DNA of 64,000 nucleotides, taken from the NCBI GenBank assembly GCA_950295325.1, contig OX485805.1:21563501-21627500 (forward strand), written 5' to 3'. The DNA is from Polytrichum commune (lineage: Eukaryota > Streptophyta > Polytrichopsida > Polytrichales > Polytrichaceae). The position numbers and the translations under genes were made by a program. Below, piece by piece: positions 1-64,000 of the stretch (position 1 is the first letter of the stretch; each line of letters begins with the position of its first letter). Below the pieces are notes generated by a model. It made no database searches and had not been told where the DNA came from. It saw nothing but the letters and a program-made list of their open reading frames with translations.

Positions 1-11
1 TGGGCTCACAT

Positions 12-375
12 AACCTTACTCCAAAGTTCATGTCCAAAATGGGAGCTCCGTTTCCCATTGTGGAACAAGTGTTCAAGGACATATATAAGTTGGAATTACC
101 GCCCGAGATCAAAGTGCATCCGACATTTCATGTCTCATTCCTAAAGCCATTTAAAGACGACACCTTGTGATCCAATCACAAGCAAATGATAAGGCCACCT
201 CCCGACCTTGTAGAGGTCATTTGGAACATGAGGTAGGAGGGCATCCTCAAGTGTAGGAAGCCCAAGTAAAAAGGAAAGAAAATGTTCAAAGGAGTACTTG
301 GTGAAATGATGAGGATACCATGAGAAAGAAACCGCTTGGGTAGCGGCAAGAGACATGATGAATGGCAATGAATTG
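12..375 (+). pseudogene. Ty3/gypsy chromovirus polyprotein 3' end (integrase C-terminus and chromodomain), degenerate
   Basis: Reading from base 12 gives the conserved C-terminal end of a gypsy integrase: a stretch like NLTPKFMSKMGAPFPIVE, then YKLELPPEIKVHPTFHVSF, then LKPF. This is followed by a decayed chromodomain with the EGILKxRK-x-K-x-KGK pattern. Stops interrupt the frame at 168-170 and at least twice more before the chromodomain ends near 375, so the element is dead. The 5' part lies outside the window. Downstream, a purine-rich stretch near 453-466 resembles a polypurine tract, so a 3' LTR may begin around 470, but its end was not resolved. The family call rests on the recognised integrase/chromodomain text; the LTR is an inference. 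Confidence 0.75.
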
Positions 376-419
376 GTGAAACACTTTGAAGACACTAAGG
401 CTAGACATTCCAATGAAAA

Positions 420-2020
420 GAAGTGTAGGCATTGATGAGGACATCAATCTCCTTTAGTGGGGGAGAGACGCTAGTAGCACACTTAGCTTCGAGGATAATC
501 GCTCCACAACATGTACTTGTTCTTTGGCTTGAGGGAATAAAGTCCAAACTTTAGTGGTGCAAAGAGAAAAGTATGAGATGAGGTCCTAGTCTTGTACTTG
601 TGCTTGGTTAGTAGAAGAGGGAGAATAGACATGCCAAACTAGGTTGGGTAAGCCGAGTAATTGGGGGCCATGGCTTGGAGGGGCCTTGGATAACGGCACG
701 GCCTCCATGGGCTTTGGCCCATTGTGAGGCCATAGTTGCCTAGTATGGTTCGGGTTGTTGTAGTGTTGCTCCGGCAACGCAAGGATCAACATAAGATGGG
801 ACTTCCATGGATGGAAGTCTACATTCGGGAATTGGTTACCGATCAAGGGGTGAGTCCCAAAATCAAAGTAGGAGGGTTGGTTCCCCTCCTATGACCTATA
901 TGGTCCGGGGTGAGAGGAGCTAACCATTAGCATGGCGGTATGCGAAGGGTTAGCGACTCGTAACCTTTGCTAGAATTGAAAATTGGCAAGATTGTTAAGG
1001 GGCCTAGCAAGGGTTGCGATAGAGGTCCCCTCACTCTACCACTTCTCGGCGGTGGATGCAGCCTCGGCCGTGGACTACTCCCGGGACGTCGACGTCGACG
1101 ACGGTGTTGTCAACAGCCCGCCCCCCAGGGTTGTCCCCCGCGCGTTCGCCCCGTCGCCCTCCCTCCTCTCCAAGGAGTAGCGGACGCTCAACGTGCCCTT
1201 CTTTGTCCCTAAACCCATATTCACCGTTGCTTTCCTCTTTGTTTCCGCGTGCCAAGTGGTTTACGAGCGCCCATCCCAAACCACCCTTCCTCATTTTTCC
1301 CACTCCGTTCTTATTATTATCTTCCTATGGCGTTTTTTGGCAGGTGGCTCCCCGCTCGCTTGGTGGCCAACCCTCCTCGACTTCGTCATTGCCAAGGCAC
1401 GCCCTCAAGGCCGCATCTTCCGAGTCCGATCGTTGTCTGGCCCTCCGGGGAAGCGCAAGACGTTCCCTTTCGCAAACGCCCTCGTATTCTACTTATAATA
1501 CCACCTCGTACAATTCGGGAGCGCGTCCTGAAATATGCAAGAACGACACATATTCCGGTCCAAGCAACACACAAGGATACAGTCGTGGGCCTGAGAATTT
1601 TAGAGCCATAGAGGCCGCCAAAAAAAAGGACTTAGCCGCAAAAAAAAAATAGTGGGACTACAAACATCTATTTCAAACGTAGTAACGGAAGGTAGTGCTT
1701 GGTTCTCTATAGGCTATGAATTTCTCCAATACATTGATGGTATTTCCATTATATTTGTATTTCGACCCCATTTAATATATTCAATTTGCAATTGTTGTCC
1801 TCATACTCCCTTCCATCAGCATCGATTTCTTATTTCATACGCAAATGTTCTCATGTATGCTTCATATTTGTTTCCACTTACATTCACTTTATCCGATAAT
1901 TATATGCAAAACCTTATATATGGGATTTTTATGCTGTCATTATTGGTCCAAATTTGAAATTTGCGGCCTTAATAAGTCTCAAAATCATCAAAAAGTCTCC
2001 AATTAACGAATATAGTGTTA
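420..2020. other. Intergenic, possible LTR remnant and unrecognised GC-rich stretch
   Basis: The first 500 bases probably include the eroded 3' LTR of the gypsy element. From about 1020 to 1650 the sequence is GC-rich and open in more than one frame, including a proline/serine-rich plus-strand frame ending in a lysine-rich tail at 1652. No domain or paralogue is recognisable, and the low-complexity composition argues against a confident gene call. From about 1655 the DNA becomes AT-rich with no coding signal. Confidence 0.4.
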
Positions 2021-2300
2021 CATGCTTTTTTGACGGTTTCACTTTGTGAATGAAATCCAAGCAATTGCTTATTTATTTGATGAAAGTGAACATATATATT
2101 GAATTTGGGACCTTGAAAGTGAAGTGCACTCAATATGAGATTTGTGGATAAGTGGCCTTCAAAAATGCAAAAACAATAGTATTTTCGAAGTCGGGCGGGC
2201 GGGCAGCAATTTTCGGTCGGGTCCAGAAAATCTGACATGCGGCAGAAATATGACAGGCGGCTGACAGAATATTCCTCCCCCAAAGAGTTCGTGGGGGGAC
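2020..2300 (+). repeat. Dispersed repeat, single arm of the foldback-type element (copy 1)
   Basis: The same sequence reappears in reverse complement at about 6553-6840, and its AT-rich part reappears in forward orientation at about 7490-7668. The last 100 bases are GC-rich and end in a run of G followed by C-rich text close to 2300. They are shared only with the 6.55-kb copy. The repeat ends about 155 bases upstream of the start codon of the HAD-terpene cyclase gene, so it may supply or border its promoter. Confidence 0.7.
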
Positions 2301-2455
2301 GCATCCATGAACCTACAAGAAGCTGGATAAACGACTGCAATTAACAACAGCGCCACTCTCCTCCACTGCCAGACAGCAGGATTCTCGCAGAGCAGCATTC
2401 CTTGACGCCCTGGACATGATCAGATTACAACCGTGACAGCCCATTGACATCGCCG

Positions 2456-5053
2456 ATGGAAGTGCCTGAGCCCTGCGGAATGCCCCATGCAACGATGAGT
2501 ACTGCAAATTTAGTTGATAGCCTTGCGAGTGCTGCTACTGCTGGCATTCCATTTCTTACCTGCAGCAATGGCCAATTCAAGAATGTGTGCTTCGACATTG
2601 GCGGGGTGCTGCTTGTGCCGAACCTGGACATGGTAGGCTCGACATTGTCACCCTCTCTGTTTAAACGAATGCTTCGAAGCTATGCGTGGCTCCAGTACCA
2701 CGAGGGCAGGCTCTCGTGGACTGAAGCCCGGCGCCGGCTGGCCCTCGAGATGAACCAATTACGAGATCACCATTGCAACGAAGCCTCAGTGCAAGCGATT
2801 CTTGACGGTGCCCGAGCTTCCCTGCAGCCGGTGACGGAATTCGTGCGGCTTGTCAACGCGTTACACGCCACGGGCAAGCTGAAGCTGTTCTGCATGACGA
2901 ACGCCGCGAAGGAGGATCACGATGACATCCTCGCACGGTTTCCGGACGTGTTTCGAAAGTTCGACCGGATCTTCTACTCGGCCGCCGTGGGACTTCGGAA
3001 ACCCAGCTTCGGGTTCTTCGAGCACGCCTTGCGCGAGATGGCGTGCGAGGCGTCGGAAACGGTGTTTGTGGACGACACGATCCAGAATGTGGTGGCCGCC
3101 GAGTCATTAGGGTTCACCGGTGTTCTCGTGCGCTCTCATGATGAAGAAGGCGTGAAAGAGGCCGTGAATCTCGTTGTGTATCATCTTCGAAGCGATGAGG
3201 AGAAGTGGGCGGCAGCCGCGGGATACTTGTCGAGTCTGCGAGGTTTAGGACCTGTGGTGGAGAAATGCCCCTCGCTTACTTCGGACGGCCTTCGAGTGCC
3301 GGTCCATTTCGACCACTTTGTGGTCGCGGAGCTTTTGGGGGACCCGGGCTTCCTTCCCATGCACCAAGCGCCTGTGTCCGGGACGCTCAACTTTTTCCCT
3401 CCCATGGAACGACTGAACCAGAGAGACCCAAATACCAATGCTGTGACGCATAAAAGCTTCCCCGACGACCTCGACACCACCTCCACCGCATTGTCTGTTT
3501 TGCACAAATTCTCCAAAGTGGACATGGACATAATCCATGTTGTCTTGGACAAAATGGTAGACGCACAGAACGGTGACGGTATTTTCCAGGTCAGACGCAT
3601 TATTAACTCTTTGATGCAATTTCATGGATTCCCTGTTCACGATTCATGCCGAGGTACCTCCAATTTGAGTTTATGAGGACATGATGGATTGTATAGTCTT
3701 TGCAGATCTGATCATTAATTAATTATGTCAGGATCGGTTGGCTACGCACATGCACAGCGTTGTATTTCACTGTTGTCCCATGATCCAGTGCAACTATCGT
3801 CCCAAGCAATGCAAGCAAATAAATGGGAGAGAGTCAGTCATGAGACGTCAGAGCATTTCCTTTTGAGAAGAAGTGTGGTAAACTGTGATCGGCCTACGTC
3901 CAAGTCAAAAATTTAAGGTCCACGTTAACATGCTATCAGCTACCCACTTCCTATTATGGAATGAAATACCATGGTGATATTGGTTGCAACTCAATGGATC
4001 TTTGTGGCAGGTGGATGACTGATCTTGTCTACAAGGATAACAGTCTAGCTTGCCTCATACCTATGCACGTCATGAGCCAATTCTAATCAGAGATTTTGGG
4101 TAACATCGGTCAGCATCCAAGTGTTTCCAAGTCCAATCGTTTGCATGTTGATATCTTTTGGTTTTCCTTTATTAATTTAGAGTATGCTCTATAGATTCCT
4201 CTATAATGATTGTCAATTTGAATCCAGTCTTGAACCTGAACCAATCATTTCTCAAACTCAACCGGATCATCGGTAACTAGCGGTCGGATCTCTCCTCGTT
4301 CGTAGCTCCCAGTAATCAACAACACACATATTTAACAGAACTAATCTAAATGTCAATTTAATATCACAGCAGTCTTGGAGACCCGTAATATCAAGCACCT
4401 GTTAGCAATCTGAATCTGCCCCGTCCGTAATTATCAGTACGTATCATGCTCGAGTGACCAAAATTACAATGCTGTTTTTGTTGAACCAACATCATACGTA
4501 TAATTTAATTCTGCTTCTTATGATCTGCCAGACTTACTTTGACTCAACGCGGCCAAGGGTAGATGCGGTCTGTGTAGCCAATATCTGCTACCTGTTCCGC
4601 TTAGCCGGCCGAGTGGTAGATGTGAAGAAAAGCGAAGAGTTTCTCTACAATGTGTTGAACAGCGAGGCCTATTTACGGGGCAGTCTGTACTATCCGCTGC
4701 CGGAAACGTTTCTGTGTCAGCTAGCTCGCCTCACGCACAAATTCAAGGAGCACTTTGAGAGCATGGGCATGGCCAAGTTGTTGGCGGAGAAAGTGGGCAA
4801 GCGCGTGGGACTGCCAGGGACTGCTTTGGCTCTCGCAATGAGACTGCTTGCTTGCGACATGTGTGGGGTGAAGAACGTCATCGACCGACAGCAATTGGCA
4901 CGGCTGCAAAATGTGGATGGATCGTGGGACGTTTGCCCCTTTTACAGCTACAATGACCCTACAAGTTGGTGGGGGAACGAGATGACAACGACGGCGTATG
5001 CTGCTGCTGTGCTCCAAGAATGCCATTTGGAAACTGGAAGCTTGGTCAACTGA
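2456..5053 (+). CDS. HAD-like hydrolase / terpene cyclase fusion (DxDTT class II, drimane-synthase-like)
   Basis: Two exons, 2456-3589 and 4532-5053, joined in phase 0 across a 942-base intron, give 551 aa. I start at the ATG at 2456; the frame upstream opens only with TTG. The N-terminal half is a HAD fold of subfamily IA: motif I FDIGG at residues 46-50 (nucleophile Asp47), motif II Thr148-Asn149, motif III Lys182, motif IV FVDDT with Asp206-Asp207. The second half resembles a terpene-cyclase beta domain: DLDTT at residues 338-342 (the DxDTT acid motif), TYFDSTRPRVDAVC at 379-392 and a QW-like QNVDGSW at 504-510. This order is that of fungal HAD-terpene cyclases such as AstC and of bacterial bifunctional drimenol synthases. 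The expected substrate is farnesyl diphosphate, cyclised by protonation. No plastid transit peptide is obvious. Exons are GC-rich against AT-rich flanks, consistent with acquisition from a microbe, but this is inference. Confidence 0.85.
3590..4531 (+). other. Single intron of the HAD-terpene cyclase gene, containing a dispersed repeat
   Basis: The donor follows ATTTTCCAG and reads GTCAGA; the acceptor is CTGCCAG just before the ACT codon of the TYFDSTRP block. Both exons are in phase 0 and the join restores the family alignment. The segment at about 4110-4310 matches about 14285-14490 (shared phrases include GTGTTTCCAAGTCCAA and CTCAACC), so part of the intron is a genome repeat. Confidence 0.7.
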
Positions 5054-6130
5054 GGACTCTCCTTGTATTTCTAGCTCCTTGCTTGCATGGCAGTTTCGCA
5101 ATTTATGTCAAAATGTCAGAAAATTAGAAGAAACTAAGGCTTTGCTATGAGTGGGATTGCTAATTAGGGAGAGCTACTTACGTAGAGGGTGCTAGTGCAA
5201 GGTGAAGGGGAAGCAAACTTTTTGGCGAGGTCTTCTTGACTATGCTAGAATTGTTTGGAAAAAAGATCTCAAAGACTTAAAGAGGGAGGCCATCTATGAT
5301 AATGTCCTTGTTAAATTCGACACTACATGGGGGCAACAACTTCCTCTTCCATAGGTCGAATTTTAGAATCGTGTGGAACAATCAGGCGGCTAATGTTGGC
5401 TTTAATTTCTATTACATTAGTAAAGGAATATCACATGTACTTAATTCATATTACACATAATTATGTACAATTAAATATAATTATATGAACAATGTATGTG
5501 TAATAATATCTTAATTATTTTGAATGCAATTATATTACATAATTCATATTACATATTTTGCTTATGAGCACATCTGTCGATCTGGTGGTTGTGAAAGGCA
5601 ATACAGTACTGCGGTCATGTCCTACCCTTGTTCTTTTGCCTAGAAGCCACTGTTTCTTTTGACAATCAATTTGGATCATTTTAGATTCTTATCGGTTTGC
5701 AGTGTCATGTCCCAACTAACATACATATTATATATCTCACCAAGTGCACTGACTCAATATTCCAGGTGAAGATGACAAGTATTGTACTAAAAAAGGATGT
5801 GACAATGTTAAATATTCAGAGTACTCAGATGCTCGGCAGAGTTCGGGAAGTTTTTGAAGCCTTAGTGGCTAATTGCCGGTAGTTGCTACAAAGGGTCGGA
5901 TTTTTTCCAATTTACATCGGCAAGAGCCAGTCTTTTGTAAAATCAATCGGCCAATTGCCTATATTTTCATATTTTCATTGGCCAATATCCAATTAAATGG
6001 AATTCATATTAGCACTAATTGTTTAAAAAATGTATGAAAAGTTATTAGAAATCATTTCTTAGTACAAAATCTTGAATAAGTGAAAAGAAAGGCATGTTCA
6101 AAACTTTAAATTTGAAGAGTTAATATCCTT
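5054..6130. other. Intergenic, AT-rich, no gene seen
   Basis: This stretch is the 3' flank of the HAD-terpene cyclase gene. From 5400 to 5560 it is very AT-rich with short inverted words built on TAATTATA. No open frame longer than about 60 codons has coding character, and no RNA gene was recognised. Confidence 0.4.
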
Positions 6131-6185
6131 GGCAGGAATTGAACCTAGTAATGCCTTCACCGCTTGAAGGCCAAGGCTCCCCCAA
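6125..6185 (-). repeat. tRNA-like fragment with a polymerase III B-box, possible SINE head
   Basis: On the minus strand, 6145-6135 reads GGTTCAATTCC, which fits the RNA polymerase III B-box consensus, followed by TGCC. About 35 bases upstream lies a weak A-box-like GGCCTTCAAGCGGTGAAGG. No cloverleaf can be completed, so this is not a functional tRNA. A tRNA-derived SINE head or an old tRNA relic would both fit. Confidence 0.22.
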
Positions 6186-6552
6186 TTCTTCATAGAAGCA
6201 ATTGGATTTGGTCATGGAAAGGTTGCATAATTCAAAAAGTTTAAGGTTTAGGGTACTTCCTCAGGTGCATCATCAGATGCCCCAGACAAATAGCGCTCTG
6301 GATGCTTCCGATTGAAATCCAGTAACTCACAAGAAGAATCGGCTACATTTCCGGGACATTTTCTGGTCCATCGGCTAATTGCCGGAGGATTGAAATTCCA
6401 GTCGGATTGCCATCCGATGGTTGGAAATTTGGACTGGCCATGAGGGGAAATCCATCGGCTGATAATGAACTAGCCGTCGGTTTTCTCCGAACATAGATGC
6501 TCGGTCAAGTGGGTTTTCTAGCTAAGGTTAGTCTGTTTTGCTCCGACGGCGG

Positions 6553-6840
6553 ACGTTAAGTTCCCCCCACGAACTTTTCAGGGGAGGAATATTCGGGCAG
6601 GGACAACCGCCCGTCAGATTTTCTGGACCTGACTGAAAACTGTTGCCCACCTGCCTGACTTCAACTATTGTCCTTGCATTCTTGAAAGCCACTTATCCAC
6701 AAATCCCATATTGAGTGCACTTCATTTTTAGGGTCCCAAATCCAATATATATGTTCACTTCCATTGAGTAAATAAGCAATTGATTGTATTTCATTTTCAA
6801 AGTGAAACCGCCAATAAAACATGTAATTCACTTGGAAGTC
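6553..6840 (-). repeat. Dispersed repeat, inverted copy of the 2.0-2.3 kb repeat (copy 2)
   Basis: The reverse complement of this segment matches 2020-2300 over its length, including the GC-rich end with the G-run. Together the two copies form an inverted pair around the HAD-terpene cyclase gene. The AT-rich part, from about 6652, is also the left arm of the foldback element. Confidence 0.7.
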
Positions 6841-7668
6841 TAAAATATTACAAAATCCTCATTAGCACTGAGGTTATAATTTTTGTGACTTACCAATTAA
6901 AAGGATTTTGTCATTCTAAAATGGAACTAAAATTAATGATTTAATTTTATATGTTGAAAATTATAGTTTAATTAATACCTTCTACTATCACAAAGTATTC
7001 ATATGCATTTAAATTATTTAAGTGTGATTGAATGTAACTAAGTCTAATTGATTCTGATTAATCCTAACCAATCCTAATTAAATCAAAAAAATGCTTACCA
7101 AATTATTTAATCATAATTAATTATAAATTAGATTTATTGGAGTTAATTCCATTAAATCATGATTAATTCCAATAAGTAAATTTTATTATTAATTAGGCTT
7201 AATTATTTTGGTTAACATGATTTCTGATTTAATTGGGCTTAATTAGAATTAATCAAGATTAAACAGAATTTGTTAGAATTATTTGCATTCAATCACACTT
7301 AACTAGTTTAAATGCATATGAAAACTTTGTGATAGTAGAAGGTATTACCTATAAAATATTAAAATATTAAAATAAATCATTAATTTTAGTTCCATTTTAG
7401 AATGGTAAAGACCCTTTCAATTGTAAGTCACAAAAATTATAACCTCAGTGCTAATGAGGATTTCGTGATATTTTTAACTTCCAAGTTAATTACATGTTTT
7501 ATTGGCAGTTTCATTTTGTAAATAAAATCCAATTAATTTTTTATTTATTCAATGGAAATGAACATACATATTGGATTTGGGGCCTTGAAAATGATGTGCA
7601 CTCAATATGAGTTTTGTGGATAAGTGGCCTTTAAGAGTGCAAAGACAATAGTTTTTTCGAAGTCAGGT
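6652..7668. mobile_element. Foldback (long inverted-repeat) element, about 1 kb, non-coding
   Basis: The left arm (about 6652-7034) and the right arm (about 7286-7668) are reverse complements of each other with scattered mismatches. Anchors include CACTTATCCACAAA against its complement near 7614-7627, CTTCTACTATCACAAAG against its complement near 7327-7343, and the inner AGTGTGATTGAATG pair. The central 250 bases are AT-rich and weakly palindromic. There is no open frame, so movement would depend on enzymes supplied elsewhere. The target-site duplication was not resolved. Confidence 0.75.
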
Positions 7669-7669
7669 G

Positions 7670-8236
7670 TGTCGTGTAAATAGCGATCGTGTGTCACTAC
7701 AGCTTGAGTACCAACCAGCACTAACAAACAACACTAAAACATAGCAAAGTCGCACATAAACAACACACATCGACAGAAAAGGAAGAAAATCAATCATTCA
7801 TAAGAGCTCTAATCTCTCTTCAAATGTATATAATGAATCAAATTATTTCTCACTCCACCATGGGAGAATCTAAGAATGTAAGAACGGGGAAAAAAACTCA
7901 AGATTTATTACAAACACATGCAATCTTCACCTCATACAAGCTCTCTCCACACACACACTCACTCATAAGACTTGACTTGGCAAGAATGTCAAGCCAAGGA
8001 GGAGGCTCCTCACTTAGGAGCCTTCCTTTTCACAACTAAGATTCATCCATCCAAATCTAAATGGATGAAATCCAACGGATAAGGTGTAGTTGTCGACGCC
8101 GCATACCGTGACAGCTATTGTGTAAATAGTGATCGTGTGTCACTGCAGCTCGAGTACCAACCACCACTAACAATTAACACTAGAACATAGCAAAATCACA
8201 CATAAACAATACACCTCGACATGCTCCCCCTCAGCT
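7670..8236 (-). mobile_element. Copia-like LTR on the minus strand with polypurine tract and a truncated second LTR start
   Basis: On the minus strand a purine-rich GAGGGGGAGCA (8232-8222) is followed at 8221 by TGTCGAGG, the expected polypurine tract and LTR start. About 446 bases later the same LTR start recurs (TGTCGATG at 7775) and is followed for about 100 bases. In plus-strand terms, 7674-7775 and 8120-8221 are direct repeats. The intervening text contains AATAAA-like and T-rich stretches typical of an LTR. I read it as a full LTR followed by a truncated one, cut by the foldback element. No internal coding region was recognised. Confidence 0.45.
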
Positions 8237-8517
8237 GACTATGGAGTCCTGCCAAGCAGCTAGGACCAATGCCAATCTAATGGACATGGATAATGAAAGA
8301 TTGCTCTACAACTAACTAATGTGGTATACGTCATTCCAAGGAACTATAGGTTGGGTGCAATGTGAGCCCCATCCTTAATCGCCTCTGATGTTTAGGCATC
8401 AGAATTGGTATCTAGGGCCTAAATGTAGGCCACACTAGGAGGACATCTGCGTGCATTTGATCAAATGGTGTTCTTTATCAAATCGTTGATTTTGTAATGT
8501 GTTCTTCATCGTTGCAG

Positions 8518-9094
8518 GTTTTCAGGGTCTTTAAGAAGAACGAAATCAATGTCCAAATGATATCACAAGGAGCTTCTAAGGTGTGGAAATTTTTGATTGC
8601 AAATTTTTGAACAACAAGCATATATATGACGCCTTGATATTTCTTGCAAACCTAGAATGAATACCTTCTCAGAGATGTGAATACTTGATGTGTGGATAGG
8701 TGCATGAAGAAGTGTGGTCAATCAGTACTCTCCATATTCATTATGTAGTGCAATAAAGATGTTATGAAGTCTTCTACTCGTTTTTGTGGAAAGTTGTAAA
8801 GTAATTCTTAGATTTGTAGTCCAAGTTGCTTTATTTACAGAAATGGTCACGGGTTAAATATGCACTGGCTTGTGAGTCAATAGTAATGAACAAAGTTTTT
8901 GAGGAACCATGTGGTCTTAAATATGCTCGGACATGATATGTAGACAAGGTTTTGATTTATACTTCTGGATGAAACAGGTGAATATCTCCATGGTGGTGGA
9001 TGATGAAGATGCTCCAAGGTGTGTGCAGGAATTGCACAAAGTATTCTGGCCTGAATCAGACAGGGCTATGTTGAAATCAACTATTGAAGTTTAG
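8518..9094 (+). pseudogene. Aspartate kinase C-terminal fragment (ACT domain), two exons only
   Basis: Exon 8518-8580 encodes VFRVFKKNEINVQMISQGASK and exon 8978-9094 begins VNISMVVDDEDAPRCVQELH and ends with a TAG stop at 9092-9094. They join in phase 0 with proper GT-AG borders. The NVQMISQGASK-VNIS text is the regulatory ACT region of plant monofunctional aspartate kinases, the first enzyme of lysine, threonine and methionine synthesis in plastids. The catalytic domain and the first ACT domain are missing: upstream sequence back to 5 kb is repeats and the HAD-terpene cyclase gene. The two exons have no stop or frameshift, so loss was recent or a distant 5' part is still used. I favour a gene truncated by the minus-strand retroelement next to it. 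Confidence 0.75.
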
Positions 9095-10140
9095 AAACAG
9101 TTTCCCGGACTTAACGGTTGTAGCTTTTTTCCGAGCAAAGAAACATTCTTTTCAGGGATTGAGACTGTCCTGACTGTTCAACAACGGGCAGTGGGCGCTG
9201 AGGAATTGAGAGAACCTAGTCAGATACAAAGCAGACCTCACTTATTGACTGGTTTAGCTCAGGAATTCTGCTGAGACTTGTGCTTTTGTTAGAGATCATT
9301 ACCTCAAGACTGGGATATGTACTCCTTTCAATTGGCCTTCTTGCTTCAACTGGTGGGAAGTCATGTATACCATCCATTTTCTCACCAATTACATCTAACA
9401 GGTCTCGCAGATGCTGAACCGTCCTACTTGCATCTTACTGCCTCTTCAAAATGATCCATGGAATTTTGAAGCATGGGCTGGTTATCCACCTGGGCATCCA
9501 AGATTTTATGATGTGAAAATTAGATGTGGACCAAATTAAGATGGGAACTAAATGCTTATATGACATACACACTGATATGTGCAATTAGGTTGATCCTTGC
9601 TAATTTGTTGACACTCACATACTAGTTTTGAACATTCATTACCATTTAGTGACGAAACACATGAATTTATGTGGATGCTATATGATGGGTAAACAAAGTT
9701 TTGAGATTTTTTGAGCTGGTTTTGGCTCAAGTTAACCTGACCTAGTTTTTACGACCCACCCTATCAATTTTTGCATACTCCATTTTCCTTTCATTCATAT
9801 CATCAGCAAAGACATTATGATGCACAAATTCAAGGTGGTCCTCACCATTAATTCTCCTTCATGCAACACCCAACCATTCCTAAGAATATGTACAACCTGA
9901 GGGGTGGACTCTTCACATCATGTACGAATTAACATGAGTGTAAGAAGGGGTATTGTTCAAGGCATTAGCTTACATAATATACATAAGAGAGAGGTATTAT
10001 TTTTCTATAGTTTGTAAATTTCAAAAGACTATAAAGAAATATGAAGTATAGGTTGATGTACAATAGGGCTCAAAGGAAAATTTGACAATAGATGTGTTAG
10101 CTTGGTTTAAACTATGTCATCCATTATTGTCATATGTGTG
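9095..10140. other. Intergenic, no gene seen
   Basis: The first 200 bases are probably the former 3' untranslated region of the aspartate kinase fragment. The remainder has no frame with coding character and no recognisable repeat structure. Confidence 0.4.
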
Positions 10141-10767
10141 AACCCTTTGAGTGGTCCACCACTCTGCGGGATCACTTTTAGTTAGAATGTTAGCATTAAA
10201 AGTTAGAATTGATAGGGAATTTAGGGAAAATTAGTTCATTTAGCATTTAGCCTAGAAGAAGGAAGGTCAAAATGAAACTAAGTAGTGCTAGAAGATAGCA
10301 AAGTAGAAAAAATATGCTAGCTAGTAAAAACAACTAGCTAGTAAAAGCAACTAGCTAAGCAAATGTTAGTAGATGCTAGCTAAGCAAATATTAGTAGATA
10401 CTAGCTAAGCAAGTGTTAGTTTATTAGTTAGTGTGAGGCACACAAGACTATTGGAGGTGTTTTGCGTAAGAAGACAAAATCGGCTTGAAGACTTTTGAAG
10501 ACAAAAAAGAAAGAGAGCAAGGGGGCTACTTGCCCACTTGCCCTTTTGCCAACTCGATGGCGGAAAAATTAGAAAGATTTCTAGGTTCCCCGTCGGAGCC
10601 ACCTCGGCGAGAGGGTGGCAACCTTAACCGGGAAAACCCCCGAGCCAAAATTTCGGAAAAGGGTTTGAAAAAATGGAGCCGGTGGAGGAGGGGTCCAACC
10701 CTTTTGTGAGAGGGTTTAAAAACCCCTCCTTCCACCTTGTAGGTCTCTTTCTCTTTCTCTAGTTTTT

Positions 10768-11095
10768 GGGCGAAGCCCTGCTTCAATGTAATTAGGAAAA
10801 AATCCTTTAGCATGTATTCTCAATGGCTTAAGACAAGGGCTTGATAAACTCCTCTACTCTCTCTCTTCTTCTAATGTTTGGGCGAAGCCCTGCTTCAATG
10901 TAGTTAGGAAAAAATCCTTTAGCATACATTCTCAATGGCCTAAAAGAAAGGCTTGAGAACCTCCTCTACTCTCTCTTCCTCTAATGCTTGGGCGAAGCCC
11001 TGCTTCAATGTAGTTAGGAAAAAATCCTTTAACATGCATTCTCAATGGCCTAAAAGAAAGGCTTGAGAACCTCCTATATTCTCTCTCCTAGTTAG
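10768..11095 (+). repeat. Tandem repeat, three copies of about 110 bp
   Basis: Copies begin at 10768, 10880 and 10990, each opening with GGGCGAAGCCCTGCTTCAA and running through a TCTCAATGGC word into a CT-rich linker (CTCCTCTACTCTCTC). Periods are 112 and 110 bases with few differences between copies. The flanks (TTAGTTAGAATGTTAGCATT at 10170, TAGTTAGAATGTG at 11090) look like LTR or repeat DNA, so this may be an internal LTR duplication. Confidence 0.8.
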
Positions 11096-11259
11096 AATGT
11101 GTGTTTATTAACACACCAACAAAATGATTATTTCTTTTGTAGAGGTAGGTTGGATGGTAGAGTTTTGAGTAGAGGCATTATAGACCTCATCTGCCAATGC
11201 CCTGAAGGCTTAGTTCAAAAGCTAGAAAAAGATACTTATCATTTTTCTCTTAGAGAGAT

Positions 11260-11840
11260 TTTCTATAGCTATCCATAGCCGTTTCCCATTTGTGATTTGG
11301 TTAAGATGACAATTAGTTATAGATTTTCAAAGATGGAGTAGAAAAAATTGGGTGGTCTTGTGGGTAGCGGCTGCTGGATCAGACCTGCAAGCCCAATAGG
11401 AATTTTAATTCCAAGAAGTTATATTTTTCCCAAGTAGAACTTTTGTGTAGCTTTCCAAAATGGCTTAGAACATTTGATTTGAGCATGATTTGAATTAGAT
11501 ATGAATTGTGCAAGATGGGACACATAGTTTGAGAACTTTTGGTTGACTGCTGCATTACAGAGGATCTGCTGGGTTCACTTCGGCTTACCTTTCTAATCAC
11601 ATATTTTTATCAAATAAATCTTTTTAATATCTCTCCAGGGTCATATAGAACGTTTGATTTGACTAAGATTTGAATTAGATATGAATTGTTGAAGGCGAGA
11701 TACATAGTTTAAGCCTTCTTGATTGACTGCTGTGTTACAAGGAGTCTGCTGAATTTCCATTAGCTTAACCTGCTGATGTCATAATTTTCCTAGTTAGAAC
11801 ATATTCATAGATTTCCAATGGTATAAGAAAAGCCTAGACC
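11260..11840 (+). repeat. Diverged tandem repeat, about 190-200 bp unit, two clear copies and a third weaker one
   Basis: The phrase TTTGAATTAGATATGAATTG occurs near 11488 and again near 11668. Around both lie matching words for CATAGTTT, GGTTGACTGCTG or GATTGACTGCTG, and GGATCTGCTG or GAGTCTGCTG. A weaker third copy precedes them from about 11290. The pattern resembles non-coding LTR-retroelement sequence and has no open frame. Confidence 0.6.
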
Positions 11841-13850
11841 CAAGTAGCAAAGAATGTGCTATGAATTTTTGAAGTTAGAAGTTAGATAGGTGGGTTGGAA
11901 GGGTCGGTTGAATCGACCTCACACTTCCAACCCTCATAACTTTTGCATTTCTTATCCGATTCAAGTGATTTTTAGATCATTGGGAAGATAATTAGGTGTA
12001 ATAAGTATAAATATTATTCTTAGGATTAAATTACAGTGCAGAATAAATACTTTATATTTTAATTGTTAACTAAGGTACGCTTACTACCAAACTAGTTACA
12101 AAGAAGGAGGCAAGGTCGACGCTAGGGAAGTGGAGCAAGGAAGGAAGTAGCGGCTCGGCCTACATCGAGCCCAAATCAACCGAGGAAAATTGAGGTAAAT
12201 TTACTAACGCTAGCCTTCCATTTAGGGTTGGAGGGAGCGCGGCTAAGGTACGCATCTATAAACCCACTCACCTATCTCGTAAGGTCAAGTGGCTTGACCA
12301 CTTGACCGCCAAGGGAATATCCAACTCCATTGTTTTCGGGGCCCTTGGTATGTTTTGTGGTAGTAGCTTCATTTATTAGCAAGTTTCGTGTGTGGTAAGT
12401 CGGATTAATCACCGACACGACCACTCTTAATGTTATTGGTGGAAATGTGGGGTTAATGACCCGCGAATCCACTATTATGTTGTTGGCCCCATAGATTGGG
12501 AGTAATGGCCCCAATTTATGAAGATTGCGCAACAGGTTGAACTTACAGGTCGCCCGTCACCCTGGTCCCATTGAGTTGCATTTCGTGGTCTATCCAGTGT
12601 AAACACATTTAACAATCAAAACATACAAAATAAATCGTAAACCCTTGTTGGCAAGAGATCCGAATCGGAAACTTAACTCGGTAGAGTGACACCACCCTTC
12701 GAACCATTGATGTCCGAAGGGTTTGAGATGTTACTCGACCTTCAAAGGACCTGCACGAGGCCTTAGAAGGTTCCGAGGTAAGGGGTGCACCAACCAGGTA
12801 AGGGGTGATGCCTAATATGTTAATGTAGTGAGTTAGGATGTGCAAACAAAAGTAAGTAATTAAAAAGGAATTTGTGTGAAGGGTAGGACTTAGGCCAAAT
12901 TCCTCCGCTTAGAAAACTAAATAGAACTAAATAAATAAATAAGAAGAATTGAATGGTCCATCAAATTGTCGTTATTCCGTTCGTTGAGTTAGGGTGGTAT
13001 GAGTCACACCCGGTTGGGTGTGTCAGAACCATCCCAATTCATAAATTAGGATTGTCTTGGTTTCAAGGCTGGTGCGTCTGCGCGTAGAATAGGTTGTAGG
13101 TTAAGGTTAGAACTAGATATGAATTTGGTTAGTAGAGTTTAGAGCCACACTAGTAAAAAACTAAGGCCCAACCTCCGGAGGTACTACAACGCATATTTAA
13201 TCTCCCTTAAGAATCTAACTACTCACGTTATACACCTATCATCCGGGTTCGGCTTGGGCACCTGCAAGTGCAGGCTACCTTCACCGAAGGGCTTGTGTGA
13301 TACTTTTAGGCTCCCTCGAAAGGGGGTGGCCCAAAAGTACCACATAATTGGTATATGTCCATTCATGTTAGGGTTTGCATTTGGGATCTAGGTTTTTATA
13401 AACCAGAGTTTTAGTCTTTGGATTGTAGCTAAGGTGTTGTACTCATGTATTTGTTTGTTTGATGCAATTTTTGAGAGATTGCAATATCTTGTTTGCACAT
13501 TGGACAGAAGGTGACATGTTCAAAACCCTAAGCATAGATTGGACTTCTTTCAAACCTTCTTGTAGGGCACTTGTGACATCATCATCAGTGGCAATTAATG
13601 TGTAATCTCATAGATTGCAAGCAAGTTCACCCTTAACAAGAGGATGGAGGCTAGCCCATACATTCTTCATTTCCTTTCGTGGCCAACCTTCTCCTTATTG
13701 AGACAAAAGAGAGGAGAAGGTGGTTACAAACAATAACCAACTTGAATTAGCAATATCATAGATGTCTAGCAGCTTGGGCACCTTTTGCCTCATACTTAAT
13801 TAAAGTGCGAAAGTAAGTTGATCAGTCAGGTTGGGTATGCATGTGTCAAC
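11841..13850. other. Repeat-like intergenic DNA, no gene seen
   Basis: Moderate-GC text with many short open frames but none with a recognisable domain. A word near 13310-13345 (CTCCCTCGAAAGGGGGTGG) and purine-rich stretches suggest LTR-retroelement debris, but no polypurine tract, primer site or reverse transcriptase could be identified. Confidence 0.35.
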
Positions 13851-13854
13851 TAGC

Positions 13855-14490
13855 TTCTCTCGTCTTCTCAAATCCGGGCCCACCTACCAACCTCCTCCTC
13901 CAAATTGAAACCTCCAAATTCTAGTAGGCCACCGGAATATGGTGGGATGGCGGCTTCTACTTATCTACATCAGAACACCTCCGACCCACTATTATCTAGA
14001 ATGTAGTGGACAAATGGCCTACATGGAAACTCACCCTAACTCGGAGATTCAGAGGAGGATCCCATCCTCTGCTGCAAAGTGGAATTCACAATCTATGCAA
14101 ACACCTAGTCTGTCAGCAAATTCACAGTTTCTAGCACTGGACAATATTATTTAGCCACTGCAATAACTCCAGATTCAAGACTCCGTACTCAAGAGAAAAC
14201 TCTCCAGAGAATGGTGATGAATCAAAGCTGCTTGCCTGCCTACATGAATCAAACGGACTCAGTGTCCAGGGAGCTTTTTGGGCATATCCGGTCGAGATCC
14301 CAGTGTTTCCAAGTCCAACTAGCTACATCTTCACATCTTTCGGATTTTCTTCATTAATTTGAGGCATATTCTATAATTTCCTCTGAATTGATGGGTAGTT
14401 TTCCTGAAGTCTTGAACTTCAACTAGTTTTTTTTCAAACTCAACCTGTTCATCTGTAACTAGCATCTGGTTCTCCATTCTCTGTAACTGA
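13855..14490 (+). repeat. Dispersed repeat shared with the HAD-terpene cyclase intron and with about 26.9-27.2 kb
   Basis: The right part (about 14285-14490) matches 4110-4310 inside the HAD-terpene cyclase intron. The left part shares phrases such as TACATGGAAACTCACCCT against AAATGGAAACTCACCCTT near 27040. No coding potential was seen, so this is probably an old non-autonomous element. Confidence 0.5.
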
Positions 14491-14580
14491 ATGGACTTCA
14501 TGCAGATGGAAACCATGAAGATTTTTCTTGGCAGGCATGAGGACCCGATCGGTTAACCTAAAGTTGCCCATGGGAAACAA

Positions 14581-14690
14581 TTCCCTATGACAATTGTCAT
14601 AGGGAACGTCATACATTGTCATGCATTGTCATAGGGAATGTCATACATTGTCATGCATTCCGTATGGAAAACAATTGTCATAGATGTCAA
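14581..14690. repeat. Perfect 26-bp palindrome and 32-bp tandem duplication
   Basis: Bases 14581-14606 form a perfect 26-bp palindrome centred on CAATTG, with arms TTCCCTATGACAA and its complement. From 14593 a 32-base unit built on ATTGTCATAGGGAA and CATACATTGTCATG is repeated twice (14593-14624 and 14625-14656), with related text after it. A small replication-slippage array is the simplest reading. Confidence 0.8.
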
Positions 14691-17600
14691 AGATGCATGG
14701 TTGAGGTCATCACCCAAAAAGCTCTGAAAGGGGGCAGTACCTCACCGCCATAGAGAATCTTTATTCATGCCGTCTTCCAAGGGAGCCGGCATTTATATCT
14801 ACCTTTCATTTTGGGACAGAAATTAGGTTAACGAGCCGCTAGGGGCCTAAGGCCCACCGCTGGTGGGAGAAGAAGTCCGCAAGGAAGTTGGCAAAGCAAG
14901 AAGTTGACGAATTTCAACCTTCGTACCGAATGGAAAATCATGAGGGACCAACTCCCAAAAAAATCCCATTAAATTAAAGGATAACTCTAATCTGCGAAAC
15001 TCAATATACATGCAGGTACTTAAATTATATTGTAGCCTTCTCATCACACACCTATTATTCAACAAAATGAGCTCATGCACCTTGAGTAAACCGATCTAGA
15101 AGTAATCCCATCCATAAGCATAGAAAATTGCACAAAGTACTAATGGATTACTACTATGTTGTAAAAATTCATGCTCCCAACATCACCACAGCCAGGCACA
15201 ACATGTTAGTTTACTTGGCTCCTGCAAATCATGTGAAAAGTTTATAAATATTAATCTTCTTACCTCAAGTGTTAAGAACCTTGTAGGTTTGGACTTAAAT
15301 GATTTTATTTCAAAACTTGTTTCAAAAATTATTACGAGTTACATATCCTACAAAAAGTAGGCGCAAAGCTAAAAATGTCCATTGATGGTCCATTTACCTG
15401 AGGGCTAATATTGTTTCCATTTGTAAGGTACAAAAAAATAAGAACATTTAAAAATTATGCATCACCCACAAGATTGATACTAGAACCCTAAATCCTAAAA
15501 ATCTCAAAAGTATACACTTGCCTCTCCCTGCTTATCAACTTCAGCCTTGCACTCTTGAAGAAGAGGTTGTTGTGCATCCACCTTCGCCTTTTTTCTTACA
15601 TTCGATCAACTTCTAAAGCCTCTGTGACAGGTGAAAATTGGTCAAGAAAATCGAATGGTCTTTTTGAAACTGGGGTTGACATGATCACAAAATGCATATA
15701 ATAACAACATTGAGTGAGAATTATCCTATCAAATTCACTTGCATGTTATTTTTTACGATTAGATTGTCAGATAACCAGCCCAAAATCCAAAAAAAAAAAA
15801 AGTGCAGAGTTCGCCATACTTTGTTTGTCCTACTTGACATTCTTTTTTTATGGGATTGAAAATGAAGATTTCCCAAAGTTCACATTATTGAATGAAGATA
15901 CTTTTGTTCTTGTCCTTGATCCAAAAATTGAAGTTGATGTGAAATTTGTACTCTTAAACCATGAGCTAATGCCCTCAAATTTAACAATCTATTCAATTTT
16001 AAGGATCAACATATATAATCTACATATATAAAAAAACAAAAAAAAACAACAACAACAACATGATAGGAAGAAACGATATTTTTGTTATTTATTTGTAAAT
16101 TTTCTCTTGAACATCCAATACAAAGGGTCGACTGATGGGCGGCCCCTCATAATATTATAGCTTCGGAAAGGCTCGGATTGGTATATGCATATTAGTTGTT
16201 TCTCCTTTCTATTAGCTAGATATTTTTGTGTAGTGATATAGACAACTCCATATTAAAATGTTGTGCAAATGGAACATATAATCTTGCGTCGTCTTTTATT
16301 TTGAGAGGTGGAGACTGGGCGTGTTGACGTAGTCGCATGTGTGGTAATATCGTTGGCCTACATACACTCGTCCATTGTCTTTGGCATGAATTATGCAATG
16401 TAATGAGTATTAAGAATTATATCCAATGTAACGATGAAACACAAATGCAGAATTATAGACGTGATAACCGAGGTGTACCTGCAGATTATAGTGTAGATGC
16501 TCAGGGACCGCGTTTCCCGTTTTTTGGACGAGAAATTCATGCAGGAGCTAGAACCGACGCATCATCGGACCCCGGAGTAAGATTTGGATTTGCAACTGGG
16601 GAAATAGGGGCCAGTGGATCGATTTGCATCTTGATGTTTTCTTCCTTCATTACACACAATATAGATTTTGCATGATCGTAGGACAGATCGGATCATGTTG
16701 TAGTGTTGGTGATTCCAAATTTATGGTAAAAATAGAATATTTGATGTGGCGTCAAATATCCAAAGACGACGGTCTTAAATATTGTCTTGGCTCTCCAAGC
16801 TGGGAGCGTGGCTGCGATGTTTACGTATTGGACATGAAACACGTCTAGAAGCACCTTCAAATAATCTGAGGAAGAGGTGCATTTAGGAAATTACAGTGGT
16901 AATGACATGTATATGGAAGGATACAAAATTGTTTGGTAATTAAAAAAATGATAATGCATGATGCAATGAGTGTTCGAAACAATGAATGTAGTCATGGGTC
17001 TTATCAAAATCCTTCCGATATTCTGCATACACTGTAACGAACTGATTAACCTCTCACAGAGTGTCGAAACTAGATGGGTTCAAGAAATTTTTGTAGCCAC
17101 AAACATCTAGGAATCGTCGTTGCGCTTCGGTGGGATAAATTTTTTTTACATTGTGTGGTTTCTTTGGAATTTTTTTCTGGCGACTCCGCCTTGAGTTTGA
17201 AAGCAGGCGGGAATAGTTGATTGCAGGACCACCTCTGTTAGCATTGGTGGCTACCATTCTGAGCACTGCGCATGAAACGTATGTTTCAGGACATTTGCAG
17301 CACCAAATTATAGAAGGTATAACAATCGCTATGGATTTATAATTACGAAATCATATGGCGTTTTATGATGCTGAAGGATCTCAATTCGTTAATTCAACAC
17401 AATGAAATGTAGCCTTATTATTTTGGTGGCCCAAAACCACCACTTTACTATCGACAACCAATATTAATTGACATATTAGTTTCTTTCAAAACATATGCAT
17501 TATATGACTTATATGGGCGATTAGTTATATGAAAATTTTGTAAAATCCATAAAATCACAATTACATTGAAAGCTTGGAACTACATTATTTTTTACAAAAA

Positions 17601-18380
17601 TAAAACATTGTCAGAAAAGACGAAGACAGACAAAAATTCTCACCAAAAAAAATCTACGAACGCAGATATATTCTTTTAACTTTGTAAGAATACGGGGAAG
17701 ATTGTCGTTGTATGCGAAGTCTGAGAAGATTTAAGCTTATATAGATGACTATATAGTCGACCATTACAGTGCATGTTAAGCCGTTCTTCAACTTTCACTT
17801 CGTGAACAAAGTTGAATGATGGACATGCAACTTAAATAAAACAATTTTTTAACTTACAATCTATGGGTTGAATGTATATGTTGTATTTTTTTCGTCTGAG
17901 AAGCTTTGAAAGTACATTATAGATTGCAAAAGATAACTTTTCTATGGATTCACAAACGTAATTGTTAGTGAAGAATCTATCACAGATTGAAGTCATGGTA
18001 ATCTCAACCAGTTCAGTGCATGGTGGAACACTGAAGCTATTCTTGCACTTACGGTTTATGAGCAAAGTTAGAGTATTAGACATGCAACTCAAGCAAATAA
18101 CTAGTTTAAATTATAAAAAACCTTTTTCGATATTCAATCGACCATTACTGGTCTTTTATTGAAATCTAATGAACTAAGTTCCAATGAGCCAAGTTCCAAT
18201 GAGGGATAGAAAGCCTCAGATGATGGACTAGAATAGGCAGATAAGGATTCTCGAAAGGTATTTTGTTATGAATATAAGGCACTTTCTTCCCATAAGAAAC
18301 CTTACTAACTATAGCATAAGAATTCACGACACCTACAATTCTCTTAGAATTTCATAAGTTTCTAAAAACATTGGTGCTCT
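14691..18380. other. AT-rich intergenic region, no convincing gene
   Basis: Two stretches look weakly coding. The plus frame at 16337-16675 contains a region with NRGVPADYSVDAQGPRFPFF. The minus frame at 17266-17054 contains a basic stretch, RRSRQKKIPKKPHNVKKIYP. Neither joins into a longer model nor resembles a family I know; they may be remains of transposon genes. The rest is AT-rich with homopolymer runs, including an A-rich and AAC-repeat tract at 16028-16061. Confidence 0.3.
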
Positions 18381-18389
18381 AAAATTGTA

Positions 18390-18900
18390 CGATCGTTTAA
18401 TGGTCAATATACTCCGTGCGGTCGAGTATGATTGGTCACAACTTTGCCTAAAGTTGTTTTCCATGTCATCATCAAAGAAGTTCCAACCAATCACATGATG
18501 GCATGTGAAACATTCAGGCAAGAATTAATTAAGTAACATTTAATCCCCCACACGTTGGGTAGAAGATTCTGGAGTTACCCAATGTGTGGACAATTTATTT
18601 TGAAGTTGATCGAGAGGAATATAAGTTTGGCTTATGAGGTTGGATCATTGCAAGCTGAGAACCTACAATGCATTAGGTACTGTGATCTTCACTCGAACTA
18701 ATCTTTTGGCAAGGTACAGTCATATCATTTTTATCTCTACTTATTTCATGTTGACTTCTAATAATACCAAAACCCCTGAACAATATCCTCCATATATCAA
18801 GTGAAATGTAATTTCACAATAGAGATGCCAATTGGCATTTTTATATTCTAAAATAAACATCTAAATTCTATCTTCCTTGCCTACATGGAAATTACTTGGT
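18390..18900 (+). repeat. About 500-bp dispersed repeat, copy A
   Basis: This matches 27305-27830 in the same orientation with perhaps three-quarters identity. Shared words include CCAACCAATCACATGAT, TTATTTTGAAGTT, CATTGCAAGCTGAGAA, GCATTAGGTACTGT, TTTTGGCAAGGTACAGTCA and CCCCTGAACAATATCC. The two copies bracket the Plavaka-like transposon and the DNA around it. Confidence 0.7.
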
Positions 18901-19566
18901 CCTATAATACACTTTCCATTTGAAAAATCTCCCCAGACACTGTTGTAGAAATAGCTGTGAAATTGAGTACTGAATGCATAGAGTCTTTACGTTGGATGGA
19001 TGACGGGTTCGCTTGTATACGATGATTCCCTCCCATCTAGAGTTGATTGTTTGCAATCAAGATTCTGAAACCCTGATTGTAAATTTGATTAGCAGGTCGA
19101 TCGTCATTTTCTCCTTCTGGAGACATTGACGAACCTGATGAGAGTACTCCCTCGCCACAAACATCAAACACAATGAAAAACATCTCAAACTCTCACATGC
19201 TAAATTTCAATGCCATGTCAATCACCAATTGAATTGGCATTGAGGTGAGGTTTGGAAGGTACAATAAATTCCATTGCATTAACACATCTATACTCAATGC
19301 CAACTCAATCGACAACAAAATTAGCATTGAATTATTCATCCATTGATTTGATACTATAAACACACTAGAAAATTTGGAATTTGAAATAATAGATGATTGA
19401 GTCAATATTAAGCTTTCCAGCTATTGATTTGGTGCTGTGAACATATTGGATTTTTTTGAAATATTATGAAACAATACTAAGTTGACACAAAATATAAGAA
19501 ATATTCAATGCAAACTTAGCATCTACTCAACAACAGTAAGAGTGCAGACTAGGCTATGCATCTTGC

Positions 19567-22240
19567 TCAAAACTTAAAGGAGTTTATAAAAAAAAAGCCT
19601 TCCTTGCTAAAATTCGGAAGCACATGAATGGCTTTAAGAATATTTTGAACATCAAGAATCATGTAAGATTCACACTTTCCTACGTTACTCTTGTTCCTTG
19701 CTTTACTAATTTGAAACTTAGTTTTAGGCCATATGAGTTGGGAACATTCAACTAGCCTACTAAGTTGAGTGGTAGGAACTTCTTCATACATTCTAGGAAA
19801 TGCTAAATCTTTAACAACTCGATTTTGGACTTCATCTTCAAAAGACACTTTGAAAATCAATCGAAGTTGACCATAATAGGTCAATTCAGACTCACCAGGT
19901 GCCTCGATCTGAATGGCAACACTGCTGAACCATGGTGAACCAAAAAATTTGCTTGTTGCTCATACATATTATGGCATGCTACCAAAGCAGTCACCAGGAC
20001 CGGCAGGGATGGCGATAGAAGTGAAAACATGAAGCACCTGTTCATGTCAAGAAATTAATCATCACCCAAACATGGATCATCCTAATAAAAGAAAAATTTT
20101 AATTAGCAAAAATTGCAAACTAAATACTTCAATTATAGCAAAGCTACATATAATAACATTGAACCGGTGTAAAGCATACCTCTCCACCTGTGAAATTGTT
20201 TTCAACTTTGAAGGTATTAAAAGTTTCATAGAAATTGGTTTGTAGCTGTGGTTGCCCATGAATGAGATTTTGAGCACTCCTGGATACAAAAAGTTGCGTG
20301 GACTCAAATGAAAATCCAAAAGCTGGATCCAACCATGAACTCTGCAAGTTGACTTTTGCTCCCCATAAAACATTCAAACCTGATTCCACAGCCTTCAAAC
20401 CCACAATACATTAAATAAATACCAGTCAAATTTGGAAACCGCTCTAGCTTTTATAATAACAAATGCCACACTTTAGCCAACTTCATACTCAAGACCAATA
20501 ATGACTTTCTGAACAATGATAGAATAAACCATATGATTGAAAACTTACTTGGTCTAGTGAAGTATATTTCTCTTTCTCTCTAGAGTTATCAAGCCCCTCC
20601 ATAGTGTCTTGCATCTTCCATAAGGCAACAAGTCTTTGATTATGTCGGGCAATTTGAGGAGTAGCTTGCCTCTTATTGCTACTTTTGTATCCAGCCTTCA
20701 TCAAAGTTGTATGCATTTGTTCATACATATTGGTATTATACTCCCATGGAAGTCCAGATCAGCAGATACAATCATTAAAATGTGACATGGCATGAATTTT
20801 CACTGTGTTAAATCCTGATTTTTGCCATTTCAACATGGCTCTCTTCATAGCTTGTACAGACCTGATTAGCCAAAGACATTTGAAGATTATCAATTTGTTA
20901 CTAAAAAATTAAAACACCTAGAACTTAATTCCATTAAACCTCAATTCCGTAAAATGGCCTTCCATGTGCCATTTGGAAGAGCATATGTGCAATTTTGGCA
21001 TCCGTTGAGAAACATTGTACCTTGAAAAACCTCCCAAAACCTTATAATTTTATTGACTTTTTGTACCCCAAAACATGCCATTTTGGCATTATAAAGCCGT
21101 TTCAACGGAATTGAGTATATTTCTTACAATCAAATTGTTTCATTTCTAAAAAACCTGAATTGCTAACAATATGACATGACCATAGCAAAAAAAACCAAAA
21201 CATACCTTATCATAAGCTCATCCATTTTGGCCAATGAATCTTGTGTGTGTTTTGGACTACGAGTAGCAACCTTGTACCATTGTAGAAACAATACAAAGGC
21301 TCTAATAACATCATCTTTGTAGATCCCGACAAGGCACAAAACAATCACCTGAAAATGATACAACAATAACAAAAACTTCAATACCAAAATGATATTCACT
21401 AACAAAATTTTTAGAAAGATGTTCAAAGTCCATGAAGGTAGTAAAAAACAAAAGCAAACCTGCATAATTGCTCGATGCTCAAACCCTGCAAAGTTTGCAT
21501 TTGATCCAAAGTATGCCCCCTTATCAGTTCCTAGAATCCTGGAAAAATAATAAATAAAAGTATCAATTAACAAACAACCAAACAATTATCATGTTTTTGA
21601 ATTGAAAACAATTTATTCAGAATCATACATTTTCTACAAAAAAAAAATGCAAATATGACATATTAATAAATTCAAGATAAAACAAACTTTAAATTAGGAA
21701 AATTCTAAGTAAATTAATGATATTTCACCCAAATAATTCTAGGGATATGAAATAAACACCTAAAATGAGCATAACGGGCCTCCTTTTTTATGACAAGTAG
21801 GCGTCGATCAAGCTCTTTGATTGCCCTTGAGTGCATAATATCACCATCACTTGCCATAGATCTCAAAATTCCTATAAGCATCTTGAATATACCAACATCT
21901 GTTTGATGGAGAACATCAACTTGAATGGCCAAGTAAGGATTGCCAAACTCAGTGTTTCCACCATTGAATCCCCAAAGAGCACACTACAATAAAACAAAGG
22001 AACTTATTTAGACCAAAATAGTCAAAGTACCATATTGGAAGTACCAAATCCATTGGAGAAAACATTGAATTATTTGAACACTTACAGGGATTGGATGCAA
22101 TGACCATTGCTTGGAGAGGGCAGCCACATCTTTCTTATCTCTTGTTTCCATCATGGCTTCGTACACCTCTTGCATATTTTTCTCTATGCGTACTGAATTT
22201 TTTTGATGAACATCTCGTAAAGAATCCTTTCCACACAAGC
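19567..22240 (-). pseudogene. Plavaka-type transposase, broken
   Basis: Minus-strand exons, in order: about 22238-22086, 21983-21760, 21538-21460, 21348-21206, 20861-20549, about 20391-20180 and 20037-19567. Phases match at the joins checked. Diagnostic text includes VDVLHQTDVGIFKMLIGIL, ELDRRLLVIKKEARYAHFR, then TDKGAYFGSNANFAGFEHR, then MYEQMHTTLMKAGYKSSNKR, and near the end SELTYYGQLRLIF and HVLPNF. This matches the Plavaka transposase group (CACTA relatives) seen in fungi and in mosses. In-frame stops occur at 20761-20759 (TGA), 19971-19969 (TAA) and 19962-19960 (TGA). Both TGAs stand where the family has arginine, as CGA-to-TGA decay would give. The N-terminal part, including any zinc finger, was not found. 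Confidence 0.7.
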
Positions 22241-22244
22241 AGAT

Positions 22245-23460
22245 GCTACAAGGAAATTTCCCCTGCTAATTTGAGAAGTTATTGACCTTTGGAGGTGAGC
22301 CACATGCGGTTCATTTTCTTCAAATTGGCTTGCTTTCGGCAGATGCATGGAATCCTTTCAGCTTGCCTTCCAAGCTAGTAGGAACTTACAATTGTAATGC
22401 TTAAGTTGCTTTGACCAACGGAAACTTCAAAGAGCATCATTTAGCTGGATTATTCTCTGGTTTTTGCTGAAGCTCCCTTACCCCTAAATATGAGTGTGTT
22501 ATTTGAACTTGGTTGAATGACTTTTGCTTGTTAGATCTACTATTTGTTTAATCAGAATCAATGCTTGTCATGTGGGTTTAAGAAATTCACATCTTATCTT
22601 ATCTTATCTGTAGTTGTGCTTCACGTCGGAAATTATCTTCACTTCTATGCCAAGCACAAATCAACCAGTGCAATTCTGGATTGTCCGCAGCACTTACTTA
22701 CTTTTTGTCCGGCCACCAATGACGCCTTAGTTCAAATAATGTGTGAGAGAGTAACAAGAAAGAAGCATTGACACATGCCATTCACACGATTTATGTAACG
22801 AGACTCTCTTTAAAGATGTGCTTGAAAGTATTATATGGTTTTACCGGCGTAATTTATACAATGATAAGCATAAATAAGGTGAAAATTGTGAAAACAGTGT
22901 TTGTGAGGATTTCATAAATGTTGTGTTTAAGCAGTCGTCCTAGAAATGACGTTGGAAGTCTGTGATAATGGTTGCAGGTTTCCACTTCGAAGATTCAGCT
23001 TCAATCTCAGCCTCCACGGCAGACGGCGCAAAGTTCCAAAACCTTTGTTTGAGGTTCATTTTCATTTTACATAGAAACTTCTAAGATTTACAAAATTCAT
23101 AGATTCGTGTAGAGTTTTTGTCTGTAGAGTTTTTGTCTGTAGAGTCTCTATTTGTAGGTGTGTTCTCATTCCCCGACTCCCCGAGTGGCCTCTTGGTGTG
23201 GCCTCTTGGTGTTGCCACAGACGTTTGGGTAAAAGTTAAGGTTGACAGTGAAATTCATATTAAGATATCTTCAAATGCGTTTTTCATTGCTTAGAGTTGC
23301 AACTATATCAACGTTGCCAATCACTCAAACTATGATGTTCGAGATGTGCCAAAAATTGTGTAATGCAATTTTGTGATTCTACATTCTGTAGGTCTTGTTT
23401 TCTAGGCCTCTTAAATATCATTGTTGGGCCTACGTTTCTGTAATTCTTTGATGTCCTGCA
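22245..23460. other. Central region between the divergent transposon genes
   Basis: No open frame with coding character was found. This is where the 5' ends and a bidirectional promoter of the two transposon genes would lie. A short direct duplication of the phrase GTAGAGTTTTTGTCT sits at about 23109-23143. Confidence 0.35.
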
Positions 23461-23461
23461 G

Positions 23462-25641
23462 GTGGATGTATGTCAGCATGCAGCCTGTTCGAGGAGCCTT
23501 CAAGCATGTCCAAGGACGACGAAATATTCATAGCCCTAGTCAGACTATACCATGCACACCAGAGGATCTTCTTAGGATTCCTGAGGCAACTGGTACATTC
23601 ATCAGATGACTGTCATTAAATGTAAAGATTAATTGAGCAATTTAGTAATTTATTAATAGTATAGATTTGGATTTTCAATAGTTAATACTAATATGTGATC
23701 TTTTGTTTGCATTGCAGTTAATAATACACATTCTTTTAGGGCAGCATTCAGGAGTCCGTTAAATCGGCGGTCCAAGCGTTCCAATAGCCAGCATGTGTCA
23801 TGTACACAAGTGCGTCTTAGTGAGAATACACCTCCTCGAGATCAACCTTATCCTAATCCATTACCATCTGGTAATCATCAAAACTTTCTTGAATTGATTT
23901 TCTTAAAAGAAAATAGTTTGTTCTATTTTTTGTACAAAGCCATTAAGATAAGCCATGTGATAGATATAATTATCTAAAAAAATAGTTGGTTTACTAATTC
24001 CCTACCAAGTATTTTAGTAATTCTCAACTAAGTAATTTTCCTTATTTGAAGTTGTTGGAGGCAGCTCCCGTGTGATGGCAACTCCAACTGCTCAGATTTC
24101 AAGAGGGGATGAAGGGCATCCGGATCTAAGTCATTGGGTTTCTGAGGAGGTAATGTTTTCATAATTACTTAAGTTGAGTTTTTTTAATTCTCTTTTGAAT
24201 TTGTTTGTTTTATTATTTTCTTATTGAACTACCTTGTGACTACAGAGGGAGTCCCCAATTGATGATGATGGTGTTGTGAGAACCATGGGCAATACAGTGA
24301 TTGTTAATAAGTCAGCATTTGAGAAGCTGCGGAGTGAACAACTAAAGAAGCTCACCTCTGTTCAAGCTAAGCAAATTGCAGTACTCACTGAAGCGCTCAA
24401 ACAATATCAAGAGAAGAGTGATATTCCACATTGCTGCCAAGTTATGCATGTGAAGGTAAATTCTTTTATGATTTATCTTTTGCTTTACATTAATTTTTCC
24501 CTTTATTAATTAGAATCTAAATTTGGATTAGTTATAATGTACAAACTCATTCTTTACTAATGATAATCATATTTAGAATGACTATTTGTAGAAGGATTAT
24601 TCATGATTTGTTTGGCATACATATTCACTAATGTAAGGTTTTTTATGACATAAAATTATGACAGACGTGGCTACTAAACTCTTGTATGGGAGCCATCCGT
24701 TTTCCACCTTGTACCCATCTGAGGAGGTGGTGAAGGAGTGCATCCTTTCAGGTTTTGATATTACTGAGGAAGATTTAGCGACACGGGCCAAATTTGATAA
24801 GGAATGGGGCCCTCTAGGTGAAGGAAAGCAAGGTAGCTTACAACATTTTGCTATGAAGAATATACGAGATAGGCGTGGTCTTATGACTAGTGAGTTGCGG
24901 AATGAATTCTACCGTTTGATAGATCATCCAAAACCAGAGGATGATGTGGATGGTTCCAAAATTGAAGCATGAAAGGAATATTTGTGTGCTTCATACAAAG
25001 GTAGGCCTTCTGGAGAATTCAAATTCATTTTGAATATGCAAGTTTTAATTTTTTTTTTCCAAAGTTGGAGACATATTAAAAGTATGTGTAAATGTATGGT
25101 TGTAAGAATCTTTGTTGTTTTTTTCTTTTTCTTATTGCTCTTTCTTTTTTTTGAATCAAATAGGGAACACATGGCAAAACGGCGTTAATGATAATGGTGT
25201 AGTGGATCCCTATGGGTCAAAAGCAATTCATGGTGCTATTGGTAGGGTGCTACATGGGGCACACTATGACCGTTCAAAACCTGTCTACATCACCCAGGAG
25301 CAGTTTGGTTTTTTCATATACGTGGTGAGTTCAATTCTTCTATTCTATGTGATTTTATTAATTCATGGTTGTGCATGAATTTTGAATTAATTCAACTTCT
25401 TGTTTAGTTCAGGTTTTTTTCAAATTGAATTTAATACAAATTATATTTTGAATTTATTTTACTAACGGAGTTTTTTTTTTCAATGGGAGTGGTACATGTA
25501 TAGATACAACTTGCAGCTTTGGGAAGAGACATGAAATTTGGCCATCCATCCATGCATTTTTGGCTTATGAAGCAACTGGAAGAGTCAGTTCTTCCGAAGA
25601 TGAGGAACATGCGACGATTAATAATTGTAGAGAAACAATGA
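23462..25641 (+). pseudogene. Accessory gene of the Plavaka-like transposon, unrecognised product, mildly decayed
   Basis: Exons 23462-23592, 23718-23870, 24052-24149 and 24246-24455 join with matching phases. The next exon, about 24665-25000, is one base out of phase and carries a TGA at 24970-24972 where a tryptophan codon is likely. It is followed by 25164-25324 and 25504-25641, ending in TGA. The product would be about 400 aa: a basic serine/arginine-rich N-terminal half, a helical glutamine-rich stretch (EQLKKLTSVQAKQIAVLTEA), an acidic middle (FDITEEDLATRAKFDKEWG) and a C-terminal part with HGAIGRVLHGAHYD. I know no family for it. Its position opposite the transposase suggests a transposon accessory protein, perhaps DNA-binding. 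Confidence 0.5.
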
Positions 25642-26329
25642 TTTTGTATTAGTTGGACATTTAGGCGTGATTTGTTTTTGGAACTCATTGATTTGATTGA
25701 TTGTTGATGATTTTTTACCCTCACAGAAATAAATTGAATTTGGCATTTGGCAATTGAAAGATATTAAAGATATTATAGGTTTTTGGAGCCTTTTGTAACA
25801 TTTATGATTTGACTCATTTATTCAATTTTTACCAAATTTGTGGTTGATGCAAGATTCTCAAAATAATTTAATTAATTTAAAATTCAATCATATATTTCAA
25901 TGTTGAGATTATATATTTGGATTGTAATTGTATTGGTACTTATATAATATTTGTTGGCTGTGATTGAAATAATATCAAATGTGAACTTTAATAAAAATGT
26001 CAAAGTTGATACTATGTTAATATTTGGTATTTATTTTAATTTGTAATTATTAGTTGTAATAATAAGAAATAAATGGATGAAGAGTTTAGTATTATTTTAA
26101 TTATCATTTGTTTCAAATTTGATTTTTATAGTGTATTTATAGTATTAACTCAATAGTCAAATGTTTCAGTGTGTTTACAGTGTTAAATCAATTGTTGAAT
26201 ACCTCACTACTAACTCAGTCGACAATCAAGTTGATATTGAGTTGGCGCTAAAAAAACACACCCCGATAATCCAAATGAAATAGTACTCAAAAATTACCAT
26301 TTTAGTGTTGATTTTGACACTTTGGAAGT

Positions 26330-26585
26330 TTGTGATGAAAAGGAAGCGTCTTCCACGTGGAGTTGATAGCCTTGTTACTATCATTGAACGTGGTTACGAT
26401 GCGAACTGGCAAGTTATGCTCAAGGTGAAGAACGTCGTGATGTACGTCACAGGGAGGGTCTGCAAGCGAATCGTGAAGCATTAGACCGGCAGCTAGAGTC
26501 ACAGGAACGAATTGCAACTGGGTATACTACCGCCTTCCTTGGAATTGCTGATGGTCTACGAGAAGTAGCACGTAGATCCAATTAG
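26330..26585 (+). pseudogene. C-terminal fragment of a charged helical protein, possibly a transposon ORF
   Basis: The frame ending at TAG 26583-26585 reads ...GEERRDVRHREGLQANREA..., then an arginine/glutamate/glutamine-rich helix with LESQERIATGY, and ends LREVARRSN. Similar tails occur in Myb/SANT-like accessory proteins of PIF/Harbinger transposons, but the match is one of general character only. No upstream part in the same frame is visible, so I treat it as a fragment. Confidence 0.25.
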
Positions 26586-26599
26586 TAGTTGTTATGCAC

Positions 26600-27300
26600 A
26601 CCTTGGGCTTCATTTCTGCTGCAGTAGCAACATTCACAACATATCGTTTCAATGTAAATATGGTGAATGCAATCTTTGTTTATTTAGAATAAAAGAACTG
26701 CATGATTCCTGAAGAAGCTGTGTAACTTTGCAAAAAAAATGTGTTCCTGTTTTGTACAATCTCGTCGCTACAATCTGCAATTTTGGCATCAGAAGAAATT
26801 ATGATACAATTAGAAGATTGCAAGAGCTCCGCCTCACCCACTTCTCTTGTGGTTGAAGACTCAAGAGAACTCTATCCTTGATAACCGGGAGGAGGTTGCT
26901 AAATGGGCCCGGATTGGAGAAGATGGCAGTAGCTAGTTGGCACATACGAACCCTATCCCACCATATTTCCCTCTACATTTGGACAAATTTGTCCTATTCA
27001 CACTAAAATATGGTGGGCAAGTGGCTCAAATGGAAACTCACCCTTATTGCAAGAATAGCTCGTCATCTAATTCCTCTTGCCAATCATGTAGTCCATAGGC
27101 TATACAACTAACCTTACTTAAGAGTCAGTTCTTACTCAAATTATTGAAGCAAAGCTCATGAGACATTTAGACCCATGTAGTCCCATTCATGAAGGGTTTA
27201 CATTGTTCATTTTCGTTGCCTATTCACCATAAAATCGACTTATGGACTGGTTAGTAGGTGTGCAACTTAACCGAACATCAAACGCACATTTTCTTTGAAT
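26600..27300. other. Intergenic with a diverged copy of the 13.9-kb repeat
   Basis: About 26870-27180 is partly alignable by eye to 13855-14200 (phrases around AATATGGTGG and GGAAACTCACCCT). Nothing coding was seen. Confidence 0.35.
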
Positions 27301-27304
27301 TTCT

Positions 27305-27830
27305 TATAATACCTTATGTTCAAGTCTGATTGGTCACAGCTTTGCATAAATTAATTTCCACATCATCTTTAAAAATGTTCCAACCAATCACATGATTACA
27401 TGTGGCACTTTTTGGCGCATTTACACTTGATCTGACCAACACATAGGATAGAAGATAGTGGAGATTTCCAATTTTGTTTGGTCAAATTATTTTGAAGTTA
27501 AATGAGGGAAATATAGGTTCAACTAATTAAGTTGCTTCATTGCAAGCTGAGAATCTAAAAAGCATTAGGTACTGTAAGATTCACTTGGACCAAACTCGGA
27601 CTGTACAGTAGCTTGGAAGTCCCAGAAGCTCCAAAGAAACAATGATTTTGGCAAGGTACAGTCAAGTCGTTCTATATATCTCTATTTATTTCATCTATGC
27701 TTCTCATACTATAAGCCCCTGAACAATATCCCATATATAATCAGAGAAATAAAGTTTTATAGAGATGCCAGATGACTCCTGTATATTATACTAAAACAAG
27801 AAAATCTACCATCCCTCTTTCCTTGGAATG
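27305..27830 (+). repeat. About 500-bp dispersed repeat, copy B
   Basis: Same orientation as the copy at 18390-18900. It carries an extra insert of roughly 60 bases between the ACTGTAAGATTCACTTGGAC and GGCAAGGTACAGTCA words. It has no coding capacity. Confidence 0.7.
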
Positions 27831-29440
27831 GTCTCCTAATTTTCCTCCCCCCTTTCTTACCTTATGCATACTTTGGGTCTTCCCTTGCCCTCGTAAACAT
27901 TGTGTTCAACTAAGATCTAGTAAGTTCTGACATTATGAATGTGGTCCAAGATAAGTTCAAAAATATAAAAAATTCATTTCCAACCTTCATTAATACAATG
28001 TATCTTTCAATTCAGTTTCAGTGGTCGCAATTGTCCAAGGGACGGGCACCTGACCTATCAAGTGCATACGCCGATTCTGTGTACCCTTATCCCTAGATCC
28101 CATACTCCTCATTGCCTTTCTCATTTATATAGGGCTCCCAAGGGCCCAGACTAATGATCTCAAATGGAACAAGGCCCACATATTTGCATCATCTCAGCTG
28201 ATGAGACAATCCTTTTCACCTCCACATGCCTGCCTGTAAATTGCACTCTCTTGGAGCTTCTCAACCCTCTCCTACTTGAAGGTAATCCTACAACGAATTC
28301 AGACAAGCCTGTGAAATTTGAGGTATTTGTCTAGACTGGTACTACTCAATTTCCCAGTACTTTCATATTACAGTTCATCAAAGCCTCGCAAAATAACCTT
28401 GCCCAATACTTGAGTCCTGATCAGTTTGTTTGCAGAGATATTCGAAGATAGACTGCATCAGAAGTTGACTAGAATTATGGGCTGCTTTCATTGGTAAACG
28501 CATGCTCTATTTCTTCTAATTAGTGCGGATTACAATTTGGAACATCCAGTGCAAACTGCTAACAGAGAATGTGCCTGTTTGCCGTGAATGTTTTGTTATG
28601 TCCTATAAAGTACATACAATCTATTTGTGTTGTACTTGTTAAATATTGCATCCTTAACAAATAAAAACTTGATGCACTATATGACTTAGCTCGAAATGGT
28701 TTCCACACTAATTGAAACAAAGGTGGCGTAGCCCACATAACTGGACACCATGGATTGACTAGCATTTCAAGTTTTGTTGATGCACAAGAATGACAGTAAA
28801 ATGTCATGTAGCTACTAGAACCTTTTGTGAATATAGAACACATTTTTGAGTTACTTTATATTCAAACTGCACAAAAAAGAAGCAATTTGCTTCAGCAGGA
28901 AATGCTACTGTAGTTTGGGAATACAGGTGACAGAAAGATAATCAGAGCTCAAGCAAATTGCTGGTAAGATTCTCTTACATGAGGAATATGTGGCATGAAG
29001 ATGACACCAGCTGAGGTTTCGTTCCTCAGATCATCTTTTGCTCAGGCCAAAACTTTGTGGCAACCACCAAGGCCATCCAAAGCACCCCAAACCAAATTCA
29101 TCCAAAGCTGCCCGTGATTTATTTGTATGGTTTGAAACCTTCGCTTCTACATTAAATTGAGTCTCGAACTTCAATCAAACTCAAATCTACACACATGCAC
29201 TAATTTGAAAGCCTACCTGAGCTGAATTCAGTTTCATTTGAATGACCTTGGCAGTTGTCAAGAAGACATGGCCCATTTCTCATCATCTCTGATAGCCACG
29301 AAGCTTTGGTTGAAACGGTCCGATAAGTGCAACCTTGTGCTGCTACTGGAGAATAAATTACATCTACATTTGAGAAGTGCGATTCCTCTCGTACAATCAA
29401 TTCCAGGTCAGGAAACAAACATCCAGTAAATGTCATGATC
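27831..29440. other. Intergenic, 3' flank of the lipase gene
   Basis: No gene was recognised. Part of 28.5-29.44 kb may be the 3' untranslated region of the minus-strand lipase gene. No conserved frame runs through it. Confidence 0.35.
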
Positions 29441-29443
29441 TCA

Positions 29444-32400
29444 CTAGTGCCTGGTTTGCAAGACTGATGTGAGCCAAGAATCCTTTAGTTCCTCAGGCCA
29501 GTTGTAGGTCTGTAACAGAGACAGTCAAAATGTCAGCCCTAAACTTTAGGAAATGCCCAGAAACTGCAAGGCAAAGGTCGTCACATAGAACATTTGAAAA
29601 GGTTGCACCTTGACAAGTTCAAAATCACAAAAAAGTTCAGTCACCTGAATTGATCCTTGAAAGAAACATCTAGACTGCACACAAATCAATGGCTGGAGTT
29701 ACCTTCAGGTGCTTTGCCAATTTCAAAACAGAGTGATTGGTGGCTGTTCCTGATGATGAGAGAACAAGGCGCTCAAACCTTCCTTCAGCTGAGGGCACTA
29801 TGCGTGCTCGAATAGGACGATGCCCTGGTCGACCTGGTTGCTTGTATACAAAATGAAAGATTTTGCCTGGTGGATATAAACGCCGAGTATCCTTTGAGAC
29901 TCTACTTTGAAATGCTTGCCTTAACCAATAGATAAACACCACTGCACCAGTTCTGCCCATAGAATACACCCCAAGACAATTTATTAACCACTTTATACAG
30001 CAAGCAAAAAGCTCTTGCGTAATAGTTCCAGTCTTCACAGTATTTGAGGGCTGGATTTAGGCTGTAACAACCTTGTTGTTGAAAAACGAAATGCCCATCA
30101 AAGTACTGTCGCTGATTATAGCACATAGGGCTATGAAGAATAATAAAAGTTGAATTTCTCAATTACACCAAAATATTACGCTTTGACCAATCTCTATGAA
30201 GATTTGCAGTCATGCATCTGCTTGGTTGGAGGAAGCTTTATAATTCAAGGGAGAACAGATGTTTTCCACGTTGCTGGGTTGCAACACTAATTTCCTACAG
30301 AAGACAATCACATTTCAATTGACCAACAACTGAAAGGGACCACATAGGAGGCAGGCACAAAGTGAATTGAATTTCTGACGTTTTCCAATATAGATGAAAG
30401 TGGACTACATGTCGTTTTTAGAAGCTTATCTTTAATGAACTACCAATTGCATTGTATAGAACATTTTTGATAATTTTGCGAGTCACTTCACTGAAGTCCA
30501 GAACTGCATTCAAAGTGGCCCTGATTTGCATTCTTTCATGGACAAGAATGTGCTTACATTGCAAACGTGAGTAAGAACACTCGTTTCACAGATTTTGTTG
30601 AAACTCTTGGTAGAAAATCATCCTGTAACACTCACATAGGCAACAAATTAAGGCCGGGCACCTCAGAACATGTACTGAAGATGATGAAGCCCATTGGTGA
30701 GAATTTAGACTACTGCATGACAAGTAGAATCATCATTTCTGCTACTGGAACATTCACAATGTATTTTTTGCAGTAGGGAAGAATGTGCCCAGAAACGCAC
30801 ACTAACAGGCACCACCTATGCATCCCGTTCACCCTCAAATGTAACAACTCCTGTCCTTCCTACTCCCAAGGTTTTCACATGTGTCTTAAACAACAAACAG
30901 ACACATTGCAACAAGTTCAGCCACCATACCGCTGCAAGTATACGCAAGCAATTTTCAAACCAGAGAAGTGGGATCATTTACACAATCCCTAAGTCGATGT
31001 TCATTGTGAAACTTGCCTGGTATACCACGCTGTTGATATATGGAGCATATTTGATGGCTAAATCAAGTGACATGACTCGAGGTGGGGCAAACACAAATGC
31101 ACAAATTCGATCTGGGCTGATGTTCCCCAACACCTCCAAGTTGTTCAGTAAGAAAACTGTCAACAAGGCTGCTACACCAGCTCCAAGAGAGTGTCCTACT
31201 ATCCTTAGTCGATATCTGCATAACATAGTTGGTCACTTCAATAATGCATACGTATTCTGCCTATTGCATCTACAAAGAATGAACCTTAACCACCATCCAC
31301 AAACCCGTGAAGAGTTGTACACTTTCCATGCTAGTAGAATTTAAGTTGCTTACAAGGCAGAAAGGTGTACACGTAGGTCAGGCATACCCATTGTTGGAAC
31401 GAAGTTGCTCATTTAGAACAGGTCCTATATGCTTAACAGCCCATTGAGCAGGCCCAAACATGCCATGGTGTACATAGCCCCCATCAAACGCCTGCAAACA
31501 AATTGCAATGAAGATAATGAACCAGAGATATTTAATGTGCTCATCCCAATACAAAGTTCAATGGCAAAGCTACCCAACCTAATCCTCATCGTTCACAAAT
31601 GCTTCAAAACAGGATCACGTATCATCAGATAAGGTGATGAATGCCAACCTCCTCACCCTTGCGATTGTTCATGAGGGCAATATAGTCTCGCCGATGTAGG
31701 AGGTTGAGACCTCGGATATAGACAGCTACTTCCTTATACTCGTGGTCCACATATACAAAATAGGGTGGGCATTCTCCAGCACCAGTTGGCTGCTGCAAAG
31801 CAACAACTCCCTTGCAATCAAAGTGAGGTTCGTGCTTACGTATAGGTTTTACCAATTCGTCCATACTATTTCCATATGCTCCAAGTATCTGCAAGAAATT
31901 ATACAAATTGGTAAATAGATCTTATGTGAATTAGAGAACTGTTCACAACCGCAAGGACTATTTTTACAAGTATCATCTGCCACCTGAACTTTACACTCAT
32001 GTTATGAGACAAGGAACCCCATTGAGGCAGAAGAGGCAATGTTTGTAATGAAGGCCAACCCCCCCCCCCCCCCCACCCCCCAAAGAGCACTGGAACCTGT
32101 GTTTACAATATGGGCTTATGTGATGTTAGGGGTACACCATCCTCACCTATGTAATCCACAAGTATATTTGAGAAGGGAGGAGGAGGATGTGCAGTCAATA
32201 GCGCTTGTCCTCGTTTATGGAAACTTGGGGCACTTGAACCTAGAAAACCCCATACAGCACTTAGGTATCTCTAGGGCTTGGATACAGTACACAGAACTTA
32301 GATATCTACGCAGAAACCAAATTTTGTTGTAATAGTAAGATAGGTCTGAAGAGGATCGGTCAAAGCTTTACTTATTCTCAAGAATTGAAGCCAGCGTTCA

Positions 32401-33888
32401 TGTCATTTTCGGCATCCTACTTCCAAAATTGGGAAGTATACAGCCATGTTGATGCGGAAGCCTTGTCTATGTGATATCAAAATGGTGCCTTCAGATCCGG
32501 AGACTCATTTTATGTTTTCTTACTATCTTCAATGACTCTTCACTTACCCAGCTGGGCGTCCCCCGCGTTTCTTACTTACTTTCATCAATATTTGTAGTGT
32601 GAAGTATCCAACACTATGGACAATGCCATGTATCGGTTCAATGACAGGCAACTCCACCCTTTCAGAAAGAAATCCAGCCGGCAATAGTGAAGATACTCAC
32701 CCTTACACAGTGGCGAAAAATGTCCTTAATTATGACAGATGATGCCGTTGGACAACCCTGAGAATCCAAAGAGCCTTTCCAGAATATACGTTTGAAACCA
32801 AATTTTCCTTTGACATTTCCAATCAGGTCCTCATCGCCAATCTCTTCCCAGTGCTTCTCTTCCTCTTTCCTTCTCTCCGCTCTCATGGTGAAATAGTTCT
32901 TGAAGCTTTGTGCAGCATTTAATTTTTTTCCCTGCTGTCCAATTGGAGACAATTGTGGGACTGTGCCCGTCACAGGAATTCCTTGAAGCGCTGCATGCGG
33001 TTGACCTTGAGGCCCTGAGATTACACATTCCCCTGGATGTAAGATTATCACATCAATGTCAAGTGGATAAACCTCAAGAGTACATTTCTCACAAATCTTT
33101 AAAATCTCTAAGGTAAATGATCTTGGGTGAACCTATGTCAGAGGCAACAACTGACCAAACGGATATTTCAACGAATCGCGTCCTTCTAAGTCGAGGTGTC
33201 ACACTCTTCTGAAACATGCTAGCAATCTATGAGGAAGATAAGATATAAAAGAGCACAATATTTGAAGATTGGGTTTGGATTCATTCAAGCAAGAATTTGA
33301 GGATTCGGATAGAGACACATAAGACAACAGCAATGTGCGACAAGCTAACGGTCCTGAACCTTGATGACCAGTAGATCTGCATGGCAGACATCTAGATTAC
33401 ATTACTATAGATCTACATATTTCTCATCTATCAAGCTTTATGTTGTATACCCATATTATTCTTTAGACGGAGAAATATTGAATAACACAAAGATTTTACT
33501 TAGTGTAATGTAGACACCTGAATTTGAGAGCACAATGCCAAAGGTTGAGGGCATTAGCTTACATAAAGACCGCCAACTCTCAACCACAGATTCGTCCAAA
33601 AATGCATGCCACACTATTTGCGTCTAGATATTTACGCTCAGCAGATTGACCATTTGTGCAAATTGACTTCCTCCTACCTTTCTCTGCAGGCATGGAGTCC
33701 GATACAATGCTATTGGCACCGGCTCTGTTTGAATTTCGGACCTCCTCATTTCTTCTTTGAAGCCGTCGCTCTTCTTCCTCTTCAAATTGGTCTATAAAAC
33801 TACCATCTTCACACAGCTTACTGACAGTAACATCACGAAGCTTGTCACAAGCACCCCCAAAGACCTTGTCATGTTCTCCTTCCGACAT
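29444..33888 (-). CDS. Class 3 lipase, sn1-diacylglycerol-lipase-like (alpha/beta hydrolase)
   Basis: Eight coding exons on the minus strand: 33888-33678, 33032-32701, 31888-31649, 31491-31388, 31215-31017, 30622-30567, 29952-29703 and 29509-29444. Lengths and phases sum to 1458 bases, 485 aa, with ATG at 33888 and TAG at 29446-29444. Residues 1-180 are charged and family-specific, with a coiled stretch around FEEEEERRLQRRNEE. The lipase core starts near residue 182 and contains YIRGLNL, then FDGGYVHHGMF, then the nucleophile elbow GHSLG at 303-307 (Ser305). DDFLPR at 363-368 holds the likely catalytic Asp and His454 (TNHS) is the likely catalytic His. The core matches plant proteins annotated as calmodulin-binding heat-shock/DAG lipase-like. 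Expected role: acylglycerol hydrolysis at a membrane. The substrate is inferred. Intron 5 has a GC donor. Confidence 0.9.
32058..32082. repeat. Poly(C) tract in a lipase intron
   Basis: About 25 bases consist almost only of C, with one A. On the coding (minus) strand of the lipase gene this is a G-run inside intron 2, able in principle to form a G-quadruplex in the pre-mRNA. Confidence 0.7.
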
Positions 33889-35250
33889 CCTGCAAGATCA
33901 ATTTGAGAGGAGTGCGCTCCTGATAAACAAGGATTTTACTTCCGATGTCCAAAAAACAACTAAGTATTACTAGTCCGACAAATCGTAATTGTGCAACATA
34001 ACAACTTGGCCTCCATAGCCACCAGGAAATCTGCAGGCTACGTTGTCTTCAGGACATCTGTCATCCAAACTTCTCAAGCACACGGGACATATCCGTTCAG
34101 TTTCTCACATCTCTATCCCCAGAAACATGTGAGCCACTGCCTAGCATGGTAAGAGATGCAGCACAAGTAATGAACGTGAGCACCGCAATGCTATTATCCA
34201 ATGAACTCCCTCTTGCTCTCTTCCATGAAGACTTCAGAAACCCCCAACCTCAATACAAGGAACGATGTAAACAAAAACTCAAGTTTCTCAATGCCGAGGA
34301 ATTTGCAATTCAAAACTGATATCATAGTCAAGCTCGTACTTGAGTGTAAGAAGTACGCCGCTAAGTAAGAAAAAACTTTTTGAAGGCATTGAATCCATGC
34401 AAACCTCTTCATCTCGAGACTTCAGTAAGAAAAATGCCTCAAAAGTTGAGGAACCTCGCTAGACTTCTTCCTCCAGCTAAAACCAAATGCCACAACGACG
34501 TCATAGAGAAGCCGGTCGTCAAATAACATTTCCGATTTCATAAAACCAATAGACTATTGGGAGGCTTTGTTGGTGCAGTGTGGACAATATTTCAGTTGAC
34601 TTCCTTGCAGATCAATTTTGAACATCAGTCGCCATGAATTTGGCCTGAAGCGTGTGCTTCTTAGCACGCACCCCCATACTTGGCAGTTGGAGATTCGATA
34701 GCCTCGCTGCGTAATATGCCACTATACATATACATACATTGCAGGAGAAGCTGTAAATTTGGGGGGCTCTTACTTCGTTCCTACCACGAGAGGTTTCTAT
34801 TAGTGAGAAATTTTGCAGTTAAATTAGTGAGCGCGTTCACAAATAAATCTGCAACACCATTGGCCTTCCAGGTCCTCAAGTTTAAAGATCTCTTTCTAGC
34901 TGGAAATTGCACTACCATTGCCTCAACTACGTCTCAAGTCAGCTAAGGTATCTCCTCGGTAACCGCATAAGCACAGCCACTGCCACTGGTGACAAACTGT
35001 TGAATATAGTGCCTACAAAAAGCACGTCTAAGCGACTCTACCACAACTTTCACTTCTGCCTCATGTTCTCGATTGAATTTCCATGATGCTGAACAAATAT
35101 CACCAATATGCTGATCACCTACTTGGAAGAAAAGTCCCGTTCAAACAATCCATAAATGTCTGGTGCGCGCCTGGTGACAGCGTCACAGACACCTTGAGTT
35201 CCACAATGCTTGAAGACAGAATACGTCACATAGGACTCTCATTGAAGCTC
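33889..35250. other. Upstream region of the lipase gene, with possible decayed coding text
   Basis: The first few hundred bases are the likely promoter and 5' leader of the lipase gene. Between 34650 and 35270 the minus strand reads, with stops and frame changes, like broken coding sequence (for example HCGTQGVCDAVTRRAPDIYG near 35200). I cannot assign it to a family. Confidence 0.3.
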
Positions 35251-36800
35251 ACATGGGGACTACATTAGAAAAATACCTTATCGACAGCAATCCCTCAAAA
35301 AGCGCAAGCAAAATTCTCAGATAATTTCCTCATCACGGGACTTTCCTTTGTAAATCTCTACTAACCGAAGGGCTTACCAATCACTATATCAATCCAAGAT
35401 ATCATACCAAATTTTCCTTTTGAAAATCTCTGCTAACCAATCACAAAACATGCACAAACCAATCACTCCAAGACAGAGCATGTCACGCAATACGCTCATT
35501 CAAGACTGCAATCGAAAACACACCTTGCCGACAGCGGTTTCTGAGGACAGTCTCAAACAAGTCATCAGTGACTTCTTCCTTTGGAAACCTCTCGCAATCA
35601 CTTCAACACGGAACACACCCATGCACCATTCTCATTCAAGAACACGTACCTTCCCGACAACAAAGAATTCAAAAAGCGCAAGCTCGATTCCAATTAAGTT
35701 CACCATCCCGAGACTCCCTGTTAAGGAGGCGCTGCTAAGGATCAAGAAAGATAAACACGAGGCTCCTCGTACCGCTGAGCTGAAATTCAAATTGTGACTG
35801 GAATCCGACCCGGAGTACTGAAGAGCTGAAAAGCGAAAACGAGAAAACGAGTGGCATCAACTATACACATTGGTGGCCAGCCACGCGGGGGTGACTAGCG
35901 TGCGAGGGAGAGGGTGGCTCCACACGCAGCATTTCTCAGAACAGTCTCAAAGAAGCCATCAGTACTTCCTTTGGAAACCTCTCGCAATCGCTCCGACACA
36001 GTACACATTCATGCAACATTCTCTTTCAAGAAACCGTACCTCCCCGACAGCAGTTTTTCAGGAAGGGCACTGAGCTCAACTCCCAAAAAAGATCACCATC
36101 CCGAAACTCCCTTATCCTCGGCAGTAACTTCTGCTTACGAGGCGCTACTAACAAGCGACAACAAAGATAAACACTAGACTCAGGCTCCTCGTAATAATGA
36201 AACCCTGGAGCCGAGCTTGTATTCAAATTGTAAACGGAATCCGACAAGTAATGGGGAACACAGAACAGTCATACACCATTCTCAATCAAGGACACGTACC
36301 TTCTTCCCAACAGCAATTTTTCAGGAAGCGCAAGTAGCTCAACCCTCAAACAAGTTTACTATCCGAGACTCCCTTAAGCACGGCAGTCACCTCTGCTTAG
36401 GAGGCGCTACTGCTAATAAGCGACAACAAAGATGAACACAACACGAGGCTCAGTCTCCTCGTTATGACACCCTGCAGCTAGGCCGGAATTCAATCCCGTT
36501 CACTACGACACACAAGACAGTAGTCACACAACATTCTCAATCAAGACCCCGTACCTTCTTCCCGACAACAACTTTTCAGGAAGCGCACTGAGCTGAACTC
36601 CAAAACAAGCTCACCATCCCGGAACTTCCTTAACCTCGTCAACTCCAGTAACCACGACGGTAACCTCTGCTTAGGAGGAGGTGCTACTAAAATACGCGAT
36701 ACAAACATGAACACGAGGCTCAGGCTCGTCCTCGTAATGATGAAACCTTGGAGCCGAGCTTTCATTCAAATTGTAAACGGAATCCGACACGGAATTGGGA
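35250..36800 (+). repeat. Tandem array of about 250-bp units, upstream of an orphan exon
   Basis: The phrase CGTACCTTCCCGAC, or close variants, recurs near 35645, 36035, 36295 and 36550, with weaker versions near 35274 and 35520. Each is followed by CAGGAAGCGCA-like and CACCATCCCGAGACTCCCT-like text and by TCTGCTTAGGAGGCGCTAC-like text. Periods are roughly 255-390 bases. The array is richer in G and C than its flanks, and the units have diverged from one another. Confidence 0.75.
35860..35945 (+). promoter_or_regulatory. Duplicated promoter-like block, copy 1 (copy 2 at 36845-36935)
   Basis: Both blocks contain ACACATTGGTG, then AGCCACGCGGG with a G-rich continuation, then GTGCGAGGG and GAGGGAGGCTCC-like or GAGAGGGTGGCTCC text. 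The second copy leads directly into the ATG at 36935. Copy 1, about 985 bases upstream, lies inside the tandem array and has lost any exon. It probably arose by segmental duplication of the 5' region of the gene that began at 36935. Promoter function is inferred from position only. Confidence 0.4.
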
Positions 36801-36934
36801 GCTGAAAACGGCAAAAGGGGGAGGAAAGGGGTGACTGCAATGATAATACACATTGGTGCGCGAGCCACGCGGGCGTCAGGCAAGTAAAGTGTGCGAGGGC
36901 GAGGCAGGAGGAGAGGGAGGCTCCGTAGGCAGCG

Positions 36935-37111
36935 ATGGCGATGATGGCTCTGAGTGTTCGCTGCCATGCCATGCGACGCGAGGCGTGGCCCCTCCCCCGC
37001 ACGCCTCGCCTCGGCCTGTCCTGTCCTAACTTAAGCCCATGCAGGAGACTGGGGGCCGCCCCATGGCCGTCCATGTGCACTGGGAACCTACGGTCTAGAT
37101 CTGCGCTGCCA
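36935..37111 (+). CDS. Orphan first exon encoding a transit-peptide-like leader
   Basis: The frame opens at ATG 36935 with MAMMALSVRCHAMRREAW and runs 59 codons, rich in Arg, Pro, Ser, Cys and Leu and nearly free of acidic residues. This suits a plastid or mitochondrial targeting peptide. It ends at a strong donor (CTGCCA, then GTAAGTTC at 37112). No following exon was found: the next 11 kb is MITEs and other repeats. It may be the first exon of a gene with a very long intron, or a relic cut off by transposon insertions. Confidence is low. Confidence 0.3.
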
Positions 37112-37394
37112 GTAAGTTCTCGCTGCCCGGGATTATCATCATGCGGATGAAGGAGGGGCCTGCGTTTTTCTAATGTGTGTTAGCATGGAAATGGAATGCC
37201 AGCCTGACTACATAGTCTAGTTTATACATTCCTCTGTTCAAATAATATAAGGTAGTAGTCCACGACACCTAAGCTTATTCCCGGCTCGACATTCGGCTCG
37301 TTTATTAGGTACTTATTAAGTTAGTTAGGCTGCTTACATTGAGATCCACAACACCCCCCTCATGGACCTTACTTCTTCGTGATGACTTCCTTTA

Positions 37395-37996
37395 GGGCCA
37401 CTTCACACACAAGACTGAAGGCCCGTGACCATTGCGAATCTAAGAGCTCTCATTGGTCGAAAGGGCGGAGACCATCCAAGTTCACTTCACATACGAAGGT
37501 GAAGGTCCAGAGGTCCAAAGAAGGCTTTATGGATGAAAGTCTACATGGAGTCCTACATGGCGGACTATGGATGAGGTTTCATGATCTCCCGGAATTAGCG
37601 TCAGGGCCACCTCCAAGAGATGGGCTTGACGCAAATTTCGGGAGACCATGACTTTTTTAATATTTTTTCCAACATGAAAAATCTCAAGACAAATTGGCAG
37701 GGCAGATTTTAGAACATATTATAGGGTAGATTCCAGGACAAACAAACACCACCAAGTAATTCTCTCAAATTGATAGAGTTTGAGGCATATTATATTAAAT
37801 CAAATCCTCCCCTTTTTTTCGTCAACAAAATATGCAATGGTCCCGCAACATGGTCCATTCTCACTTCACACTATGCTTGAAGGCCCGTGACTACATAAAA
37901 CGGCTTTCCCAACACCCATAGTACGGCCTTTGGATGAGAGTCAAGGGTCCTCACCATTACAAGGTCACGGCTCTTGGCTCATGTGTGAAGTGGCCC
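37395..37996 (+). mobile_element. Tourist-type MITE, copy A
   Basis: Terminal inverted repeats GGGCCACTTCACACACAAG and CATGTGTGAAGTGGCCC, preceded by TTA and followed by TTG, an eroded 3-bp target duplication. At 602 bases it is the longest and most diverged copy of this family in the window. It is non-coding and would rely on a PIF/Harbinger transposase. Confidence 0.8.
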
Positions 37997-37999
37997 TTG

Positions 38000-38370
38000 G
38001 ATGTGTGTTGTTTCAAATACTTTCTCTCTACACCCACTCCTCGTAGGATATGAAACATCCAATTGTTGCGAGATGATAAACAAACCCAAATTATGTCCAT
38101 GGCCATTTCTCTTGTAATTTTCAAAACTCATACAAACATCTTATCAATTATCAACGTGAATCGTGTGCTCATTAAATGATCATGTATGTCCCCTCAATCA
38201 TGTTGACTTTTGGGCTTAGAATGGTTAGCATATTATAAGCACACAGTTTAATATCCTTTAAACATGTGTCCTTTGTATGCTTGTTCTTCAATCCACACCT
38301 AACCACATATCACTTATATATAGGTGTTTATATTATGGTCATGTTGGATTTAGGCATGTCTACCATAGAT
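38000..38370 (+). repeat. Dispersed repeat, matched in two parts at 40.1 and 41.0 kb
   Basis: Text with CTCGTAGGATATGAAACAT near 38040 recurs near 40163. Text with GCTTAGAATGGTTAGCATAT near 38213, and ATCCACACCTAACCACATA after it, recurs at 41060-41150. The two halves are contiguous here but separated by about 800 bases in the second location, so sequence was inserted there. Confidence 0.6.
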
Positions 38371-41200
38371 GAAGTCCGTGACACATGGCCTTCCACAACC
38401 TTATACATTGGAAGCCTTGGGACAAGGTTCTTATTGAGCATAAAGCTCATGTGGGTGGCCATTTGCAGATTATAATAGGTCTGCATATTACACTGAGGGG
38501 AAAACCAACATGGGCATTTAGGACTCAAGATTATATATACAATTTTGGAGACCATGACATATTTGCAACGGTCATGGACCACGAACATCGGTTTCTACAT
38601 TTTGTCATTGGTTCTTAAACGAGTGGCAATTGGGTGGCAATCCCGCTTCGCTTCACACAAAGTCGACGACAATAAGATTGACGATGTCACAAAACATATG
38701 CGAAAACAACGTGGACTCATACATGTCCTAAAATGAATACAGTTTGATGATCACCGGATTTTGAAGTATGCAAATGTCAAAAATGAGTTTTGCCCTCAAT
38801 GAACTGATTTATGATGTTCATTCATATGTCCACACCAACTCTAAACATACACCAAAAAATCATTGACCATAGAAAATGTTGCATGCAAAACAACCAACCT
38901 CCGACCAAATGTCCCATTAATTCATGTATATAGAGAGAGATCAATCTCGTAATTAACCAACTAGTTCCTTACATTGAATAGACGTGTAGGTATGGACAAT
39001 GTTCATTGTTCACTTACCTAGGTGACCCCATGGGCTCCCATCCTCAAATGCTAGTTTAGGTCCATAATGTAGGAGCGCTAATGCATTGATAATGGTGCAT
39101 CTGGCAAAGAGAAAATCCCCTTCCAAAGGACTTCTTGACATGAAATCCCTAGATATTGAGGCTAGTAAGCTCAATGCACCATTTAGGATGCTAGGCCCAT
39201 GGATTTTGCGAAACCCCCAGGAATCTTATGGAGGGATGCTTATAGCACTTGTTCCACTTCATTACTCGGTCTCAAAATGTGTGTGTGTGTGTGTGTATAT
39301 ATATATGCATGCACACTATGTACTATTGTCGTACCATCTTTGTCAAGTAGTCGAATTTGACCCATATTGAAGCACAAGGTCTTGGCATGTGCTAAAAACA
39401 AAGTGTCCATACAAATCAAACAATCTTGCAAACTTAACTTCTTGAATTGAGAATGTTATATCAATGGTTCCACGCATACATTGTCACAACATGATTCGTG
39501 AGTTCGTTGAAAATGAAAAGACAACATGACCAAACAAACTCTGTTGCTATGCTTACAACATTTTAGTCATGCTATGATTATAAACAACGCATGCATCTTT
39601 AGTAGTGGTTCCACTGATACAACCAAACACAACACTAATTCTTTGGACTCTGCACTAATCCAACTTTGCTTGATTCTCTATTTCAAGTGGGCAATTTGTT
39701 TGATTGATTGATTATAGCCAACAGCAATTACGCATGGCCACATGGCACGAAGCATCATCTTAGTGTGCTTGTATGAATTTACGGACATGTGAACTATATA
39801 CTATGAGAAGGGAGATAGGGTAGTACCACCAAATACATAAAACGAAGGAACTTGAATGGTACATTTTCATAGCACAACATTGGCTAACTACTGCACACAT
39901 GTACTAAAGATCGTGAATAGAAAGAGAATGGTGGCCCTTGGTTGAGTAATATTATGAGTGTGAAGTTATGACAAAAAGCCTTTGCAACTCGTACGTTGTT
40001 GACACAAAACAACCTTATGTGCGTAACCATGGTATCAAAACTTGAACGACTTTATGTACACTTCATTATGAATATACTTGCTATGCAAGTCAAATGCTTG
40101 TGGAATGAAGTAAGGTAGACGTGTGTTATTTGGATAATTTTTCCTCTTTGCATTCACTTCTCGTAGGATATGAAACATGCAGTTAGTGTGAGATGATTAG
40201 CAAATACAAACCTTGCTTGTAGCCACTTGCCTCATAGTTTTCGCAGCTTGTGTGGAACTCATAAGAATAATCTACGTACATATAGACAAAAAGACATGTG
40301 TAAAATGAATCATGCAATTGAAGGGTTTCTTTGTGCCATCAAAAAGTATTTATTTGAAGGATACTTTAATATTATGAAGAAGAAAAAACCTAATCATATA
40401 TCTTCCGAGATGTAATGTGGTGAAATAATCACTATGTGTATTTTTCACAAACAACATGGTGTGCATGCAACTAAAACATGTAGTAGCAATATACGCAACC
40501 TACATCTAGGCCTAGTGTTTTGTCATTTTTATTATTAGATCCGCCAATAGAAGTACATGTTTTTCATTATCTTCATAATCCATGCATAAGTTTAGATTTA
40601 TTGAAAACTCAATCTCATATGAATAACTTATTTGTTAGAACTATTTGTGGGCTTGATCCTTCTTTAAGAAACTTTTATATTAAGAGCTCATTAACTTGCC
40701 ATGTATTGGAGCATGAAAGTTGGGTGAAACTTTTGGGACCTCCTCTTTCCACCTCTTCAACTATTTCTCTCAAAGGTTGTGCACATGGGACCCACTGTCC
40801 TAAATCCCATATCGGCCTATGTAAGGCTAGCTTGGGTCGCCCATCCTAGTACAACGAGCTAGAATACCATGTTTTAATAGCCCAACACCACTCTTTGTGT
40901 GTTGTGATTTAAGCATCAAAAAACTTGGGTGATTTTGTGTTAATTCTCATATACTCAAGATTTGGGACTAAACCCATGGATTCATTTGCCTTACTTTACG
41001 AATAACTCTATTATCAAAGTGAAGATTCTCATGCTCATTAAGTGGTCATATATATTGAGCTTAGAATGGTTAACATATTTTGAGCACATAGTCTAGTCTT
41101 TTAAAAGACATGTATTTTTGGTGTCTGCCCTTAGATCCACACCTAACCACATACCACTTGAACGCATGTCTTTGCATTATCACTCTCTTGGAATTAGGCA
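38371..41200. other. Repeat-rich intergenic DNA, no gene seen
   Basis: Includes a GT/AT microsatellite at 39279-39306 and the split second copy of the 38.0-kb repeat (about 40110-40280 and 41030-41210). The inserted DNA between these halves ends near 40870 with text around ACTGTCCTAAATCCCATATC. No coding domain was recognised. Confidence 0.4.
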
Positions 41201-41214
41201 TTATCACCTTATAA

Positions 41215-41690
41215 CTTAGGGTTGGTTCACATGGGCTCCCAAGTCCCACTCAAGTCAGCAAGTCCCAACATGGAGGCAAAGTCCCAACTTTTAAGCCTCG
41301 AGAAACCCTTCAAATATGGTAAATTCTCATTAAAGTTGGATCTTGATTATCTTATGTATAAAAATTCACGGGACTTGTGTAGAGAGTTGGATATAGTTTT
41401 TTTGCTTGACCCAACTCTCAACACAAGTCTCAAGCCCCATCTCCAAAATGTATTGCCATGTAGGCATCCATGTCATACTTGGGACTTAGGACTTGGGACC
41501 CGTGTGAAGTGCCAACTTCCATGCTCTCAACACTAAAGGGATTGCACGGATTGGCCTAAAGGGACTTGGAACTTAGGACTTGGGACCCATGTGAAGTGCC
41601 AACTCTAATGCTCTCAACACTAAAGGGATTGCATGGATTGGCCTAAAGGGACTTGGAACTTAGGACTTTGGGACCCTAAGCGAAGCAACT
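41215..41690 (+). mobile_element. Second MITE family (GGTTCACATGGG ends), copy 1, with an internal 87-bp tandem duplication
   Basis: It starts near 41220 with GGTTGGTTCACATGGG and shares its body with 45521-46398, including CCCAACATGGAGGCAAAGTCC, then CCATGTAGGCATCCATGTCA. Near its right end an 87-base unit is repeated (41489-41575 and 41576-41662, plus the beginning of a third copy), each opening with GGACTTGGGACCC and containing CTCTCAACACTAAAGGGATT. Confidence 0.6.
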
Positions 41691-41948
41691 TGAAAAGTGG
41701 TACTCGAGGAAGCCACCACACAATGACCTTGCTCTATGCGCAATTTGTTGGGAGTTCCTTGACATTGTTTTATTGATACGTCATTGTTAGAACATTCATT
41801 TTAAAGATGGTTGAAATTGTTCTGAAACTTCCCAACAGTGAATGATATTTCCAGCGAAGTTGGTTGGCAAGAACCATGGAGCTTAATATATGCAAGTTTG
41901 CGAAACCTGAATGATATTCTAGTGAAGTGAGTTCAAAGATGAATATTA

Positions 41949-42448
41949 GGGCCACTTCACACACGAGACTGAGAGCCCATGACCATGACACTTCAAGCAC
42001 TCTCATTGGTGGAAAAGGCAGAGCCGGTCCAAGTTCGCTTCACATTACGCTTAAGGGACCAACAGAGTATGTGAATGCAAGATGGATGTAAAGTCTACAT
42101 GGATTCCTACATGGCATCAAATGGATCATGTTTCATGGTCACTTGGACTATTTTCAAAAACCACCTCTTGGAAGTAGGCCTAACACAAAACTAGGAGACC
42201 ATGGCACTCCGAACACTCACAACCGTTGGTTTATTCTATTTTATCATGTGTGAAGACCTGCATGAATAAAAATTCATAGAAATAGCATTTAGTTAAGGCC
42301 CTGGTCACATATGACTTCACACTACACTTGAGGGCCCGTGACTACACTACATGATTTTGGAGGTGTCTTGGGACGGCCGTTGGACACCGTATTTTTGGGC
42401 TCTCACAATTTCATGGTCACGGCTCTTGGCTCGTGTGTGAAGTGGTCC
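41949..42448 (+). mobile_element. Tourist-type MITE, copy B
   Basis: 500 bases with ends GGGCCACTTCACACACGAG and CTCGTGTGTGAAGTGGTCC, flanked on both sides by TTA. Same orientation as copies A and E. Confidence 0.9.
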
Positions 42449-45400
42449 TTAGTGCCCAACTTTGAGCAGAGCTGAATGTTATTGACAATGATCTGCAAGT
42501 GATCAGCTGTGATGTCAAACATTGACAAGAGTGAATGTGAAATTACATTAAAATTTTATTAAATTATACCGGACTCTGTGGTGTAAAGAACCACGGGAAA
42601 GATATGTTTCTTTATTGGCAAGGTGCCAATTTGGGACAACATATTAATTGCATCCCCAATTTTGGGGTGGGTCATTCGCTCTTTACTTTACAAATCCCTA
42701 AATGAAAGGAGGGAGTAGTCTACGGGTGGCACTCTCATGCTCTCGTGACGTTTGTTTCAGGAATACATGTAAGTTAGCATTAAACCGACTCGAAGATGAA
42801 GCAACATCGTAATTCATGTCGGTGGCAACATCAAGGTCATGAGTTTTACCCCTAAATGCATTGGGGGGTGGGTTCAGATTCAACATATTTATATATGAGT
42901 TGGAGATCAAATATGGAGTTCACATACAAGAGAGTTTGTAAATAAAGCATGCTATATAATATCTATATACAATGGACAACGTGGCATGGTGTTGAGGCTA
43001 TCGCTCTACTATTCTCCCCCATTCCGCACCGTTCCCCATCGTTCTTGAGAGGTGTGGGAGTGATGCGAAGGGCCGGGACAACGTGGGCCCAACTAGTTCA
43101 TGAATGTTGTATTTAGCAACTAGCAACTAGAAACCTTTTTCAAATTCCTTGTTTAATGTTGTTTCCTTTTTCAATTTCCTTCTACACACATGTAGTTGAA
43201 TTTCAAGATCCCAAGAGTCGTCTACAGTTGCAAATATGTGCTTGAAAATGGTACGTTGCACCAAAGATGCTAACCACGACAACAAATACTTTATTCTACC
43301 CCAATCCAAGTCAAGTGTAGTTTATTGTAATTGTGGTATTATAAGCCGTCAACATTGAAGAAGCCAGATTTTTGTGAAGAAAGAAAAAGGGACAATCACC
43401 TTTACCTATGTGGTACAAGGACAGTACAAGACCAAGATTGAAACATGTCCATTCCCCCACCTCAACTTTCATTTGACCTTGTTATTATATGTCTTTTGTA
43501 TTCACCTTAATTTTGAGCACCTTCCAAGTTATTGATACTTGATACATGAAACTCAAGTCCGATAGTCATTTGGATTGTTTCGATTTTATGATCCGTTGGA
43601 TAATATTATAGATGCATTTGTTGCTTTACACAAAGCATAGTAGAGTTGCAACTGTAGTTGGTGTGGCAATGGCAAAGGATGTGGGATCCTATTGGTTAGG
43701 AAGGGTGCATAAGACATGAAGGAAAGTTGGATCAAAATGGAGAATATTGTGACAACATGTGGACCTTTTAAAGAAATCATCATCCAATGGGAAGAAAATC
43801 AAGTCTAGTTGCAACATTATGATCTTATGCATTGGTTTTCTAAAAGCTAGAGATTATTTGAAATACAAATGTGATGCTTCAAACTATAAGTGGATAGATG
43901 TCAATTCAATTATCTCAAGTATGACAATGATATATCAACCATCTTCCATGTTGTATGCATTGGATAACAATGATGCTAAATGTCTAGCAAAATTTGTGTT
44001 TGCTTGAGGTTAAGTTGTCTATATGTATGCTAGACCATATACTTGAACCATCATGTGATGTAATTTTTACACTTCATCTCATCAATAAATGTATGCCAAA
44101 AGTATTTTTCATTGCTATGTTTTATGTGATTTGGATTCTTGAAAAAGGCCTCTATTACTTCTAGTCTTACGTTCAAAAATTTAGTCTCTTTAAAAGAAAT
44201 GCATGGTTATGGATGTAAAAGTGCTAAAGATTTATAACTAACATAAAATCACATCAAAAGGCTTTGAATTCCAATATATGTAATCATAGGGTCCTCAAAT
44301 TATATGCCAATATAATAACTACCCCTCCCCCCCCCAAAAAAAATGTTGGTTATCACACATATATGCAACATTTTACACTAGGTGACCCCCCCCCCCATGA
44401 AGAGTTTACAACACAACCTCATAAACTTGGATAGAAAACTGCAAAGAAGCCAATAAAACTAAGGGAACATGCAAACATGCAATCGTTGCCCCCTTCATTA
44501 TCCCTTTGTTGCATTTCGATAAGTAAATGAATTAACAATGCTTATAATTTGAAATTAGAAACCCGTAAGTAGTAGTCTACCTTGGAGTCTTCCAACCCCA
44601 AAGTGGAACAAAACCACAAAGAAAGCCATGACCAAGAGAGCTCATGCATGTGAACCCATGAGTATTCACAAAGTAAAGTCCCCCCCCCTTCAACTGTTAT
44701 TTAAATAAAATTGGACTAAATCCAAGTCCATAATTATAATGTGCTAAATTCTAGCATAATAGAATATGCAATGTTGGTTATGATAATACTATAGCAAATG
44801 TTTTGGTTATATTTCATTACTTAACATTTAACTATAAATATAATACAATCAATAAATAGATGTGTTGTTTTTTTTTTCATGTTTTAAGAGAAAATTATTT
44901 AGGTAATCGCTGAGGATTCACATAACTCCCGTATAAACCAAAAAGTAAAGGTTTTGAAAGCATGTCCATAATGAGTTCTTTCTTCCTTACCTTGCCTTCA
45001 ATCTCAATATAAATGTGATGCTCATCCATTTCTTTCAATACCATCACACTCTCGTACCCCTTTTGTACCCCCATATTAATTATGCACAATGCAAACCTCA
45101 CAAACAATCATAATGCAAACCACTATTCAACTCATGATGCTTCTCTAGCTAACTCATAAGACATACATCAAAGAGTTGCTCACAATTTTGTAAAGGCCTT
45201 CCTAATTAGGCTATTATGTGGTCAAAGTGGTTAATTAATGAAAAAACATATTTTGGTAAATTGTCGTGGAACATATTTTGATATGTGTGCTTATTATAAA
45301 TGCTAACCACAACCACAACCACAATACTTATTCAGCATCAGTACTTCTTGGAGTTAATTATTGCGAGTTTGATCACAATTGCTCATGTGGCATTGCTGAA

Positions 45401-45520
45401 GCCAAGAACTTAGGGACGAGAGATCCTTTGATAACTTAGATTTCTTGTTCTAAAACGAAGTCCCCCTATATGGGTACTAATAGGTTCGGTGTTGGCATCG
45501 GGTCAAGCTGCATGACTTAA
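42449..45520. other. Intergenic, AT-rich, no gene seen
   Basis: Contains poly(C) runs near 44327, 44387 and 44681. A minus-strand frame at about 45107-44898 ends with KKELIMDMLSKPLLF and YGSYVNPQRLPK. It may come from an old retroelement or transposon gene, but no family was recognised. Confidence 0.35.
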
Positions 45521-46398
45521 GGCCGGTTCACATAGGGTCTTAAGTCCCAAGTCCCAATATGGAGGCAAAGTCCCAACTATTGAGTCTCGAGAACCCAAAG
45601 TATGGTTCTATCATATTATGTCAAATCTTGATTATTTTATGCAAACCATTTGTCAGGACTTGTGTTGTGAATTGGGTCTAGCTTTTTGTTCAATCCAACT
45701 CTCAACACCAATCCCAAGCCCAACCTCCACAAAGTGATGCCATGTAGGCATCCATGTCATACTTAAGACATAGGACTTGGGACCTCGTGCAAAGTGGTTA
45801 GTCCCAACTTCCGTCCTCTCAACACCCGAGATTGCATGGATTGACTTCAAGTGAATTGGTACTAAGGGCCACTTCACACACGAGCCAAGAGCCATGACCA
45901 TGGAATTGTGAGTGCCCAAAAGAAAGTGTCCAAAGGCCATCCCAACACACCTCCAAAATCATGTAGTAGTGTGGTCACGGACCCTCAAGTGTAGTGTGAA
46001 GTCATATGTGACCATGCCCTCAACCAAATACTATTTCAAATGAATTTTTGTTCATGTGGGTCCTCACACATGATAAAATAGAATAAATCAACAGTTGTGA
46101 GCATTCAAAATGCCATGACCTCTTGGTTTTGTGTTAGGCCTACCTCCAAGATGTGGTTTTTGAAAATAATCCAAGCGACCATGAAACATGATCCATTGGA
46201 TGCCATGTAAGAATCCATGTAGACTTTACATCCATCTTGCATCCACATACTCCGTTGGTCCCTCAAGCGTAGTGTGAAGTGAACTTGGACGAGCTTGGCC
46301 TTTTCCACCAATGAGAGTGCTTGAAGTGTAATGGTCACGGTCTCTTAGTCTCATGTGTGAAGTGACCCTAAGGACTTGGGACCCATGTGAACCGACCC
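45521..46398 (+). mobile_element. Second MITE family, copy 2, interrupted by a Tourist MITE
   Basis: Left end GGCCGGTTCACATAGGGTC (45521) pairs with right end GACCCATGTGAACCGACC (near 46379-46397). The body matches 41215-41690. It is split at 45865/45866 by MITE copy C, after which the element resumes with GGACTTGGGACCCATGTG. Removing copy C and one TAA rejoins the element. Confidence 0.65.
45866..46368 (-). mobile_element. Tourist-type MITE, copy C, nested
   Basis: 503 bases, opposite in orientation to copies A, B and E, with TAA on both sides. It is inserted in the second-family element at 45521-46398. Confidence 0.9.
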
Positions 46399-46658
46399 CC
46401 CATTTTACTCCCTTGTCAAGTGTAAAGGCTTGGGCCATGTTTTCAAACCATCCCCATCACCATTTACAATTTGATTCTTATTCCAACAAAACATAAAAAC
46501 AAGCAAAAGTTAGTTGTTTTGGTTGACATACAATGGTTGAACATAAGAGATGACACTACTAGGTGTTTGTTGTGAAGAAAACTATGAAATGTGGTCGCAT
46601 GAAATCATTGAAAATAAGTGTGCATCTCCTTCATCTAGTAGTGCAAAGCCTAGTATAA

Positions 46659-47157
46659 GGGCCACTTCACACACGAGCCAAGAGCCGTGACCATGTAATT
46701 GTAAGAGCCCGTAACAAAGTGTCCCAAGGCCGTCCCAACACACCTTCAAAATCATCTAGTGTGGTCACGAACCCTCGAGTGTAGTGTGAAGTCATATGTG
46801 ACCGGACCCTCAATCAAATGCTATTTCAATGAATTTCTATTCATGCGGGTCCTTGCACATGATAAAATAGAATATATCAATGGTTGTGAGTGTACGGAGT
46901 GCCATGGTCTCCCGGTTTTGTGTTAGGCCTACCTCCAAGAGGTGGTTTTTGAAAACGGTCCAAGTAACCATGAAACACTTTCCATTTGATGCCATGTAGG
47001 AATCCATGTAGACTTTACATTCATCTTGCATTCACATACTCTTTTGGTCCCTCAAGCGTAGTGTGAAGTGAACTTGGACCGACCTCGCCTTTTCCACCAA
47101 TGAGAGTGCTTGAAGTGTAATGGTCACGGGCTCTCAGACTCGTGTGTGAAGTGGCCC
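46659..47157 (-). mobile_element. Tourist-type MITE, copy D
   Basis: 499 bases with ends GGGCCACTTCACACACGAG and CTCGTGTGTGAAGTGGCCC, flanked by TAA on both sides. Same orientation as copy C. Confidence 0.9.
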
Positions 47158-47429
47158 TAATTTAACCTGTCATATTATCTCTGGTAATTAAAGTGTTGGT
47201 GAAATTAGACGTACTTGGAGCTTTAATCATAATGAGGGAATCGCAAAACCACTAGAATATACGTTTTCAGTTTGGAATCTGTTGAATGGACGAGAAAGGT
47301 ACACTTGTATGCAACAAATTCCCCATGTCTTTGGACCGAAACGCCTTGAGTAACGGCCCCCTTTCCGTAAGTACATGGTCCTTTTTGATAGTACGATACC
47401 CGAGTTTTCAATATGTTCGAGATGCAAAC

Positions 47430-48395
47430 ATGATGCGGTTGAAAGACCCCATTAACTTATCCATAAGTTAATCTAGTCATGTGGCATGTGCCTTCCGTCC
47501 TAAAGCATTGAGCTACGGGGAAGTGCATTTAGGTCACCTATGCTTCCAATAATGGTGGGATCCCTTTAAATATATTCCGTAAACATTAGGAAATCATTTT
47601 TAAGTCAGTGCCATGTCATAAGAACATAGCCTATGTCTTAAGGGCCACTTCATGCATGAGACTGAGAGCCTGTGACCATTACACTTCAAGCACTCTCATG
47701 GGTGGGAAGAGGTGCAGCCGGTCCAAGTTCCCTTCACACTACGCTTGAGGGACCAACGGAGTATGTGAATGCACGATGGATGTAAAGTCTACGTGGATTC
47801 CTACATGGCATCAAATGGATCATGTTTCATGGTCACTTGGGCTTTTTTCAAAAACCACCTCTTGGAGGTTGGTCTAACACAAAACTGGGAGACCATGGCA
47901 CTCTGAACACTCATAACCTTTGGTTTATTCTATTTTATAATGTGTGAAGATCCGTATGAATAGGCATTCATTGAAATAGCACTTGATTGAGGCCCCGGTC
48001 ACACATGACTTCACACTACACTTGAGGGCCCGTGACTACACTACATGATTTTGGAGGTGTCTTGGGACGGCCTTTGGACACTGTCTTTTGGGCTCTCACA
48101 ATTTCATGGTCACGGCTCTTGGCTCATGTGTGAAGTGGCCCTAAGTACGGTGACCATGTGTTGATTACTTTTGAGATCAAAGATGAGGGGGGTTGAAAGA
48201 CCCTATCAGTTAATTCAATAACCACACGTGCCTTTCAATCTCAAGTAGCAAGCTTTATGAGGAAGTGCGTTTGAGTTGCCTATTCTTTTAATAGTGGTAC
48301 CCAATAAGGATTATTCCATAAATATTAGGATTAAAAAAAAAACTTAATAATAAACTCTTCTTCGGTCTTCTCTTATCATGTCATAAGATACTGCG
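47430..48395 (+). repeat. Pair of diverged direct repeats flanking MITE copy E
   Basis: The left copy (about 47430-47625) and the right copy (about 48185-48395) share the series GGTTGAAAGACCC, TTAACT or GTTAATTC, GGAAGTGC, AATAATGG or AATAGTGG, then TTCCGTAAACATTAGGA or TTCCATAAATATTAGGA, and ATGTCATAAGA. They are too diverged to be the MITE's own target duplication, so they represent an older tandem duplication. Confidence 0.6.
47642..48141 (+). mobile_element. Tourist-type MITE, copy E
   Basis: 500 bases with ends GGGCCACTTCATGCATGAG and CTCATGTGTGAAGTGGCCC, flanked by TAA on both sides. It sits between two direct repeats of about 200 bases (47430-47625 and 48185-48395). Confidence 0.9.
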
Positions 48396-49898
48396 TTCTT
48401 GAAAGCTCCAACATATTTTGATCCTATATGATTACATGTTTCAAAGACAAAGCATAGCCATGCTTGAAGTGATGAAGCAACTAAGAAGAATTAAGGACAT
48501 GCAACTACTAGGTAACACAAGAAAGACTGCATTGATGACATTCATTGTCCAATGCATCCTTCAACTTAGTTTATTTTAATGGTTATGATTTTCCAAACCA
48601 TGATTAGCTTAATGCATATGATCTAGTAGCATGGTCCCAACCCCAATTCTTTTAATTTTGTCTCTAGGTTCCATACCACTCATTGCCCTGTGCTCTCATA
48701 TTGGTTGTTGCTATTTAAGTTATAAGTATTTAGGATCTCCCTAGGCCAAGGTATGTGACGATGTTGTGAGCACTTCCAACTCCACATACAATTTTGGACG
48801 TTAGATCAAATCAAGAATCGTCTCATTCAATTAACAATTGTAGTTCACAAAGATTGTCATTCAAGTAAGAACAAGAGTTGAGATGGAAACTATAAGAAGT
48901 CAAGGTTGAGATAGAAGTTAGAAGAAGTTGAGATAGAAGTTCCCATCGTTCTAACTATTGAGTCAAGAACGGCGTCCACACTTTCAACACATAAGTCTAA
49001 TCTCATTGTACCATGTGTGACTTTGGCGTATGTTCACGATTCTAAGCCTTGCCATACACCACTCACAAGTGATGTGCGGGCTCAGAGATCTCAGACACAT
49101 GTAATAAATACATATATAAGATTTTAAAGAATGATAAATGCATGAATACATGCCCTTCCCAAATACGTTGTTAATATATGTCAATTGAGTCCCACCGAAC
49201 TAAATTAATTCTCTTACCAACTCAACCAAAATTAAGATCCATAGACTACATAAAGTCTCTATGCATTTTCATCTTCCACGAAACTTTACCCCATGCGCCC
49301 TATGATTCTCGGGTGGAGAAACTCGGCCTCTCGCTTTAGCTACTTACCCTTCTCCTCTTGGACAAACCCAGGGCTGACAACCCCACGGGGCACGCCGCGG
49401 ACGCGCGGCTGCGTCCGTCAGTACTTTCTATGCTCCTGGTCCTGCGCGCCTCGCCCTGCAATGCCCGTCATCGTCGTTGATGCTTCAAGGTTGCTGCAAC
49501 GCTAAGGTCCCCCCCGGGGCCTTGAATGCGATCACAAGAAAGCATCGCACTTCATAGCGGTAGATATCATCATGAAAGCATGCAAGCGGCCATGGTTTCG
49601 CACAGATTCATCACAGTGCAATCAAGATGCCGTGTCGAGCCTGCTACTTACCACAGCTCATAAATTTACTGTAGCCATTTCTAGCCTGCCGCTCGTGGAT
49701 GACATCGCAGTGGCACACTCTCATTTTGGCATTGCTATTTCCGGTGTCTTCGAGCGTGGGCTGCATTGCTGTTTAGCTGAGCCTGTTGCGCCGGGGATGC
49801 CAACCTTGCTGCTGCTGCTGCTGAGGGGTTATTCCTTCGCGGCGCTGTGATCGGAGGTTTCGTCCAGATAGCCATGAGAGGGAGGAATCTGTGATGAA
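48396..49898. other. Intergenic and probable promoter/5' leader of the kelch gene
   Basis: To about 49.25 kb the DNA is AT-rich with no gene. From about 49.29 kb GC content rises and several short frames open (for example a CTG-repeat encoding poly-leucine near 49808-49822). This suits a 5' untranslated region and promoter of the gene starting at 49899. No TATA box was assigned. Confidence 0.4.
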
Positions 49899-52800
49899 AT
49901 GGCAATGGCGGGATCATTGGAGGCGCGCGAGGGTTCGGGTTACAGCGGCGGGGGTTTGAGTGATGCGGAGGAGGCGGCTGTGTTGCGAATGAAGGAATCT
50001 GTGAGTTGTCAGGGTGTAGAAAGAGGCGGCCATATGGAGGAAGGAGGGGGCCAGGGTTCGGACGAAGGTTTTAGCGATGTTTGGAGGGAGAACGATCGCC
50101 CTGGTAGAGAGCTTAATGGCGCCGGTGGTGTTGCAGAAGACGAAGAAGAGAGCGTATTAGTGCGAGAAAATGGCATGGCATTGGAGAGCGAGGATGTGGA
50201 GGAGGAGGAGGAGTCACCTGCTGTTATTAATTTTAGAGAGGATCAGCACGAAGCATCAGGGAGTCCTGCTGTTGTAACGAGCGACGAAACTCCTCACGAA
50301 AATGTAGCTTATGTAGAGGAGAAGAGGAACGGGGAAAACGCTGATGATGAGAAGTCTTCCTCTCCTTTGAGAGAGACGCCTGATGTTATTGTGAGCAGTC
50401 AGGGAAAGGAAAATGGCAAGGGAGGGTTTATAGCATCGTTCCTGCGGAGAGGTCGAAAAGGTGGTCTTGGCGGTGACGAAGGGAAGCGAGATGGGTTCTC
50501 GAGAGGTTTTTCGAAAGTGCGGTATACCTATCAAAGCTCCGGTGTCCGGAAGACTATGGTGATGACACCCGAGGGTATGGCTACCGAGGAGGAGGAACAA
50601 ATGAGGCCGGATATTACAACAAGCAGGCCTAGTGTAGACGAGGAGGAGATAACTCCAGCAGCGGAGTGCAACGCTAACTATAGCCCCCCCGCACACTCAT
50701 TGCATGAAGATGATGACAGGGGTGTGTTCAAGGATGCGATTGGAGACGAACGTGGAGCAGAAAGCTCTGAGGACAATGGGGGTGTATTTTATGATGCCAA
50801 GGAAAATGGTAGTGAGGGTGCAGTATCGAACGGCAGTTTTAGTGCCAGTGACAGGCATGGGGGAATGGAAGACTCTAATAATGAGGGCAGCAGTAGAATG
50901 ATGATGGAAACAGCAGATGTGGATGTTAATGTGTTGAGTGGAAGGCAAGTGGAGACGAAGCATTCCGTGTCATCAAGAAAGAAAAAGTCTTTTGTAGAGA
51001 AAGGGAGGGCGCCGCCTGATGGGTTTTGTAGCGGAAGAGATTTGATGATGAATGCGGATTCGCTCATTGGAGCAGAGAGAGCTCACGACTCCAAGCGGGA
51101 TGGATATATCACCTCTCGACTATTCGCGAAGCCGCTAGCTGGCAGGGTATTTTCTTCTATTCTACTTTTAGACCCTTTTTCCGCTAATCTTTAGTTCGTG
51201 AAGCATCGTGATGAAAGCGCCACAGGTTGTTGGATCCAGCAGTCAGTCACAAGCGAGGATCTTCCACGTCCCTTCCGGATCAGCTACCAGAAAACTAAGT
51301 CCGCAGCCTTCTCATCTTACTCTCTCGAATTGAAGACAATTTAATGTTCCAGTTTCCAATCTTGGACAAACGCCTTTGCAGTAGTTTAAGGGTGGGATTA
51401 CATTAGCGTCCGGGGTTCAAGAAAACTTGGGGTCACCCTCTTAATGAACCTTACTTTGGGATTAATGAGTGGACTCATGATTGGACCCAAGCTTGAAGAT
51501 TGGTTTCTCAAACTTGGAGGAGTATTTTTCTTAAGTGCGAACCGCCGAAAGTTGGCTGGAAGTGATGCCCCGTTAGCGCCACTTCAAATTTTCATACCTT
51601 GGGCCTGGACCCTGTTCAAGTCCAAGACCCCAATGAGAACTTCTTGGGTCTAAATTTTTGCTTTCGACAAATAAGATCGCTCGATTTTGGAGTGTCTGCT
51701 CTTGGACCCTAGAGTAAACCCAGTTTAAGTTTTATGGCCGCCGTATCCACGTCTTCATCGAGATGAGCGAACGTTTAGGAAAGCATGCAGGAAAAGTGAG
51801 CCTGAGAGTTTATTATTAACAACCCAGTGAAGGGCGATTTGCGCAGTGCACAGATGTCCAGTGCAACCTGTGATTTTTGACGAATCAATGAACAAAAGTG
51901 AGTGCAAGTTATAAGATTCCGCCAGCTATGATAGCAGGGTTTACGGAGTGTTCTGTGCATTAGAAAGATAGTGGGCCTTGCATTTAATGTGTTCAAAGTT
52001 CCTCAATTCAGTCTTCAGGTGTTGGCTGATGTTGTGCAACTTCAAACATACTCGAACTGCTCAAACAAATCGATAACTGACGAATGGTTTTGTGACCACT
52101 TTCATCTGGCCCAACCTCGGAACTCCTTGACGTCATGTCCTTGCCATTGGAGTTGGGCGTTGTTTTCCTTAACCTGCGAGAGAACGTATGGAAAAATTCT
52201 CGAAACTACAGTGTGGCAATACTCTTATGTGCTGTAGTTGGGTATATCTTTGACCTACATTTTATGTATTCCAAGGTCAATTCGGACGATTTGCAAAACT
52301 TCACTTTGAATTCTCATCCAGTATTTTTGATATCAGGATGACTTTTTGAGCAATTTCAGCACACCGTCACCAAATGTGGGGGCTCAAGCCGATAACAAAC
52401 TAGGTTCAATGGGCAGCTTTGAAATCACATTTGACGATGTTGGAGATGCGCAAGGCTGGAACAATGTGTATCCACGTGGAGAGAAACCTGAACCCCGTTA
52501 CTTTGTGAGGTCCCTCTCAACTTGCATTGTGTTCCACCGCCCAGTATTCTGGCAATACTGACTACTGTTGAGGACTCTTTTGCATGATCATCTGTGTGAG
52601 TCTTAAATGATTTTAGGTGATATTCACTGACAGTATTGAAATCCATGCTGTAGTGCTTCTCACTCTTTTGCACATTCTTAGCTATTAATCAAATATGCTA
52701 GAGCATTATACACACACGTGGGTTGTACATTCTATGAAGCCAGTGTGGTGGAAAGTGTCACCCTTCGGTGACAGGAAATGATTTGGGATTCTTGCAGCAT

Positions 52801-55800
52801 GCAGCAGCTGTGGTGGGACGGAAGATGGTCGTGGCAGGTGGTCAAACTGCATCTGGACCTAGCAATGATCTGAAGGTATCTCCATTTGCTTCTCAGGAAG
52901 TTGTGTTGCATTGTGATCGGGTTGGTGGACCTCCTATCTCTTCAAATGTATTTATTTTGAAACCAGAGTATATGCTATGGATATGCAGATGCTGCATCTT
53001 GGTCGAATGACATGGTCAGAATTGGGGAGAGGAGAAGCTCCAGTCAAGGGACAAGTTGGAAGTGGGAAATCTGGGCCTCTGGAAATTCCTTCATGCAGGG
53101 GTCATAGCCTGGTAAGCAGAAGTCCTGCTTTTCTTACTGTGATTTTGTGGTGGATTCCACTTTATGTTCACGGCCAATATCCTATTCCAGGTTCTATATT
53201 GGCCACAATCAGTTCTATATTGGCTATTTATTGTTCTGGGCTGATGATTAGCTTTGAACTACTAGCTGATAAAAGTCAGTGGGGGAATGATGGAAGCTGG
53301 TCATTTTCAAACATGATGTATGTGATGGTCTGATGCTATTGATCGACTTTTCACAATGTTAAACAATGTTCCAGTTGCACCTTGTGTTTGTTGGATATAT
53401 TCCCACCAAGTCTTTTAGGACCTACTCTGTATCTGTTGTCTATGTGCTGCTTGAAGTATTTCTGTTCATTTCTGACATGCAATCTGTTTGAGTGCTGTCG
53501 TGCAGATTTCTTGGGGAAAAACTGTTCTTTTAGTTGGTGGAGATTTAAATCCCTCATCTGATAGAATTGAAGGTAAATCATCTGATTATATAATGGTTAA
53601 AATATGGTAATGTCTGTGTACACATCTCTTGAATTAATGGACTTTTTTGATTTTGGAATTTGAAGAAGAATTATTTACACTCCTTCAGTGCTCACATACA
53701 TGGATGAACCAATAGCTATTGCAGTATTTGATGGACTTATCCTCTCACCATGTGCGATGCACTTTCAAAATTCCTGAGAGGAAGCCACCTAAAGCTCAAC
53801 TATTTTGGTCTAGCAGTCAGAATAAGAGAAATCTTGTCCATCAGATTCTTTGGTAACATGTTTGTGGTTTTTTACACAATGGCAGTGTGGTCTTTTGATT
53901 TGGAGACTGGGTGTTGGACAAAAATCACAGCGAAAGGAGAAGTTCCGGTACAAGCTCTCTTTCAAGCAATAATTACGACTCTGTCTCTTCCTCACTCTTT
54001 GCATAAAGAACCACATAGCACGAACAGGACTTGAACACTGACTCTCATTGAGGACCAACCTTTCTTAGTGATTCACCAGAAATCACATGTCATTGTTTTG
54101 AAATCATGTCCACAATATTAGCTTAGATGGGTATCTGGTTCAGGTTTGCCTTTTGAAGTATGTGTTGGTTGGATGAAGACTTTCTGCATGGGTGAATTGC
54201 TTCTGTAAATGATTACTGTGTTCCCTATTTAGGACTTGTTGATAAGTTTCATTTGCCTGCTTCTCTTGGTGCCCGTTTTGACCAATTTATAGGCTATAAG
54301 AATCCGGTATTGCATAGCTGTTATGTGAGTAATTGTATTCTGTTGCAGTCAGCAAGAAGTGGTCAAAGTGTGACAAGAGCAGGGAGCATACTTATCATGT
54401 TTGGAGGTGAAAATGCAAAGGGTCACAAACTGAACGACCTTCACATCCTTGACCTAAAGTCTCTGATGTGGCTGCCCTTGCACACTGCGTAAGTTTGACA
54501 ACCTTCTTTCTTGCCGTCCTTAAGCTCTCTGGCTTCCTTGCCAAACCGGATTTTAAAGACAAAGTTGAAACCATGGTTATGTTTGCAGTAATATGAGGAT
54601 GTGTGTTCACCTGAAGCAGATTATGTATGCATCTGGTTGCAACATCTGTAGTTTGTAATGGTGTTATTAGGTTCCACTGTAAACTTTTTGATTTAATTAG
54701 TACCATTTATAAAATAAATAAAATTTTTGCCCCTTCCTTCACTGTGTGTGCGACACTATAAATGATTTTCTCTTATTTGGGTTGCTAATTATGTGAGTGA
54801 TTATGGTGCAGAGGTCCTGGTCCTTCACCACGAGCTAGACACTGTGCGGCAATGTACGATGATCGCTTTTTATTGATATTTGGGGGAGCATCGAAGTCTA
54901 AGTCTCTCAGTGATGTATTTGCCCTTGATTTTGAAACGGTGAGTTGTTTCTAAGAAAGATTGTCCTCTCTCCGCGATGAGCTCATCTATTGGTCCTAAAT
55001 TCCAGGTCCATTTTAAAAATACAATATGCATCTTTTGTGGTCTCCTGGAGATTCATCTTCTGTCTATTCTAAACAATTCAATATCTCTCTCTAAGGAGAA
55101 AGGCATGTTAAACCTTCTGAGGTCATGAGGGCACAGTTTGTCTGCAATATATTTTGGAGAACAGAGACATCTTATTGCGTAGGCAAACCGTGATAAACTT
55201 CTGACATATGTATGTGGATGTACACAGATGGAGTGGTCTAAGATGAAAACAAAGGGCACTACCCCTTCCCCCAGGTCAGGGCATGCTGGTGTCTTGGTGG
55301 GTGACAAGTGGTATATTGCTGGTGGAGAAAATCGTGGTGTTGGTGAGCTCATGACTACCCTTGCTAAGGATAGATTTGCTGGATTTACTTAGGCAAGCTT
55401 GATTACACTGCATAATGATGTCTGTCATCATATATTTTACCCCCATGCCAACTCGTGATGTATCTGATGCAGGAGTGGCGGATACACTGATGTTTGATGT
55501 TGGGAAATTAACCTGGTCTGTGGTTGCTACAACCACCCCTAATACAGCTGTTGCCAATCAGGTCCAACACGACCATTGAATGTCTTTGTAGATAGTTCAT
55601 GTGTCCACTCTTTGTGGTTGATATTGCTTATCCTTGATTAGAGTTTAAGTGATGAAGAAAATTAAAAGGCAGTGACTTTTTCTAAAGTGTGGACATAGTT
55701 TTACTATGTCCTCAATTGACAATGTCTATAGGTGGAAATTTACTTTCACTTTTCCTGTACTTTGTATACTGGGTTTGACTTGTGGAGGCTTCAAAAAATT

Positions 55801-58489
55801 CTTTCTTGTTCAGACTGTAAATTGAATGGATTGTATCTTTTCAGGGACTAAGCTTGGTACTTGTTCAACGGAAGGAGAAAACGATGCTGGTTGCGTTTGG
55901 GGGGAAGGGATCTGAACTCTGTAATCAGGTATTTGCATCATTCTCAAAGCAAATAGTATCATTGAAGTGGTTATGAAACTGATAGATCCATTTTCCTATA
56001 AACTGCTGATGTACAGCTATATTGTCTTTGGTAGAGGCACTTAAAAATGCATCAATATTCTAAATGATTGGACAACCAGCACATGATTCATGGAATGAAG
56101 TGTGCATGTGTGATGTGTGGACATGCAGGTGCAAGTCTTGTATATAATGCCGCTGGATCATGTCAAGCCTATGAGTCCTTTGGGAGGCAGCAATGTGGAC
56201 TTGAGTGAGGCACTACCAAATGCTGCTGCAGCCTTTCCAACCCTCTCTGGGGCAGGGCTACCTTGTGCTTGTGTAGATGTTGCCAAAACCCATTTGTATC
56301 CTGCTGCTGGGCAACATTATGGAGGACATTCTTCACCTGGTAACTCACCATCTACAGAGCAGTATATGGATGCTTCACCTGGCCTTGTCCCATTACGGAA
56401 GCGGTATGCAGTTGTTCAAGATGGAAGCAGGAACTATAGTGTACGTCAGCAACCTGAAGAAATTCTATCAAGAGTTCTTAGGGAGACTTCATCACATGAA
56501 AGTACACCCTCACATCATTTTAAGGTTTGTAATTTCCTGCTTCAATTTTGTAATTTTGTCTCCAATGTGACATTTCCATAGCTTCTGTGTTTGTCCTTGC
56601 TTTTAAAATTAGTATTACTAGGAGAGTAGATTTTTTTCTAGTTCCAGCCATATCATGTCATCACTCCTGAACATCTCATTGTCTAGGATTCCATATGCTG
56701 GAATACTATCGTAGTGTAAGAGGACTAAGTTTCCTTGGATCCTCATCCAAGTTATTTGAAGCTTATATGCATGAAATGGTTTGTGTGCAGCCATATGTTT
56801 GCTTCAATTGTCGTATTAGGATTCTATAAATTAGGCACAAGAAAATCTGTATATGCTGTAGGAGTTTGTGTTGGATACATTGTGCTGTTACTTCACCAAT
56901 ATTTCTGAATTATTCTGCTTGGAGCAGGCCTCTGATTCGTTACATCAAGACCTGGAGATCAGGTTTAGTGACATGGAAGCAGGCTCAAGATTGGCCCCCA
57001 TTGCCACCCATAGCTCGAAGACAATGAGAAGGCCTGGAGGATCATCTAGGAGAAAAGAGTCCTTTGACTCTAATCTTTCATCTGTATTGGAAAGTGCAGA
57101 ATATGTGGAAACCTCAAGAAGGGGAACAGGTGATGCTGATGCCAATACTCGGCTTTGGAGACCCCAAACCAATGACAGGTCTGAGGGCTATTACACAAGT
57201 TCAGGGAGGACAACTTGGGAAAGGGAAGAGTCCACTGATAGTCAGCTCCTTGCAGACCTGCAGGATGCTACAACCATGGAAAGGCGAATACATCTGATCA
57301 ATAAATTTAGACAGAGTTTTGAAATGAAACTTGCAGCTTCTGTACGGAAGAATGAAGTAACTGAAGGTCGTCTAGCAACTGCTCTCAAAGGTAAAGAGGA
57401 AGCTGAGAAGAGTCTTGCAGCAGCTTTGAAAAGCAGACAAAAGGCTGAAGGAAAGCTTGCAGCTGCAGTGAAGTTGCAAATGGAGCTCAAAGAAAGGGTT
57501 GTAGGTGCAGAGCAGGCACAAGAGGATTCCAACAACCTGTGCAATGTGGTTCACTCTGAGAATCTCCGGTTGGAACACGATCTTGCCTTTCTTAAGGCCG
57601 TCCTTGAAGATACTCAAAAGGTATAGATGTATACATCTTATGACTCCTCCTTGGTAAGAAAGGCCTTCATCTTGTTAGCAGAATCAAATGCATGACTGCT
57701 TTGCCCAGTGCATTTCTGAAGAATACTTTCAGATTAATCTGTCACCTGTTTGTTCCTATCCTGTGACCTAGTGCTGTATTATATGACGCTGGGTACACTG
57801 TAGTGGTCTTCTGCAGTTATAATCTTCCTGGTGCAAACATTTGAGTAGAGAAAGTATTGAGATATGTCACATCTTCTTTAGTTACATGTACAAATTTATC
57901 TTTCTAATTTGTTATCATTATTTTGGTGTAGATCTTATCTGTTGGTCCACATTGGGTTGAAAGTATCTTGACTCTGGCCATTAATTTCTAGCTCCAAGAT
58001 TAATTGAAAGAAATTCACGTTATAATGGTCTCCAGGTAATGATGTGCACTTGTGTATATTTCCATGTTCATGTTGCATGTAGATTGTTGAGTACTGAAGT
58101 TCTATATTACAGGAGTTGCACTCGACCCGCAGCGTGCTTGCTACAGAACGGTCAAGGTCATTCCAGTTACAGGTAAGTATGGTCACATACTCCATGACTA
58201 ATATGTAAAGAATGTTACAAATCACTTGTTTTAGCAATCTCTCTGATCAACTGTAAGTTTTGTGGTGTATTTCTAGTGGTATTGGTTCTAGCATCAAAAC
58301 AAAAGGGAACTTGCCGCATACTTCACAGTTACAAGTTGTTTGTTTAATTCTTGATTCTTCTGATGGATTCAGATGGAGGTTTTTGATCTGAAGAAAAAAC
58401 TCCCACCAACAACTACGGCAATAGAGAAACTTCCCTCTACACATTCTGCCGAGCTGTCATCAGCTACAGTTCTTACAAACGTAGACTAA
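49899..58489 (+). CDS. Kelch-repeat protein with long acidic N-terminus and C-terminal coiled coil
   Basis: Fifteen exons: 49899-51146, 52337-52504, 52798-52875, 52989-53111, 53506-53572, 53886-53947, 54349-54488, 54812-54938, 55228-55342, 55473-55561, 55845-55928, 56129-56524, 56928-57620, 58113-58172 and 58373-58489. All phases fit and the sum is 1188 aa. Residues 1-416 (exon 1) are acidic, glycine/serine-rich and probably disordered, with a basic patch near FLRRGRKGG. Kelch blades follow to about 767, each ending in a GG-plus-NDL pattern (MVVAGGQTASGPSNDL, then LIMFGGENAKGHKLNDLHIL, then LLIFGGASKSKSLSDV). Residues about 1015-1150 form a coiled coil with three 14-residue repeats (LATALKGKEEAEK type). 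The kelch-plus-coiled-coil order resembles plant ACBP4/5-like proteins, but there is no acyl-CoA-binding domain. Likely a scaffold. The join of exon 1 to exon 2 is the least certain step. Confidence 0.85.
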
Positions 58490-60704
58490 TTATTTATGCC
58501 TGGTACCAATGGCTCTATGTGGGTACTAGTACTAGACCATCGTCAATCCTGTACAGTTTTTCAAGATCAAGCAGGGCCACCTGAAATGTTTGAACTGCAG
58601 ACAGAATTTGAATTTCCTTACTTCACTCTGTCTCACTGCGATCCGCATGGAATGTGCTACATCCTCTATGCCCTCACTTAAAGTCATATTGATTAGGATT
58701 GACGGTGCAGATTAGGAAGCATTTGTGATCATTGAATTGGCCACGGGTGAACCAGCCCATACACTGGTACCTTTTAGCGTGGCCTCATAGTTGCAGGCTT
58801 AATTGAACTAGTTCTAGAGTTGGATATTTTTTGGGGTTTACAAGAAACCACCAAAACATGGGGGTTCTAACCCTGGCATGATTGTGATTCGTGAGGGGCT
58901 GGTTCATCAAATGATCTTTTTGAAAGCTGGAAATATATGTCTGAGGTGTACTTTCTACACAGGACCATGCAATTCAAGGAATCTCAAACAATGTAACCAT
59001 TTTGTGGATCATCTTTTTCTGGGCCCTCGGTAGATGTGATATGTTCAAAACATACCTGATCAGTGACAACTTCGTGGAAGTACAGACCAAGATAAAAACA
59101 CTGGATCCAGGTTTTGGAAGGTATTTTGAAATTTCAAAATATGTTATACTGTAGATGCTTGATATTCACAATTGCTAAGTGGATTCTTGAATTCAATTCC
59201 TGATCCAAGCTAACATCTAAAATTATCAGTGGAGTTGGAAGTACTCACAATAGGGCCACATACCACATGGTATCTTATCCATAATGTTGTGGATTGGTAC
59301 AATACCACAAATAAATGTGGAGTGTTTTTGGCTTATGGATAGGCATGAGTGCATGCCATTGTTTTGGGCACAATCACAAGCGCAGAGAGAGAGAGAGAGA
59401 GATGTATTTTTCAGAGCTTTTTTCAAAGCTTGATCTTCCTCTTTTCAGAGGCCCTTTCCTTTCTATTCTTCATCAAAATAAAGCAAGGGTGGGTGGGTGG
59501 AATTTTCCTCAACACAAATCTATTTCCTTTCAAGTCATAGTGTCTATCATTATGCTTGTAGTACTAGGCTTTGTACAATATGGAATGGCTTGATTTTTCA
59601 AGAGTTAACTAAAAACTCTGTCTATGTGGTATGAGTAGTCAGAATGTAGAGATTTGGTGTACTCATTGCATGACTTGTATACATAAGCTTAGTCCAGAAC
59701 CTAAGTTCAAAACCTTAGTTCAGAACAGAGTCTAACTCAGCATAAACGTAGTTCGGATTGTAGTCTAACTCTGTAGATATACAATCCGTACCAGAGTCTA
59801 ACTCTGTAGAAGTTTAGCCCAGAATATAGCTTTACTCTGTAGTGTATTCTGCTAAGTAATCATAATCCAGAATATAGTTCTATCTATGTAATGCATTGTG
59901 TTTGGAAGCCAATGTAACTAATGTTACTAATGTCACCAATATCATCATCAAGTAATAGGTTGAGTATATCATATGCAAACTTGTACATATGTATCAATAC
60001 TGTCTCAACTACTTTGTAGTGGTTGTGTGCTAATCAAAATACTATTTCAAAGCAATAACACTACTTTCATGCTTATCATATAATAAGGTGAAAGAGTATT
60101 CAAACTCGAACAATGTACTATTGTTGGTGTAGAAAATGTGAAGAGCTAGCCTCACCTGCACCCGTGCCAACCCAAACATACAAATGTGTGTTAGAAAGGT
60201 GTGTGTCAGGTGTCTTCAGCTAGCTCAGTTGCTATCCATGTCACACATTAACCTCACCTATCAAGTCCATTGATAGTTTACAACATCAATATCAATACTC
60301 ATTACAAATCAATGAGTATACTTACCTGCTCTTTTGCCATGTTGTGTAACTTGATAGTAACAATCTTTAGTACACCAAATGTCAGTTTTTTCACCTCTCC
60401 TCCAACCTTGTTCTCACACTCAAAGTTAAGCGTTTTCCTTCACGCATGTAAAAGAGTTTTCACATGGAAGAATGAGAAGCTTAAGTATTGGTGTGGTCAA
60501 GCAAGGAGGTTGTTTTAGGTCACAGAAACCCTAAAAACGCGAAGTATGGTAACTATTCTTTACCATAGTATTTTAACCCATGGTTAAGTTTAGTTCAACC
60601 TTTTAAATGTGGTGTGGATTCCCTTTAGGTGTCTCAGCCCTATTGGAATGCTCATATTAAATTGTCAATAATGTTACTTTTTAGTTTTAAAGGCAAAATC
60701 AAGA

Positions 60705-60706
<2 letters not shown>
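58490..60706. other. Intergenic, no gene seen
   Basis: The first few hundred bases are the 3' flank of the kelch gene. At 59690-59880 a loose tandem of GTCTAACTCTGTAG-like and CCAGAATATAG-like words occurs. A short GA run lies at 59384-59401. Short inverted words, GGTGAACCAGCCC near 58745 and GGGGCTGGTTCATC near 58896, could mark a small MITE remnant of about 165 bases. Confidence 0.4.

Positions 60707-60772
<66 letters not shown>
60707..60772. repeat. GA microsatellite, 33 repeats
   Basis: An uninterrupted AG dinucleotide run of 66 bases followed by a T-rich stretch. Uninterrupted runs of this length are usually highly variable in length between individuals. Confidence 0.95.
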
Positions 60773-60777
<5 letters not shown>

Positions 60778-61441
60778 TTGTTTTTTCCTAGTTTTTGTAA
60801 CATAATCTTCTGATTTGAAGAATCAGTTATGACATTCTAAAGCACGTGCAGGGATATTTGATTCCTATTTTAGCTTCAAAAATAAAATTTCAAGAACCAA
60901 GGTCCGTGATTACATGCATGAATGCCAAGGATAGTGAAGTGGCAAGCTCTCATTAGTGGATACATCATCATTGTTGCCTATCTTCAGACACAAAGCCTTC
61001 TCCCACAGTCCCACTCACCAAGATTGAACTTGAAACCCTGCCAAAAACAATCTTATCGACTCTATATTGTCCAAGATGCTTATTATCTAGGAGAACACCC
61101 ACTACACCGCTTCAAGTTGACATTTAGTTGTCGGAGACCTCAATGAAAAGTAAGGATGGAGAATCGGAGATCACCGACATGGAGGCATGGAAACAGATGG
61201 ATATGTTCATCTCAGCTACAGGAATGAAAGAGATCAGATAGTTCAGGTTGAACCTCACCGATAGAAAAGTAAGCTGACATCATAAATGATCGAAGCAGCT
61301 TGGTATGATAGCTCTTCTGTGAACTTTCTGAACTTCTAAATTGGCCTTTCAACCTATCAAACTTCGAACACTTCGGGCATTTCATTGCTCTCATGCTTGC
61401 ATTATTCTAACTTTAGCAGGAGGAGGTTGATTATTTTTGCA
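60773..61441. other. Intergenic / 5' flank of the NifU-like gene
   Basis: No gene was recognised. The last part is the presumed promoter and 5' leader of the gene starting at 61442. Confidence 0.4.
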
Positions 61442-63848
61442 ATGATTCCTGTTTCGGGCGCCACTCTGTGTCGCCCGTCGACGCTTCTTGCCTTGAATTG
61501 CAGCAGCGGCGGGAGCATTAACGTCTCGGCCTCGACCAGGATAGGGTTAGTTGGGTTGCCTCGCTCTGCCTGGAAATTGGGTAGGAGAGGCGGCAAAGGA
61601 AGGTTGGAGAATGTGAGGGTATTTAGTACTAGTGATGGAACTGGGTGGGGTGGCAGTAGTGCACAGCTTGAGCCGCTGGACTTAACCGAAGAGAATGTGG
61701 AGCAAGTGTTGTTGGACGCACGCTCCGAGGTTCGCACAAAATCACAATTTCTTTCATTCCTTCACCTCTTCTCCCTTTGACAATTTCTTCCTTCAATTCT
61801 GGGTTAGGAAGTTATGCCGGGAATGTTGCACAAGAATCCTCTCCTCTTCTCCTACTGCAACGATTTCTTAAGGGCTCTGGTGTCTAAAGATTCTTCTTGT
61901 GAATGGGCCATGCCTGCTCTGTTTTAGGGTTCAAGCGAGCGAGAGAATCGCTGAACAATGTCGCGCTTGCTCCCGAACATCTTCCCGGTATAAGAAAATT
62001 ATGGTTGAAATCCTCTTGTTCCTCAAGTCCTTAAGGGCTTTTGTGCAACTCGCCTTCTCCTTCCAGCTCCCTATTTCTACATTTCTTCCTTGTATCTTGG
62101 GTTAAGAAGTTCTGCCGCGAATGTTGCACAAGAGTCCTCTCCTGTTCTCCTTCCGCGAGCGGGAGGATCTCTGAGATTGTTGCACTTGTTCCTTCACATC
62201 TTCCCCATAGAAGAAAAATGTGTTTGAATCTCTTGTCTCTCAAGTCGCCCAGATTGTCCTAGAGCTCCCTGTTTCTACATTTCCTGCATCCTGGGCTAAG
62301 AAATTCTGCGGGGATTGTTATACCTTTATTCTGTCGCGAATCTTTCTTCTATTCTCCTTCCGCAAAGGTTTCTCTGCAACGCTAGTGTCTTAAGATTCTT
62401 CTTGGGAAATTGGCCCATGCCTGCTCTGTTTTTAGGGGTCAAGCGAGCAAGAGGGATCCTGCAAATGCTGGGCTTGTTCCTTCAGGGATTTTATGCAATT
62501 TAATTTTACTTCCAGCTCCCTGTTTCTACATTTCTTCTATACTGGGCCAAGAAATTCTGGCGGGAATATTACACCTTCCTTTTGTCAAGAATCCTCTCCT
62601 GTTCTCCTTCCGCAAAGATTTCTCTACAAGGTTAGCGTCTTAGCATTCTTCGGCAATTAGGCCATGCCTGCTCTTTGTTTAGGGTTCACCTAGCGAGAGG
62701 AAATCTGAAAATGTTGTACTTTGGTCCTGAACATCTAAACATCTACCCCGTGATTGGAAACTAGGGGCTGAATCCCCTGTCCCTCAAGTCCTTCAGGTTT
62801 TTTATGGGCTTTTCAGAATTCTGCTCTGTTTTCAGGGTCAAGCGAAGCAAGGGTTAATCTGAAATTGTTAGCATTGTTCCTTAACATCTCCACATCTTCC
62901 CCGTAAATGAAATCCCCTGTCCCTTAAGTCCTTTAGGTTTTTAGTGGGCTTTTCAGAGCTGAAGTTTATAATCTTAGAAGAGGAACATGTTTTGCTATGG
63001 ACTAAGATGGAGGTTTTCCGTGTCTTGCAGTTGTTGCAGCTATTTGATACATCAGTTGGCATAACAGGTGATTCTGGGGACTCATAACCATGATTCATGG
63101 AGTAGATAGCATTTCTGAAGTGTAGATAAGACGGAGCATGTCATGGGTAATTTGAAAGAGCTTTACTATGAATTTCATCACGATAGAGAAAGCTATCCAT
63201 GGCATTCATTTACATACCGATACCTCGACTGAAATGTATTTATACACTTGGGTTCCAAATGCAGGAGTGGTTGAATTGGTAGAATTAGACGGCCCGTTTG
63301 TGAAACTGCGGTTGGCAGGACGATTCTGGCATGAGCGCTCCATGGTTCTTGCAAGGCTTGCCAACTACCTCCAGAAACGAATTCCTGTGAGTTCTCCGAA
63401 CCAAAAAGCATGACTCTTAATGATGTGGATCATAGTTATATCCCTCTAAATTTTGTTGTTGTCCAAAAGTAAAGGGGGTTACAGGAAATTTCTTCTGAGT
63501 CAGAGTTGCGGTCTACTAAGATAGTTTTAGTGAAATGATCAACCAGTCTGTGCTCCAAGTTGGTGTTCCTAATGAAACATATCTTGAAGAAATGCTGCAC
63601 ATCTACTTGGTCAAATAAGAAGTAACTCAGATTGTGTTGTTTCTTTTGTCCACCAATTCATGGCGCTTCCAGTCATCATGGCTCAGGTACTAAAGTGAAG
63701 GAGAGATTATGCAAAGCAAAGGAAGCATGTGATGTGTGAAATCTTGATGTGTGAATTGAAGACTTTGGGTGTGGTGGTGATGCAGGAGATAGTGGAGGTG
63801 GAGATTGAAGATGTATCACAACTAGACGATAGTGCTGCAAATTTTTAG
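61442..63848 (+). CDS. NifU-like (Nfu) domain protein without CxxC, probably plastid-targeted
   Basis: Four exons, 61442-61729, 63031-63067, 63265-63386 and 63786-63848, fit in phase and give 169 aa ending in TAG. The frame is open upstream of 61442, but the first ATG is at 61442. Residues 1-75 are rich in Ser, Arg and Gly with few acids, like a chloroplast transit peptide. The rest follows the Nfu fold: LTEENVEQVLLDAR, then a short strand ending GVVELVELDGPFVKLRLAG, and RLANYLQKRIPEIVEVEIED. In true Nfu scaffolds the loop after the LAG or LQG strand carries CxxC for the iron-sulfur cluster. Here it reads GRFWHERSM with no cysteine, so cluster binding in the usual way is not possible. Such Nfu-like proteins exist in plants and cyanobacteria, but I cannot name the family. 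Role unknown. Confidence 0.85.
61790..62960 (+). repeat. Tandem array of about 200-300 bp units in intron 1 of the NifU-like gene
   Basis: Text of the type CTGGGTTAGGAAGTTATGCC, followed by a TTCTCC-rich stretch, recurs at about 61798, 62096, 62290 and 62541. Text of the type GGGTTCAAGCGAGCGAGAG recurs at about 61927, 62437, 62680 and 62835. Units alternate intact and partly deleted versions. They have no coding potential and fill most of the 1301-base intron. Confidence 0.75.
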
Positions 63849-64000
63849 GAATTTTAGTTGAAGACACCTGAAATTTCTCGAGGACTACTAATAAAGTGAA
63901 GAATGCCCCATTTAGTGAAGATGACAGCCTTTCTCTCCCATTGATCTGTTGCTTCCAATGCTGGACTCCGAACAATTGGGCTCGAACAATTTCACACATG
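63849..64000. other. 3' flank of the NifU-like gene
   Basis: No second gene is visible before the window ends. The region probably includes the 3' untranslated region. Confidence 0.4.

Follow-up and report, generated by a model that had tools for sequence, protein, structure and literature searches.

The locus examined here raises the question of whether a plant genome encodes an intact fusion of a HAD phosphatase to a class II terpene cyclase β domain (HAD–TCβ), an architecture whose holders, as named in the available text of PMC13244436 and PMC12365925, are fungi and bacteria only. The window, a 64,000-nucleotide stretch of Polytrichum commune DNA, covers 21.56–21.63 Mb of a 59.2-Mb contig (C3) in an assembly of 408 Mb and 64 contigs. 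An earlier note, made from the letters of this stretch, had described such a fusion in a plant genome.

A HAD–terpene cyclase gene on a moss chromosome

The gene consists of two exons (Table 1) that join into a 551-residue frame with no stop codon; the uninterrupted frame proposed in the earlier note thus holds, and its coordinates and the position given for DLDTT (338–342) are exact. RPRVD lies at 385–389. The donor reads CAG/GTCAGA after position 3589 and the acceptor CTGCCAG/ before 4532. Four open reading frames from metagenomes (P0002, P0004, P0005, and P0006) back the intron, as they read through the identical exon end into a closely similar intron-encoded peptide, whereas a fifth, P0003, terminates shortly beyond the end of exon 1. 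Donor and acceptor are retained in both paralogues of the gene. The exons have a GC content of 0.55 (GC3 0.65), compared with 0.40 for the intron. The true start codon may be that of M1, M9, or M14.

Table 1. Features of the HAD–terpene cyclase locus, in window coordinates
Feature	Position	Strand	Description
Foldback-type dispersed repeat, one arm	2018..2195	+	261 bp upstream of start codon
Exon 1	2456..3589	+	ATG at 2456; residues 1–378; N-terminal extension, HAD-IA phosphatase domain, linker, start of β domain including DLDTT
HAD motif I, D47-I-G49-G, nucleophile D47	2594..2605	+	Aligned with AsDMS D43-L44-G45
HAD motif II, T148-N149	2897..2902	+	Aligned with AsDMS S138-N139
HAD motif III, K182	2999..3001	+	Aligned with AsDMS K171
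HAD motif IV, D206-D207, metal site	3071..3076	+	Aligned with AsDMS D195-D196
DLDTT 338–342	3467..3481	+	Proposed roles: proton donor D340 and base D338; T341 equivalent to AstC T274
Intron	3590..4531	+	942 bp, GT-AG, 40% GC; exon end common to four metagenome relatives, donor and acceptor to both paralogues
Exon 2	4532..5053	+	Residues 379–551; remainder of class II cyclase β domain; stop TGA ends at 5053
Y380...RPRVD 385–389, diphosphate-binding block (predicted)	4535..4564	+	AsDMS Y373, R378, R380
Y431-Y432	4688..4693	+	AsDMS Y426 and catalytic Y427
QW-like motif QNVDGSW, residues 504–510	4907..4927	+	Sequence motif
Pocket residues Y516, Y518, W525	4943..4972	+	AsDMS F509, A511, F518; AncC Y, F, A

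Pfam recognizes the HAD half alone (PF00702, residues 42–219, E = 1.4e-11, 45.6 bits against a cut-off of 26.4), and no terpene-cyclase or plant terpene-synthase model matched the 551-residue protein at E ≤ 1. NCBIfam assigns exon 1 to HAD-IA variant 3 (TIGR01509, 46.2 bits, cut-off 29.4). The cyclase half was identified by phmmer comparison with solved structures. AstC from the astellolide pathway of Aspergillus oryzae (PDB 22tz) matched in a single alignment over residues 41–543 (E = 1.6e-52), and AsDMS, the drimenol synthase of Aquimarina spongiae (PDB 9m7d–f, 9mhs, and 9mlo), matched in two stretches (9mhs, E = 1.1e-48). Among all solved chains, with 36 matched sequences at E up to 1, the first four distinct ones were two constructs each of AstC and AsDMS, at 1.6e-52 to 5.3e-32 compared with 1.6e-8 for stand-alone HADs. 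The C-terminal half aligns to the class II β domains of both enzymes. PF00702 and the long AstC match together confirm the fusion of a HAD to a β-type cyclase; grouping solely with non-cyclase HADs, an outcome that would have spoken against it, did not occur.

The order of domains, HAD-like and then TCβ within one chain, is seen in the sequence and in the fold of P0007, a relative from a JGI metagenome. The P0007 model (19-row alignment; pLDDT 88, pTM 0.82), which depicts this 50%-identical relative rather than the window protein, has a mixed α/β domain at its N terminus and a helical one at its C terminus. Its best structural matches were ten AsDMS chains (E = 1.9e-29 to 2.1e-28). HAD phosphatases, YihX for example, came next; AstC is absent from the 50 matches listed. 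Whole-chain comparison with AsDMS gave a TM-score of about 0.5 and an rmsd of about 19 Å, values that a different relative placement of the domains would produce.

Plant class II cyclases such as CPS carry out acid-initiated class II chemistry with an αβγ architecture and a DxDD motif, and they have no HAD domain. The moss protein resembles CPS in its class II type but differs in its HAD domain and its DxDTT motif; the αβγ architecture is absent, as are the Pfam domains of canonical plant terpene synthases at E ≤ 1. MTPSL enzymes are class I α-domain proteins. Unlike these, the moss protein combines a class II β domain with a phosphatase, and it shows no Pfam terpene-synthase domain and no class I α domain with DDxxD-type and NSE motifs.

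The identity of the host was read from a multi-exon kelch gene at about 52.4–57.6 kb; three of its frames match kelch models in Pfam, one of them above the cut-off. A hand-spliced 692-residue model served as the query against the protein collection. Among the best 120 of its 576 matches, Ceratodon purpureus came first (71% identity), then Physcomitrium patens (69% and 65%) and one further protein (65%); Sphagnum proteins followed at 52–54% over the entire model (66% over 47% of it), and Marchantia, Riccia, and Calypogeia at 41–52%, ahead of seed plants and ferns. These identities narrow the "plant genome" of the earlier note to a moss. Taken alone, they would place the host probably in Bryopsida but outside Ceratodon, Physcomitrium, and Sphagnum. 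A liverwort origin of the DNA, which the large contigs and the drimanes of liverworts might suggest, is ruled out given that the kelch protein resembles its moss counterparts more than that of Marchantia (44%). Elsewhere in the window, Pfam searches of 10 open reading frames and five further stretches found nothing above cut-off except kelch, and Rfam and tRNA scans returned no matches. Retroelements and repeats crowd the locus.

One argument could be made for fungal or bacterial contaminant DNA or a misassembly: the GC3 of the HAD–cyclase gene (0.65) exceeds that of the kelch gene (0.37). However, the open frame at 61445 likewise has a GC3 of 0.60, the gene lies deep within a 59-Mb contig and 47 kb from the moss kelch gene, and two more copies, one 6.3 Mb and a broken one 119 kb away, share its contig and its intron. 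The identical exon end in four metagenome relatives points the same way. Contamination, which the earlier note had named among the outcomes that would refute it, is ruled out by the chromosome-scale contig, the kelch neighbor, and the paralogues, leaving an explanation of this kind very unlikely, to the point of being negligible. We conclude that this is a real, intact, chromosomal HAD–TCβ gene of a moss.

Predicted phosphatase and cyclase sites

Textbook HAD motif I has the form DxD. All four HAD motifs mentioned in the earlier note are present, but the first reads D-I-G-G instead of DxD, a departure that AsDMS, which works with D-L-G, also shows. With glycine as the second motif I residue, as in AsDMS, the HAD-IA variant 3 phosphatase set is complete (D47, T148, K182, D206, and D207). 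According to the available text of PMC12365925, the AsDMS changes D43A, G45A, N139A, K171A, D195A, and D196A each abolish phosphatase activity; in our 18-row alignment, all six of these residues are identical in the moss protein (D47, G49, N149, K182, D206, and D207). Such conservation is not automatic, since the same alignment shows none of the six in the Streptomyces relative P0015 and three in P0009 of Aspergillus navahoensis, and AstC likewise retains three (the Asn, the Lys, and the first of the two metal Asp residues) and carries Glu in place of the nucleophile Asp.

AstC, described in the available text of PMC13244436 as lacking phosphatase activity with this Glu, sets the precedent for a cyclase whose HAD merely caps the active site, the drimane diphosphate being passed to other phosphatases. 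Given that AstC is the best single match of the moss protein, and that its HAD, although inactive, shapes the product (PMC13244436, available text), this reading has some support, but it is quite unlikely: besides its Glu nucleophile, AstC departs from the six-residue phosphatase set at two further positions, and the moss protein keeps all six. In the DDKxE stretch, T208 and Q210 stand in for Lys and Glu, but the AsDMS variant K197D is still active (PMC12365925, available text). As in the fungal albicanol and albicanyl monophosphate synthases AncC and AacA, judged by their descriptions, an active HAD is expected in the moss protein.

In the cyclase half, the DxDT(T) motif is present with its acid and base aspartates, as DLDTT 338–342 aligns to AsDMS D331/D333, and QNVDGSW at residues 504–510 fits the QxxxGxW form of the QW motif. 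Overall identity to AsDMS is 26%, rising to 36% over the aligned C-terminal piece; the architecture is shared. AsDMS no longer forms drimenol when D331, D333, Y427, Y373, Y426, or Y319 is changed, and the R378A variant forms 96% less (PMC12365925, available text). Six of these seven key cyclization residues are identical in the moss protein (D338, D340, Y380, R385, Y431, and Y432; 18-row alignment). The seventh, AsDMS Y319, stands opposite F314 in the 18-row table, although a three-sequence alignment places F314 opposite another AsDMS residue, so this pairing is uncertain. The diphosphate-binding Tyr/Arg set and the catalytic Tyr are retained (Y380, R385, R387, Y431, and Y432), and F285 corresponds to AsDMS F281, whose loss costs 87%. 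AstC (29% identity) shares the HAD-then-TCβ order, the DxDTT motif, and an aromatic pocket with tyrosines matching Y516 and Y518; it differs in having F in place of Y380 and Y431, K in place of R385, and I in place of W525.

Residues that may set the product are more divergent. AsDMS R425, R513, A511, and F518 are L430, D520, Y518, and W525 in the moss protein. The first two sites are ones where AsDMS alanine variants stay active, whereas F518A costs 73% (PMC12365925, available text). At the W525 site, bacterial drimenol synthase rows have F and fungal rows I, L, or V; Trp is shared by P0007 and occurs in no fungal or bacterial row, and AncC, by its description, has A468. At the L430 site, the drimenol synthases and most fungal rows carry R, with L again in P0012, P0015, and P0016 and C in P0007. 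The four sites that differ between AsDMS and AncC (319, 509, 511, and 518) read F (uncertain), Y, Y, and W in the moss protein: 319 and 509 are fungus-like, 511 is aromatic like the fungal enzymes, and 518 is W. The moss protein thus shares with AncC the Y at 509 and probably the F at 319. The AsDMS Y319F variant makes both drimenol and albicanol, and the albicanol synthase AncC has F there (PMC12365925, available text). Owing to this mixed pattern, together with W525, L430, and D520, the product is predictable no further than drimane-type.

These substitutions also lend some weight to a working class II cyclase that lies outside drimane-type chemistry in its substrate or product, such as one that uses geranylgeranyl diphosphate or closes other rings. 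W525 and L430 change the pocket and the phosphate site, and among the tested enzymes compared, identity is just 29% (AstC) and 26% (AsDMS). In AstC and AsDMS the farnesyl chain is held by an aromatic pocket lining, which F285, F313, F335, Y516, and Y518 preserve in the moss protein, and we regard such a departure as improbable.

Relatives, copies, and origin

The earlier note had proposed a protein search and a phylogeny. From a collection of 5.8 billion proteins, all of them predicted, the 7,999 candidates sharing the most five-residue words with the query were scored. Eight reached E ≤ 0.001: five metagenome proteins (84–98% identity, exon 1 only), P0007 (50%), and two fungal proteins. We infer that the five exon-1 proteins derive from moss DNA, as reading into the intron is what prokaryotic gene callers would be expected to produce on a plant gene. 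P0007 (514 residues; 50% identity over 92%) shares with the moss protein the IPFLSC-like and GTLNFFPP blocks and the Y/Y/W pocket but differs in being one open, intronless frame and in having D-E-I-D-S-T for D-D-L-D-T-T. A second search with P0007 as the query (8,000 candidates scored) retrieved 11 proteins including P0007 itself, among them three moss-like sequences, five from four fungi (Artomyces, Amylostereum, Cyathus, and Irpex), one from Streptomyces, and one further protein. Proteins of Ceratodon, Physcomitrium, Sphagnum, or the other plants matched by kelch were absent from the HAD–cyclase search results. Given that the collection includes proteins of these plants, the gene appears, as far as shared five-residue words in predicted proteins can show, to be restricted to part of the mosses.

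Bacterial genomes were scanned in GTDB 220 with one peptide pattern built on the DxDTT region, which is blind to other motifs such as that of Streptomyces P0015, so a closer bacterial donor may exist. Six of the 14 stretches found encode relatives, all from Aquimarina or Flavivirga at 25–27% identity, including the AsDMS locus (L002, which carries D331). Among viral contigs, a search reaching close relatives found none.

In a 23-row tree, the moss-type sequences and P0007 form a clade (support 100/100) beside the Flavobacteria (100/100) and the fungi (83/91), with long branches flagged. The moss clade is nested in neither of the other two. The branch uniting moss and Flavobacteria received 35/2, and an AU test did not reject fungi and moss as one clade (p = 0.58); the three groups also remained separate in 14 full-length rows without Streptomyces. 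The moss protein thus groups with HAD–terpene cyclases, and its separation from stand-alone HADs and other cyclases, which the tree rows exclude, rests on phmmer scores. As judged from these alignments, the moss-type sequences and P0007 are a third lineage beside the fungal and flavobacterial enzymes, with an ambiguous placement.

Horizontal acquisition, called probable in the earlier note, is likely but falls short of proof. The patchy distribution favors it, since vertical descent needs loss in nearly all plants and fits less easily, but the moss clade lies within neither the fungi nor the Flavobacteria and a donor was not found. The tree would fit a transfer into mosses either from fungi or from a donor outside the sampled lineages. 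On this view, the forebear of a subset of mosses would have received the gene from fungi, bacteria, or an unsampled lineage, with the intron and same-chromosome duplication coming later.

A whole-genome protein search scored all of its seven candidates, and the resulting seven exon matches make up three copies, each located on C3. The window gene, copy 1, is the sole one with DLDTT plus the full catalytic set. Copy 2 (15,235,516–15,238,114, minus strand) lies 6.3 Mb away and has an intact frame, exons 96% and 95% identical to those of copy 1, the same intron (946 bp), and 22 substitutions that include T341V (hence DLDVT) and F313L. Copy 3, 119 kb upstream of copy 1, has the same intron and DLDVT but is broken by two in-frame stops in exon 1 and a frameshift in exon 2. 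The foldback-type repeat upstream of copy 1 (Table 1) recurs directly upstream of copy 2.

These copies bear on whether the gene is decaying, one of three heading to loss with terpenoid making ended. One copy is broken, another carries DLDVT and F313L, retroelements and repeats crowd the locus, and the two intact-frame copies differ with dN 0.0196, dS 0.0442, and dN/dS 0.44. The AstC change T274A, at the position altered in DLDVT, abolishes product (PMC13244436, available text), and the DLDVT of copies 2 and 3 may thus point to decay of the moss gene family. However, the window copy alone retains DLDTT and complete catalytic residues, and the metagenome proteins P0003 and P0004 keep DLDTT too. 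Codon changes unique to a single copy in exon 1 (369 codons; nonsynonymous/synonymous) number 6/5 for copy 1, 5/3 for copy 2, and 32/17 for copy 3, counts too small to decide. Recent constraint on these sequences is weak and statistically open, and loss of function of the window copy itself seems unlikely.

Proposed function

We consider it probable that the gene encodes a HAD–TCβ enzyme that converts farnesyl diphosphate to a drimane-type diphosphate and then removes phosphate, gained by a moss ancestor and later supplied with an intron and duplicated. Every chemical step is deduced from work on AsDMS and AstC; the moss protein itself contributes the residues alone. The β domain would hold farnesyl diphosphate through Y380, R385, R387, and Y431, and D340, positioned by Y432 and N395, would protonate the terminal double bond. 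Two rings would close to give a drimane cation, from which D338 aided by T341, or water, would accept a proton. The drimane diphosphate would then be handed to a HAD domain, probably by transfer inside a dimer. There the D47 nucleophile, with Mg2+ on D206/D207, would remove phosphate stepwise to leave the monophosphate or the free alcohol. A crude search for exact six-frame patterns, run without a positive control, detected no P450 or UGT signature in the window or in the 240 kb upstream (24 pieces of 10 kb), giving no cluster support for a pathway.

This reading points to the acquisition by some mosses of a microbe-type pathway to drimane sesquiterpenes. A GC–MS table with retention index lists drimenol at 0.23% in oil from another moss, Plagiomnium acutum (PMC9738176, available text), and the HAD–TCβ enzyme would offer a candidate for the drimenol reported there. 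The plant drimenol synthases named in the available text of PMC13244436 are class I enzymes. More tentatively, a third, independent HAD–TCβ lineage, from an unsampled donor of which P0007 is the nearest trace, could make moss drimanes such as Plagiomnium drimenol in place of a class I synthase, with W525 giving a distinct product profile; we raise this as a possibility that falls short of an expectation.

The literature searched, including the available text of PMC9128629 and PMC11397239, contains no HAD–terpene cyclase in a plant, although prior mention in subscription journals or preprints is possible. The 2025–2026 papers on microbe-derived bryophyte genes, PMC12890914 and PMC12448838, treat MTPSL terpene genes in their available text, and the word "haloacid" is absent from both and from a 2026 review of bryophyte terpenoids (PMC13364417). 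Bryophyte MTPSL enzymes are likewise microbe-type and are attributed there to horizontal transfer in non-seed plants. An intact moss HAD–TCβ gene would add a kingdom to the family and would give bryophytes a second, structurally unrelated microbe-type terpene route. A single small cDNA makes the function directly testable by expression. Natural variation extends to the metagenome proteins, in which P0003 and P0004 have DLDTT, P0002 has DLDVT, and P0005 has DLDNT, and copies bearing these three motifs constitute a ready comparison for the base-positioning threonine.

Further gene copies and the nearest full-length relative

Beyond the HAD-terpene cyclase gene of the window (copy 1), two more copies lie on the same contig (C3), both with an intron placed identically to that of copy 1. 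Between copies 1 and 3, exon 2 is 99.2% identical (126 codons compared) versus 93.6% for exon 1, a contrast that looks as if gene conversion had occurred. The closest relative of full length is P0007, an intronless metagenome protein encoded on a 7.6-kb contig from JGI. P0007 reads D-E-I-D-S-T where the copy 1 protein reads D-D-L-D-T-T and therefore carries Glu at the position of the proposed base Asp.

Coordinates of gene copies, repeats and other features (L015, L026, L040 and L043 are further DNA stretches with their own numbering)
Feature	Location	Details
Copy 2	C3:15235516-15238114 (L040, L043)	Intact frame; DLDVT and F313L
Copy 3	C3:21446836-21449422 (L026)	Two stops, one frameshift
328-bp direct repeat	L015 3751-4078; window 692-1019	
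Foldback-type repeat	Window 2018-2195	Single arm, directly upstream of copy 1
Foldback-type repeat	Window 6560-7667	Almost palindromic, downstream of copy 1
Foldback-type repeat	L040 2789-3410	Directly upstream of copy 2
Transposase-like fragments	Window 19500-22300	Minus strand
0.5-kb repeat cluster	Window 41945-48148	Near 42.0, 46.0, 46.7 and 47.7 kb; both orientations
Open frame	Window 49878-51194	438 aa
Kelch gene	Window 52409-57620	Multi-exon; coiled-coil-like tail
Exons	Window 61445-63385	LTEENVEQVL... and ...VKLRLAGRFWHERSMVLARLANYLQKRIP

Transposon-like elements and repeats

The arms of the 328-bp direct repeat are 99.4% identical and enclose RNase H matches and one integrase-like ORF; they appear to be the two termini of a young LTR retrotransposon, which stops 1.4 kb upstream of copy 1. 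Separately, a foldback-type repeat occurs in three places, flanking copy 1 on both sides and near copy 2. The minus-strand fragments, which we take to resemble a Plavaka/CACTA-type transposase, gave no match in a Pfam scan. The clustered 0.5-kb repeats share 88-91% identity.

Other genes and open frames of the window

The GC-rich open frame, without a match in the Pfam scan, may be a single exon from a gene not yet described. The exons at 61445-63385 resemble a plastid NifU-like protein; a Pfam scan of two of their frames returned no match. Among the protein matches listed, the kelch gene is nearest to Ceratodon purpureus (71%), and the host is therefore taken to be a moss.
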